Below are positions 1 to 64,000 of a DNA stretch of 64,000 nt, piece by piece. The notes beneath the pieces were generated by a model that saw only the letters and a list, made by a program, of their open reading frames with translations, was not told the DNA's origin and did no database searches. The translations under genes were made by a program, and so were the position numbers. Where the stretch lies: contig CAJSYZ010000009.1 in NCBI GenBank assembly GCA_910574455.1, positions 3,365,040 to 3,429,039 on the forward strand, given 5' to 3'. This stretch comes from Trichaptum fuscoviolaceum (Eukaryota; Basidiomycota; Agaricomycetes; Hymenochaetales; Trichaptaceae). Within the stretch, counting starts at the first letter, position 1; the number at the start of each line of letters is the position of its first letter.

Positions 1-131
1 GCCTATGGTTCACTGGGTGGGAACATAATCCTCTGCGCCACCAACTTGAATGCATCTAACTCTGTTGGCGAACGAGGATGTGATTTCGATACAACCGCTG
101 CCATGGTGCGAAGCATACTCGAGCAACAGAT

Positions 132-2285
132 GTGAATCCGGACAGAAGAAAGAAGCGAAGGAGGACAGAGGAGGGCTCCATTGATGTCTCTGGAAGCACT
201 CCCTCATTGAAGCGCGTCCTTTTCCGTGTCCACAAGAGTATACTGTTGAAACACTCTCCGGTTTTCGGTGGCATGTTCTCCCTTCTGGATGTCACCAACC
301 ATTCGGAACGCCAAGGTAAGAACTTGGAGCTTTCATATCCAGATCTTGATCAACGCAAACTCGTAGACGACGAGTACGAAGGTGTACCCATTGTTGAGCT
401 CTCAGATACCGTGGAACAGGTCGAGCAACTACTGGGAGTCTTCTATGACCTACTGTGCGTATTCTCATCTCTTGTCTTTATCTTGAATTCATCTGATCTT
501 CCCTCCTTCAGCCCGCCCCACTGAAATTCCGAGACAGCGATACGCCCATACGCTTTCTCCCTCTCATGGAAATGACATGCAAATACGAAGTCGAGGCCAT
601 TGTAAAGCATCATGATATAGTCGAGCGCGTTGAAGCCGACTGGCCAAAAACACTTGAGAAATGGGACAAAGCAAATGAACAATTAGTAAAGGTCCATAAA
701 GGACAAGTTCCCGGGCCGGCACTTACATTTACATTTACATGTCGAAAGACAAAGTTATCGGAACCCATCGTCGCCATCAACTTCGCAAAGCGCTTTGGAT
801 TGTATGATATTCTACCCGCCGCCTTCCTAGAGCTTTTGCGTACACCATATGAAAGCGATAGGGATAAAACGTATTCGCAAGATAAGAGGGCCGAAGCTGG
901 GAAGTCGCGTACAAAGTGTGATCGCTGGCATCTTCTGTCAAAAGAGGACCACATGTTGCTTGGGAAGTTGCGAGAATTGATCAGACAATAGCCTGAGAAG
1001 TATCTACCGCTTGAAATACCTGACGTCACTTACGATAAATGTACGAACAACGAGGATGATCCTGAATTATTCTCTGAACGTCGCGAATACTTACAGCTCA
1101 AATTTTGCGCTGTGGATAATGTCTAAAGCGTGTCTTGGGCACATAGTAATGCGAAGTTGAGTGATTGGCAGGCTTGATCCAAGCTCTGCGAGCGGCTGTA
1201 CGAAAAGGCCGCCTACAAGTACCGCCGCTGCCGCATGCAGTAGGCGGCTATACAGGACCGCATGCAGTAGTACTAAGTAGGCGTAGGCGGTCATTGTACA
1301 AAGTGCCGCCTACGGTCTCGTAAGTGACCGGGGGCAAGAGCCCCGATAATATCTCAGATCTATCTAAGACCAAATAAATGTCACGAGACTATGGTCTGGG
1401 TCACTCTTTAGTAAATATATTCTCATACAATTTACTTAAGTCAATATTGGGTGTATTAAGTTAGTTGAAAGTATTATATTAAGTGTTGTTAAGTTAAAAT
1501 CAGGACAAATATACTGTGTGACTTGGTGTCCAAGAACAGCCTGAGGGGACAAGCGGACAACTTGAAGGATTACCGAAAACCGGGTAACGGGCATTGACAA
1601 GTTTTACGAAGACTTCTCATCGACTTCCTACACCTTCTATACATGTGCCATTTTGGTCTCTATTTCTCGTAGTTAATTATCATTTATTTTATATCTTATT
1701 AGTACATTACAATAGACAGTACTGTGATTGTTTTATATCTAAACTACTTCTGCTATGCAAGTAATCATATTGTCGTATGCAAGATCTACAATTTGATGAG
1801 TGGCTGTGGGAAACTGAATGCATGGCTGTGTTTGTACCTGAGTCTAGTACGCTTTGGGAAGGTTCGGGACCCCGTTGCAACTCTGCATGCGGCTTGACTG
1901 CAGTCTTCAAGCCTGTATGCGGTAGTGTATGCGGCACTTCAGTGGCTGTGCCAGGGTTTGCATGCGGCATTTTTGACAGGTAGGCGGCAGTTTTGACAGG
2001 TAGGCGGCACTGCATGCGGCAGTTTGGACAGCTGTGGCACATGCAATGACTTCATTAATTTCTACAGTATTTTATCTTATTTATCATTGGTTCCGTGTCT
2101 GCAGTCATGCATGCGGCAGCGGCGATACTTCAAGTTGTAGGCGGCTGCATGCGGCAGCGGCGGCACTTGTAGGCGGCCTTTTCGTCAGGCCGCTCTGCGA
2201 TACTTGCTACAGAGGCATGGGCGCCGCCATGGAGCACTTGCGGTCCCAAATATGGACCGTTGTCAAAGAATGTAGTAAGTTCTAA
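132..2285 (+). pseudogene. BTB/POZ-domain protein, split by a MITE
   Basis: An Agaricomycete-type BTB protein, a family expanded in mushrooms with presumed adaptor roles; its partner is unknown. Exon 1 (132-458) carries the BTB core with the motif FRVHKSILLKHSPVFGGMF. A GT-AG intron (459-511) leads in phase to exon 2 (512-991), which continues as PLKFRDSDTPIRFLPL and AINFAKRFGLYDILPAAF. The frame stops at a TAG (989-991) but stays open for about 44 further codons. After the MITE at 1192-2191 the typical C-terminus resumes as LCDTCYRGMGAAMEHL and ends at 2285. The 9 bp GCTCTGCGA is duplicated on both sides of the insertion, within the LCD codons. I read it as a once intact gene inactivated at its 3' end. 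Family assignment is firm; splicing between 991 and 1183 is unresolved. Confidence 0.75.
1192..2191. mobile_element. MITE-A copy 1, about 1.0 kb non-autonomous DNA transposon
   Basis: The ends form an inverted repeat of about 38 bp, starting near AAAAGGCCGCCTACAAGT and preceded by a diverged GGCTGTAC/GGCCTGAC tip. The target duplication is GCTCTGCGA at 1183-1191 and 2192-2200. Both subterminal zones are filled with short repeats, GCATGCGG and TAGGCGG, in both orientations; the middle (about 1340-1760) is AT-rich. No transposase-like ORF is present; the 111-codon frame on the minus strand is a translation of the GCATGC array. A 9-11 bp target duplication with long TIRs resembles Mutator-like elements, but this is inference. 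A nearly identical copy lies at 22901-23888 in the same orientation. Confidence 0.88.
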
Positions 2286-2579
2286 AATTGATGTTCTACT
2301 GAAATCATTCTCAAAGTATCCAAATACTATAACAATGATACATGACTAATTAGCAGGAAGATCTATCCTTGATGTTACTTCCTCGTTTTGATTTTCACTT
2401 ACAGACAACATCTTTTTCTCTTATATGGCATAGCCTATGTAGCTGTCCTGGACGAAGATCATTAAACAAGAAGCTAAATTTGACATAGTCTCCATAGGTA
2501 GCGCCGTCCAATAAGCTGAACCATTTCCACACAAAAGGTACCAATCGTCAAGATGAAAATCGTTCTTTTCCACTAGTGA

Positions 2580-4456
2580 TCATAACAAAGACGTCCAAGC
2601 GCCGTCCTGCAATGGCCATGGCCCAAGTTCCTCGGACGACCACTTCTTTTGACGTGCTTCGGCTTTCGTCTTCACCTCGTCGTACGCTTCAGGCTTGATT
2701 CCTCCGTCGGGGTTGCAACCAATTTCGTCGCACAAAATGATACGGCGTTGAGCTCTACTTTCACCCTTCTCGAGGACCTTGCAATGCAAATCGATTTCTT
2801 CCTCGGAGAATGTAACCGGGCAATCCATGCCATCCGAGATCAAATCCCACTCATCCAATAATCCCAGTAATGCGTGGCGCAGACCATAAGCGCCATCTGT
2901 CCATGACCTCAGTCCATACCTGACTATACCGAGGAACGTTGTCTGCATTGGAGAGGACATGATGAGGGACCGCCTACGATCAGTCTCTTTGACCATTCTG
3001 TTGAATAGTCGATGTCGAGCGACGAGCTTTAGATGCTGTCGATAGTCGGCTTGGACCTCTGGGGGCTCTTTAGCGATTTTGGATAGCACCGCTGCTTCCT
3101 CGTCGGTGTCGACATCTAAGAGGTGGCCCTGATAATGGAAGGCGTATGGGAAGGTAGCTTGGAGGATGTATGGAAGGATAAGCGTATGCTGCCAGTCAAT
3201 GACACCGACAATCTTCGGAAATCCGGTTTCTGTGACAAGAATATTGTGTCCATGCAAATCAGGATGCCAAATAGTCGGAGGCGAGACTAAAGCTGGAAGA
3301 TCGATATGCGGAATCATCGTTTCAAGACGGTCAAGCAGTCCTAGGTGTACATCGACGTTATTCTCCTCGGCCGACAGACGAAATGGATCCTTCCTTTGCC
3401 GAGGGCGCGCACATGTCTTCAACCATTCTCTCTCACAGCTAATGATGCTCCGTAAGTACGAAGCGAGGTCTGGCCCTTCAAGTACGTCAGAAAAAGAGCC
3501 GTGATAAATCCGTTCTTGCTTACAAGGTCCTCGATCAATATTCATACTCGCCCTCTCGCCTCTCCAGAATTCTCTCTGGACAGTAGGTCCGATGCGGTAC
3601 TTCTCTGACTTCTCATTTACATCAGATCCATTTGCATAAAGAGGGCGAGCCTGTAAGTCTTCTGCGACATCCTCTTTAAAATACAGACTTCCGATTTGCG
3701 AGAATTCCTCGCTTGAAAACCGTTCCTCGATATTCAAGTACTCCTCTATCAGTGGACGAGCATCGTCTCCGTCCAATTCATCTAGGCGGTCAGCTAGTGG
3801 AACACCATGCATCTTTTCCATAATCATAAAGTCAGTGCCAACAGAATTACGATCTTGTTCCTTCGAGCTCCAGGCAAGAACTCTCGGAACGGGAAGTTGT
3901 AAGCACTCTCGAGCAAACGATAATGTTGCGGCCTCGCTAGCCACGACCAGATGCGATGGGCCCGCGATTGGGCATGGAATACGGACTATTACCTCAGAGT
4001 CGTTGTCGAAACGAAGAGTGAAAATCTTATTGAATGAACCTAGAAACGACGGTCAGAGATGATTGATTGCACGATGCAGCATTGTTTTCACCTTCAGTCA
4101 ATTTCTCCATGTGTATACATTCCTTGGCCCCAACAGCTTCAGCAGCAAATTTCTTAAGTGCCGGAACATGGAACTTAACGTATCGTAATTCGCGATCTGA
4201 GGGACATTCAGAGCAGCAGCTAAGCAGAAAATAAACCTACCGCACTTTTCTCTTCGTTAAACAGCCATCGACATTCTGTACAGCGGTAGAAGCTTTCAAA
4301 GTCATTTTCCTTGTCTTAGAAATAGTGTTATCGACTAGACTTGATACTCTAACAATAATTATACGTACCTCCGTCTGAATTCGGTGGGTTGGAACTATTC
4401 GAACCAAATCGTTTATTATGCGCTTGTGTCCATCGCCTGAAGAAGCGTAGGTTCAT
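2580..4456 (-). CDS. AIM9-like / aminoglycoside-phosphotransferase-family kinase-like protein
   Basis: A protein-kinase-like fold of the APH/choline-kinase type, similar to fungal AIM9 (altered inheritance of mitochondria 9) proteins, which are often mitochondrial; the substrate is unknown. Visible motifs are KLTEGSFNKIFTLRFDN (nucleotide-binding loop), VIVRIPCP, MIMEKMHG, the catalytic HPDLHGHNIL and the metal-binding IGVIDWQHT. The proposed start at 4456 gives MNLRFFRRWTQAHNKRF, an R-rich leader compatible with mitochondrial import. Exons join in phase: 4456 to about 4369, then NDFESFYRCTECRWLFNEE, then RELRYVKFHVPALKKF, and after the intron at 4040-4091 one long exon of about 470 codons. 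The brain and catalytic residues look intact, so it is probably functional. The exact donor of the second intron is uncertain. Confidence 0.85.
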
Positions 4457-4615
4457 AGTACTAAGATTATTATTGTAGAGAGTGTTTGGAGTGCAGCGTA
4501 GACGGAAAGCACTTGGACGACAACCAGTTGAAGCTGTCCACATCGCCGGGTCACTGGAAAAGCCTGAGATATAAATGTTACTTAGTTGATCGACGCCACC
4601 TACTATTTGTGGTTC

Positions 4616-4690
4616 CGAGTCAGTGAATTCCCACACTGGCACTGACTCGGACTCCGAGTCGGAGCAACTTGAACTTGAACTGCTTCTGTC
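4616..4690. repeat. Cluster of short odd-palindrome motifs
   Basis: This 75 bp stretch upstream of the AIM9-like gene contains GACTCCGAGTC (4650-4660), CACTGGCACTGACTCGG and CAACTTGAACTTGAAC. These are the same motif families that saturate 53.7-62.3 kb. The rest of 4457-5545 shows no gene I can support. Confidence 0.6.
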
Positions 4691-5545
4691 GCCTCACTAC
4701 CGTTTTGGTTGCGATCGCCACATACTTCGTCTGAGCTCAAAAAGGTTATGTGGCAAGGGCATGAGGACTTGGACAACATCCACTGCTTTTCCATCCCTGA
4801 ATTATGCGGCAACCGACTCATACAGCTAAGGCCACTACCGAAACTATCGTCATTTACCGCCACGTAACTCCAACTATGAAACCATTACTACAGTACCTGA
4901 TGGCCTAGTCATTCTTCGCTTTCTGTCCTGTGATTGGTGAACTCGCTAATCTGTACGATACACATGTTATCAGCAAGGACTGGCGAAAGGTTTTTTTCTC
5001 ATCTCCGCCGGGACGCGTACCTGGATATCCGAACTCCCAAAGGCCAAATGTGTGTTATATGTGATTGCTTTGACTCCTGAACTTGGCCAGCTAATAATAT
5101 TCTTCCTTGCCATAACTATGGGAGGTTCAGGATACTGATGCTTGTTGCAGTGGTATTAGTACGGCTGCGAAACCCATGACCGTAGTTCAAGATTCCAGTG
5201 TCCTCTTTTAAAAAGGGAACTCATTGGCGCAATACCCAACGTCAACTCAAATGCTCTCATAGCTATTTCATTTTAGAAGAAAAAGGTAGTGGATGAGATC
5301 TGGTCCTTTAGGGCGATGAGGGGAAATCTGCTGTCCTTCGCTCAGGCTGCCTCATGGTCGGCGCACACAGGAGAGAGGCTTGAACCCTTTCCTCATACAA
5401 CACCCTTTCCAGGTATTGGTGGTACAAACCAACGTCCCTTGCGGCTACTGTTCTGTTAGGGACAAGATCTGAAGGTCTAATGTACCTCAGCCGGACCTTC
5501 TTCCTTCTTCCCCGGCGAACATCTTCAACCTAACAAACGAAAAGG

Positions 5546-5553
5546 TATATAAG
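5546..5553 (+). promoter_or_regulatory. TATA box of the small gene at 5708
   Basis: TATATAAG lies about 160 bp before the start codon, with a pyrimidine-rich stretch after it. It precedes the 5'-UTR intron at 5637-5698, so the transcript start is expected near 5580. Confidence 0.55.
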
Positions 5554-5636
5554 AATGGCGTTCAGCTAGTATGATCGTTAGAAATCGACTTCCCCTTGCT
5601 TCATCCCTACTTCAGAAAAGACTCATCTAATTCATT

Positions 5637-5698
5637 GTATGTTGTGTATAATTTGCTTGCGCTAACTTATGCTAAAACGTCTACCTTCCCGTCATTAG
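5637..5698 (+). other. Probable 5'-UTR intron
   Basis: A good donor (GTATGT), a branch-like GCTAAC (5661-5666) and a pyrimidine tract before ATTAG bound a 62 bp intron. It ends 9 bases before the ATG at 5708. Confidence 0.5.
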
Positions 5699-5707
5699 GT
5701 ATCCACG

Positions 5708-6136
5708 ATGTCAGGAGGATTCTCCTCATTCTTCACGGGTACGATTAAGAAGGCTTTCCAGAACGTTAGTCTTCATCGTTGTTGTCTCTACCAGGCTTCT
5801 CATGAATACATGCTTTAGGACAAAAAAGGCATATCAAAACTTGTTGCGAAGGCCAAGACCGCTTCTCCTGGTAGTCGCGCATGGCCTACGAACAAGCAAT
5901 TGGACAAGGCTATTGGTTGTCGCTGGGACTATGGACAGCTTTTTGAGAAGGACAACAAGCTCTACAGGAACATCGTTCTGCAGCCCAACATCGATGCAGA
6001 TCACCAGGGGCTGCGCAAATTGGCAGCCAAGAACTCTGACGCGAAGCTGACGACGCTCGCCCTGCCATTGGACCTGCCTGAAAGTGACATAGAGGCTGCC
6101 ATCCTGGAGGCGTGGGCTAAGGCAGCTCGTGGCTAG
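5708..6136 (+). CDS. Small hypothetical protein, about 124 aa
   Basis: I do not recognise this protein. Exons 5708-5764 and 5820-6136 join in phase 0 across a 55 bp GT-AG intron. The protein starts MSGGFSSFFTGTIKKAFQN, continues DKKGISKLVAKAK, has a tryptophan/tyrosine-bearing middle (CRWDYGQLFEKDNKLYRN) and ends with an amphipathic helix-like LPESDIEAAILEAWAKAA. It has no signal peptide and no membrane segment, and looks cytosolic. The strong TATA box, 5'-UTR intron and clean frames suggest an expressed gene. The KDZ transposon begins about 70 bp after its stop codon, so its natural 3' end may have been displaced. Confidence 0.7.
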
Positions 6137-6220
6137 GCATTATGCAGCATCCTGATGATGTTTTTTCTCCTTGATTGTTGACAACCACCTTAGTTTTTTT
6201 GTACGAATATTCGATCTCCA

Positions 6221-6296
6221 CAGCTCATAAGTTGTATCGTAATCTGTCATTACAGTGTATCCGATTCATTTCCTTATTTGGACTTGTATCCGATTC
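6221..6296 (+). repeat. Left terminal inverted repeat of the KDZ element
   Basis: Begins CAGCTCATAAGTTGTAT and ends TTGTATCCGATTC. It matches the reverse complement of 21556-21631 at 75 of 76 positions (C/T difference at position 18). Confidence 0.9.
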
Positions 6297-6440
6297 CGTG
6301 TATCCGTTTCTTCCTGTATCCGATTCATTTCTATATTTGAACTTGGATCCAATTCCTTGTATCCGATTCTTCCCCTATTTGGCAGTTGTGGCGAGAATAA
6401 TTTCGTTTCCCTATATGGCAGTTGTGTCCGTTACAACCTC
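6255..6440. repeat. Left subterminal repeats of the KDZ element
   Basis: Irregular copies of TGTATCCGATTC, TGTATCCGTTTC and GGATCCAATTCC occur roughly every 15-35 bp. Two TATTTGGCAGTTGTG / TATATGGCAGTTGTG units follow. The same core recurs near the right end, so these are plausible transposase-binding sites. Confidence 0.6.
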
Positions 6441-6872
6441 CTTTAAGAATGTGTGACATGTCCTTATGCATGGCGCTTAGCTCACACGCTATCATCACGT
6501 GTTGACTTAACGTGCACACTTGCGTTGTTCACACGTACTATTAAGCACGTGCACTTTGCGCGCTCGCGACACGGAGAGTAAAGTCACGTGCCATCAGCAC
6601 TGAATCGATTTGCGCGTCCCTTGCAAGCATGCGCCGCACGCATGAACACTCAAATAAATTTGATGTTTTATTGGAAATCTGTCTCATATAATGTTTAGAC
6701 TCAGATTAATTCAGCTTAGAAGATCATGCACGATATTTAAATTAAATTAATGAATTAACTGTAGATTAGAGGTAGACAGACAAAGACAATGAGCGAGACA
6801 TCAAATGAATGGAGACATGTGATTAATAAGCGCCGCCACAGGGATTAAGCGCCGACGCACTGCGACGACAGT

Positions 6873-8850
6873 TTAGCCTACGCAATAATCATATATTAGC
6901 ATGACATTAGAGTTGCCCGTAATAAACTCACCGATGTTGTTTGCGGCTTCACGCCAAGTTGATTCCGTCACAACCCGCGTGCTTCGTCTAGTAGCGGGTG
7001 GTGTCGGTTTAGGCACAGTCTTTTTCAGGGACTTTGCAGGCGGTTTGGTCTTCGTCTTCGTCTTCGTCGCCGCGGGCGGCTTGACTTTCGTAGCTGCATT
7101 CTTTGCAGGGCGGCCTCTATTACTAAATGTATTAAATTCAAATAGAATGCAATAAATTAAATCATACCTCTTTTTCTTCGATGATACGTCGTTCGTTGTC
7201 GATGTAAAGTCGGGTTGAGTCATGGGAGGGCCAAGGTCAAGTGTGGCCACTCGAGACGAAAGCCCAGGCGTGGCTTGCGATGTTGTCGTGCCTGTATAAG
7301 AGAATGTAAGCAAGTGATACGAGATAGAGTAATTAATAACATACCCTCAATGAAATCCGAAGAATCAATGTTCATCTGATCCACATTGTGATCCACGTCC
7401 ATTGCAGAAGCAGAAGCAACCCCCGTGATGACTTGAATCCCACCAATGCTTGTGTGCGACTCGACGACAGCTTTGTTGGCTACACTTGGGGCTGGCGGGG
7501 CCGCACTTGCGCCCGTAGACAGCACACGGACATCATGGTCTTCGGTTGCGGAAACAGGTGCCTTGTCGAGTTCTATGGGAACGGGAGCTGCGTCGGAAGC
7601 AGGGGCTGTGACTGCGACGGGGACTGCGACTGCGTCAGATGCAGGGACTGCGGAAGCGTCGGCAATAGGGACTGCGTCAGATGCAGCTGCGTCGGCAACA
7701 GGGACTGCAACTGCTGCTGCAAGCTCATCTACTAACACATATTAGAGGTGATGCGAACAAATGAATATGTTACGAACCTTGGTATAGTTTTGCAGTTGCG
7801 TAGTTTGCCCAAGTATCACCTATGTTGTGCAGCTTGAATACACTTGAGGTGGTATACTCGGCCTCAACAGTACTGACTGCCAAACTATATGCTTGTGTCA
7901 GTAGCTGAAGCGACAACGAAACAGACAGCTTACCTGTGGACAATAGGTCCAGTAGGGCCCTTCAGTGCATATTGCAAGTGAATCATCCCCTCACCGACTT
8001 TTGATCTACCTCGGCCCAACAAGGCGACGGCAATCTTTTGCAAGACATCCGTCAGGTGAGTCTGGTTTCTATTAAGTATTGTTAGCATACAGTATCAACG
8101 AATATGAGAGTACGTACTCGAAGATCACTTGATCAGGAACATGGTCGTCGAAAAATGCCTTGTTCTCAGCATTTATCGCTGCAGCCTCCACTTCGTACTC
8201 CTTGCGCTTTTCGTCGGACAATCTATTAAACATATCAGATCGAATACGTTGGCGCTCGCTAGCAGTCTTCGAGGGGTCGCCAATGTCCTCCATGCGGACT
8301 GCGAGTACCTCGGCAATTTTGTCTTGATAATTGACACAGAAAACGGCGAACGGTGTCGCCTTCGTGGGTTTCGGTGCTCTACCGAATAGCTCGGCCAGGA
8401 CTGCTGCGTCCGCGCTGTTCACATCGATGCCCAGGGAGTCGGTCGATGTCGTGAATATGCCGCGGCGCGCAAGCTTCGTCTTCCGTTGCGCATCCGACAT
8501 TGCCTGGTTCCAGAAGTAGCGGTTGAGACGCTGGCAAAAAAGTCATGTCAGTTAAAGGAGATGAATTGACGAAGACAACTCACCTGCGTCAGCTCGCTCA
8601 CGTTGTACGATGGGCCCAAATCGTCTGCAAATCGAATCACAAATTCGGTCAGCGCCGTGGCAAAGAACGTGCGGCGAAGGGTATTTTTCCTGCGCGTTGG
8701 GAGCGCTAGGAACGTAGGCACCATCGACTGCAGGAAATCAACCTGCGGGCCAGTAAAGCACATCACTAGGCGCCCAGTCTGGAGAGGTCGGAGAGGGGCC
8801 GGACGCGCCTTCGGCGAGCCATGCAGAGGGGATCTAGCGCGCAAAAGCAT
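6873..8850 (-). CDS. KDZ cargo: HMG-like protein with AT-hook-like tail
   Basis: A multi-exon gene: 8850-8584, 8530-8118, 8068-7934, about 7884-7778, then three C-terminal exons; all junctions checked join in phase. The N-terminus has TGPQVDFLQSMVPTFLAL, a pattern common in uncharacterised Agaricomycete proteins. The middle (TPFAVFCVNYQDKIAEVL through MFNRLSDEKRKEYEVEAAA) resembles a degenerate HMG box. A long Ala/Val/Pro/Asp low-complexity linker follows, then a basic tail with NRGRPAKN (AT-hook-like), KTKTKTKPPAK and RRSTRVV. It is likely nuclear and DNA-binding. The last intron skips GTGAGT and ends just before a TAA near 6873. Sitting inside the TIRs marks it as transposon cargo. Role unknown. 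Confidence 0.7.
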
Positions 8851-9214
8851 GGTGGACAGGTGAATCGCGCGAAGACAAGAAGAAACAAAAAAGGGGGTGG
8901 GGTGGGGGGCGGAGATGGAGGACAGGCTGCTCTACTTACGACTTTTAAATATCTCGAATCCCCCAACCTTCCGTCTATCGGCCCCAGTCCCGGTAGAACC
9001 TCATACACAGGCATACGCGCCCGCGATGGCTTCAGACGCGCCAGTCATCTGTAATTACCCAGATATTGAATTGTAGTTAAGAAGAAAAAAACCAAATGAC
9101 TTAGTCAAGGATTCAAGCTCATCGGACCCCTCGCCTTCGTCACACAACATGCCAGTAAGCGCTATCACTATATTCTAGATAAATCGTGGTTGAGAGGGAA
9201 AAAATACGAATGAA

Positions 9215-9346
9215 TTACCCTATAGTATCAAGCTCATCGGACACCTTGCCTTCGTCGCCTAATCTGCCAGTAAGCGCTGCCAGTTGTCTCTCGACTAGCT
9301 TCCCTAGCTCATCGGATTCTCTTTTTTCCACTAATTTAGCTTGCAT
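9215..9346 (-). CDS. Small possible ORF with duplicated S-D-E-L exon
   Basis: A 43-codon frame from the ATG at 9346 reads MQAKLVEKRESDELGKLVER and continues ALTGRLGDEGKVSDELD. The segment just downstream on the same strand (about 9170-9100) repeats the pattern as ALTGMLCDEG and GSDELESL after a possible GT-AG intron, which suggests an exon duplication or a coiled-coil relic. I do not recognise it. The remainder of 9050-9965 shows nothing else I can support. Confidence 0.2.
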   Translation of the reverse strand: MQAKLVEKRESDELGKLVERQLAALTGRLGDEGKVSDELDTIG

Positions 9347-9965
9347 GCGATTGCTTTAGCATTCAGGAACTAACTTGGCGTGCACAGCATTGCATCGGAA
9401 GCATAAAGAATAGAATTGGAGTTAGTTGCGCAATGTTAGACCATTGTCATGAACAGCTTACATTTTCGCCTTCTACTTCGTCAGGTGGCAAGACTTAGGT
9501 CCCATTGTTTGATAGTGAAGAAATTTTATTCTTTTTTACGGAGCGAATCAGTGTCACAAAAGTACCCGAAATTCAAATTCACTCACCCAATGGTTTCAGA
9601 ATACATTCATGTACATCGTGTACCTGACAGGATAAATATTTTTAGTGTGCGGTCAAAGAGATAGACGTAGACGACCTTACTCAATAAGGTACTGGATAGA
9701 TCCCGTTGACTTCTTGCCCCGGATTTTTTAACTCTATTGCGAGTTTTGAATTACTCTTTGGCGATCATTCATCAAAACTAATTGAAAGGGTTGACAACAC
9801 TGCATTAAGGGTAGTTACTAATTACAGGAAATGGTGCCGAAAATCGAGAAAAGTGGAAGAAATTTTTGGGAAAGGATCGAAGACGGCGTATTACACGAGG
9901 GAAGTACAGTAACGGAAGAGTGTAATTCATCGAGAGAAACTGAAGTGCATTGCATGACATGAATG

Positions 9966-11553
9966 TCAATCAAGGGTTATTGGGTGCTCAGCGCAATCAC
10001 CAAGTCCGACATACGGATTAGCTTCGACGTCCGAGTCCGTCAAAGATATCATACTGTCCTCATCCGACTCGACCTTCGTAGCATCGTCAACGGAGATAGC
10101 AATGGATGATGTCTCTGCCTTCTTCGTCTCTAGAGCTCCCTCCACCTTGTCCATCTCTTCAGCTGACATAGCCGCTTCGTTGATCTCTGACATCGAGTCA
10201 CCCTCCATATCTGAATCAGACTCGCCATCGTCGTCTGTATCGCTGGTGGATAGACTTTCGCTGCCTGACTCGTACACATCGAGTGCCGGATAGTAGTCAT
10301 CGTCGCTTGTCGTGATGCTGACGTCGCTGACAATGAAGTCGGAGACACCATCATCAAAGCCATCGTCTGAGCTATCTTCATCATCAGAATGGGGCGGAGA
10401 AGACAATGGGGTCAAAGTCGGAGGCTGGCGGCAAGGAGGGAAAGGCAGTGGTGATGTCGCCGCTGCGCTAGGCAACGAATCCATCAAGTCATTGAGACTT
10501 CGCAGCATTTCGGCGCTGGACACCTCCCCGTCCACCTGTTTCGGATTGCCTGCGTAAATCAATACGAGCTTCGAAATGAGTTCGCGACGCTCTAGTTGGA
10601 GAAGCTGGAATTGAAAGGGTTTTGCCTCTGTCGCAGGCTTGGAATCACACTATACGTCGACGAAGTCAGATCTTTCGCTTCCGTCACATAGTCAATCAGA
10701 ACTTACTACAAAGTATATGATACCCAAGTTGGCGAAGCGGATGGCGCCGACTGACACAATGAGGCTGTGTGAACCGTTGTCACAAGTACATTCGGCGACC
10801 TCACGTTTGAACGAACGACGGAGTAGGTCAAGTATGGGCTCGACCGCGTCGAACGTAGTGTTGCTAAAGTTCAGTTCAGTTCAGTTCAGACCCCTTTTGG
10901 TCTGAACCCCGAACTGAACTGTTCAGATTTTCCGGCCTCAGCCTGAACCCCGAACTGAACTCGAAGTTCAGTTCAGTTCAGTTCAGCCAGCCCAAATTCT
11001 GGCTGAACTCGGTTTGAACCCGGTTCAAGTATCTATTTTTAGAAAGCCTTAGTACATACCATATATGGAAATTTTGTTATATAATCCCACTTGAACCGGG
11101 TTCAAACTGGGTTCAAACTCAGTTCAGCAATAAACCTTAGTACATTTAGTATATTCTAGACATAGATTCTGCTTAATATTGATAAGTTTCACTTTTAATT
11201 GACATTCTAAGTACTTTATAGTTGTCAAACTATAAGGTTTTCCATCTTTAAAGGGTGGGTAAGTTACCTGAAGTTCAGGGTTCGAACCCGGTTCGAACCA
11301 GGTTCAGCATTTCTCTGGAGGCCTGAACCCCGAACTGAACTCAGGTTCAAAATCTGAGATTTCTCTGAACCTGAACCTGAACCCGGTTCAGTTCGGAGTT
11401 CGAACCCGGTTCAGGCCTATCCTGAACTGAACTTTAGCAACACTAGTCGAACGCAGCCATTGCGATCTCTATACTGCGTCCTTCGCCCGTGAAGCTCACC
11501 TCAGGCAAAAGCTGTAGCCCGCGGCGCTGAAGTCGTATAGCACCCACACGCAT
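9966..11553 (-). pseudogene. KDZ cargo protein A (acidic tail), disrupted by a MITE
   Basis: Unrecognised family, paralogous to the gene at 11855-12529. From the ATG at 11553 it reads MRVGAIRLQRRGLQLLPEV and EIAMAAFD. A 590 bp MITE then interrupts, after which it resumes AVEPILDLLRRSFKREVAE, CTCDNGSHSLIVSVGAIRF, NLGIIYFV. A 60 bp intron leads to CDSKPATEAKPFQFQLLQLE and VDGEVSSAEMLRSLNDLMDS. The C-terminus (10420-9966) is a long acidic Ser/Asp/Glu tail, as in histone chaperones and transcription cofactors, but that resemblance is compositional only. Removing the MITE and one 8 bp target duplication restores the frame. Conserved C-x-C and G-x-H positions shared with B hint at a small metal-binding fold. 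Confidence 0.65.
10856..11445. mobile_element. hAT-type MITE, 590 bp
   Basis: Terminal inverted repeats of about 24 bp start TAGTGTTGCTAAAGTTCAG, matching the hAT-like YARNG tip. An exact 8 bp target duplication, GTCGAACG, lies at 10848-10855 and 11446-11453. The interior is made of reiterated GTTCAG / GAACCGGGTTCAA units in both orientations that could fold extensively, with an AT-rich centre (11030-11250). No coding capacity. It sits in a coding exon of cargo protein A. Confidence 0.88.
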
Positions 11554-11854
11554 AGTCCAGAGATTCAGACGAGACGGCAGCAAAGGAAAGGATAGAGGGG
11601 AGGGTGAGCAAAGCGATCTGTCGTGCCATTTGTATTATGGCTTACCTCTATTCATTTGCCTTGTCCAGGGTCGGGCACTTGCTAGGTGACTAAAGAGTTG
11701 TTTTGGGAATTTCAGAAAATAATTGAGTAGAGATCCGTAGCAACGTACCCATCGCGAAAATTTTCCCGGGACATTAAGTATCAAGCTAGAGTAGAAATCC
11801 GAGTAAATTCAATTAGAATTGAAGTGAAAAAATAGTAAGCTAGTCTACGAACAT

Positions 11855-12529
11855 CTACTGTGCCATATCATCATCGAATTCTGATTCGGCTTCATTATAG
11901 TCAAGTGAGGTCCAACTTTCATTGTCGCTCACGTCGCCGTCGTAAGCACTTGTCTCAGCTCCGACCCTTCCGGTATTCTCCGCCATAAGAATGTTAGGGG
12001 GATTCGGCGGCATCAACTTGGCGCGTACCGTCAAGGTTCAGGAGGACCCCCCAACGACGCAAGCAAATGGTTGAGACGCCCTAACATTTCTGCGTTCGGT
12101 AATTCCCCGGGTATCGCTGTGGGGTTCAATTGGTACAATCGAACAAGACCGGCCACAAGACGCTGGCGTCTGACCTGCGCAAGCTGGCGAGAAAAGAGTG
12201 TTTCGTTTGATGTCAATGGCGAGTCGACCATGCACTGTATATCACGCGTTAATGTCGCATACAATATACTCCTATAATGTACTTACTATCATGTAAAGTA
12301 ATCCCATTTGACGGAAAGTGACTTCTCCGCTCGACATGATAACGATATGGCGTCCGTTGCACGGACAATGGGCCGATTGCGTGTAGAACGCCCTTCGAAA
12401 TCGATAAATCGTGATCTCGTCCATGAGCGCGTCGAAACAAGCGTATGCAATGTAATCATTCGCGCCGGGTAGGATCCGAATGGCAGGCATAACTTGCAAG
12501 ACACTGCGCGTTATTGTAATGGATTCCAT
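11855..12529 (-). CDS. KDZ cargo protein B, paralogue of A, possibly frameshifted
   Basis: Starts MESITITRSVLQVMPAIRIL, then YIAYACFDALMDEITIYRF, CPCNGRHIVIMSSGEVTF and QMGLLYMI. A GT-AG intron of about 52 bp leads to CMVDSPLTSNETLFSRQL and IPGELPNAEMLGRLNHLL. Residues line up with protein A throughout: FDA, RR-F, C-x-C, G-x-H, NAEML/SAEML. The frame stops at 12031, but a downstream frame (about 11985-11855) encodes an acidic tail (DGDVSDNESWTSLDYNEAE) like that of A. So either an indel has separated the tail or the gene is naturally short. Function unknown. Confidence 0.5.
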
Positions 12530-12800
12530 GTTAATGGTGAGGTGAGGAAGTGTAGAGACTAAAGGCTTACGGAGAAAGGTCGCGCCCTATACACATTTAT
12601 GAGTCCCGTGTCGTATCTCGCTTATGGTGGACCCTTGTTTACCAAGACAGTCACCTATTCAAATGTCAGTGAATGTATTGAACAGCCTCTAATTTCGTAA
12701 CTTACGTTGTCCTAAACAGCCTCAGCATTCAAACCTCCACCGCATTACACTGCACTGTTACGCAAAGTCGAAACCAGAGGGTCAAGGAGGGGATCAGACG

Positions 12801-12893
12801 TGTCCTCAGACTGCGTCCGGGTGGCCTCAGCCGCAGGAAGGGGATGGACGCTGTCCTTAGACTGCATCCGGGTGGCCTCAGCCGCAGGAAGGG
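12801..12893. repeat. Two-unit tandem repeat, 51 bp period
   Basis: The unit starting TGTCCTCAGACTGCGTCCGG recurs at 12852 with three substitutions over about 42 bp. On the minus strand both units read LPAAEATR. The stretch 12560-13600 contains no gene I can support with confidence. A possible small minus-strand exon set near 12915-13250, including CYVCGKVRNANSLSDVR, does not join in phase. Confidence 0.45.
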
Positions 12894-13619
12894 TTTGCTG
12901 AATGGAATAGTTCGTCAATATGAATTGCAACAGATCGCATAGTCAAGATCACTCTCCTTTCCAGTGCATATACTCTCATACATCTCTTTCTTGTACCTTA
13001 TGTCGACTCGTGAACTCGCACATGAATCCATCCACTTTACCAGCATCTGCCTATGTCTTACAACAACTCGGACATCACTGAGAGAGTTTGCATTTCTTAC
13101 TTTGCCGCAAACGTAACAGGCGGAATACACCTAGTTTGTGAAAGGTATGCATCAGTCTTTGAGTCGATCCACACAAAAGGTAGATTGACTTACTAATTTG
13201 TAAGTAGAGTTGGCGCTCTGTCATTAAGTTGATGAGTTCAATGTCTTCAGGTCACAAATGAAATTCCAGATAACAAGAGTGCATTGAGCGTATCTACAAC
13301 ACATACAAGAAATTCTACTAAATATTACAATAATTTACATGCATGGAGTCCAAGATACTATGTGATCCACAATGTTCGAATAGTAGAAATGAATGGAATG
13401 AAGGAAGGAAGAGGGCAAAGTGTAACGAGGGTGGGACTGAGACGTCACGGGTAAACGAGTGACTACGGCGGCGCATATAGACCGAACCGCGTGTGCGGCT
13501 TGAGACGCCGAGGAATGCGAGTGGATCAAGGTCCTCGTCCTTGTGTGAAGTGTCGAAACGTGCATCCAAAACGAATAGGAACGGACATCGAGCTGCGTCG
13601 ATCGAAATCCGGCATGAAG

Positions 13620-16390
13620 TCAGTAGTTCGGGTAATAGTCGATGAACCTCAGGAGCTTGGGATCAGGGTCGAGCTCGTTCTCGGGGAGTCTCGCGATAGA
13701 TCTCTCCGCGTGCTGCTCCTCGGGTACCTCCTCGACCTTCGTCACTTCATTAACCTTGACGAAGATTGTCGGTGCTCTCCCTACGAAAGGATCCCGCTTT
13801 GCCTTGAATCCAGTGATGACGCCCTTATTGCGGACAATCTCCGTGATCTTGACTAGCTGCTTCCTGTGCTCACCACGCACTACATACGCCATGCTTTTGA
13901 TGCCCGGTCGATGGACGTCAATCTCAGTCGGACAGGCGTCGAAGTCCGCATCCTTCCTGCCGTTCTTGCAATTGAACTTCATAGGCGCACTAAACGCGAC
14001 GTAGTCCGGTCCTTCCGCGGTTGACCTCATATGCGGCGCTAGCTCGGGAAGCGTCCAACATGCTTGACCCGCAACTGCACCGTTCTTGGGGGATACGACA
14101 GTCGCAAAGACCTTGTATTGCCGTAGAATGGGCAGCAAGGTGTGCGCCCAAAGCCATACCGCCGACGTATCTGGGTCTAATAATCTTTTGTTAGTACTTC
14201 ATTTCGTACGTCTTACATAGCAGGAACTCACCTGGGACTTCTTGTCTAGGTGGTGCAGGGACGACAACGTTCTCAAACGCCTCCTTCAAAGTGACCGGTG
14301 CTTCCGTCTCCGTATCGCGATTCGCCAGGAAGACACTGGCAACCTCAGTCGCTTGCAGACAGGCCGGACTGGGCTCGGAGGCGTCGAGGTACAGCATGGA
14401 CTCCCTACACAAACGTCGTCAGCACAAATCATAGCGCATATATGAGACGCTCTATTGGAACTCACAGATTCACGGCATCCCTTAACTGCACCTTATGCTT
14501 CACCTGACTCCCGTCGAATACCACAGTCGCCGACTTCGACCCAACGCCAATCGCACGTCCAATGCGACCCTTTCCCGAGCCCTCCAGAACATACACGTCT
14601 TTGTCGACGAAGGATCTCACCAATTCGTCGTCATCCGCCAGTCCCCACGTGCGCGCGTACTTTCGACTTTCTGCCGTTAACTCGGCCTCGGTGCGGAGTC
14701 GACGACTCGACGGGTACTGAATGGGTGCTGCCGATCTCTCGACGAGTCCGTGATGGATGTCATAGATCTACATTGAATATTAGAACTGTAATCTATTGCA
14801 TTGGATATACAATACGTACCATTTGCCTGACATCACGGTTAGCCACCGTCAAGTACGGCCCGTCGATAGCCCCAACTGCCCCTGATCGCCCAGCCTCCGG
14901 ACCCAGCCTGATCGTCACCCACTCACCCATCTCGAACAACCGTTCGAAGTCACCGGCCTCCACCTCCTCAAGAGCCTTGCCATCGGTATCCCAATCGGCC
15001 GAACGGTGAACGTCGACGTAGACGACGATATGATTGTGCCGGTACTATTTTTTTTGGTACGGACACGATCTCCTACTCGAGTATATGCGCCATTGTGACG
15101 CGGATTGCGGTCTGGCTGACGCCGATATATGGAGCCACCTCCTCCGACGAAGGTCGAAGAATAGGCTTCACTGCATGTATGCCGAATACGTGCAGTCTCT
15201 CGAACCCGTGTTCAAACGTTCTGCCCAAAAACGTCCACTTCCCCTCGCTTTCCTCCACCAGCGCGTATTCCGGATCGTCGACTAACTGCTGACGGCGAAG
15301 ACAATCCTGTACGTTTTTAGGGTCGAACGGTGTGGCCTCTGGCCGTTTCATTACATCCGCCTTTCCTTTCCCTTCAATGCGCCGCCGCTTAGCTGCACGA
15401 ACTTGGTAATCGGAGAGCAAGGGCTTCGGCTTCGTAGTGAAGTCCAAGTCCAGACGAGGCACCAGCCACAACACGAGTAAGTCGTCCTTCACGATGTCGT
15501 GGTCCGCCAAAGGGCGGAGATCCTCATGGGTCATCGGAGGGAGTGTAGAGTTGGCAGCCAAGGGCACGTATGCGATGTCACCCTTATACTGGCCTGATCG
15601 CATGCGCACGAAGGAGTCGCGCTCCACGACAGGAATGGCCTGTCTATGACGCATTAGGTCCCAGACCGCTCGCCTATCTTCTTCCGGTACCAACTTCATT
15701 TTGCCGGTCATAATCCCTACGATGCCAGCACTAGCGCATGCCTTCTCGACGTCGATGCGTGTATGTGCGTACGCATATATGCGTCCGCTCAGACCGGGAA
15801 TAGAGAAGGCACGCGCGCCAGATGGAAGGCAGGTGTTGACCCTCTCTACATACGCCTTCTCTTGATGATACTGTCAATGTATTAGTTTATTTCACTCCGA
15901 TAAAGTAGACTCACTTACGAAGGTCGGTAATATCCACATGGGCTTTAACCCATCGTATTCTTCCCTCATGCGCTCGTCGACGACCCTCGTATTGCCCAGA
16001 AATTCGTAGGAGACGGACTGAACACCGGGCACTTGGCGTCCAGCCCTCTCGTTCGCTTGGACAGACGCCAAGGAATCACCTCGAGCCCGCTCCCGGAAAC
16101 GACGTGCGATAGCGTCCGCAGCCTCGTCCTGCTCCAGATCGGCGGCCTGGTCGCGCAGGAACTGCGCTATGTCGAAAGAGGAGGCAGAGGTACGCTGCTC
16201 CGGCTCGTCCACTAGGAAATCTATGCGCATACAATGAGTGTATGTTCTAACATTTCTGTTGCCTTTACTCACCATCTTCACCATCCTCTTCGTCTTCCTC
16301 GTCGTCCCTCCCATCTTCGATGGCTGCGTCGTCAATGAAGACACGAGCCGCGTCCCTTACATCGCGCGACCTCATCTGTTTCATGCCCAT
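13620..16390 (-). CDS. KDZ cargo: Spt5-like NGN/KOW protein, with apparent frameshifts
   Basis: Resembles the elongation factor Spt5 and is far from the usual housekeeping context. From the ATG at 16390 the first exon is acidic (DDEEDEEDGEDG). Next comes YDGLKPMWILPTF, followed by an NGN-like segment (GRIYAYAHTRIDVEKACASA, GIVGIMTGKMKLV). A KOW-like motif (DSFVRMRSGQYKGDIAYV) follows at about residue 250. More KOW-like units lie downstream: FEMGEWVTIRLGPEAGRSGA and DKDVYVLEGSGKGRIGRAI. The C-terminal exon (14178-13620) has no clear domain. Around 15040-15085 the frame breaks: MAHILE runs into TAG, while RVGDRVRTKKNSTGTI is in another frame and the next segment in a third, with an A8 run between. 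That implies two -1 shifts or an assembly error. It is probably nuclear. It faces the transposase gene across a shared promoter region. Confidence 0.7.
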
Positions 16391-16535
16391 TATTAGTTAC
16401 TTCTTCATCATTACTCTCTTCTCATTTCGTCTCACTTTAATAACTTTTAATCGTTAAAAGAATGCGAACGTCACTCGCTTTTTTTTTCTTTCAAATAATT
16501 AGTTATAATTTACAATCAAGTCCAAGATCAATTTG

Positions 16536-16591
16536 CTATCTAAATAATGAAAGTGGGGACAGAGTACTATCTAAATAATGAAAGTGGGGAC
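16536..16591. repeat. Direct repeat, 25 bp unit twice
   Basis: CTATCTAAATAATGAAAGTG and the following GGGAC occur at 16536-16560 and again at 16567-16591. They lie in the spacer between the Spt5-like and transposase genes. Confidence 0.6.
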
Positions 16592-16668
16592 GACCGAGAC
16601 GACGTCGTACGCAAAGGGAAGATAATGGGACGGGTAGAAAGAAAATTTCCCACAATACGCTGCAAAGG

Positions 16669-16832
16669 GTCTTGAAGTGTTACTTTTTTGGGGGTATTTT
16701 GGGTAGGCTTGTTGGCGTCGAGGGCGGAATACGCCCTCGGTAGATCGGTAGCACAACGTCCTTACCGAGTTACCAAGCCTCGACGCCAAAAAGCCTACCC
16801 GAAATACCCCCAAAAAAGTAACACTTCAAGAC
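16669..16832. mobile_element. Snap-back MITE or hairpin, 164 bp
   Basis: GTCTTGAAGTGTTACTTTTT begins the left arm, and the same sequence reads inward from 16832 on the other strand. The arms of about 42 bp differ at one position and similarity continues to about 55 bp, leaving a short loop. No clear target duplication is visible. It lies in the divergent intergenic region between the Spt5-like protein and the transposase. Open frames across it are palindrome artefacts. Confidence 0.65.
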
Positions 16833-17147
16833 TGGCGGAAGCCAAAGGGCCGAATTTCCTTCTTGCTCTCGTTCCTCTACGAGCCCTACGACTCCCCTCC
16901 CCTCCCCGACTCCTATGGCTTGATCGCCTTGACGGCGTTGTTCCTTTTGTCTGGGTTTGAAGTGACTTAGAATTAGATAGAAATTAATGTACAATAATTG
17001 CCAGTCTAATAAACTTGTTCCGTTCTTTGGCAGACTTGAAATTTCGTAGAGTATTCTGTGCAATTTGTTCTGAAACGAAAGGAAAAAGAGTCGGAAATCT
17101 CAGTGACCGAGACGACAAGAAGAGCAGTTTGGTATTGGGAAACAGTG

Positions 17148-20100
17148 ATGGACGACAAAAAAAAGAGGTCGAGCCTCAGAGACCGGTTTCGAGACTCTGC
17201 GAGCAACGGCAGCAACGACAGGCCTTCCAGAACGCGTCTGCGAATCCTTCAGGACGCCAAAACTCCAGGCAGCCCATTTTTCGTGTCGCAACAGCAACAT
17301 ATCGTCCCAACTCTACTGCGACAACAAAATACATCCACAGTATTCGACGCGAACGCGGACACGACGACGACGACGACGACCCACGAGTTCTTACGAACCG
17401 ATGCAGCCAAGAGACAACGACTCAATAGTGAAGAGGAGGAGGAGGAAGATGAGGAGTTGGACAATGTGGACACTGCTGAGGCAGAGGAGGAGCGACGTGA
17501 CCAGGTAAGCCACTCTGCGAACATACTGCAATCTACAAAACTGACAATTCTTAGACAGCACAATATCATCTGCTGCAGTTTCTGGCCATGCAGCGGGACA
17601 TTCAAGATGCTATCCTGCATTATGAACGTCCTCCTGACATTGGTATCGCGTGTTCGTGCAATAGAGGCGGGCGTCGGCTATTCCGATGCCATGACTGTCC
17701 TCAGCACCCGCCTGTATGCGCGCCCTGCCTATTGGAGACTCATCCTTATGAGCCGCTTCACTGGGGCAAGGTGTGGACAGGTCAATGCTTCCGCAAGGTG
17801 GACCTGAGTACCATAGGGAAGCGTATTTTCCTCGGGCATGGCGGTCTTCCTTGTCCGGTCGCTGCGGGCAATGCTGCGGGCAAGAAGTTGACTGCGATAG
17901 ATACGAATGGGGTGCATGAAATTGTGGTCATGTTTTGCGAATGCTCGGACAATATGGGAGTCAACTCTCATGTCCTGCAGCTCATCCGAGGTCGGTTGTT
18001 CCCGTACACGACTGTGAATCCCGAGACCGTGGTCACTTTCCGGTGCTTGAAGGATTTTCATGTCCATACAAACGCATCGCGCAAGTCCGCTCACAACTTC
18101 ATGAAGGCGGTATTGCGCATGACATCGGAGGACACGAGAATCAAGTATTCGGTGAGAATTTCATTTGTATTTGTATTTGTGCGCAAGTTGAATCTGACTT
18201 CACTGCATGTAGCACCTTTCGCAGCATTTCATTCGGCTTATGCGCCTATGGCGATTCCTGGCGGCGGAAAGGGAAAGCGGGCAGTTTATGGGCCTGGACG
18301 ATCTGATGACTTGCCGACCCCGCGGCTCGTTCGCAGACGTTTGTTTAGCATGTCCAGTGCCTAACATGAACATGGCTGACGCGCAGTCGTCGAAATGGCC
18401 AACATCCAATGTGTCAGATCGCCTTTATGCGAGGCTGCGAGGTCCGGATTCTCAAAAGTAAGTAATTAGATTCTGATATATACTATGTACTAACTTATGC
18501 GACAGACATCTGAGAACAATTTTCCTCGCAATGGATGGAAACTTCAAGCTTATCAATTTGGAGAAAAAGAACAACTTGAACGACCCTTCACTGTGGAACG
18601 GTCGAGGGTATTTTAGAGCGCGTCAACCCATGGAAGAACATATGAAGAAGCATTACAATATTAAAATTGAAGTGCGTCGTCCACTAATTCTAACTCTACA
18701 TATACTGATGTCTTTTCATACACAGAAAGGGAAATGTCGAAAGTTTGCTGCCATCGAGAATTGGAATTCTCTGAAATATAAGGGCCAGGTAGTGACGGGG
18801 GTCATGATGGTATTTTGTCGACACGGACTCGTGCGTCCTGATAGCGCAACGAACCTCGTTCCGAGGGGAAAAGTGAGTGGTCCAATACCCGTCACGTTCA
18901 TTGTAGACTAATTGCTTCGAAGATTTGTGTGCGGTGACTATAGCTTATGCGGCGCTCTTCAAAATACGGATGACATTGAGGAAAGATGTCTTGCATATGA
19001 CATTATGTGCATGTACATCGTGAATCTCCGTCAGAGGTGGGCTATCCAATTCCCGGAGCGACCTCTACTTTCCTTGATGGACGTCATTGGCAAAATGCAT
19101 GGACAGACCCATGTCGACACGTGCCAGTATTGCCACAGTTTATATTACACTCGCGGGGTCGGAAGAACGGATGGCGAAGAGGCGGAGAGATTTTGGGCGG
19201 AGGCCAATCAAGTTGCGGGGAGCACAAAGCAAATGAATCCGGGGCATCGATGCGACACGCTGGACGATGTCATTAATGACTGGAATAAGACGAAGCTTCT
19301 ACAACACGGTATGTTATCGGTTACTATTTCAAGTACACTTTACTAACTGTTCTACACAAAGCTATGATGGTAGAGAAGAAGTACCCTCACACTCGAAAGC
19401 GAGCAGAGAACCTTGGATTGAAGTTCGATGCAACGGATGCAACACTTAGGACTCGTTACACGGATAAGGTGGTCGATGAATGGGTGAAACGGGGTACCGA
19501 ATGGAATCGGACTGCGTCTGGTGAAGTAGACAGCCCCTTCAAATCGCAGAACGCAGGTACACGTACTACTGACTATTATATGACCATTAACTAATAAACA
19601 TGAAGCCCTCTCTCTCGAAGACCAGTTAAACGCAATGACGATCTCTTTGGTAGATCAAAGTCCGGATGGTTTTGATGAAGAGGCCGGTCGTATGCCACTT
19701 ATAATTGCGGCAGGCATAAAGCTACAACAAAGACAGTAAGTTTCTTGTATTCTCATTTGTGCTTCATACTCAATCTTGATTGCGTAGACGCATTATGAAA
19801 GGAAATGTGACCTTTTTGTCTGATGACATTCCGGTATCAGCCTCTTCATTACGCCACGACATCTTGAAATGGCGAGCGCACTTATATGATATCTGTCCTG
19901 GTCTTCAATCTTATCTCGACGAAGAGGAAGTGCAGATGCTGTCGAAGACATCCGATTACGCCTGCCTTCGGACTTCAAGACAGAGGACCGCCTCAAGTAC
20001 GCGCTTGAACATCACGCCGCGACAGAACTGAAGCTCAGACAGGGCGAGGCCTTCGATGTCATAGGGAACTTGCGCACGGCCCTTAGGCTTATGGCGCAGC

Positions 20101-20869
20101 ATAACCATAAGGCGAAGAAGCATGGTGGCATTCGATCTACGAAGACTCGTACTGGGAAGGCTTACTCGGAGGCGCGGAAAATGAAGCTGTTCTGGAAGAG
20201 CGAGTACGACACAGTCTATAGTGCCTTGCTATGTCTGGGTCTGCAGTCTTCGGCTGACACGTTTCGACAACTCACCGAGGAAGATATGTATCGACCAGAT
20301 AATTTGGAGCCTGCAGAATTTTGTGCGAAGGAAATTGGGTGGATTTGGACCGTGTCTGGAAGCGGGGGGACTTCTTCGAATTCCTCGATTCTTCAATGGG
20401 AGAAAGAAGGTGAGAAGGTTTTATTAGTCGTATAGATTACAAGCCTTTCTAATAACCCCTGTAGATGATCGTGTGCAATGGTATCGACAATGGGCTGCAC
20501 GTGATCGATGGAGAGAGGAGGTTGACCTGTTGGAAGAGGAACTTAAGAGACTTGTGCGAGGGTTCTGTGCCTTCGCCAGGGCTTGGAATTTGTTGTCAGA
20601 AACGGCAGCCCTGGACGGGAATCCCGGCAGAGCATCTTTTGCGGCCAGCAAGGAAATCTCGTACAGGATTGCATGCTATGATGCGTGGGCCATCCATGAA
20701 GGTCTTGGACTGACGTGGAACGCCAATGAGACACCAGAGGTTAAAGAACCGCAGGTAAGTTTTTTTTTCGTGTCTAAACTTCAATATTTAATCCGCTTCT
20801 TTGCAGAATATGTATCGTATACTTGCATCGAACACTCAAGCTGCTGCAGATACATCTACCGCGGCTTGA
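17148..20869 (+). CDS. KDZ transposase with CxC2 cysteine cluster
   Basis: Catalyses movement of the 15.4 kb element. I choose the ATG at 17148 (MDDKKKRSSLRDRF); an in-frame ATG at 17058 is possible. After an acidic stretch and an intron comes the CxC2 cluster at 17650-17850: CSCNRGGRRLFRCHDC, HPPVCAPCLLETHP, YEPLHWGKVWTGQCF, LGHGGLPCP. The RNase-H-like core follows with D in AMDGNFKL (about 18525), D in AYDIMCMY (about 18997) and E in DGEEAERFW (about 19172), so the DDE triad is present. At least nine introns join in phase. Near 19930 the frame shifts from SYLDEEE to VEDIRLRLPSDF. A 50 bp GT-AG intron (GTGCAG to TTCAAG) would also restore frame but would remove the conserved LPSDF. The last exon ends DTSTAA at 20869, just before the right subterminal repeats. 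Confidence 0.92.
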
Positions 20870-20875
20870 GTGTCC

Positions 20876-21105
20876 GATGCACCTGGTATCCGATGCATCT
20901 AGCATACGATTCCGTTGGTATCCGTTGCATCTAGCATACAATTCCGTTGGTATCCGTTGCACCTGGTATCCGATTCACTTGGTATCTGTTGCACCTGGTA
21001 TCCGATTCACGTGGTATACGATGCACCTAGATTCACTTGGTATACGATGCACTTGGTATACGATTCACTTGGTATACGATGCACTTGGTATCGAACTCAT
21101 CTCAT
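20876..21105. repeat. Right subterminal tandem array of the KDZ element
   Basis: About a dozen imperfect 16-17 bp units such as GGTATCCGATTCACTT, GGTATACGATGCACTT and GGTATCCGTTGCATCT. They share the TATCCGATTC core with the left end and the TIRs. The array begins within ten bases of the transposase stop codon. Confidence 0.8.
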
Positions 21106-21555
21106 GGTCAATGATGAGCTTCGACATCACTTGTAAGTATCTAGTCTTATTCTTTTCCAAGTCCATATGCTTGTTTCCTTACAAGTGTCCGATACAAGTT
21201 AGATACCCGCTGCAAGTTGAGCCTGTCCTCTGTCTCATATTTTCGTGAGTCCCTGGTCTGTATCTTACTGTACTATTACTGAATCAAGTACGACTTATAG
21301 TTATCTTCATGCAATAACTCTCTATTTGGACATATAACGTTCGTGCCTCTAATGACATTGTTGTTAACTTAAGCTAATAGTAATACTTTTTACCTTTTAC
21401 TTTTATGATCTACTTTACGACACGACTCTGTCTCTTTTGTCTTATAATTCTCACGACTACTGATGTATAACGCAATCCAATTCGTTCTGTAAATACTAAA
21501 CTATGACATAACCTGACATAATAAATCTCTTTATATGGAAATGCATCGTATGTGT

Positions 21556-21631
21556 GAATCGGATACAAGTCCAAATAAGGAAATGAATCGGATACACTGT
21601 AATGACAGATTACAATACAACTTATGAGCTG
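21556..21631 (-). repeat. Right terminal inverted repeat of the KDZ element
   Basis: Reverse complement of 6221-6296 with one mismatch. It is followed by nine bases and GAATATT (21641-21647), mirroring the left side. Between 21106 and 21555 I see only AT-rich sequence. Confidence 0.9.
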
Positions 21632-22142
21632 AGGTGCCTGGAATATTATCGTGATAGCTCCAAGTCGATATACTTACAGTATGGTCTTCATGGTAGCTTA
21701 CTGATTGTTTGATTGCCTGATTTGTCTGTTTGATAGTAAATGATGTTGTAAGTTTTGTTGTTTGGAAGAATAAGATAAAATGCGGATGGAACCCAGCCTT
21801 CGGGCATGCTAGTGTGCGCATCTCCGTTCACATGCGGAAGTTTCTTATCAATCGATAAGAATAGAGGCTTTTGCTTACTGTACCTGATATTTGGCGCTTC
21901 AGCGTAGAGCACAGACATCTGAGTTGATGGTAATACAGTGGTATGGTCTATTTAAGATGATAAGAAGATAGCAAAGCTCCCAAGCCATACTACATAGTAA
22001 GTACATCATAATAGCCGTGGCCGGTCGTAGTGAGAATGAGTGTACTAAGTACTTTGGAGGAAGCAGCTAAATTTTCATACATCAGTGTTCATGTTCAGAA
22101 AGGATTTAATTCGAATGAGGCTTCTCTACTGTCTAATGTACG

Positions 22143-22436
22143 TCACTCCTCATATACAGGAAGGGAAGTGGTTCGACTGACACCATCAAAGATATTCTGC
22201 CTATCGGAGGGCTGCAGAGAAACCAAATGTCGCAGTCTCTGTATCTCCTCCCGCATCTCCGAAAATTGGGATGTTTGGTCTGGGGTAGGACTACCGGAAC
22301 ATGACCTTTGTTGCGAGCCTATGAGAAGCTGCCTCCGCCTCGCCACCTCTTCACGAATTTCATCCACATGGCGCATAGAAGCGAGAGTATCATCTCCAGC
22401 TTCTCCAAGTTCATCACTGCTTCGCTCCAGGTCCAC
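22143..22436 (-). pseudogene. Truncated C-terminal tail of a CFEM-like membrane protein
   Basis: The minus-strand frame contains RHVDEIREEVARRRQLLIG, SEMREEIQRLRHLVSLQ and a final SLPVYEE. It aligns with the cytosolic end of the gene at 34953-36074 (RQVAEIREEVEKLKQVLMD, TEIREEMQRLRHFVSL, PPPSYASKE). The receptor part, membrane span and start are missing: the homology stops near 22436 and the frame reaches a TGA just upstream. That break coincides with the first base of the oxygenase homology on the other strand. So this is a gene-tail fragment left by a rearrangement. Confidence 0.65.
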
Positions 22437-24059
22437 TTCCTTGACTCACCCGAGCAAGCCCTCCTTGTCACCACAATATTCAGTAAGGTCATGCCGAGAG
22501 GTGGGGGGACATACATTGGCCCTGATGGCGTAGGCCTGATCGCTCGTTACCTAGCGAAACACCCGGAAGGCATTTTGCCGAAGGGATACACCTTCATTCC
22601 ATCCACCTCTACGTATGCCAGCATGGAGGACGACCCGGCATTTTGGTCGCACTCGGAGGCAGCAAGAAAATGCTCGAAATTTGTCGAGATGACAGGCGAG
22701 CCTGGCAATGTCGTGATCTCACATCCTCTCATGTTACACAGCGTCTCCAAGAACATCCTGCGCGCCCTATGCGTCATTTCCAATCCACATGTCTCCCTGA
22801 GAGAACCGTTTAACTTCAACCGCACAGACCCGAAGGAGTATTCCTTGGTCGAACTCAAGACGCTCAAGGATCTTGGCGTTGAGCGTCTTGACTTCAAACC
22901 GGCTGTACAAAAAGGCCGCCTACAAGTGCCGCCGCTGCCGCATGCAGTAGGCGGCACTTTCTATACAGGACCGCATGCAGTACTAGTAGGCGTAGGCGGT
23001 CATTGTACAAAGTGCCGCCTACGGTCTCGTAAGTGACCGGGGGCAAGAGCCCCGATAATATCTCAGATCTATCCAAATAAATGTCACGAGACTATGGTCT
23101 GGGTCACTCTTTAGTAAATATATTCTCATACAATTTACTTAAGTCAATATTGGGTGTATTAAGTTAGTTGAAAGTATTATATTAAGTGTTGTTAAGTTAA
23201 AATCAGGACAAATATACTGTGTGACTTGGTGTCCAAGAACAGCCTGAGGGGACAAGCGGACAACTTGAAGGATTACCGAAAACCGGGTAACGGGCATTGA
23301 CAAGTTTTACGAAGACTTCTCATTGACTTCCTACACCTTCTATACATGTGCCATTTTGGTCTCTATTTCTCGTAGTTAATTATCATTTATTTTATATCTT
23401 ATTAGTACATTACAATAGACAGTACTGTGATTGTTTTATATCTAAACTACTTCTGCTATGCAAGTAATCATATTGTCGTATGCAAGATCTACAATTTGAT
23501 GAGTGGCTGTGGGAAACTGAATGCATGGCTGTGTTTGTACCTGAGTCTAGTACGCTTTGGGAAGGTTCGGGACCCCGTTGCAACTCTGCATGCGGCTTGA
23601 CTGCAGTCTTCAAGCCTGTATGCGGTAGTGTATGCGGCACTTCAGTGGCTGTGCCAGGGTTTGCATGCGGCATTTTTGACAGGTAGGCGGCAGTTTTGAC
23701 AGGTAGGCGGCACTGCATGCGGCAGTTTGGACAGCTGTGGCACATGCAATGACTTCATTAATTTCTACAGTATTTTATCTTATTTATCATTGGTTCAGTG
23801 TCTGCAGTCATGCATGCGGCAGCGGCGATACTTGTAGGCGGCTGCATGCGGCAGCGGCGGCACTTGTAGGCGGCCTTTTCGTCAGGCCGACTTCAAACCA
23901 ACGACAGAGAGGCGGCGCATTGTCCCTGAACGGATCGCGCGCATGGAAAAGATGCTCGAAGAGGAGAAGAAGCGGCTCGCCGCCTCGGACGAACAGAAAG
24001 GCGCCAACTTAAGCCTTAGTTCGCTGCCCAAGAAAGGGCAGCCCATCGCCGTTTCCTGA
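22434..24059 (+). pseudogene. Partial phytanoyl-CoA-dioxygenase-like 2OG oxygenase, split by MITE-A
   Basis: C-terminal half of a PhyH-like Fe(II)/2-oxoglutarate oxygenase. Homology starts abruptly at HFLDSPEQALLV, then GGTYIGPDGVGLIARYL, YTFIPSTSTYASMEDDP and VVISHPLMLHS, the last with the probable distal metal-binding His. It runs to LKDLGVERLDFKP at 22900. MITE-A copy 2 (22901-23888) follows, after which the frame resumes TTERRRIVPERIARMEKML and ends LPKKGQPIAVS at 24059. The N-terminal half with the HxD metal ligand is absent; upstream DNA is the antisense CFEM tail. It is therefore broken twice: 5' truncated, then interrupted. Confidence 0.75.
22901..23888. mobile_element. MITE-A copy 2, 988 bp
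   Basis: Nearly identical to 1192-2191, with only a few indels and substitutions, and in the same orientation. The inner 38 bp of its TIRs match exactly. The target duplication is GACTTCAAACC at 22890-22900 and 23889-23899 (11 bp exact). It interrupts codons of the 2OG oxygenase. The near identity of the copies indicates recent mobility of the family. Confidence 0.9.
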
Positions 24060-25163
24060 AGCCTCTGGAGGAACTTTGAGTTCCACTACCACGATGTACC
24101 TACTACCTTCATGCCCTACCAGTGTGCTGATTATGAGGACAACAGAGTGTAAAACTGGTGAGAAGTAGCTTGGATGAATAAATCAACTTTACGCCAAGAT
24201 GCTACTAGATTATTGAAAGGTGGTTACCTGATGCTGGAAGGAAAATTGGGTACGCTGGATAGTTCGGCTCAGGGTATTCAACAACGTCACATTGAATGCC
24301 CTGTGTCTCAAATTTCTGCAAATACTCGGCTTGTCATTTTATACCTTCGCCCAGAAGGACATCCTGAAGAGAATCGAAAGACGTTCGAGCGGCAATTTTG
24401 TAATGTACGAAGCTGTTGTCCACTATTGCGAGTTGTCGAGTGTACGATGAGAGGTAGGCATGGTGAGGTCTTCATCAAGGAAGGCACATTACTTTTAGGT
24501 AAGGCGTAAATTACATTCGGGTGCCAGGCTCTCCCAGTCCTTCTTCTCTTCAGCAAAGTCAGTGCCCGCAAAGAGACAGAGTGGCCAGATGCCAGATGAG
24601 CGCCGACTTGAGCCAGCTTTGATTTCGAGCACCTGTCCAACCAGATAGTTGGCGTAGAGATATACCTCAGCCCATCCCCATCCTAAACTAAGGGCAAGGT
24701 GAGCCACTAGGGTTGTATTTCAAGTTTCTGATAGTACTCATGGTTTTTGAGCAGATTCAGAAATTGCGTACTAGTTTGTGTCAAGAAAACACTGACAGGA
24801 GCGAAAGCAAAAGATGCATCTAGAAAAGCGATCATGAGAGGCTTGAGTCGAATAAGAGCCCGAATATAAAATCAGCATTGCAGACGGAAGCAAAAGATGG
24901 CGGTTGAGTTCAACATGCATTAAGTTAAAGCAGAGCCAGAGTATCCGAGCCCGAAAAGGAAGGTAACGGTGAAAGTACACCGCGTCACTCAGACTTCAAG
25001 TCGCAGCGGCATACGTATACACATTGCGCGCCAGACCTGCTCTCAGCATTATCGCCTGTCCTCCCTCTGGCTGCCCTTCATTATTGCATAGCTAATAGCC
25101 TCAAACAAATAGGTTACACTGAAAGATATTTCGAAAGCCGCTAAAGTCGAACAGCAGTCATCC
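24060..25163. other. Intergenic, no gene supported
   Basis: Only short overlapping frames in several phases, without splice structure or recognisable motifs. It contains the promoter region of SFT2 at its right end. Confidence 0.5.
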
Positions 25164-26075
25164 ATGGCCCCGTCAACGACTGGCACGACTGAGCAGAACT
25201 TTCGCAGCAACCTGTCGCAATTTCGATGGGCGAACAGTGTCACAAACGACTCTCAACAGTCTCAGGCGGCCTCAGGAGGAGGCAACCCATTTTCGAGATT
25301 CTACAACTCGATAGGAGGGTCATACATTCCGTTACGTTCGAATGAGCACTCAAACGAGGAAGAGGCATATTTCGCGCTGTCGAGATGGGAAAGGTGCGTC
25401 GTATGATTATAAAGTGATGGACTAATACTAAGCGATAGTCTGCAATAGATTACTGGGCTTTGGAGCATGCTTGCTAGGCGCTGCAGCGTGTTTCTTTGTT
25501 GCGTTCCTTACCTTACCATTTCTCGCTTTACGACCGGCGAAGTTTGCTTTAGCGTTCAGGTGCGCGAAGGGACTTATCTGTGATGTTGTAGCTGCTAACA
25601 TGATTTTAGCCTCGGAAGCTTGCTTGTCATGTTTGGGTGCGTCAGCTCAGAGGCTCATCAGCGCACTGAACTCATGCAACTTCAGCTTCGCAGTCCTGAT
25701 TGGCCCAATAAACCATATCAAGCACCTTCTCTCGAAAGAACGGCTCCCATTCACGGTGGCTTATCTCGCAAGTCTTGGGCTCACCCTTTACTTCTCCGTC
25801 GGAGTGCGTGTCTCGTATCATTCATATTTATCTGGCTTTCGGCCGTACTTATCTTTTGTGCGATACAGGCGCAATCGTATATCGGCTCACTTATTGGAGC
25901 GATAGTCCAGGTAAATTTCCTATCCCCGAAGGCCGGTGATCTCGATCTGACGACTGTGACATAGGTTGTTGCGCTTGTCTCGTATGTCTTGGCGTACTTC
26001 CCTGGCGGTGTTCAAACACTCAGGTTTGGAGGCCAGATGGCATTGCGCGGCGCAGGAAGCCTGCTGCCTATTTAG
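25164..26075 (+). CDS. SFT2: SFT2-family Golgi vesicle transport protein
   Basis: Sft2/Got1-type small four-TM protein acting in retrograde traffic to the Golgi. Six exons join in phase. The cytosolic N-terminus (MAPSTTGTTEQNFRSNLSQF, then YFALSRWER) leads into LLGFGACLLGAAACFFVAF, then LTLPFLALRPAKFALAFS. The short exon LGSLLVMFG, the exon FAVLIGPINHIKHLLSKERL with LASLGLTLYFSVG, and YIGSLIGAIVQVVALVSYVL follow. It ends SLLPI at 26075. Introns are about 48-66 bp with GT-AG ends. Four hydrophobic spans, the RPAKFA loop and the short C-terminus fit the family. It appears intact and lies head-to-tail with the permease gene. Confidence 0.9.
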
Positions 26076-26471
26076 CGGCTTGTACACTGTATATTGGCTT
26101 CTTTATATATTTGTGTGGACATCTCTTACCGCAGAGCGTCGTTCGGACAACGGGAACGAATCTGCACCCGGCAACCCTAAAGTAGGGGCAAAAGTTTAAG
26201 TTTATCCGGATGATCTCACGAAGCCTCTATCATGATTTTAGCGGCGGGGACGGGAGCTCCTCACGGAAGTCATCCCACGAACGAACGAATCGACGCACGT
26301 ATCGCAAGATTAATGCTTATCTCCTTATCTGCTGTGTCGCTTCGGCTACTTGGAACCTTGACTGATATGGCGCTGCTATAAAATATAGACCAGGCTTCTT
26401 ACGTTTGGAGCGTGCTTGTGCTTCTACCACCACATCTCTCTGAGGCTTGTCTGAGCTCCTTGCTTCTGACG

Positions 26472-28623
26472 ATGAGCTCGACCAGCGGCCTTCGATATCG
26501 GCTTAGAGCTCTTGCTGATCCCAAGACCTGGGAAATAGAGACGGAACCTGGCTCGTTTGCTCCTAACAGCAGATGGAGCAACAAGGACATGGATCCCGTC
26601 CCTCCTCACAAGCGGACATGGACGACGCTCAACTACATTCTATACTGGATTTCCGACGCGACTAATGTCGCTGTCTGGGAGCTCGCATCTTCCATGCTCG
26701 CGATAGGGTTATCTTGGTGAGTAAACAAGGCTGCATTTGACCACAATTCATTCAAGTTCTTTTGTTGTAGGAAACAAGCTTTGCCTGCTATCGCCGTTGG
26801 ACACGTTATTATCGCTGTCGTCATGGTCGCGAACGGTACAATTGGAGCGCGCCTCCATATCCCATTCCCCGTGCTTAATCGCTCCTCGTTCGGCTTCTGG
26901 TTCAGCTATTTCAGCGTCATCAGTCGGGTCGTGCTCTCTATGTTCTGGTTCGGTGTTCAAACCTTCACGGGTTCCGAATGTGTATATCAGGTGAGGGTTT
27001 TCCGCAACGCTCTTTCGAATTGAAGCGAATGACTTAATGTGGCAAACCTTCCAGATGCTCAAAGCCATTTGGCCATCCGTCGCGCACGTGCAAAACCGTC
27101 TCCCCGAGGGCGCGAACATCACGACCGTTGGAATGATGTGTTATTTCCTTTACTGGTTGTTCCAGTTTCCCTTCATGTTCGTCTCTCCGCAACATATCCG
27201 GTGGCTATTCGTCGCGAAGGGTATCATCGTTCCCATCGCATGGCTTTCCATGCTCATCTGGGCTTTTGTCAAAGTGCCGAATCATGGCTCGCTATTCCAC
27301 CAGTCGGCGAACGTATCTGGTGCAAGTCTGAGCTGGGCGTGGTTGAGCGCTTTGAACAGTGCATTAGGCATCTACTCAACGTTAGCTGTCAACATTCCGG
27401 ACTTCACGCGATACGCGAAATCAGAGCGAGAGTGAGTGTCCAATTTATCTTAATTCTGTGAATGTTCATATTAACTCGCCCATGCTAGTCAATATATTCA
27501 ACTTCTCATCATTCCTACTGCCTTCACTTTCTGCGGGTTCATGGGTATCGCTGTTACCAGTGCTGGGGCGGTCCTTTACGGTGGTGTTTTCTGGGATCCC
27601 TTGCGCTTGATCGATAACTGGGACAACCGCGCAGCGGCCTTCTTCGCATCGTTTGCATTCTTATTAGCAACGATAGGAACGAATATCTCTGCCAATTCCC
27701 TATGCGCAGGAAATGACATGACAGTCTTATTCCCTCGTGTACGTTTATAGCTTTGGTTCCGCTTTCTGTCAAAGACGTTTCTGATCTTTCCTCAGTGGAT
27801 TAATATTCGTCGAGGCCAAGTCATCTGTGCTTTCATCGGTGGGTGGGCGCTTTGCCCTTGGGAAATCCTCGCGAGGTGAGTATATGAATTATCAATTCAT
27901 TACAAAATACTGAAGCCTTGTCTAAAAGCGCGTCGGGATTCTTGTCGTTCATGGTAAGGTAATCTGCATGCCGGAAGGAATCGACTCTGACAACCGCCAC
28001 AACCTTAGAATGGTTATACAGTCTTCCTTGGGCCATTTGCTGGAATTATGGTGACTGATGTGAGTAATTTTACCTTCTCATAATATTTTACTCTTGTTGA
28101 TCTCTTCGTATGGAATCGTTGCAGTACTGGCTTGTACATCGTGGAAACGTCGATGTACCCTCGATGTACCGTCCTCATGGAAGATACCGTTACATCGGCG
28201 GAGTGGTAAGCTCTCATGAAACCTTCATCATGAAGGTAGTCTAACAAGTGGGCATGGTAGAACTGGAGAGCTGCTCTCGCTCTCCTTATATCCGTTCCGC
28301 CGAACTTGCCTGGGCTAATCAACTCTATTAACCCGAAAATTCACGTTGGTGGAGGGGTCTTCATATTCGACTTTGCGTGGATATTTGGGGTGAGTATCTC
28401 AAATTTTGTTCTCGTAGGTCTGTTTAAATACTCATTTTTCGTTCAGTTCTTCTCGGCTTCATTTGTGTACTACGTCACATCGACCCTCTTCCCAGCAAAG
28501 GAGACGTTCATTGATGCACCAATCCTAGACGATAACGAAAGACCAACCATAGAAGACAGCGAACGTGATGTGGAAGAGGTAAATGTAGAGACTGCGTCGG
28601 AGAAGGGCAGCACAGAAAAATAG
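26472..28623 (+). CDS. NCS1-family nucleobase/allantoin permease
   Basis: Nucleobase:cation symporter-1 of the Fur4/Dal4 type: a plasma-membrane transporter with about 12 TM helices for uracil, allantoin or related compounds; substrate not deducible. The start at 26472 gives MSSTSGLRYRLRALADPKTW. Signature segments are SRWSNKDMDPVPPHKRTW, YWISDATNVAVWELASSM, GARLHIPFPVLNRSSFGFW, GANITTVGMMCYFLYWLF, LAVNIPDFTRYAKSE, ATIGTNISANSLCAGNDM, NGYTVFLGPFAGIMVTDYW and NWRAALALLISVPPNLPGL. About ten exons join in phase. The tail is acidic and serine-poor, ending GSTEK at 28623. No lesion seen. Confidence 0.92.
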
Positions 28624-28701
28624 AGCAGAATTTAATGTTTATAGATGTACATAACCTCTGTTGTAAACTAAGAGCAACACTTTGTTGTTTCTGATGAAAG
28701 A

Positions 28702-31636
28702 CTAAACATCAACATCCATTTGCGGCTGTCCTTGGTCGTCGATGATAGCGTGTAACTCGGCCAAGACTTCGGCCGCTGACGGTCTTTCCCCTTTCTCTGG
28801 AGCCCAACACCGTTGCATCAGATCCCAGAGCTCATCCGTCAGTCCCCTGTTTACGTCTCTTGTGCTGGTTGGACGTTCGGGCTTCCTGCACTGATGGATT
28901 GCCAGGATGACTTGCGGGTAAGTCTTCAAGTCTCGAAATGGCACGTCCAGCGTTATTATCTAAGTGGTTTCAGTATTAGCATTTCTCTGTCTGGCACCAC
29001 ATAGATTTTACTCACCTCGAGATAGAACATCGCGAGTGACCAGACATCAGACGCTTTACTTACTATCTCCTGCCCGAGAAATAACTCTGGAGCCATCCAG
29101 CGAGGATTTCCCGAGCCATCCAGAGCGGATGAAATGGGCATTTGTGTAAGGTCTTCGACGATTACTGCCAACCCGAAGTCAGACAGAAGAGGTTGGCCGG
29201 AATTGTTGATCAAAACGTTCGCCTTTCATCGCGCCAGACTAAGCTATTTACACCTGCATAAATGGATGAACACGTACTCCTCGTAAATCGCCATGTATCA
29301 CCGGAGGCTGATGGCTATGTAGATATCTGAGGCCTTCAGTCACGCCGTGAGCCTTGTAGACACATAGAAGTTAGCTAAAGTGGTGAGCGATAGGGAATGT
29401 ATCTACGTGCGATTGGAAGAGGGGGGGTGTCTGGATGTTTCTCCAAGTACTGGATGCAATTTCCGTAGTACAGCCATGGAGATACTAAGCAGGTGCTAAG
29501 ACCTGGAGGGTCAGCTGTTCCGAGGAAAGGTAAGATGTTTGGATGATCCAGGTCGCCCCAAATATAAGCTTCACGCATGAAGCGCTGTATTCGTGATAGA
29601 GTCATTCAATTGTCGTCCCAAGTAAAAGAGATACAGACAGACCTTCGTTAATCGGAGAATAGGCTGTGTTTTGCCTCTGATGACGAGTGTCTTCAAGGCG
29701 ACGGGACCGAAACCATCCAAAATCGCCCGACGAATATCGCCGAAGCCTCCGCTCGCATGGATTGACTGAATGTCGTCCAAGAGTTTGATCCGGTCTGTCA
29801 GGTCTTTGACGTCTAGGATGGGTGTCTCGCGCATCTTCTCAAGCTGCCTGTTAACATCGTACATAATCGGGCGTGCGTCCGGGTCGTCTGCCCAGCAACT
29901 TGATATGAGAAGTCGGAGCTGTCCATCGACACCCTGATGGACAAGTCGACCATCGCCGAATATAGGGCGCTCACCAAGCTGAACCATGTCCATAACCTCT
30001 TGGGGGCTCTTGTACTCGTCGAACGGGATTTGCTTCGCCACAATCTCGAATAATTCAGATAAACGACGCTATGCTTGGAGGGTACATCCGGATGCATGGC
30101 TTGCACTCACCTCATAGGCTGTCATGGCGAAGCTGTATACATCACCGGAGATGGATTTGTGAGAAGCTGCGTTATGCTTCAGGAACTCTGGTGCAAGCCA
30201 CCTTAACGGTGTCATCCACCCTTGCTCAAAAGTCGAAGTGGCAAATCCACAAACGACTGCGTTGTGATTGTCGTCTATCATCACGCCATGCTATAAGAAA
30301 GATCATAAGTAGAGGTATCCATTCGAAGGCAGATAATACAAACTCCGGTTAGAAGTCCATGTATGTACGGTGGTTGGCGTGAGTGCAGGTACGCCAGTCC
30401 GGATGCGATATCGGAGATCTATCAGAATGCTTTGAGTGCTAGCCGAACGATAACTGACAAGGGTATTACAATCTTCAGTCTGTCTGCGCCTGGGTTGATT
30501 CGTAAGAATTCCGTCACTGTCCCATTATACATATAAGGTGAGATGAGAGCCATCCCATGACTCCGGAAGTCGCGATAAATTCCAATTAGCTTGAGGATGT
30601 TAGGATGATCAAATTTCGCCCAATTTATGGAGTTCTAAAAAAGATGTAGTTTGTTAAGATCATCTTCACCACCATGACTATGTATTACCTTCAAAATCGA
30701 AATGTCTTCGTCCTTGGGTCTAAATTGCTTCGGCGAAGTGTGCAGAACGACCTTCTTGCTGTATAGCTCTCCGAGCCAGACTGCACAAGCAGCACCCCAT
30801 GCGATAGGTACTTCACTTGTTCGTACGATTTGGCCAGTGAGATCTTGGAGTATGTGAGCCTTCCCTGACCAAAGCGGTTCGATCTGAGCGAGGAAATCTT
30901 GGTACAATTGCGTTGTGTCCGAACGCCCCTTTCCGATAGAAATTTCCTAATGCTTGTTGTTACACTTGCTTTTTCTCCCCATTGAAAAGATAGTGCTTAC
31001 TAGTTGAAGTGCGCTTTTGAAGGAGAAGAATTCATGTTCCGGGAGTTTCAAAACTTGTTCATGAATATCCTCTTGACGTAGACATTCTCTGAGTAGACGC
31101 TTGATGTTGACAGCATCCACCTTCCTGTCGGATTCATAGATCTCGCGATTGGTCTCGATCTCCTCTAGTAGAATGTCCTGGTATTCTGATTAGTGAAGAT
31201 CGTTTCGATAATAAGAATCTTACATCTTCGCTACCACGGACGGCGTTCCAGCAAGCGTTTGATAGGTCATCAAGGTGTTCCGTAATTTCCCCTTGTTGAA
31301 TGTATGTTTGCAGAACGGTGAGCTGGGCGAGGCGCTCTAGGTTCAATGTAGCCTTCGATACGGATGTGCTGAAGGTTTTGTGTGAGCTTGCGATTTTGCC
31401 AGTGTCAATAGGAGTTGCTGCACCAAAGATCTGGTAGTCCTCCAGATTTGGAAACTGCCTCTGCATTCGCGATGCTGCTCAGTTGATCCTTAATGTTTAA
31501 GGCTGCCCTCTAAATCATGATATTGGACAATAGATCATTAGAATGGATATGAACATAGAAAGTTTCTTACCTTGTGTGCCTTGAGTTCGCGACAGATACG
31601 AGAGTATTTATTCAGGAAAGGAAGCAAGTCATTCAT
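28702..31636 (-). CDS. Pseudokinase-kinase tandem protein (TKL-like)
   Basis: Two kinase domains in one multi-exon gene. N-terminus (from MNDLLPFLNKYSRICRELK at 31636) is about 200 aa and helical. The first domain (about 30850-29850) keeps DHPNILKLIG and PLRWLAPEFL. It has YIHGLL where the catalytic loop should carry Asp, VCGFA in place of DFG, and no clear VAxK lysine, so it is probably a pseudokinase. The second (about 29760-28702) has VALKT, DHPNILPFLG, VIHGDL, LSDFGLA and WMAPEL, with GDVYSF/SDVWSL-type helices in both, and looks catalytically competent. The order resembles JAK-type regulation by analogy only. Fungal TKL-like kinases of this kind are expanded in Agaricomycetes. Exact 5' splice pattern near 31500 is unresolved. 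Confidence 0.82.
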
Positions 31637-31886
31637 GACGAGACAGGGGGTAAGTTATGTACTGTCTTTGATAGCTATCAAATGCATAAGAGAAAAATCA
31701 TATTACTGATGTGGGTCGAACTTAGAACATTGGTCGTAGGGCGGATTGATCGTGCGGACCTACTAGTAGTATAGCCAGACTGACGACTCGGAATTGAACC
31801 GCCGGCGGCGTGGGAATGCCTTCCACTGGTAAGTTACCCCAGATAGTACGTCAGTGGCTTCACAGTCCTTCTTCCTTCCCCACATT

Positions 31887-33264
31887 ATGTCGACTGCTCA
31901 ACCCATTTCATCTCTCAATTTATCATTTTTGAGCTTTGCGTTGAGCTCATGGCTGGAAGGATCAACACAAATTCGTCGCTCACTTGCGCTGTTGCCACTG
32001 GAACACAGTGGAAGTGATGTGCTCACAGCCGATGTGAGGGCAGCTACTCAAGCTTCCACGTCTTCGGCGGCCAGTACTTCGATGAGGGAGAGGTTGTTTC
32101 GTTACGCACATATGATACTCAGGAAGCCTAATGAAGAGCTTTCGGAGACGGGGAAGGCAGTGGTCGGACTGCTAGATGTATCTGTACGTATGTCTTTTCG
32201 TTTTCAAGACCTCAATCTGAGACATTGGGTAGACGTCGATCCTGGTACTCAAACTAATTGGTACTGGCCCATTACTTCCTTTTCTTCTCAACCCTCTTAG
32301 TGTTGTCCTGCCGTTGCCTCGGAGTCTCACAGTCGATTCAGTGAAGTGGACACAGGTCGTCCTCACCATCACACTATTGTCTGTTCTACATGAAGCACAG
32401 CGGACATCTGTGTCAGCTGGCCTCACTTACTGGAAGCGACGCGCCCTCAAAAATGACCTTGATCTCAAGGATCTTTCTATCAGGGGAGAAGAACTTCGGG
32501 AAAGCATCTGCGACGACGACGAAGCAGAGTGTGTCATCTGCTCAGGCGTAGGAAATGATTCTTCTCTATCCGACTCTGTCTCATCCTTGCCGACCTCCTC
32601 AACCACTCCTGGCTTTTCTCTCGGCCCCCTAGAGGAGTTCTGCGTTAATGCACCACGAAAACACCCTATGCATCGCGGATGCTTCCTTGCGTGGAAGAAA
32701 GCATACTGGGAAGAAAGGTCGCGACACGTGCAGCCCGTGATCACTCTTCTCTGTGAGGACGAGTCAATCCCAAGTCCAGGGACACGCCAATGGACGCGGG
32801 CGCAAGCAGTCCTCAGTGTCTTCCGCGCTACGCAAAATGCGATCTACGCACTCGCTCACAGTTCATACCTACCTAGCGACTGGCGGGAGGGCAGCCTCGT
32901 GGACGAGTCGGTATTCACACTATTCGATGAGGACGAAGAAGCCGAACATAAACTGGCGGAGGGCGAGGAAGTGATGTTAGGCGACATGGTCACGACTTGG
33001 CCATCGTGCCCTGGTTGTCGATCGGCTGTGAAAATGGTCTTTACCCGCGCCCCTCGCGACAAGACGCAGAGCTCGGAGAAGAAGGAGCTCCGAGGTTTTC
33101 GACTTTTCTCGGCCACTTGGATTTCTGCGTGGAGACGACTTGTAACTGGTCGGACTATTCTCCTTAAGACCGCTGCTCGGCTGTTGTTCGCTGTTTTCCT
33201 TGTGTCTATGCTGAAGATTCGTAGGTCCCGCGGCAGACAACTCTTACTGTCTAACTTCCCTTGA
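31887..33264 (+). CDS. RING-type protein with C-terminal membrane segment
   Basis: Start at 31887 (MSTAQPISSLNLSFLSFALS). A likely pair of introns around 32180-32300 joins VVGLLDVS, TLGRRRSC and VVLPLPRSLTVDSVKW. A split RING-like cysteine set follows: CDDDEAECVICSG, then after about 40 aa EEFCVNAPRKHPMHRGCFLA, then after about 110 aa WPSCPGCRSAVKM. The C3HC4 pattern is thus interrupted by an unusually long insert rich in acidic residues. Near the C-terminus lies ARLLFAVFLVSMLKI, a possible membrane anchor. A membrane-bound E3 ubiquitin ligase is the natural inference; zinc binding is not certain because of the spacing. Confidence 0.65.
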
Positions 33265-34952
33265 TCTTCCTTTTGCCTTCACATTTGGTTCTGGCTTTTA
33301 TCCGTCGATTATTCTGCTTTTCTGTGCAATTTGTTACGACGACTTCCCCCATTCCACGGATTGTACATTAGCTGTATATTTATGCACATCTCTCCCTTTG
33401 GCCTGCAGATTCTGCACTCAAATGTGCTGTCGTTCTTTGTAAGTGAACTTACGACCATGTCAGACCCGGGTACATGACTGTCAACCCCTCAAATCGGCGG
33501 TTGGGAACGCATCTCAGTCGACTATAAACTCGTACAATACACATATATCCGAAACTGCAAAACAAAAGGCAGTAGCATGCAACTAATGTGTCGTCCTAGT
33601 GAGTGTGTGTAGCATCTGTATTATGCCCGTATCCATGCTAATTGCCGCATATCCAAGGGTACCGATTGCGCGATGCACATTCTTAGGAAGCTGCTGATAT
33701 CCCTACATCACATGTAAACATCAACTGCGCTTCTTTCTGCGGTATTGGACGGTCGTCTTATGATGATCTACCGGGCACTCGGCTTCGTTATCCAGGTCAT
33801 GCGTCGCAATACTACGATTTTTTCTAGGAATCCTGATCTGTTCGGTCGAACTACAGGTCATGCGATCGTAGATTGGTATTGCTTGGTTCTTAGTCCATGA
33901 ATTCTCATAATGGCAGATACAGCTACTAACGCTAAGCATGCCTTCATTCATCGGCATTCCAGCGTTCACCTCGGCCCATTGCGCAGTGGGATATACATCA
34001 CTGATCATCGCCGTCACAAGCTTTTTGAACTCTCATTTTGTGCCCTCACAATTCATCGAGGAACTCCATGCAATGCTTACGGAGAGCATCATTATCTTTA
34101 CATGTGGCAGAATGTGTGGACCCGCACTTCGTATGTTATCATAATTGTATCATCTTGTTTACCCTCATCTCTGACCCTTCAAATCATACTCGTCACTTTA
34201 TTGACTCCAGAATATGTTCTTGAACGCATATCAGTCACGCTTCTCGGTGGCCGCGTACCCAGTGTCAAACTATGTTTATGCGCAAGCCGTTGTTCAGTGG
34301 TTTCGTTGAGTCGATCTTCATCTGGCTTGTCTAGGCAACTACAGCGGAAACCTTTATACCCAACTCTTGGGGCTCTTTTGTTGTCACACCCCTGCCTAGT
34401 TTGACACTCCCCCCCTCTCAGTCACTACTACTACTAGGCACCTTCACGGATCGGATCCGTAGTATTCTGAGGGATGTCATCACTTGCGGCATGCCGAGAG
34501 TCATACTGCACATGTCTCTATGATGAATTATCGCTGCTTCGATGCATCGAGGATTCCGCTGGCCTCAGACTTACTTTCCCCCTATGGGTTGTGATGACGG
34601 GCATTGATCACAGTGGTGGGAAGTCCTTTTAATGTTCCTTGCGAAGCTTGCTGCGCCGCAGGAGGTGTGGGAGCTCCAGACCAAGTACCATGTCCCATTT
34701 AGCCCTGCGAAATCAGGAAGCTGCAGTGCATGTCTGGAAACTGCGACTTACAATGATGTGATTGAGTCGAAGAGCGACTGGTAGTCTGATCACAATTATA
34801 CGTGCAGCACCAGAGTCGTCAAAGTAATCAACTTTCCTGCCCACGCACACATAAAAGAGAGGTTGGAAGTGGTTGTTTTAGTGACAGCCCTCCACTTTAC
34901 CTTTCCGTTTTTTTTGCCCTTTTGCGCATCGTCCATCACACATTGGCAGTAC
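33265..34952. other. Intergenic, no gene supported
   Basis: Many short frames on both strands without splice logic or recognisable motifs. A CACTACTACTACTAGGCACC trinucleotide tract lies near 34424. Confidence 0.45.
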
Positions 34953-36074
34953 ATGACTCGAACATCTCCACGGCACCTGTGGGTGACGTTTGCGCTCTTG
35001 AGCACAAGCTTTCATATATCTAGAATACTTGCTGCTTACCAGGCGATACCGCGTGAGCATCTTATAACTTATATCATGGAAATTATCTCTAAATCTCGAA
35101 CTTTAGCATGTGCACTGGCATGTGCGGAGTATGCACCTATTAGCGGCATATGTTCCATGACAGACGCCACCCGTCCTTACACAGCTCCGGACTTTCTGCT
35201 GTCGGTCAATAGCTGCATTCAATCAGCATGTGAGGGTAGCGATCGCGATGAAGCCTTGGCTTACGTGCGGGAGAGGTGCGGAGCTGCTGAATTATCCTCG
35301 GAATATCAACCCAGTCTCTGGAGTGCAGCATTCATCTCTCAATTGCATCGCCCCAGGCAGGTCAGCACGAGCACAGTGGTCGGGACCGAGTCATTCATTC
35401 CGGAGCAGGCCACAAGTACAAGACCTAGTGCAGCAGGATCGCAAATCACAGTTACAGTGAGCATTCCAAGTGCAAGCGCGACCCGATTCGCGACGGGTAC
35501 GGCTGTCAGCGTTGCCCATTCTGGCGTGAAGAAGTCGTCAGCGCCCTTGATTGTTGGTGTCATAATCGGTGTCGGCGCTTTCATCGTTAGTGTTCTCACT
35601 GTTATGTATGTCCTACGGCGTCGAAGGAGTCAGAGGAGCAAGATTAAGGGCCAGAGGTACCTACCGTCTATAGTTCCCCAAGCTGGGCACAACTTCGACA
35701 CGGGAGGGGCATTCGGGGGACGCATACAAACGGAAAACCTTCTGCCACTCAAAACAGAAGGTACCGACATTCATTCCGCGGGACGAACTTGGACAGCTGG
35801 CAGAGTGGAAGCCGGACAGGAAGCCGACGGGTCGATGCGCCAGGTCGCAGAGATTCGGGAAGAGGTGGAAAAGCTTAAGCAGGTGCTAATGGATGCAAAG
35901 CAGCCTTCGGGTCTATATTTCAGTAGCGCAGATGAATCTACGCAACTTACAGAGATACGGGAGGAGATGCAAAGGTTGCGTCACTTTGTGTCTCTACGAA
36001 TGGGCAACCGATCAGACAGCTTCGACGAGGATAAGGGAAGCAAGCCCCCTCCATCATATGCCAGTAAAGAATGA
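34953..36074 (+). CDS. CFEM-like single-pass membrane protein with coiled-coil tail
   Basis: Single exon, about 373 aa. I choose the ATG at 34953 because it yields a signal-peptide-like leader (LWVTFALLSTSFHISRILA). The ectodomain has the CFEM order of Cys: LACALACAEYAPISGIC, then SMTDATRPYTAPDFLLSV, NSCIQSAC, YVRERC. The CxC pair after the Asp is missing, leaving six of the usual eight Cys. A Ser/Thr-rich stalk leads to a TM helix (LIVGVIIGVGAFIVSVLTV), then YVLRRRRSQRSK. The cytosolic tail has two related heptad segments (AEIREEVEKLKQVL, TEIREEMQRLRHFVSL) and ends PPPSYASKE, a PPxY-like motif. A relic of a paralogue tail lies at 22143-22436. A heme-binding or adhesion role is possible but unproven. 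Confidence 0.75.
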   Translation: MTRTSPRHLWVTFALLSTSFHISRILAAYQAIPREHLITYIMEIISKSRTLACALACAEYAPISGICSMTDATRPYTAPDFLLSVNSCIQSACEGSDRDEALAYVRERCGAAELSSEYQPSLWSAAFISQLHRPRQVSTSTVVGTESFIPEQATSTRPSAAGSQITVTVSIPSASATRFATGTAVSVAHSGVKKSSAPLIVGVIIGVGAFIVSVLTVMYVLRRRRSQRSKIKGQRYLPSIVPQAGHNFDTGGAFGGRIQTENLLPLKTEGTDIHSAGRTWTAGRVEAGQEADGSMRQVAEIREEVEKLKQVLMDAKQPSGLYFSSADESTQLTEIREEMQRLRHFVSLRMGNRSDSFDEDKGSKPPPSYASKE

Positions 36075-36491
36075 AGTTTTATCCACTATAAAAATCAAGT
36101 TGGTGTTTTTCGGCAAATTTTCTGAAAAGGTGAGTGGCCGCCATTAGTGGAATTCCCCTGCCAGTTCTGACTAAAGAAAAGTGAACATTCAAATGATTGC
36201 CTTTAATATTAATCGGACAGAGGATATTGAATAGTATGTAAATGAAATTAGCAGAAGTTGTTGAACGGATATTGCTTCAAGGGTTGGATATCATGGAACG
36301 GATGGACACTGAATGCAACTTGAACACCGTTCCTTCATCTATGTACATTGCGGAAAAGGTATTTTACCTAAGAGCTTTGGATGGATCTGTTATCTATCCA
36401 ATGAATCAGGACGTCGTAAGTTTGATATACCATCCAAAAGAACATACCGAGTTGATCATATCCATCGACTTCTTTCGGTGTGTGTAGGATC

Positions 36492-39225
36492 TCATTGATT
36501 AGGGTTTCGCATCCGCCGCTCTTTTGTACCATATCCCCGCGAAGGCCAGTGTTTGGCAAACGATCGACGCGCATCCCTGGCCATATCCCGCAAACGCTTC
36601 ATGGGACCATGCGAGAAGCTTCGTCTGGGTTCAACGTGCGTCTCAGCTGGTTCTACAAGCTCTCCGATGTCTATGTCTTCTGTATCCGGCGATGGACTTA
36701 TCTTTACGTATATGGCCAAAATATCTGGTACAGAATGCATACCCATCCACTGCTTTACTGCGTCGTCACCAGCATCAAGATGGTCACCGCCTGCTGCTTT
36801 CCGTTTTCTGAGCTCCTCTTCAACCTTCTTGTTGATCTCGATGTTTCGCTTACGTATTGGTGCTAACGTAGGCCGGACGTCAATGAAAAATCGATCAACC
36901 AGTTCCGGGTACCCCCAGAGCCTCTGGCTGAGTGTAGCATCGAGCACACTATCGTCCTCACCATAGCCGCCCCTGTCACAAGTCAGAGTCTCGCATATGT
37001 ACTGTAGACTGAAAATCTTCTTACCAGCCGGCCTCCCATACCTTGATTGTGCTCACCACCCAATCGGCATTCCCAAAAATCTTTTCCAAAGCATAAGTGT
37101 ACAGTATCATTGCTTCCTTTGCTTTGGCCTGAGACGATATTGTTGTTTCTTCAACTTTGTCTTTCCCCTTCTCGATGTCCCGAAATTCATGCCTTATGCG
37201 CGATGGGCAGCAACAAATTAGCCTCAAGATGAAATTGCCAGCAATCGAAGAATAAATCTTGATCTGCACACAGAACTTCTTGATTGACGTTCGCGAGTGC
37301 CGAATTGTCCTCGAAAGAAGGCAAGGGCCCGGAGAAAGTCCGCCACAAGCAAACTTTAATTCATTGTTGAGCTGAGCTACGCGTTTATCGTTACCAAACG
37401 CCCTACAGATGCTCTGTCAGCTTTAACTCATCGAGGAAAAAACGGACATACCAGTGGAAGTTTCTCAATAGGTGCCGTAGATATGGCCATGTGAAGAAAG
37501 TCCTAAACCGTTGTACCCGTTTCGACTCGTATTCAAGCCGATACACAAACCACGTCGTAACAACAAGAAGGCATGAGCCATGCAAGCCTGTGAAAATGTT
37601 CGCTGAGATGGAAACATATCTGGGCTGCTTGATGTCATGAGTCTTTATATGTAGTCATTGGTCAAAGCTTGACGTACCTGAAGAGAAAGGTACGCAAAAA
37701 GGTTTAATCCAATTATGAAAGCGACAGCTGAGATAACCAAGAAGACCATAGGGGATTCGTTCAACCAAATTCGAATCAGTTTTGGCGGTGGACTTGAATG
37801 ATAACTTTGTATGCATATATGTTAGTAATGCGCAGCGGAAAAGCTTTGTATGGTACTTACATTGAGGATTTTCTCCACGTCATCCCCAACATGCTACTCA
37901 CCGCTGAAGAGACACTGAACACCAGCGATAGGAACCAAAAAAGGTTGACTATTCCTCCCAGAGCCGAGTTCCCTTGCATGAATGAGAATTGAAGCGTAGT
38001 CGCTGTGACGCTGGAGAAGAAAGTCGCAATTGCCGTTATGTTGACATATTGAGTTGTATCCCTCTCTTTCTCTTCCGCTAAGAGAGATGGTAATACTGCA
38101 TTGAAAAAAACAATATGTATGAGTTCATCATATATGTATAATTATACATAGGCAAGAAGAATTTACCCCTGTCGCCAAACGTCTTCAGCTCTTCGGGTAT
38201 ACCAGCCATCACTGTTTCTAGCGCGTCGAAGAGCTCATCATGTATATAATCCAGAGCGTCGAGAAGACTGTCGTCATAGTACAAATCTGATTGAAGTCGG
38301 TGTCAGGAGACTGGTTACAGCCCGAAAGAGCACATAAACCCTACTTTCGATCTTCTTAATCCCAAACTTGAGGTAGCGACTTAAGCAACTCGATTACCTT
38401 CCAAGCAAGGTAGATGAACTCACGCGGAGGCAAGTGCTCCATTGTTTAACATTCCGAAAATAGAACGCGTGCTTATGCTTGTTTAGGCTCTTATGAAGGT
38501 CGAGAGCGTAGGCCTGTACGCAAAGGAAACAGTCCTTTGCTTCTTCACCAAATCTTTCTCGCTCTATAGCTAAACTGTAAGTTGTCTGCGCACTTGTCTC
38601 ACAAATCATATTGATATCTCACCGTGAGGGTAAGCTGTTAGGAGCTTTCTTAAAGCCTGCACGGGAACATGGATCGCTGTCTGCATAGATTCTGCTGCTT
38701 CGACCACGTCTTCATCACCTCCGACAATGCGATAATGTTCGATGAGATGACCCATCTAGTCTTCGCAGTAAGTTGAACCTCCACTACGCAATTTGCGTAC
38801 ATACATACCTCCTCATGTATCTTTATGCACTGCCTTCGGGAGTTCATTGTATGAGTACCAAGCTGGCATTTTCAGTAATATTGGTCACCTTTCGTGTTTG
38901 GTACAGCGTTCCAAAAATCGCTCTGTCTTTTCCGGTGTCAGCCAAGCTTTGACAGCTCCGTTCCGAGATTCGGGTCCTGACTGCGTTCCTTTAATAGCTT
39001 CCCCGATCGATAGTGGCTCGATGTCTATAGAAGGGACTTCAAGTTTGCCTTTGGGGAACGATACTGAGCCGATTGTGAGCCGCCGTGGATATGGACATAC
39101 GTGATCTCTGAGCTTACCATTCCCTTGAGTTGCCTTCTGGCTCAGCACATCCAATGCAGCTTGGAAACTCTGCACGACACCCCGAAGTTCACGAAGGAGA
39201 TCGTTCGACGTCTGTATCTGTGCTA
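36492..39225 (-). CDS. Four-TM protein of unknown function, paralogue 1
   Basis: I recognise this only as an Agaricomycete membrane protein family without assigned function. In order: an N-terminal region starting AQIQTSNDLLRELRGVVQSF, a helical part (HAFYFRNVKQWSTCL), then LPSLLAEEKERDTTQYVNIT leading into IATFFSSVTATTLQFSF, GIVNLFWFLSLVFSVSSAV and SSMLGMTWRKSSM. A further two TM segments follow in small exons (about 37800-37600). The cytosolic part contains FGNDKRVAQLNNEL and ends with a soluble tail beginning RLWGYPELVDRFFIDVRP. The 5'-most exons, before 39225, are not resolved. The two genes that follow upstream are its relatives, so this is a tandem family. Confidence 0.65.
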
Positions 39226-39609
39226 CTCCATTTTTTCATGTTCCTCGAGTTAGATAAAATAGTAGCGAGCGTCTAATGCCACGTACCTGCTCTTATATCT
39301 ACGATGCTGTATTAGTAGATAGCTCATTGGTCGTGAAAATTCTGAACGAACCAGACATAGCTAAGCGACCACGACGAAGAGTTATAGAGCGGATAGAGAG
39401 GTTGCACAGAAAGCTTTGAGAAGTCCAGATGTTATATAATCTAACTGCGAGCCTTGATCATCTCCTTGCAACAGGAACGGAGTGCGGACACAATGAGCTT
39501 GAAAAAACATAAGGAGAGAAACAAGGTATAGCGTCAATCGCGTACGTTCGTGCAGGAACAGGATATCAGGGACTGAAACTTCAAAAGACTGGAAACGATG
39601 GTAAGACAT

Positions 39610-40473
39610 GTTCCTTAGACTTCGTATCTTAGGTAGGAGTGTTTTGTGCTCAACTGCCGACCCACGGCCTAACCGTGTTTACGGATCCTGTGGAAATTGA
39701 TCGATAGAGGCTCGTATGGGTGCATGTTGTGTAGCGTGGGTGCGGTAGAACAAATACGCCCATGTATGTACATAGGCACAAACGTACTCGGGCCTTGACC
39801 GTCACCAGCCTAAGGTTCCTGTAACATCCATCTTGAGATTGTCCTTTTGCGCTTATCGTCGAATACTAGTGGTATTGACAATTTGGTTATGAGAAGCCAG
39901 CAAATTGTGTGGTCAAGTCGTTGAAGGTGAGAGAAAGAAGAAGAACAAATACTGACTCCAGTTGCCTTTTGAGGACTCGGCTAACACAGGACTCGGAATT
40001 TTGATCATCTTACGTAAGGCACATCTAAAGCCATGGCTACTATTCCTCTCTTCTTCTCTTTCCCCTCATGGCGTTGCTTCTAGCTAAGTTGTCGGATACC
40101 TCAGTCACTCGTTATGAAATGCCTGCGCAAGTCTTCCACATGAGCGCTCGTGACCTCTTTCATTGTCATTCAAGACGAGCTAAAGACTTCAAATGGAGTT
40201 CAGACCTACCAGACGGCGGACGCACATCTGGCAATTATCAGTGTCACCCGCGAGAGTCTCCGTGATGTTTTAAGGGGGAGGCGAGGCTGATGGTTCCGGT
40301 GATGATTGAAGATTAACTTGTAATTGGATGTGTTTGTGCCCTTCCTGTGGACTCTCCGCCGGGGATTCTGCCTCGATGTTTTGTGATTTCATAGATTGTG
40401 AAGTCGACGAAGATGGACCTGATGCGTTGCTATATTCTTCTTTGTGTATGTTTTTTCTCTTATATCTGCGATC
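39610..40473. other. Intergenic, no gene supported
   Basis: Spacer between paralogues 1 and 2. Only short overlapping frames. The 75-codon minus frame ending at 39382 could be an upstream exon of paralogue 1 but lacks a clear splice partner. Confidence 0.4.
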
Positions 40474-42950
40474 CTAACCATTCTCTTTCAGCACATCCTT
40501 CTCCATAACTGTTTCTACCGCTCTTACCGCTCGAGATTGTTCCAAGAAGGGCCTCACCTCTTCCTGAAACTTCGTCACAAGCTCTGGGTAGCCCCATAGT
40601 CGTTGCCTGAGTCTACTATTGAAGGAATCTTTACTAATGTCAGCACTGTGTACAAATCAGCACATATCCGTTCACCAATTACCATGAGAATGAATTCTTA
40701 CTTGCTCGTTTGGTTACATATAATCTGTATCATCACCACGTCCACCAGGTGGACATCCCCGAATGTCCTCTGTAGAGATTCGCGATACCTGTCCTCTACT
40801 TCCTTTGCTTTATCTTGAGATGTAACTGCTTCCTTAGAATTGGTTTCCCTTGCCTCGATGTCACTTTGAACCTGGCTGTCATGAGGACGCCGATATACGA
40901 GCGAAACGAGGTTACTGAAAGCGGAAATCATTGTTTTCATTCCTGCCCAGCACTTCTTGATTCGGCATACTATGCGCCTAATGAGCTTGGAAATTTGATA
41001 TGGTTCTGCCAGTGCTAGATGACAGACGTCACCGCATTGTAGGTCTATGGTATAGTTCAGATCTGCCACTCGCTTGTCACATCCGAATGCCCTTGACCGC
41101 GCAACGTCAGCTGGGTCGTTGAAAACAGGCAAAGCTATGCATGTAGTTACCAAAGAATGTTCCGATGAAGATATAACATATTCTCCCTATAGTATTGATG
41201 TGGGTGTCGAACCCATTTCATTGCCTGGTTTAACTCGAGAATAAACCAGATTGTCACAATAAGTATCCCAAAGAGATGGAGGCCAGTGAAGACGTTTGTA
41301 GTGAGTGACACGTATAAGAGCTAGCAAGCGCAATGAAGCAGCCTTGTATCAATAAGAGAAGATGATAAACGCACTTGCGATGAAAGGAAAGCAAAGACAT
41401 TCAGGCCGATAATGAACGTGAATGCCGCTATGATTAAAAATATCATAGGCGCGTCGTCAAGCCATATTCGGATCAGTTTGGGGGTTATGCTTGTATGATA
41501 TCTACAAAAGTAAGTCTAAGATTATAGTAGCCAGTACGCAGAAATGGCAAAGCTACACACATTGAAGACTTCCTCCAAGTCATTCCCAAAAGACTACTGA
41601 TCCCAGAAGAGACGCTGAAGACTAGCGACAAGAACCAGAAAAGGTTCACTACTCCTCCAAGGGTCGATCTTGATTGCGCGAGCGAGAATTGAAGTGTAGT
41701 CGCCGTGACACTAGAAAAGAAAGTTGCGATAGTCGTGATGTTAACATATCGCGTTGTGTCCTTCTCTTTCTCATCTGCGAGGAACGATGGAAGTGCTGAA
41801 CCGACAAAAAGTAAGTAACTTATGCATTCACAAACCGCCGTTCGCTCACATCGTTCTCCAAACGTCCTCAATTCTAGAGCTACGCGGCCCATAGTAGTCT
41901 CAAGAACAGGGAGGAGACAATTGCAAACGTAATTCAGACAGTCAATTAGCTGAGCTCGCCAGTCAACGTCATCTGTAGGAAAGCAGAATTTTTGTCGAAG
42001 ATATCCATTACAAATCATGTAGCTATTCTTCTTCACGCAAACAGTAAGCCAGATGCTCTAGTTCTGAGAATAGACTGGGAGCTTACTGTAAGATGCTCTC
42101 GCCATTCCACAAGCTCACGAAAGTAGAACGCATGTTTCTGATGGTATAGAGTATCATGAAATGCTCCGACAGCATCTGAAAGTTCTGTAAAGGAACAGAT
42201 TATCTCAGCTATCGGAGTCGCATTGACATTCGCTTAATGCGTAGGCATCAGTCGTTTTTTTGGTTTCCGTACAAACTGCCACGTACTTTCCGTTACAGAA
42301 GATATAGCCCTTTCCAGAGCATGAACGGGGACGGAGAGCCTTGATTTGAGGAGCTCAGATGATGCCATCACGTCTTTGTCGCCTCTGACATGTTTATAAT
42401 GAGCAATGAAGTGATCCAGCTGATTCACGATCAATGAGCAACATCGGATTAGACAACGCGAGATCATACCTCTTTCTGCAATTCTTCAGATTGCCTCAGA
42501 GTTTCGGTAAAACGTGAGCTCAATCCAGAGTAGACATAGTTAAAACAACTCACCTTCTATGTGCCATTATTTTCTCTTCAAGATGCCATATGACTTCATC
42601 GGGAACCCTGACAACCCTTGCCGGTCTCTTCCATTGAAGCAACTTTGCAGATACCTCATCAAGTGAATTCCCTTCTTCCCCAGTAGAGCTGCACTGTACT
42701 GTTGCATCGCGCTCTACGTGCGGTGGTGCTTGAGAGCGCAAGGTGCTTTGAGATGGAAGTAATCGTTCCATTGCGATCTGCAGAGTGAACACTGCAGACA
42801 CCGGTCAACAGTGAACTGACGTCGGCGATCAACTTACCATCGTCTTCACTGACAGTTGTCTTAGAGGTGATGACATGGAGAGATGACTTAAGGTCTTTCA
42901 CAGCAACTAAGATTTCGCGAAGAATATCGTTGGTTGTTTGCGTTTGCGAC
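40474..42950 (-). CDS. Four-TM protein of unknown function, paralogue 2
   Basis: Same domain order as paralogue 1: SQTQTTNDILREILVAVKDL at the start, HAFYFRELVEW in the helical part, then LIDCLNYVCNCLLPVLETTM. The membrane module is RYVNITTIATFFSSVTATTL and GVVNLFWFLSLVFSVSSGIS with SSLLGMTWRKSSM. Two more TM helices follow near 41470-41220. The cytosolic segment AFGCDKRVADLNYTIDLQ precedes the closing LRQRLWGYPELVTKFQEEVR and the stop at 40474. Its C-terminal tail is much shorter than those of its neighbours. It looks intact, though with many small exons the model is approximate. First exon not found. Confidence 0.65.
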
Positions 42951-42959
42951 TCTACGAAG

Positions 42960-44069
42960 GAGTCAGTATTAAGTAAAGTTTTTATTCATCTATCGAAAGA
43001 TGAAGGGCACCCATTTGACACCGATATGCAAGGATATAGACAGTTTTAAGGCCCCGGGTTGCTGTGCAATAAGGAGAGCCAGAGCTAGGTTGGAAGTTAG
43101 AGGATGACCACCAATCATTAGCCTGAGGATCATGGAAGTCACGATGAATCAAGTCGTGGGAAAACTTTGAACGGCTGCTTTTTATGTAGATGTGGAAACC
43201 ACTGGAAAGATGTTTGCTCAGTGCACCCCTCTACATAGTACGACAACCTACCAACATTGATGCCTTACAACGTGCCGACGTACGCTATCGAAGGATGGGA
43301 GAGGGATGCGATGAGCAGGCATGAATGTGGATGGACGTGGCGGTCAGCGATGATTGATTCGGACATCCGGGAGCTCGGGTCTCCCACCATTCTGTTGCCT
43401 TTATTCCAGTTTCTCACCTGGACGACGGAGTCGTGAACCTTATTATGCCCCTGGTACTACATCATGGTTGGGTGCAAGTCTCGCAAGAGTGGGTACGTGA
43501 AATCGTTTATGCGAACATTGCAACATAAGGCTGTGGCTCTTCAAACCCTTCAAACCCGCAGATCCGTTTCTCTTCTCAGAAGTTGCCGAGGGCACTCTTG
43601 TTCGTCTTCTCTAGCTCTACTTGTTCTCAGGAAACGAATTTCAGTAAAATCATTGTCGACGGAGACTGCGTCACGCAAGACATTTACTTGTTATCAAGCA
43701 CGACATTCGATTCGATCACAGAAGCTACTGTACAAGATAGCATTTCAGCAATACCAAGTTTATAGGATTGAGACAAAAACGCGCTAGTAGGTAAGATCTA
43801 CTAACTTCATACTGTATACATGCTAAAACAATACTAGAAAAAGTGGATAGACTTCAATGAGGAGTTTCGGACGAACTGATGAGGCACTTACCATTAAGGC
43901 GTCCGGCCGCGACCTATCCAACCATTCCTCCTGCTCTCCCGACTCTCGTGCTCGAACCAACCTCGATTTCGGTACGTGTGTTTGATTCCTCTGTTATTCC
44001 TGGTGTGTCAGGTCGGAGACTCAGCGCAGGAATTGGTGTATTTATAGTATTGGATTCCTCGGCCGACGA
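42960..44069. other. Intergenic, no gene supported
   Basis: Contains the presumed promoter region of paralogue 2 and the 3' side of paralogue 3. Frames here are short and have no recognisable content. Confidence 0.4.
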
Positions 44070-46205
44070 CTAATGTCCGTTAGAAAGAGAAGGCAAATCT
44101 ATCGCTTGCATTTGACTTACTCGTTGAGCATCTGATCGTGCTGTAAGCTCAAGTGCAGACCTGGCGTCCGGGTCAACTATACGTTCCATACCAAAGGGTG
44201 GAGGATCGTCGACTTCCCTCATCACTCCGGACGGAATTTCATCGATTTCATCGGGTTTGTCTGCTACTCCGGGAACGAGCGGTTGCGAATTCGGATCTCC
44301 GGACGTAGGCTGCATTGCTTCCGCGCTTCCCGACTCAGTCAACAGGGCACGTTCATGTGTGTGAGGATGTTCGTCCGCTTGCGTTAGACTATCCGGGTGG
44401 ATGCTTGTCTGTGTCGTGCTAACAGAATCTACCCCGTCACCAAGGGAGACTGGCTGGCTTGATTGGGGTGGAACAGAAGCGGTATCATCGATGGCCTGAC
44501 CCACGGCTTCGGGTACGGGGCGTAGAGAACCACTGTCCGCTGTCGTCTCTTGCTGCTCCGCCTCCTCTCTCTCTCTTCTTTTCTCGCGCGCTTCAACCAT
44601 CACGGGGCGTACTTCCTCGAACAACTTCTCAACGAGGTCTGGATATCCCCAAAGAATTCCTCTACTGAACGCTAATTTAGCGCGCGGATCGTTATCCACA
44701 CTAATCCGAATTAGTAAGTTGTGTATGCGCATTAGCTGAGATCCTTACATCTCGTCTTCCCAAAGGTCAACATCCTCCAGGATCTCGTCCACGCGGTAGG
44801 CATTGTTAAAGACTGTTTCCAGAGATGTCCTAAACTCATTCTTTGCTTTCTCGGCAGGGCTTTCAGATATGCAATCCTCGGGTTCTTCTCCCCGTCCGTC
44901 CCTTTCTCCAGATTCGACGTCATCTTCCGCGTGTTCTGAACGACAGGACATGCATATACGCTCTCGAGCAGAGTGAGCTAGAGCTGAAACAGACTTCTTT
45001 GTCGCCAGCCAGCAGCTCTTGGCCGGAAATACAATGCGGCGGATGAGGATCGAAAGAAGGAACGGATCCGACCAGTCACGGTACCAGTCTATCTCGTTGT
45101 TGAGACGTGCAACGCGATTGTCGATCCCAAATGTCCTAAGCACTGCGTCAGTCGAAGGTCGAACGCTGTAGAAGAAATTAAAATACCAATAAAAATTCCG
45201 TATAAAATGATGTCGCTGATCACTCCAAAGTACCTTGTACCATCTGCGAAATTTCCTCCATACCGGCTTCCAAATCCACTTCCATACAGGTCTACAAATC
45301 CACTTCCATACAGGTTTACAAATCCACTTCCATATAGGTTTACAAATCCACTTCCATATTGGCTCCCCAATCCGGCTTACAAGATTGCTGCCCCACCGTT
45401 GTAGTTTCTCATACTTGAGCCGATAGATGAACCAAGCTGTAATTGTCAACAAGATTATGCTATGCACTCCAGTGAAGGCATTGGTTGTGAAAGAGACATA
45501 TCGAGGCTAATGCCAAGTTGTAAGTGGTTTAGTATTTTGGGTCACAAGTAGTATCTCGGGGACGTACTTGCAGAGATAAATAAGCAAAAAGGTTTAAACC
45601 AATTATGAAGGATATAGCAGCAATGATCAAAAGAACCATGGGCGCCTTGTCGAGCCACATGTGAATATAGAGTGGCGGTAGGTTATTGACATCAAATCTG
45701 AAGAGGCATTTTGTGAAACGGTGAAAAACACGGGGACAACGGACAGTGTCAGACGCTCACGTACATCGGAGACTTTCGCCAAGACATGCCCAACAAACTA
45801 CTAACCGCCGAAGTGACGCTGAAGACTAGCGACAGGAACCAGAAAAGGTTCACTACTCCTCTCAGAGATCCGGACGATTCCGAGTTTAACTGCGTATAAG
45901 TAATCTGCAGTGTGGTTGCCGACACGCTGGAGAAAAAGGTCGCGATCGTTGTGATATTGACATATCGCGTTGTATCTCTCTCCATGGCTTCGGAACTCTC
46001 CTTCTCCTTTAACCTGGGCAATTCTAATTTAATGGAATTTGAGTGTTGTCATCGTGTTGGTAGCTTGACTACTACTTACGGGTCTCTCGGAATATCTTCA
46101 ACTCTTCCACAACTGCAGCATTCGTAGCCATTTCTAGTTTAGGGAAGAGATCATTGCAAACATAATCAAGACAATCGGATAGCATCAGGGAAACTACTTT
46201 TTGCT
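44070..46205 (-). pseudogene. Four-TM protein, paralogue 3, truncated at its 5' side
   Basis: Homology to paralogue 2 begins only at LSDCLDYVCNDLFPKLEM (about 46185). Upstream DNA carries stops and unrelated repeats, so the N-terminal third is lost. The rest is well preserved: RDTTRYVNITTIATFFSSVS, GVVNLFWFLSLVFSVTSAVS, TITAWFIYRLKYEKLQRW, FGIDNRVARLNNEIDWY and ILWGYPDLVEKLFEEVRP. A long Pro/Ser/Glu/Asp tail of about 180 aa ends SLSNGH at 44070. An unusual 24 bp minisatellite lies in the coding sequence (45247-45375). It could still be transcribed from a new start but is more likely a pseudogene. Confidence 0.6.
45247..45375. repeat. In-frame 24 bp minisatellite
   Basis: About five units of the type AATCCACTTCCATACAGGTT plus TACA. 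On the minus strand they encode repeats of PVWKWICK / PIWKWICK, giving a tryptophan- and cysteine-rich stretch of about 40 residues next to a membrane segment. Paralogues 1 and 2 lack it. Confidence 0.8.
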
Positions 46206-46921
46206 TAAGGCGACTGACGCGTCCTGACGCTGCCTTAAATGGACTGAAGGGTTGCTATGCCTGTCTGAAATCTACTGATATGTTGCTATGCCTGTCTGAA
46301 ATCAACTGATGGCCTGAACACACTGAAATAAGCCAATTTTCAGGACACACTCAGTACGTCAGTACATCAGGAGGTCAGTCAAGCATAAGTAAAGACTAAG
46401 TACAAGCATGTACAATTCAAATGTCATAGTAAGTACAAATCAGTACACCAGTAATTCAGTACGCCAGTATTGTAGGCTGCGCGCTGCTTTCCTCTCGCCT
46501 TCGCTGATAAGGATGTTCATGCTTTTCGTTGTTGGCTGAGCGACTCAAGCACATTTGCCTTGTGCGCTTCGAGAATTGTCCGACTTCCGCCCAAGTGGCA
46601 TATTCTTCCTGACGCCTGAAACAATTGTCAAACATAAATTCCAGAGTTCTTACTACGGGTTTCGGGTTTTCGGAGACTCGGACATACTATTTTCAATCTG
46701 TTCCGAAAGCAATTTCTCTCTTGTCCGATTGCGCACGTTCTGATCATTTTCCCTCAAGGTCCATGTTCTTGAATTACCCTCCACCTTGAATGGTCCGCCG
46801 TAGCCGCTCGTGTCAATTCTCGTCACCGCAACCTATCGATCTAGCTCTGCTTCTACATCCTTGAGAAGCAGATTGCCTCCGGTGGGAAGTGGGGGTAGAT
46901 CTCGGTCTGGAAGTTGTTTGT
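46206..46921. other. Breakpoint region with short direct repeats
   Basis: Just beyond the truncation of paralogue 3 are two copies of TTGCTATGCCTGTCTGAAAT (near 46252 and 46284). After them come many CAGTACGTCAGTACATCAG-like units up to about 46470. No TIR pair or coding sequence was found. It may be debris of an insertion. Confidence 0.4.
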
Positions 46922-48735
46922 TCAATAGGGAGTTTTGGTCTGACGCCAGAACGATCGGTATATATCGCAAGTGTTCATACTCCTGGTTTGTTCCTTCTGG
47001 ATCATCCGAAAAGTGTTTGAGTAAGGCTTTATACTGTAGCTCGAATGCACTTTAACAAGATGACTTACGGCCGTCAGCGAATCAACAAGTATCCCATCGA
47101 TATGTAGGCAACACTCATTATCTGCAACTTCGCTCACGTCGTAAGGCTTCAGAATAAGCTTTGTGATACGCATCACTACACCTGTTCGGTCGTCCAGCGT
47201 ATTGGCAAGCCGGATTTTCTGCTTCGCGAATGCCTGGATCATCGAAAGTACGTTCTCGGTGGACAACTGGCTGATTTAGGAGGTGGTCGTGAACTTCCCT
47301 TGCCCAGCTCGCTCTCAACTCACATCGTCTTATTCATCAGCGACACAACTCACTTCGATACTGATTGACCAAGGACAGCACCACCGTAGTCCTAGATTTA
47401 AGAAAGTAAGACCACTACAGGCCGGAACAAATGACTATTCGAGAAGAGCTCACTCGAGTGGTTGATCCATCCCCTCGCACGAACGTACCACAGATCAAGT
47501 TCACTGTACCTTTCGTAATACCGATACCGTATCCGTGAGACAGAACTCTACCTTCACCATCGAGTCCTTGATGCCAACCAGACGGCACGACAGCGCAGCA
47601 TGTCCGTTCCACACGACCTTGCTCGAGGTGAACTTGATAGCGTTGCCGACAATGTTCGTAATGACCTGGCGCAGATGCAGCGAGTCACCGATGAGCTGAT
47701 CAGGAATGTCTGGGTAAACATCATATGTGAGGTCGAGGTTGTTTTGCGATGGTCGTACAACGAGAGTCTTGAGGTTACCGAAAACCGTGTGTCTCAGTGA
47801 ATACCAAACTTGCTCTATCGTCATCCTGCCTGCTTCGAACGTAGTAATTAATCGAAATATTAGCAACTGAATTCGGAAGCATCGGCGGCGGATTAGCTTA
47901 CTCTTCGAGATATCCAAAATATCGACATTAATCAATAGCAGACTCCGAGCCAAACTATGCACCAGCAGAAGACTCTCGCGCTGACTCTTATTCAAATTGC
48001 TATCCAGCGTAAACTCTTTCATGCCAATGATACCGTTCATAGGGGTCGAATCTCATGAGACGTGTTCGCCAAGAACTCCAACTTGGAGCGACTGGCAAGT
48101 TCGGCAGCTTCACGAGCGGCGGCGTTCTTCTAAATCGACTCGCGCAAGTAGTGCACAATTTAATTGATTTGATGAGTCTCAAAGGATTCCATCTCGCCTG
48201 AGCCTTTGACGGTGATGAAACACGTGAAGTCGCCGTTTATACTAGTAGCTGCAGTACTGATCTGCGCGAAACCACGCACTTCGGTCGTCAAGTTTCCGGC
48301 CATGGTGTCAACAGCCATTCTATTCGGAGTGCGTTCAGTAAAAACCACACTACACAATTCAGCGGAATGCTAGTGAAATAAACATACGTGATTTTTTGCT
48401 GTGACATGAACATTCTCGATTTCAGCTTGAACACCGAGTTTTTTCGTTCTGACTTCCCGCGCGACTTTGGTCACCCCCGCAGTGAAGAGAGCCAACTGGT
48501 CAACCATGCCATTGATGGCCAAGTCCAGAATATCACCCTGAACAGACACGCCCACGATCTCCTGCGTCAAGTCGCCACGAGCAACGGTCGTAGTCGCGAC
48601 AACAATGGTACGCACTTGAAAGTTCACCTGCGTCAAAGAAAAGTGAGACAATTCTCTCCAAGACAAAAGCGCAGCATAGGTTGACCGCCCATTTGCTGTA
48701 CTAGTAGTCACAGTCTCGAGCTCCATCGCCCCGCG
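46922..48735 (-). pseudogene. Decayed NIK1-type hybrid histidine kinase
   Basis: Remnant of a group III (HAMP-repeat, osmosensing) histidine kinase. In order on the minus strand: a HAMP repeat (VRTIVVATTTVARGDLTQEI, KLGVQAEIENV), [19 protein letters not shown] and [19 protein letters not shown]. Next come the H-box (LEFLANTSHEIRP, then MNGIIG in another frame), SQRESLLLVHSLARSLLLI, the N-box QLIGDSLHLRQVITNIVGNA, and a G-box fragment in a third frame. The end (RLANTLDDRTGVV, LKPYDVSEVADNE) matches the inter-domain part. Lesions: TAA and TAG before the H-box, both at positions where the family has Gln (CAA, CAG), a one-base deletion right after HEIRP, and another in the G-box. No receiver domain seen. 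Confidence 0.8.
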
Positions 48736-49008
48736 AAGTTGTCCAGATCAATAATTGTCTAACACATTTAGCTTCGGTTAGATCTGTGTTGATATGATAT
48801 GTTTGAAGAGCAAAGTATCCGAAATAGACGCATGTGGTTTCGCTGATGAATAAACCAGTATAAGCCTAGTAATATAATAGCAAGAAGAGAAGTCCGTACT
48901 TATAGTTCCAGAGGCTTCAAAGGTTGCGCTTATTCTCTTCCCTCGCATGCCCTCATAGATGTTCGCCACCGTAGTCCGATGCTTGTGAACTAGATGTAGC
49001 GCCTAGGT

Positions 49009-49370
49009 TCACGCTACCTTCCGGCGACTTGCTAGAGATTGGCCGGGAGATGCTGGCAGCTGTTTCATGGAAAGATGTTCGCCTCGCGTCATCGCGTTTT
49101 TCACTATCGGAGGTGTATCACATTCAACTAGAGGTATGAAGGTGTCTCGCAAGACGGTATGAGGTGGTGTTCCGAGGCCGGGGCCGGGGCCGTCAGCCTG
49201 CAATTGACGGACGCGAGATTTACTACGTTGCAATGGCGGTTTCGGCGCAGGAAACTGATATGTGAAGCGAGGGGCATCCAAGGACACATGCGCAAGGCTG
49301 GCGCGGGATCGGTCGTGTAGTTCATCTGCCCCCTCATCAATAGCGTCCTCTGCCACCTCTTCAATCGTCA
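49009..49370 (-). other. Open frame of unknown status, about 115 codons
   Basis: A minus-strand frame with a coherent basic/proline-rich composition: FTYQFPAPKPPLQRSKSRVR and DGPGPGLGTPPHTVLRDTF. Upstream in frame is GRPLTIEEVAEDAIDEGADE. It could be an exon of an unrecognised gene or part of the kinase relic. No splice partners were found. Confidence 0.3.
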
Positions 49371-49835
49371 GCGGACGGCCCTTGCCCTTCCTTTCCTATA
49401 AGGCGGTGTCGACTCTAGTTGAAGACGAAGGATTGTTACTAATTTTTGATGAAGATCACAACAGTTGGTGATGCAACATGTATCGGCCTATCCTCAGCGG
49501 GTGTCGTTCGAAAGGTAGAAGATGCTCGCTTCAGCGTGCACGTCGGAGCTCCTCTCACTATAACAAGGCCGCCCACCTTCTCCTCTCCAGGTACTAAAGA
49601 CAAATGTGAGTGATAAGATCAAGCAAGAAGCACGTTCTCAGACGTACACTATCGTTTTTTGGTTCATTCGGAAATGTTGAAGTCTAGGCGAGTTCAATAC
49701 AAGCTTGAGGGTAGGATAAAACATAACTTGTTCAGGCCAATAAGTGGTCTTATGGAATGGGTGGGGGATGGCGGAGAAGTGCTCATAACAAGACTGGAGA
49801 ACGTACACTGTGTCGTTGAGGGGACGCAGTGGTAA

Positions 49836-49915
49836 AAAGTTCAAGTTCAAGTTCAAGTGCAAGTGCAGTCCGAGTCACGGTGGCAACTTGAACTTGAACT
49901 CTTCAAGTTCCAATT
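49836..49915. repeat. Short motif cluster (AAGTTCAAGTTC, GTCCGAGTCAC, GGTGGCAAC)
   Basis: About 80 bp of reiterated AAGTTC / GAACTT units around GTCCGAGTCACGG. The motif families are the same as at 53.7-62.3 kb, transplanted into a spacer without other repeats. The stretch 49371-50173 has no supported gene. Confidence 0.5.
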
Positions 49916-50173
49916 TTAGATTTAAAGCTCCACTGGAAGCATCATCATGGCAAGCAATCCGAACAGCAGACAGACACCATTGGCGACATCTTCCAAACCA
50001 CTTTGATACCTCAGACTACGGTGATCATTCGGGAAAAAAAGGCAATTCAATAATAAATTTTAATCATGAATCTCCTGGCAACTTTGAAAGACAAGAGCAT
50101 GCGCACAACAATTTACTCGATAACTCAAGCACATTTGGTCAAACCTGCTACTGGTGGGCCTCAGCCTACTAGA

Positions 50174-51214
50174 TCAAGCCTCGAAGTTCTTGATGTACTT
50201 ATCCGGTAAGGGTGAGTGGCTTTGGCTCAGGGCCAAAGCTACAGCAAACGTGCTGTGAACGTCAATAGCTGCATCTAGTATTCCAGTACAGCAGATCATG
50301 CAAGTGAGAACTTGAAGATGGTTGATCTTGAACAACAGAATGATAACTTACACTCTTTTTGTGCCGCTGATAGCTCGTCAGCTGCCCAGTCACTCATTGT
50401 GACCTCACTACTCTTCTTGACGTTCACCTCAATACTTCTCCCACTATTTTTTCGAGCTTGACAGTCGGAGTCGGATGCTGGAACCAGAGACGAGGGTTTA
50501 AGAGCAGTTGGGACCAGGTCGGGTTTTTGGGCCAGACTTCCGGGTAGACAACGCGTGCCCAATCTGTCAGATCGACACAGGAGCGCACAGAGGTGCGAAA
50601 CTTGCGCTTTATACGCACTGCGTCACCTGCCATTTCTTCTGTTAGGCCACCTCGCAGGAGAAAAGATAAGTTATTCATACCGTTGATTCCTGCGGAAATT
50701 TTCATGACTGTACCATCCCCAAGGAGTTGCGCCAACGTAGGGGGAAGGTCAGTAAGAGTATGCGTCCTGACTAGATAAATGTGGTGTTGAACTGCGAGTT
50801 GGATGAGGTCCACGCGATGATTGGGCCCTTCTCCGCCACTTGCCCACTCGATGTCGATCGAGACAAATCTACTAGCTGGTACCTGTGGCAATGATGCATA
50901 TATTGCAGTCACTGCATTGTCCACATCCAAGCCCGTGCGACACTGTATCGGAACTATATTATGGAGCCTATATTGATGTAATTCGGAGAGAGGTGTTGGT
51001 GGTACCCCGAGAAGATCAAGAAACGTTTGCAGTTTCTTGTGTATCTAGCAACAAGTCAGTGTACAGATCTTGATATGAATGAAACAAGTACCTTCGTTTG
51101 AGCCCTTGCTGTCCACCGTTGAACGAGCTGAAAGCGGAGGACGGTGCGGAGGTGCAGGCGTGCGTAATCAAGGGAGAGGAGGATGAGAAGGATAGTACGA
51201 AGATTTGAGAACAT
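50174..51214 (-). CDS. DEDDy 3'-5' exonuclease-domain protein
   Basis: A small RNase D/WRN-exonuclease-like protein. From the ATG at 51214 an R-rich hydrophobic leader (MFSNLRTILLILLSLDYARL) is followed by an intron. The domain continues IHKKLQTFLDLLGVPPTPL, FVSIDIEWASGGE (Exo I, D-x-E), DLIQLAVQHHIYLVRT, ISAGINGMNNLSFLL, CVDLTDWARVVYP, MSDWAADELSAAQKE, and after an intron YAAIDVHSTFAVALAL (Exo III, Y-x3-D). A 43 bp intron near 50450-50492 is needed to keep frame between NPRL and GRSIEVNVKK; without it the frame ends at LEKIVGEVLR. It ends YIKNFEA at 50174. Catalytic residues appear present. Mitochondrial import is possible from the leader. Confidence 0.78.
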
Positions 51215-52252
51215 GATTCACGGTGGAATGGCTTGATGATGATCTTGGGGACAATACCCGCTCCCACTTCACACTTATACAAAGTAGTTGAAGTCAGTTT
51301 TCTGATTTCCCATTCTTCTAGAAAGAGAGAGGGAGCTATTAGTGCTTTGTACTATGACTCGGATAAACCGCAAGTTGAACTGATAGTAGGAGATGACAAA
51401 TGATTTCTTCCGGATGACTTGATTATAAGGCTTCTTTTCATTTTAAGCACAAACGAACAAGAAAATGAGTCATGTTAACTCCGAAGAAGTCGGGAGGATA
51501 CAACCCACTGCACAAGAAGCTGCTCCATCAGCTCTAGAAGGATTTCGAAGAAAGCCATGAGTAACTCACCATACAACAGTCATCCCTGTACACAACCCGA
51601 AACTTGAACTAGAACCGTGCCAAAATGGGAAATGGGCCAACTTGAATGCATCCCAACCCGCTTCGGAAGGAGTAATTTGCATGAAGGCGCGTTTCTCGTC
51701 CTCGGAGCTGAGGGAATTGCGCTGTCGGCCGATGATGGACTCATACTGCACATTGAAACCGAGTGTTCTCCGTTTAGGCGGCAATGGTGGCGGGGCAGAG
51801 GTGTTTGGCAAGGAATGGGAACACGACAAGTTGACAACAACTTGGATGATGTCGAAAATGCAGTTATATTTTTCCCTTTGCGGCATTTGCAAATTGAGTT
51901 GTGAGTCGCTTTGTCGACCTTTGTGCATGCAAGCGGAATATTGGGATGCATCAAACTGCCCGGTGATACATAGCCCCGTATATACGAATCCGACCGCGCA
52001 ACTTCGCAACCTTCCCTCTCCAGCATCCTTCCCATGTTTTTGGGCTCTTTACGCCGCTCAGGCCAGGCGAACTTAGGATTAGATGTCGATTGAGCAGGGA
52101 TCCCTGAAGTGAGAGTAGACGGTAGGGATAGAGACTCGTCCCGACTGACTGCTCAGCGCGAGTCCTGTGGCCGCTTATTGTTGAGCTTGAGATGGTCGAG
52201 GAAAAGAGGAACGATGGAACGAGAAGAAGCTGACGCGGCCATCGTTCCTTCC
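51215..52252. other. Intergenic, no gene supported
   Basis: Long overlapping frames occur on both strands at 51580-52076, but none has recognisable motifs or splice structure. Confidence 0.4.
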
Positions 52253-52790
52253 GGTGACAAGAAAGTCGGAGTCATACTGGAAAGTTGTCACTGATGAGTC
52301 GGGGATACAGGAATGTGAAGAAAATCATACCCATTTGCAGATTCCATACGCGAACGGATGTGTCCAATCCCCCTACCCCCACCCCAAGAAAAGAAGACAA
52401 TATAATTTTCGGCGTAAATCTTATGCAGATGTTCTCGGAGAACGTATAGACATTCCCCGTGCCGATGCTCCAAAGCTGAAGAAGCCCGTGAGTATTATGA
52501 TTCAAAAATTAAAAGAACAACTTACTCGAGAAGTACAGTAGTAGCTTTCGCTCACTGATTACTGCACGCATACATCCTCTCCTCGTGCCTGTGAGGGCCG
52601 GTTCAGTAACTTGCCTCTTTGCACATCCGAAACGTCGGTGATGCGTCTCGCAATTCAAAACCTGAGAGGAGCGGACCTCGGATGCAAGTGCAGCAACCAG
52701 TTTTAATGTCCTGCTCTCTGAGCTGGTCATCAGCCACCACTGACGATGAGCTCTCTGGCATAGCCCTGTCCCTCGGAGAAGGTTCACTCA
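52253..52790 (-). pseudogene. F-box/WD40-repeat protein relic
   Basis: Pieces of WD repeats in different frames on the minus strand: QDIKTGCCTCIRGPLLSG (52740-52660), HGLLQLWSIGTG (about 52485), ECLYVLREHLHKIYAE (about 52440) and GLDTSVRVWNLQMG (about 52345). Their order and wording match Cdc4/Sel10-type F-box WD40 proteins. Frames switch at least twice within 200 bp, so it is a decayed fragment. Confidence 0.6.
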
Positions 52791-52799
52791 TGATATATG

Positions 52800-53759
52800 G
52801 TTACGGATGTAACCACTCTACCATCACAAATCGCTGAAGAAGTTTGTGTTGTCAACTGTGGAGGTGGACGCGTGCGCATGTGTGCTCGCCATTGCTTTAG
52901 TCGGTGGGGGGATACGCGTCGGCATAAATCTGCGAGAGAATCCTGGGTCAAGAATTGGGGCGCCTGCTGTGGGCGCAGTAAATTGCGTAGACGGCAGTGG
53001 TTTCGTTCCTCTGCAAAAGCGGTCGAACTCCTACCCCCTTGGTTTCCATACGAGCCTAGAGCGGCGCACGAGTAGAAACGCGTCGACCCACAGGGAGCTA
53101 ACAAAGTAAGGCGCAGACGTTTTACGCGAGCTGCGCGAGGCGTTGAAACCGATAGAACAATTTGAGCGTGCCGAGACAGGCAAAGCGCGAGTCGGCAGAT
53201 GCGCGGCGGAAGAAAGAGGTCTATCAGAGTTGTACAAGGTCCCGCATGGTGTTGGGAGAGAATCGGGACGTGCAGGAGGAATTCGATGTTGAAAATTGGT
53301 AGAAAAGTGAAGAAGAGAATCTGCGGTGACTTGGGCGTTGGGATACAGTGGTAGTTGAGGAGGAGGCCATGACTACGTCAGTTCGCTACTGAAAAGTCAC
53401 TTGAGGCCATCAACGATATTATAGAGCTTACTCATCTTGGATGATTGGTTAAAGTGTGTCTGTAAGGTGGTTCCTGCCCTAGGCTGCCAGTGCCAGTGTG
53501 TAAGATGATCCCGTGTCAACTCAACTGTACATCCTACGGCAGCGGCTGTTCCTTTTTCCGATAATTGCGTAGGATGCGATCAATAGTGGAGGGTGCGGGC
53601 CAAGATGTAATCCTGGAGAGCAGAACGTAGTGTTAAACAGAAAATACACCAGGACGTAAGACAACCTGAGGAAGTTCTCTGTTAACGAGCCTGGTTGTAT
53701 GGCATGGTGACTACGGCCAGTGTTGAGCATCTTCAATGTCCACCAAGTACTATGCCTGT
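52800..53759. other. Intergenic, no gene supported
   Basis: Short overlapping frames only. The sequence becomes rich in GCCAGTGCCAGTG-type motifs from about 53485 on. Confidence 0.4.
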
Positions 53760-53940
53760 GGTAGCAACAACTTGAAGTTGAAGTCGACAACTGAGTGCCA
53801 GCCTGCCAGCCTTAGTAGTGAGTGCCACAACTTCAAGTTGAACTTGAAGTCACCGTGCCAGTGACCGGCGTGCCACTGGCACTGGCAGCCTGAGTGGCAG
53901 TGAGCCTGAGTGACTCCGACTCAGACATCACTGGCAGAAG
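53760..53940. repeat. Odd-palindrome cluster 1
   Basis: Dense block with CAACTTGAAGTTG (53768-53780), CAACTTCAAGTTG (53828-53840) and GTGCCACTGGCAC (53870-53882). Flanking partial units include GAACTTGAAGTCACC, GCCTGAGTGGCAGTGAGCC and GACTCCGACTC. Each complete unit is a palindrome with a single C/G centre. Confidence 0.8.
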
Positions 53941-54379
53941 AATTTGCCGTCCATGTCCTCTTCATCTTGCTCCCCGGAACATTGAAGGGATGAAGTAGTG
54001 ATGTTGAAGGCAACTTGAGCCAGAGGAACTTTAACACGGTGTATGTCCCCGAAACTTGAATGTTAAAGTAGAAGCACAACACAAACAAGCCTTCGGGTAC
54101 TACTAGTACGAGTACTAGTAGGCTAGTAGATACTCCTGGCAGCCTGGGGATGCGCTGCATCGTATGAGATGTGGTGATCAGTATTTACAAAATATCTTCA
54201 AGTTGAAGGTCATATCATCACACAATCAAGCAAGACATAGGCGTTTTATTCAAGAAAAAGACGACACATCATTGTTTACTATTATCGGAAAGACAAAGTC
54301 GAAACATCATTGTTTATCAGGAAGACAGATAGACTCGACGAAGTTTATACCGTGACCATATACTACGGGTAGTAGTATA

Positions 54380-57300
54380 CTAGGACAAGGGCGTCAAAGA
54401 TTTGAGTCGAGATACGCCTTCGCCGGTAATCCGAAACTCAAATGGCTCTTTGTAATGAGGATTGGAAGGATTCACAAATCCTTCCTTGGAACTAGGAGGC
54501 TTCCGTGTTTGCTCACGCACTTCCTTTGCCCAGTCCATGCGCAGAGCCAAATAAGACTGAGGTGCCCGACCATAAGGGCCATGGTTCCCCACTATCTTGC
54601 ATATCCTTTTAAGCACGTCCTGCTGTTCATAGGTAAAGAGTGGTTCCCCCGCTGTCAGGTGCAGTACGGATGGTGCGTTTTCTATGAATTTGAAGAGAGA
54701 TTCGTCGTCACCATAATAATGTCGGTCGTGGATAAGTTTATTCAAATGTTGCCTGAGTGGAGTCTCGTTCATCACCTCAAAAACGACATGTTCAGAAGAC
54801 GTAATCATCTGCATCGCGTTGGAAAGGATAACAGCTTTCTCCCTGTGCGTATTTCGCCGCTTCTCCAGATGCAGGATCTTCGATAATTTTTTTCGGTCTT
54901 CGTCATTTTCCGGCCACTTTCGCACTGGCACCGGGACTTCCGTGAGATTCGCCTGCTTGACAACTTCCGCTAGTGTGTTCAAGGATAATTGGTCGAAAGA
55001 AGCTGAGACTTCCTCAAAACTGCGCTGTATATCAGCTGGGAGAGCTTTTGGAGGAAAACCTTTGGCCGACGCATGGGGTATGTCCTCAGAGCCATAGTAT
55101 TCGATGTCGCCCTCTTCGGCCATCTTTGCAAAGAATTCCTCGAAATAGAACTTAGGCAGGTCCTTCAGATCGAGGACACCCTCTTCTGATGGATCAAGAT
55201 TTGGGAACGGTTTGCACGTAAAGTCATCTATGCTGGCATCCCATGTGGACTCCTGCTCGTCAAGTGTGGTGGCTGGCTGTTGTGAATCCAACTTCTTCAG
55301 CTTGCGATTGAGGATGACATACAACCTTCGATGGAATTCGAAGATAAGATAGAAGCGCACAAGAAAGAAACGGAACTTTTCGATGGGTTTTGCGTCAGGC
55401 GACGGCTGCCAGGAGTTTGTGAAGGGGTATTTGGATTTAAGCTTTGCTCTCGCGTCCTCTACCAAGCTCTCCAGCCTCTTTTCGGCTTCCTTCAGCGTCT
55501 TGGAGGCCCGGCCCTTCTCTTTGTCACCACACTTTGGGTCATTTGTCGTCTCCACCCTCGCCATTGCTTTGCTTTTCGCCTTATCCGCGTCCTTGTATGT
55601 CGTATCCTCCTCGCGGAAGTCTGCTAACTTGTCTTCAATCCCTGCTAACCACTCTTCGTAGCGTGCTTCCTCTGAGGATATGAGGCTTTCAGGTAAAGCG
55701 GTGAGCAGGTCATCAAACAGATGCCTTGCAATGGGAACCTTTCCGTCCCGGCGCATGGTTGGTTGGGCAGTGAACTCAGCGTAAAGCTCGTTTACACCTC
55801 TGATGAGCCCCGCTGTCTTGACACCGCCATCACCAGTAATGTCAAAAGGGGCAACCGATTCGATCTTGAATTTGTTTGGGAAAACAATGGCAAAAGCCAT
55901 ATAAAGAATGTTCCTGGCGTCCTCGAAGACGTGTCGTAGTTTAATACTACAAGCTGCCGCTTCGCTCTATGTGAGAAACTCATGAGTTTAATTTGTTTTG
56001 CAATAGCTTTCAAGATGACTTACCGATTCAGCTGCTACGGCAATGATTTGAAGCTCGCGTATCATGACAGCGAACGATGCTATAGTCCGCGTCAAAAGGT
56101 CGTCTTTGGAGCGGTCCGCCTTCCGTTCAGCATCCAATGTCTGGTCCGCCTTCCGTTCAGCATCCAATGTCTCCAAACGAGCCAGCTTTTCGTTCATTTG
56201 AAGCACCTTGTCGGTGGTGCTTCGAATCATATCAAATTGACTGTCAAGCCTTTTGCTAACATTAGCTGCCATGACGGAGTGTAGCGCATGGATGCCCTCC
56301 TCAGCTGCAGCCCTCGCAAGCATCGGGTAATTCAGGGTTGCCTGGTCCTTTATATGTTGTATCTCGTTGGAGAGAGAATCGACTTTCTCCTGCAAGGTCT
56401 TTATTGTCTCCGAGTAATCCGTGTTCTCCGATTTGGCCGCCTTTTTTTTCGTGGCTTTCAGATCTTCCCTTTTTTTCTCAAGATCTTGAGATCCAACATT
56501 CCGCATCGCCCGATCCAGCCGTTCATCCACTTTCTGTTTTTCATCAGGATTCGCCGCCCGAGCTGCCGCTCCATCCTTGAGTTTTGTTATCACCTGGTTG
56601 AGAACTTTGGCAGTCTCGACCAGCTTTCCTCCAATGTCCGTCCATTCCTTGCCCGCTTTGTCCAAGTCGCCCCCTATCCCATTGAGCATGGTGACTGACA
56701 AGTCGCTAGTTGGGTATAGGAAAGAGATAAGAAGCAATCTACACAGACTGGCAATGTCACTCACAGGTTCGTTTTCAAGTCTTCGACACTGTTTGACGGC
56801 TTGGAGTCCACGTCCGACCCAGGTTTTGCCACCCCACTGCCAGTGGCACCGGCACTGGCGGCCTCGCTGACAGTAGAATGGAATGTCATCAAGATGCAAT
56901 TAAGCTCAGGCTGGCAACACTACTCACAATTCCAAATTGGATGTGTCTGGTTCCGCCTCAGTGGCAGACGTCAAATTGCCACTGCCAACTCCTAGTCCGA
57001 CCTCAAACTCCGATTGTGACCTCAACCCGGGCCCTGCACTTGCAAGAGACTCCGAGTCGGACATGGAGACGCCGGGCCCATTCACTGGCAGGCTGTCAAG
57101 AGAATGTCCTGGTCACATACTTTGAAGGCTGGCAACATGAATGACACTTACTTGATTGCTGATTTGCCACTGTCATCTCGCTGTACCAACTGAATGAGAA
57201 ATTCAATCCATTTCACCATGTCTGACCGCGTCTTTATAAGCTCGGGCCACGGATGGGCTCCATTTTCGCCGGAAGAAACTAGTCCTGTTTGGACTTTTTG

Positions 57301-57453
57301 TGAAAGAATTGAAATTACTACTAATACTAGTTTTTGAGACATGTACTACATACCAGCTCGTCTGGCATCATCTGGACCCAGTAGCAGCCTGATTTGGATT
57401 TGATTGGGAGGCTCAGGTAGCACTGGCATGTTAGCGTGAGGGACAACAGACAT
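54380..57453 (-). CDS. Unrecognised coiled-coil protein, about 900 aa
   Basis: I do not recognise this protein. The start at 57453 (MSVVPHANMPVLPEPPNQIQ) is followed by exons encoding TGLVSSGENGAHPWPELIK, then NLPVNGPGVSMSDSESLASA, then EFEAASAGATGSGVAKPGSD, then LDLSVTMLNGIGGDLDKAGK; all splice in phase. A coiled-coil region at 56640-56050 includes the direct duplication ETLDAERKADQ / TLDAERKADRS. After an intron at about 56028-55970 comes a 506-codon exon (MAFAIVFPNKFKIESVAPFD to VSRLKSLTPLS). No signal peptide, TM or known domain seen. The SDSES and GATGSG codons coincide with the odd palindromes GACTCCGAGTC (57048) and TGCCAGTGGCA (56838). The gene is divergent from the one at 59403. Confidence 0.65.
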
Positions 57454-57479
57454 TCTGAAGGGATAGTCGTTGAGTTGCT

Positions 57480-57950
57480 GGCTTCAAGATGATGTGGGGG
57501 GCATCATGATGGGGTCCGCTGCCAGTGGCAACTAAAAGCTATTCACCGTCGGAACGTGAACTTGAAGAAGTTGATGGAAGTCGGATACTACCGCTGCCAG
57601 CAGGCCACACCGTGACTCAGGCTGACGGAGTGCCGTGAAGAGTAGTACTATATTTAAATTTAAGTACTCAGGCTAGTACTACTACTATGCCAGTGATACT
57701 ACTACTACTAGTAGTAGGACTTCCCAGCCTCACTGGCACTGGCAGTGCCACAGCATGAGTGCACCCGCTGCGAGTAGTACTACTACCGTAACTACTAGTA
57801 CTACTACTACTACTACTAGTACTTACTAGTCGAATTTGAAGTTGATGATCTCAGCAACTTGACAGCTCGGCCGCCGCAGTTCGCTTCGGAGTCCGAGTCC
57901 TCGCCGGATAGTACTATAGTAGTACTATACTTGTTTGTGTTTCACGGCAT
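57480..57950. repeat. Odd-palindrome and ACTAGTAGT cluster 2
   Basis: Contains TGCCAGTGGCA (57520-57530), GCCTCACTGGCACTGGCAG and TCGGAGTCCGAGTCC. Long runs of alternating TACTACTAC/TAGTAGTAG around ACTAGT centres occur near 57655-57720 and 57770-57830, and another near 57905-57930. The block lies between the divergent genes. Confidence 0.75.
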
Positions 57951-57990
57951 GATGATGCGGAGGCACCGTGATCATCATTATGATGGTACT

Positions 57991-58374
57991 GGATGCCTTC
58001 CCGTAAGGATTTAGGACGACGATTCTTATCCTAAATCCTCTTCCGAATATTATCCGGGAACGGAGCCAACTTTCCGGTCGACGTCGGTCGTCCTAAATTA
58101 CTGAGATCAAGGAAGGGCTCTAAACATTACAGCAGCGTTCTCACATACCATATTTAGTAGAAGTGAAGATTATGTGACGCACCCGCTTCCATTTTAAGCA
58201 ATTTTATCTATGAAAATAATCCGGCAGACCTCACCGTGGCAACCGGAAAGGAATTTAGGACCCGTCCTAGATGTTGCTTACGGTTTAGGATGGCTGTCCT
58301 AAACCTGTACCTGACGGAGTTTCAAAGATTTAGGACAGCCTCCGCCGTCCTAAATTCTTACGGGAAGGCATCCA
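57991..58374. mobile_element. MITE, 384 bp, with GATTTAGGACG-type ends
   Basis: TIRs of about 32 bp begin GGATGCCTTCCCGTAAG and continue ATTTAGGACG. The 3 bp ACT flanks it on both sides (57988-57990, 58375-58377). Inside are repeated TTTAGGAC / GTCCTAAA units. A diverged relative appears at about 58433-58640 (TGCTTCCCGTACTAAGGATT ... TCGTCCTAAATGCC). No ORF. Confidence 0.75.
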
Positions 58375-58379
58375 CTAGA

Positions 58380-59395
58380 GTAGTGACGCAGCCTGCGGCT
58401 CAGGCTGAGTCGGAAGCCACCATACTCAGGCTATGCTTCCCGTACTAAGGATTTAGAACGGCTTTTTCGTCCTACAAGTAGTATGTAGTACTAGTACTAA
58501 ACGGCACGGCTCGGAGCCAAACTCTCCGTCTTGCCCGGGCCCTAAATTTCCAGGATCTAGCAGAGGGGAAGGGTCTGCCAGATGGTCCGTGTCTAGGACA
58601 GTCGTCCTAAATGCCTGCCTTGCTTACCGTACTAGTAGTAGTATCAGGTAAGATATCATAAGTACACCCTGATACCTTACCTTCAAGTTCAAAGGTAAGT
58701 TATACCGCGGGTCTCCATGGACCGGCAGAACTTCTGCTCAAGGCCGGCGGTGGACGGGTGGCTTCAACCTCCCTAAATGCTTGCCAGCCTGAGTGCCAAG
58801 CGGGGTCTTATGGGTTTCAATTTCGGGTGTCCTAAATCCTTCATCCAGTGGCGCCACTGGCAGTGATACCGTGACTCAGGCTCAGCCTGAGCCTGAGGCT
58901 GCCACTGCAGTGCCAGTGGCAGTGAGGCTACTAGTTCTGGGAGGAAGGGCACTGCGTTCCGGAATTGCGTGATAACGCTCAGGGAAATCTGCCTCCCGTG
59001 CGAACGTCTTCAAGTTGACAAATGGGGGACTCGGACTCGGAGTAAGGGACTTGCCGGCGAAGCTCGGCCCGTTTTCTACTACTGTAGTATTAGTAATAAC
59101 TTGAAGTTGCCCCTCAGGCTCACTGCCAGTGGCACTCACTGCCAGTGGCTCACTCAGGCTACTACTAGTACTAGTAATAGCCTACTACTACTAGTACTAC
59201 TCAGGCTGCCGGTGGCATGCCACGGTGGCGACACTTGACCTTCATTCCAACTTCACTCACCGTTTGAATAACCCTTGCCATTACTTTCCTCTCAGGCATA
59301 CTACTAGTACTACTACTACTAGTATTCCTAGTAGTAGTACTCACTGCACTGCCAACTTGAAGTAGCTCAGGCTCTTCGTTCAGTCACTATCAAAT
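58380..59395. repeat. Odd-palindrome cluster 3
   Basis: Complete units: CTCAGGCTGAG (58399-58409), CTCAGCCTGAG (58881-58891), TGCCAGTGGCA (58911-58921 and 59124-59134) and AACTTGAAGTT (59098-59108). There are many partial copies and ACTAGTACTAGT-rich tracts (59160-59200, 59298-59340). It abuts the start codon of the gene at 59403. Confidence 0.8.
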
Positions 59396-59402
59396 CTCCA
59401 AA

Positions 59403-61228
59403 ATGTCAAGTTCTGATCTCGGGGATACTCCAAGCTCTTGCTTGGACACAGACGAGGACGAGGACGGTTCAGAATCCAGCTTTGGTCTCAACACTCACAG
59501 CTCAAAGTCCGCGATCATCGAAGACGAGAGCGAATACGAAGTGTATACAAATCCTGTAGAGGTTAAGTTCGGTAGGACCACATATTATCTATATTTCAGT
59601 GTGTGGTTTGGCTTATCTTCAATGACTTGTCAGAGGACCTACCCTTTGGTTATCGCTCGGGAGCATATATCGATAGCACGGTGGTCCAGTCAATCACCAA
59701 AAGCTTAGAGTCCAAGCTAGAGCATGCAAATCGCTTCGGGTTTTCGTCGAACGATTTCAAGGAAACACTTGTTCTGGCTGATCGGCTGGGGAGGTACTTT
59801 GATACGTCAAATCAGTATATCAGTAACCGGGTTAGGGAAGCACAGGCTCTGCAGAGGAAGACGGCTGTGATGCTAGACCAGTTTCGGATCAGTACATACC
59901 AGTACACGGACATGATCTTCAAGCTAGGTGAAGAACTAGCTATCCTGATGCGTTATACGGTAAGCTGCAAATTAAATCAAAAGCTTGAATGCACGTCTCT
60001 AACCGCTTGTTCTTATGGTAATGCGCTATAGCCCGAGGAGCCACTTGAGCTGCTTATCCGCAAGCGTGTGGAGGAATCAAGACTTGCTGTCGCCACGGCG
60101 TTCATATCTGTTCTTCCCGGCTTTTTCCCGTCAGGGAAACTCATCAATGTTTTCACTGGGGACGTCATCTGGGATAATTTCTTGTCTTGCTTAGTCGCCC
60201 GATATCATTCACACCATGCAATCGTGCGTTGGCAACGTAAATTTGAGGATGAGGAGGCCGGCAATCGATTGATACAGACAAAATCTGTCTTTTCTGCCAT
60301 AAGGATCGACATCAAAGGCACAAAGCTCGAGGAAAATGTTCGTCGTGAACTCTCTGCTCAATTGAAGCACTTTACGCCAGTCGTGGGCGTGAATCTTAAA
60401 GGCTCTACAAGCAGGCCCCGAAACCCAAGGCTTGCGCTCAAGTTCTTTCTCCCCCTACTTATTTGGTCATATAACGAGTGCAAGGATTGGATCGTCTTCC
60501 TAGACAAATGCCGTGCGGAACAATTGCCAAAGTCGCCCGTTGGTCAACTCTCAGAAGCAGAAGTCAATTGTTCTGCGACTCAGGCGACTCCGACTGTCTT
60601 TCAATCCGGAACAGCACGAGAGGCTCGGCGTCGATGGAAACGTGAACTTGAACGTGCCGGTGGAGAAGCTGCTCTAGCTGACTTTCATCGACTCATTCAG
60701 AAGTCAATGGATATTCTTGGCGTCGACTCGGCTGATGGTGGAACGTCCTCATTGGAGAATAATCGACAAATCCAGCGCGAATACGGAAATTATTCGGTTG
60801 TTCTGCGCAGGTTCAACTGGATCAGGAAATGTTTAATCATCCTCTGTGATGATTCGCTTCTGGATCTGTTGCTCATGAATGATGGTGCAATGCAGCGCTT
60901 CTCCAGGGAGATGGACTTTGCTAGGCTGGGCATTATCGAAGTGACTCGAGCCATTAGGCAATTTGACGATGCTGATCGCAAAGATATAGACAAGGAAAGA
61001 CTCGACAGGGCCGCCGAATTTCTCCACGAAGATATGGAACACATCGATCATGCCCTTATTCCGGCAGAGCAAATTTTTGACTCTTTACTCCTGAAGACAG
61101 TCGACGATTTACTTCGTAATTATGGTCCATTTTATTTAACAGATTATGGAATCCTATTTGCTCTTCTCGACAAATTGGATCCCATCACGGACACCGACTC
61201 GGATGTCAATATGAGCTCGGCGATGTAA
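59403..61228 (+). CDS. Unrecognised protein, about 560 aa
   Basis: I do not recognise this protein. Start MSSSDLGDTPSSCLDTDEDE gives an acidic, Ser-rich N-terminus. A short intron (about 59562-59599, boundaries uncertain) leads to VWLIFNDLSEDLPFGYRSGA. A clear intron at about 59959-60030 joins LAILMRYT to PEEPLELLIRKRVEESRLAV. The long last exon includes ISVLPGFFPSGKLINVF, ALKFFLPLLIWSYNECKDW, YSVVLRRFNWIRKCLIILCD and FLHEDMEHIDHALIP, and ends DSDVNMSSAM. Predicted mostly helical and soluble. It is divergent from the large gene at 54380-57453 and convergent with the Plavaka transposase; cargo of an element is possible but unproven. Confidence 0.6.
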
Positions 61229-61359
61229 CTGGCGGTTGCATATTGGACCATTCCCCGACACGAAGTGTTCTAGGGTTCACCAGCGCGCGATTCAAGTTTA
61301 AGTTGTGGCCGTGTTAAATTTTTATTTCGTTTTACTATGTTTATGACAAAAGTCAAGGA

Positions 61360-61900
61360 CTCGGATTGTACTAGTACTACTCATTCTATGCCAGTGCTTA
61401 CTCCCTTTTCAAGTTTAACTTAAAGCTCCTCTCGCACTATGCTGCACTATTGGTAGTTAGTACTAGTAGCAACTATGTGACATCGTTTTCTTGATTACTA
61501 CTATATACTGCAAAAAAATTATTTATTTATTCATAGCATATGCTTCAAGTTGATAGTACTACCGTGACTAGTACTACTAGTAGTCTGTGTTCAACTTGAA
61601 CTTCAACTTCAAGATGGTTAAATTAGAACTTGAAGTAGTACTAGTAGTAGTAGCAGCCTGAGGCAGGTTATTGGTTCATTTCCAGTTGTTGGCAAGTTCC
61701 ATGTTATTGTACACTTTTTACTTGAAGTTTTCTATGTTCATACTAGTAGTACTAGTACCAGTAGTAGTAGTACTCAGCCTGAGGCTGCCAGTGCACTGCA
61801 GCAGTGGGAAATTTTGACCACTGCCACTGACAGTGGCATCCGACATGATCCAACTTGAACTTGAAGTCTAAGATGCACCGACTAGTAACACTACAATTCT
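61360..61900. repeat. Odd-palindrome cluster 4
   Basis: Trinucleotide ACTAGTAGT tracts (61369, 61558-61585, 61638-61655, 61740-61775) alternate with GTTCAACTTGAACTTCAACT, CAGCCTGAGGCTGCCAGTG and CCAACTTGAACTTGAAG. The spacer lies between two convergent genes. Confidence 0.7.
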
Positions 61901-61998
61901 AGTATAGCTAGTACCATAATCCGTCACTGAACATTTAAATGTTATATCCTTACTTCATAAGTTTCAAGGTACTTTGTGAGCTAAATGAGGGTTTATCT

Positions 61999-64000
61999 TT
62001 ATTGTTGCCTACTTTCGTACAATGTTTCATGCATGTGCATGTCAGCAAATCGGTTAACATAGAATCTATTGTAAAAGTCCAGGGACTCCTCAGGTGTCAA
62101 TGACTTCGGAGGACATTCATCACCCTCTGGAACCCCAAGGAGGTGAGCTAAACGGAAGATACTCCCTAGAGCTATCACGGATAACTTTGGAGTTTTTGAG
62201 TCACCGTGACGGGGGTAGCCTGACTCCGAGTCGGAGGTGTCATTCAGGTCACTCCGGCGAGTCCGAGTCAGCGGTTGACGGCAACTTCCAATAGTACTAC
62301 GCTGGCACGCGGTAGAGGTCTCTGACTCATACTCTGGCTCGACTATCCACATTCTTGTTTTTCTGTCAGGTGAGTCTCCAACGTTCTTGAAAAACTGGAC
62401 AAGGGCGCATTCCTGACGTTCTCCATTGGCGGTGAAGGAGAAAAGAAGCATAACCCGAGCAATTCGCATCCCTGCAAACCCCTTTTTGCGAGAACTAACT
62501 TGGACAAGAACGACATCACGTCGTGGTTTTCCGCGCCAAGAGGGATTGGACCTGATCACCTCCCTCATTGCTTGCTCTATAGGAATTGATTCGCCGCGGT
62601 AGGCGAAATACGCGGTAGCTGAATGGAAGATGGCAATGTCATTGCCCATGTCCAGTGCAAACTGTTGTTCGGCTATCAGGCTTTCAGAAGCGCTTCCGAG
62701 GTCATAGTATCCTAATTCGTTCAAGTTGCACCTTTCGTACTTGCAGAATAAGTATATTTTGATGAGTCGTCGGAGCTGTCGGAGTTCCGGATGGCCTTTT
62801 ATCGCCGCAAGAGCGTTGAGCTGTTTGGGGTACAGCTTACTGGACTCTGTAAGGATAGCAACGAATAAGTCAGATATCCAGCGCCACAATTTGAAGCTCG
62901 TGTTACTGACGTTGTTTCGAAGCCATTAACATCAAGCTCGAAGGATCACTTCTACCACCTAAGCAAAACCGATGTTCTGTATTTTCCACATCATGAAGAA
63001 CAACACTACTTTGCAGTCCTTCCACTGATGAAGTGCTGAAATCATCCAGGTCAGCAATTTCGTTGTGCCCTTGATTACCCACAGTGCCATCGAAGAAATC
63101 ATCTGTATCATTGGCTGCTCCTGCCACACCAATACACTGCAACTGCTCCCTCTGATTCGGGATCCTCTCAGCATCATCCTCCTCCGGCTCTGACATATTC
63201 TTCCGCAGAACATCTCGCAAAACTTTCCACGTAGCCTCGGATAGCGTATCGTCTAGCATTCCACGCCGTTTGAAGTCTGACCTCGATGCAATAAGTTTGC
63301 TGAGTCGTTGGTTTGCTGTGATCATCTGGCCCAAGGGATCATTTCTGTTCGAGCGTCGCCACGTTTCTTTGACCGCATAAATATGTTTATTCTCTGTAAT
63401 CGATGAACACAGCCCGCTCGGTGCAGCAAACAGAGGGATCAATGTTGGATAATGGACCATAGCATGCTGTCGTGGTAGTGAAAAGTTATCCCGGATGCCC
63501 TTAGCTATGAATATTTGCCGATAACGGTGAAAGTGATCCAAAGAGGCTTTGATTTGATCAAGAGTTGAGGCTGTAATCGTGTACCGACGCACAAGGTAAC
63601 AGAAGTCTAGAAATGCACTTAATGTGCGAATCATATCATCGTGTGCAATGCCCACGATAGCCGGAAGATACACCTAAGCAAATTGCATCAAATATCAGCA
63701 AACCACTGCCTCGAACAAGATAAAAAGGTCACATACTTTCATAAGTGCCTTAGAATCATTGCCTGTCCATTGCTTGAAGCCTCGGCCTTCGGGGAATCTG
63801 CGAAGTCCAGGAAAAGGAGCAGCAACTCTGATTCTACGCGGATGTTAGCAATGGTATTTACATTAAACAACTTGCGAAAAAAATCACCTTTTATCCACAA
63901 TATCCAGCTCTGACGTGGTCAAGCTCTGACATATCCACTCGACAAGATGATCCTTGAACACGCCTTTGATGATTTGGTGCAGCAGGTCCGGAGATATGAG
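61999..64000 (-). CDS. Plavaka-type (CACTA-like) transposase, C-terminal part
   Basis: The gene enters from the right edge, so its start is outside the window. Exons on the minus strand carry PDLLHQIIKGVFKDHLVEW, FPGLRRFPEGRGFKQWTG, YLPAIVGIAHDDMIRTLSAF, LDFCYLVRRYTITASTLDQI, FSLPRQHAMVHYPTLIPLF and GLCSSITENKHIYAVKETW. After a variable acidic region come LYPKQLNALAAIKGHPELRQ and ALVQFFKNVGDSPDRKTRMW, and finally YNRFYVNRFADMHMHE. These are standard Plavaka segments of Agaricomycetes. An odd palindrome (GACTCCGAGTC, 62222) is in frame as SDSES. The junction near 62890-62903 is not cleanly resolved, so an intron or frameshift is possible there. Confidence 0.88.

Follow-up and report, generated by a model that had tools for sequence, protein, structure and literature searches.

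Chained palindromes in and around a 25-kb Plavaka-type transposon of Trichaptum fuscoviolaceum are probably nested excision footprints

Results

Odd palindromes cluster in one part of the window

Why do unrelated 5-mers recur as odd palindromes around a central C or G in one part of the window, the 64-kb stretch of Trichaptum fuscoviolaceum DNA analyzed here? All 13 sites listed by the first-pass annotation (TGCCA, CTCAG, AACTT, and GACTC) were N5-S-N5' palindromes at the coordinates given, and a further CTCAG palindrome was located at 61773. CACTG (6 sites) and TACTA/TAGTA (20 sites) were additional palindrome words within the window. The region from 53.7 to 62.3 kb contained 68 odd 11-bp palindromes, compared with 8.3 (standard deviation, 3.5) in 20 first-order Markov controls, and the region from 1 to 53.7 kb contained 71, compared with 53.4 (standard deviation, 7.4). 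The center was C or G in 59 of the 68. These counts bear out the clustering and the C/G center that had been proposed. Genome-wide, TGCCASTGGCA occurred 1672 times per strand, compared with 51 for the reversed pattern, and TASTASTASTASTAS occurred 5275 times (overlapping count), compared with 235. The Markov controls and the reversed patterns rule out chance or composition as the source of the palindromes. Genome-wide counts at the shuffled expectation, which the annotation had taken as evidence against such a system, were found when all odd 11-mers of 20 random 10-kb pieces were counted together (222 compared with 211 expected) but not for the N2-S-N2' words (TACTA, 16 compared with 0; CACTG, 6 compared with 0; AACTT, 4 compared with 0.2). 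No RNA families (Rfam) or tRNAs were found in the 64-kb window.

The palindromes are built from an 8-mer unit

Each listed 5-mer is itself N2-C-N2' (AA-C-TT, TG-C-CA, CT-C-AG, and GA-C-TC), with N2' being the reverse complement of N2. Overall, the palindromes form chains of the type (N2 S N2' S)n, and the unit of the chains is the 8-mer N2-C-N2'-G-N2, of which the inverted N2 is a part; the 11-mers, N2-C-N2'-S-N2-G-N2', are doubly nested units. A random 200-kb sample of the genome contained the unit 202 times, compared with 45 expected. With other letters in N2-X-N2'-Y-N2, GG gave 97 copies, CC gave 88, and GC gave 74, and the remaining twelve pairs gave 42 to 68, compared with 44 to 51 expected. 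Extrapolation yields 46,000 copies of the unit genome-wide; AACTTGAA was counted 9448 and 9515 times per strand, compared with 2888 and 2885 times for AAGTTCAA.

At least five unrelated N2 classes had only this rule in common, which upholds the earlier claim that a shared design, not a shared sequence, is the signal. The single degenerate consensus that was to speak against that claim does in effect exist, as a rule rather than a fixed sequence. The AT and CG classes showed no footprint excess in the random sample, and AC showed some footprints. The number of unrelated classes and the absence of Rfam matches in the window argue against membership in the RPE or mitochondrial GC clusters, to which the palindromes had been likened; those are conserved sequences, unlike the palindromes described here. 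Two other scar forms, N2-CG-N2 (792 compared with 764) and N2-C-Y'-G-N2 (174 compared with 188), were not enriched in the random sample. Single-base spacing between dinucleotides was raised by 11 to 17%, with all four bases alike.

The surrounding repeat is a 25-kb transposon

A transposon of 25,352 bp begins at 46183; its left 17.8 kb (46183..64000) lie within the window, and it continues beyond the window to L025:7534 (window-equivalent 71534). Of the matches to its left part, 16 of 18 began at 46183, and of those to its right part, 16 of 21 stopped at L025:7534-7540. The left terminal inverted repeat, CATCAGGGAAACTACTTTTTGCTTAAGG (46183..46211, forward strand), matched the reverse complement of the right end at 86%. 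The ends read C-ATCAGGG...CCCTGAT-G (CATCAGGG..CCCTGATG), in agreement with CATCA..TGATG. An AG target duplication flanks the element at 46181..46182 (forward strand) and L025:7535-7536. A 2-bp duplication was present in all eight copies with both ends read (two more pairs lacked the right end in the retrieved piece, and two loci had one end only) and in 25 of the 29 end pairs that face each other. A single AA was present at each of three empty sites.

Three pieces of the Plavaka transposase domain PF18759 lay in order at L025:319-1516 on the reverse strand, beyond the window (profile 4-110, 103-167, and 167-242; E values of 5e-24, 9e-27, and 6e-22). From the transposase domain, the ends, and the 2-bp duplication, the element appears to be a PlavakaB-type transposon. 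PlavakaB, as described in Kojima 2025 (PMC12730594), likewise combines a Plavaka transposase domain and CATCA..TGATG ends with a target duplication, of 2 or 3 bp, and PlavakaA ends in TGT..ACA according to that paper; the element found here differs in its length of 25 kb and its several extra frames. Within the window, these are a 506-amino-acid frame from ATG without a Pfam match (54380..55966, reverse strand), a 303-amino-acid frame (55988..56899, reverse strand), a frame at 60032..61228 (forward strand), and two frames within 61999..63673 (61999-62925 and 62903-63673, reverse strand). Of the 42 full-length copies of the 506-amino-acid frame, 13, among them the one in the window, were identical. 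No TET/JBP match was found in the element frames scanned. The closest named proteins were from Botryobasidium and Ramaria (41 to 43% identity).

Unit density was 6.88 per kb outside long frames compared with 1.42 inside, and the clusters lay between the genes of the element. In random DNA, C,G and G,C units numbered 31 and 18 inside long frames and 171 and 56 elsewhere. Such clustering would suit selected binding sites of dimeric factors, as the annotation had considered, or internal transposase binding sites. However, the density difference also fits selection against insertions in genes, and binding sites would not account for unrelated classes sharing only a rule, for the extrapolated copy number, or for exact hexamers gained and lost between copies (see below), making this explanation very improbable.

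Element copies differ by exact hexamers

Near-identical copies of the element were compared, with 12 of the copy pieces covering 56.8-61.4 kb unevenly; L028 departs from the element past 56.1 kb and was excluded from the indel comparison, and L026 was compared to 60.8 kb only. The copies differed by exact hexamers. Five of seven 6-bp differences convert N2 into N2-C-N2'-G-N2, and two violate the rule, which only 90 of the 4096 hexamers are able to obey. Two of the five, all given on the forward strand, lay outside chains: AACTTG (54053..54058) was missing from L026 and L027, and an extra CACTGG was present in L026, L027, and L070 at 57446..57447. The other three lay inside chains. An extra CACTGG at 58913..58914 was present in L052 alone, 1 of 11 copies, and is most simply read as a gain; TGCCAG (59124..59129) was missing from L026, L027, L054, L056, and L058, and TACTAG (59302..59307) from L026, L027, L052, L054, L056, and L058. 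A hAT-like control family of low power gave one 6-bp indel in nine aligned sequences, which was not of the rule type. The repeat at 57987-58377 was of no use as an independent family, as 40 of 40 scored full-length matches were about 100% identical.

The three hexamers inside chains lie where slippage could act, and TA arrays changed by 3 bp between copies. Both observations would be expected if short palindromes had given rise to a palindromic microsatellite through replication slippage or fold-back template switching, with the transposon as neutral DNA collecting it. The words N2-C-N2-G-N2 and N2-G-N2-C-N2, which repeat the same dinucleotide, were also mildly raised (about 1.8-fold). Within the element, CC (64), GG (59), and GC (53) were raised as well, compared with about 8 each; chains of at least three letters together with TA slippage could produce such an excess. 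However, slippage does not predict isolated gains outside chains, as at 54053 and 57446, or the match with the end letters and duplication length of the element.

Chains follow a bracket order

Chain clusters were found at 53484..54207 (holding listed TGCCA and AACTT palindromes), 56834..57062 (TGCCA at 56838 and GACTC at 57048), 57516..57930 (TA arrays for the most part), 58398..59360, and 61368..61867. With C written as "(" and G as ")", the chain from 58875 reads ()(()()), and the nested GA chain GACTCCGAGTCGGAG at 62222..62236 reads (()). Outside the element, 4644..4681 holds a GA chain, ()(()), and an AA chain, ()(). Among four-letter chains of five non-TA classes, 16 of 22 were balanced, compared with 12.5% by chance, and 1 of 22 was anti-balanced; loci L001-L004 were left out of the final count because the fetching pattern favors CCGG. 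In AA, CA, AG, GA, and AC chains, 221 of 384 were CG, compared with 42 GC. C-before-G pairs were in the majority in 37 of 42 long TA arrays, drawn from the first 100 places listed and some possibly copies of each other, and short TA chains showed no order (13 CG and 14 GC).

Ten of the 16 balanced chains were nested (CCGG) and six were side by side. A microsatellite of head-to-tail copies of one unit does not give this pattern; the TA arrays, in part, resemble a microsatellite. If a 6-bp unit slipped, CGCG rather than nested CCGG would result, and neither slippage nor the fold-back replication suggested earlier predicts C before G. We therefore regard slippage as unlikely.

Insertions favor C-N2-G

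Insertions of the family favor C-N2-G. C precedes N2 at 25 of 50 symmetrized insertion positions, and C-N2-G was complete on both sides in 6 of 25 targets, compared with about 1.4 expected. Among targets from the 448 matches, of which the first 100 listed were used, 4 of 97 flanks held a footprint, compared with 0.7% of random 14-mers. None of the 97 matched the element or the window exactly, which gives no sign of insertions of the family into the element itself. Target classes were correlated with footprint excess (r = 0.77, P = 0.0096), with a rank correlation of only 0.60 (P = 0.07); AT accounted for 9 of 97 targets, CG for 5, and AC for none, and for these three classes targets and footprints disagree.

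The same transposase might instead act without excision, by abortive cutting at C-N2-G, hairpin closure, and repair, with no element ever present. The target preference matches the core of the unit, the filled state was seen at no scar, and the empty sites found carried no scar; no second empty or scarred site turned up when one was looked for, and no empty/filled/scarred triple at one locus was seen in the one assembly. The unscarred empty sites and the lack of such a triple count against the excision reading proposed below. However, the target alone does not supply the added C and G, both of which excision would supply from the element ends, so that abortive cutting is quite unlikely.

Discussion

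Excision of PlavakaB-type DNA transposons, by way of flank hairpins, probably left the palindromes behind as nested footprints. An element would insert at a dinucleotide N2 and duplicate it, giving N2[C...G]N2. At departure, each flank would retain one terminal element base (C on each 3' end) and would then be sealed as a hairpin. If the hairpins opened off center, one side would be left with the 3' tail N2-C-N2' and the other strand with N2'-C-N2; because N2 was duplicated, these tails would always have 2 bp of complementarity, and fill-in would produce N2-C-N2'-G-N2, adding 6 bp in all. The C-N2'-G created in this way is similar to the favored target, and therefore later insertions would fall inside earlier scars and footprints would re-seed themselves. 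Chains would then grow like balanced brackets, and the 11-mers would record two nested rounds. The terminal C, the terminal G, and the duplicated N2 of the element are exactly what the unit requires; we infer excision as the maker of the hexamers, together with the hairpin step. The first-pass annotation was right on the design, the C/G center, the clustering, and its hunch of palindrome seeding; it missed the N2-C-N2' form of the 5-mers, the order of C and G, the 8-mer unit, and the giant transposon.

Plavaka has motifs in common with RAG1 and Transib, according to PMC12730594. A RAG1-related fungal transposase may well have left P-nucleotide scars, uniform and 6 bp long, by the tens of thousands in its host genome; scars would breed scars because each contains the favored target C-N2'-G, and bracket depth would record rounds of insertion and excision. 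If so, a single assembly would be enough to read and count past excisions of transposons from such palindromic repeats. The repeats would also suggest that, in a fungus, a RAG1-related enzyme joins ends through hairpins and that the 2-bp duplication sets a uniform outcome. The signature, C,G set against the remaining 15 letter pairs and combined with bracket order, could be used to scan any mushroom genome.

Searches of open-license papers showed no description of footprints that nest or form chains, or of Plavaka footprints, and the word "footprint" is absent from the main text of PMC12730594. RPE, GC clusters, and ultra-short mitochondrial elements are short palindromes of fixed sequence that are gained and lost in noncoding DNA. 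The palindromic (A)n/(T)n repeats of Fusarium mitochondria, as described in PMC7218506, are likewise gained and lost in noncoding DNA but are homopolymers or of fixed sequence, whereas the sequence here follows the target dinucleotide. The P nucleotides of RAG1/2 are inverted copies of flanking bases ascribed to flank hairpins, and known hairpin footprints are variable; the uniformity of those here counts against the hairpin reading. Hairpin-making enzymes leave palindromic footprints, and those of Ac/Ds and other hAT elements, as reported in PMC4561436 and PMC4763223, also contain inverted flanking bases ascribed to flank hairpins. Excision of mPing, as described in PMC4561436, resembles the proposed process in that the target duplication supplies the pairing that sets the repair outcome; however, mPing restores the site, and 6 bp are gained here. 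Unlike hAT footprints and RAG1/2 P nucleotides, the footprints proposed here would retain one element base per side, have a uniform outcome, and nest into chains.

Abundance and composition of the palindromes

All 13 palindromes listed in the first-pass annotation, which had described 11-bp odd palindromes (a 5-mer, C or G, and its reverse complement) at 53760..62290, were confirmed at the positions given. Between 53.7 and 62.3 kb, odd 11-bp palindromes numbered 68 versus 8.3 in the control (eightfold), and 59 of the 68 had the C/G center that had been claimed. The rest of the window showed a modest excess (71 versus 53.4 in the control; SD, 7.4). Six GAACC-N-GGTTC odd palindromes lie within 400 bp at 11016-11412; they do not follow the N2-C-N2' design (N2, any dinucleotide; N2', its reverse complement). 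Twenty 10-kb pieces were drawn at random from the genome, which spans 59.1 Mb in 12 contigs and is that of an Agaricomycete by its protein matches. In this sample, odd 11-mers as a whole were at expectation (222 versus 211), whereas N2-S-N2' words (S, C or G) were far above it; whole-genome pattern counts were consistent with this enrichment of specific words. The palindrome feature is genome-wide yet clustered. The original observation was correct, and stronger than was visible from the sequence alone, but its interpretation had to be replaced.

Each listed 5-mer (TGCCA, CTCAG, AACTT, and GACTC) is itself an odd palindrome N2-C-N2', and the sequence therefore reads as a chain, N2 S N2' S N2 and so on. 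When the letters X,Y in N2-X-N2'-Y-N2 were counted in random genome DNA, C,G occurred 202 times versus 45 expected, followed by GG (97), CC (88), and GC (74); the remaining twelve pairs gave 42 to 68 (expected, 44 to 51). Within the 25-kb element described below, C,G reached 132 versus 8, and CC (64), GG (59), and GC (53), which occur within longer chains, were likewise raised. In random DNA, the excess of the unit N2-C-N2'-G-N2 was clear in the N2 classes AA, CA, GA, AG, and TA and weak in AC; no excess was seen in CC, CG, AT, and GC in this sample. In the AA class, AACTTGAA occurred 9448 and 9515 times on the two strands of the whole genome, versus 2888 and 2885 for AAGTTCAA. Scaled up to the full genome, the excess measured in random DNA corresponds to about 46,000 units.

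Bracket order of the chains

If each unit is made by converting N2 to N2-C-N2'-G-N2, repeated events must yield balanced brackets, with C opening and G closing. The order was counted for classes AA, CA, AG, GA, and AC, pooling random DNA with the window and the element. Two-letter chains read CG in 221 of 384 cases and GC in 42 (chance, 25% each). Four-letter chains were balanced in 16 of 22 cases and anti-balanced in one (chance, 12.5% each); ten of the balanced chains were nested (CCGG) and six side by side (CGCG). Six-letter chains were balanced in 2/6 and anti-balanced in 1/6. The chain at 58875, CTCAGGCTCAGCCTGAGCCTGAGGCT, reads ()(()()). The 11-mers of the first-pass annotation are the product expected from two nested events, N2-C-N2'-S-N2-G-N2'. 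No C/G order was found in the other non-TA classes (CG, 19/87; GC, 18/87) or in short TA chains (13 CG and 14 GC of 43). In longer TA arrays on contig C1, C-before-G pairs outnumbered G-before-C pairs in 37 of 42 among the matches listed. TA arrays also differ by 3-bp steps between copies, so slippage probably blurs their order.

Six-base differences between near-identical copies

The palindrome region is part of a repeat with many near-identical copies; its 506-aa frame had 88 matches, 42 of them full-length and 13 at 100% (the window's own included). The window was compared with two such copies, L026 (up to 60.8 kb only) and L027, and with fifteen partial copies. Seven distinct 6-bp differences were found. 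Five obey the unit rule, as 90 of 4096 hexamers would: AACTTG at 54053 and CACTGG at 57446, both outside chains, CACTGG at 58914, TGCCAG at 59124, and TACTAG at 59302. GCTCGG at 57240 and CTTGAT at 59356 break it. Because CACTGG at 58914 is held by one of 11 copies spanning the site, it is most simply a gain. The chains showed few single-base changes; base differences in L026 and L027 lay mostly in frames and near 57.2-57.5 kb. Within the 506-aa frame, at 55440-55670, about 28 of 300 bases differ between otherwise near-identical copies, as though two variants had changed places.

A probable PlavakaB-type transposon

Across copies, the element has sharp edges at window position 46183 and, past the window, at L025:7534, giving 25,352 bp. 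Its ends are inverted repeats beginning CATCAGGGAA, and three pieces matching the Plavaka transposase profile lie in order directly beyond the window. Kojima (PMC12730594) gives PlavakaB ends as CATCA..TGATG with target duplications of 2 or 3 bp, and describes motifs common to Plavaka, EnSpm, Transib, and RAG1. End-motif matches (≤3 mismatches) numbered 374 and 349 on the two strands, versus 7 and 5 for the control. The same dinucleotide flanked both sides in all eight copies with both ends read (AG, TA, TG, GC, AA, TG, AT, and TC). Among the matches listed, 25 of 29 neighboring facing end pairs shared 2 bp and none shared 3 bp; two of the four failing pairs were >50 kb apart and so may not be true pairs. 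Three paralogous empty sites (contigs C4 and C9) have AA once; at the filled counterpart on contig C2, AA flanks the element on each side.

Several further features were observed. The element contains a short inverted-repeat element at 57987-58377 (51-bp arms, 82% complementary, ACT on each side), of which all 40 scored full-length matches are about 100% identical, and a perfect 30-bp tandem duplication at 56113-56172 within a 303-aa frame. Frames 47501-48052 and 50424-51044 gave weak, sub-threshold matches to HisKA histidine kinase and 3'-5' exonuclease domains and are perhaps captured host genes. One copy carries, at L026:6294-7940, a 1,647-bp element with relatives elsewhere at 76-99% identity; its inverted ends of the TAGAG type and its 8-bp duplication, ACGAGGAC, make it hAT-like. 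A 3-kb family member has the same flanks at C1:18259-21312 and C2:120537-123594. These places lie 18 kb (C1) and 120 kb (C2) from where the contigs start, and the contig ends therefore appear duplicated; in the C1 copy, one flank letter differs and the duplication no longer matches. Outside the element, the window holds a host-type gene for an AIM9-related APH-family kinase (2580-3944) and a host-type frame with a borderline CFEM match (34863-36074).

Insertion targets were read from 97 distinct flanks, taken from the first 100 family ends listed. Among the matches listed, C preceded N2 at 25 of 50 symmetrized positions, and N2 was flanked on each side, as C-N2-G, in 6 of 25, versus about 1.4 expected. 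The putative footprint, N2-C-N2'-G-N2, itself contains C-N2'-G, and 4 of the 97 listed flanks contained a footprint, versus 0.7% of random 14-mers. Target classes among the matches listed correlated with footprint excess (r = 0.77, P = 0.0096; rank correlation, 0.60, P = 0.07).

Probable nested excision footprints

The palindromes are most likely nested excision footprints of PlavakaB transposons. The unit is built from one C, one G, and a dinucleotide that appears in both outer positions and, inverted, in the middle. The element can supply each of these: it begins with C, ends with G, and is flanked by a dinucleotide that it has duplicated. On excision, each flank would retain one element base, and flank hairpins, a step that we infer, would open into tails ending in N2' and N2. 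These tails would always be complementary because N2 is duplicated on insertion, and their fill-in after pairing would give N2-C-N2'-G-N2. Pairing guided in this way would account for the uniform scars. With insertions preferring C before N2, a footprint carrying C-N2'-G would seed later insertions, which would account for the clusters and for the nesting; if insertions hit a unit's three N2 at random, side-by-side chains would outnumber nested ones 2:1, whereas 6:10 was seen.

Some points do not fit this reading. AT (9/97) and CG (5/97) are used as targets among the matches listed, yet lack footprint excess in the random sample; AC has footprints, but AC targets were absent among the 97 listed flanks. 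Other PlavakaB families may contribute to this mismatch. Two of the seven 6-bp differences break the rule, the CC, GG, and GC pairs are raised as well, most strongly in the element, and N2-C-N2-G-N2 (103 versus 57) and N2-G-N2-C-N2 (91 versus 51) are in mild excess. No locus was found in all three states (empty, filled, and scarred), and copies of a hAT-like control family were too uniform for a strong negative.

No description of the bracket grammar was found in the literature searched. Flanking DNA is left with hairpins by Hermes and Kat1, as it is by RAG1/2 (PMC4763223), and Ac/Ds footprints, which are palindromic copies of flanking DNA, are attributed to hairpins (PMC4561436). The footprints described here are most likely a further form of this known type of excision scar, with a bracket grammar.
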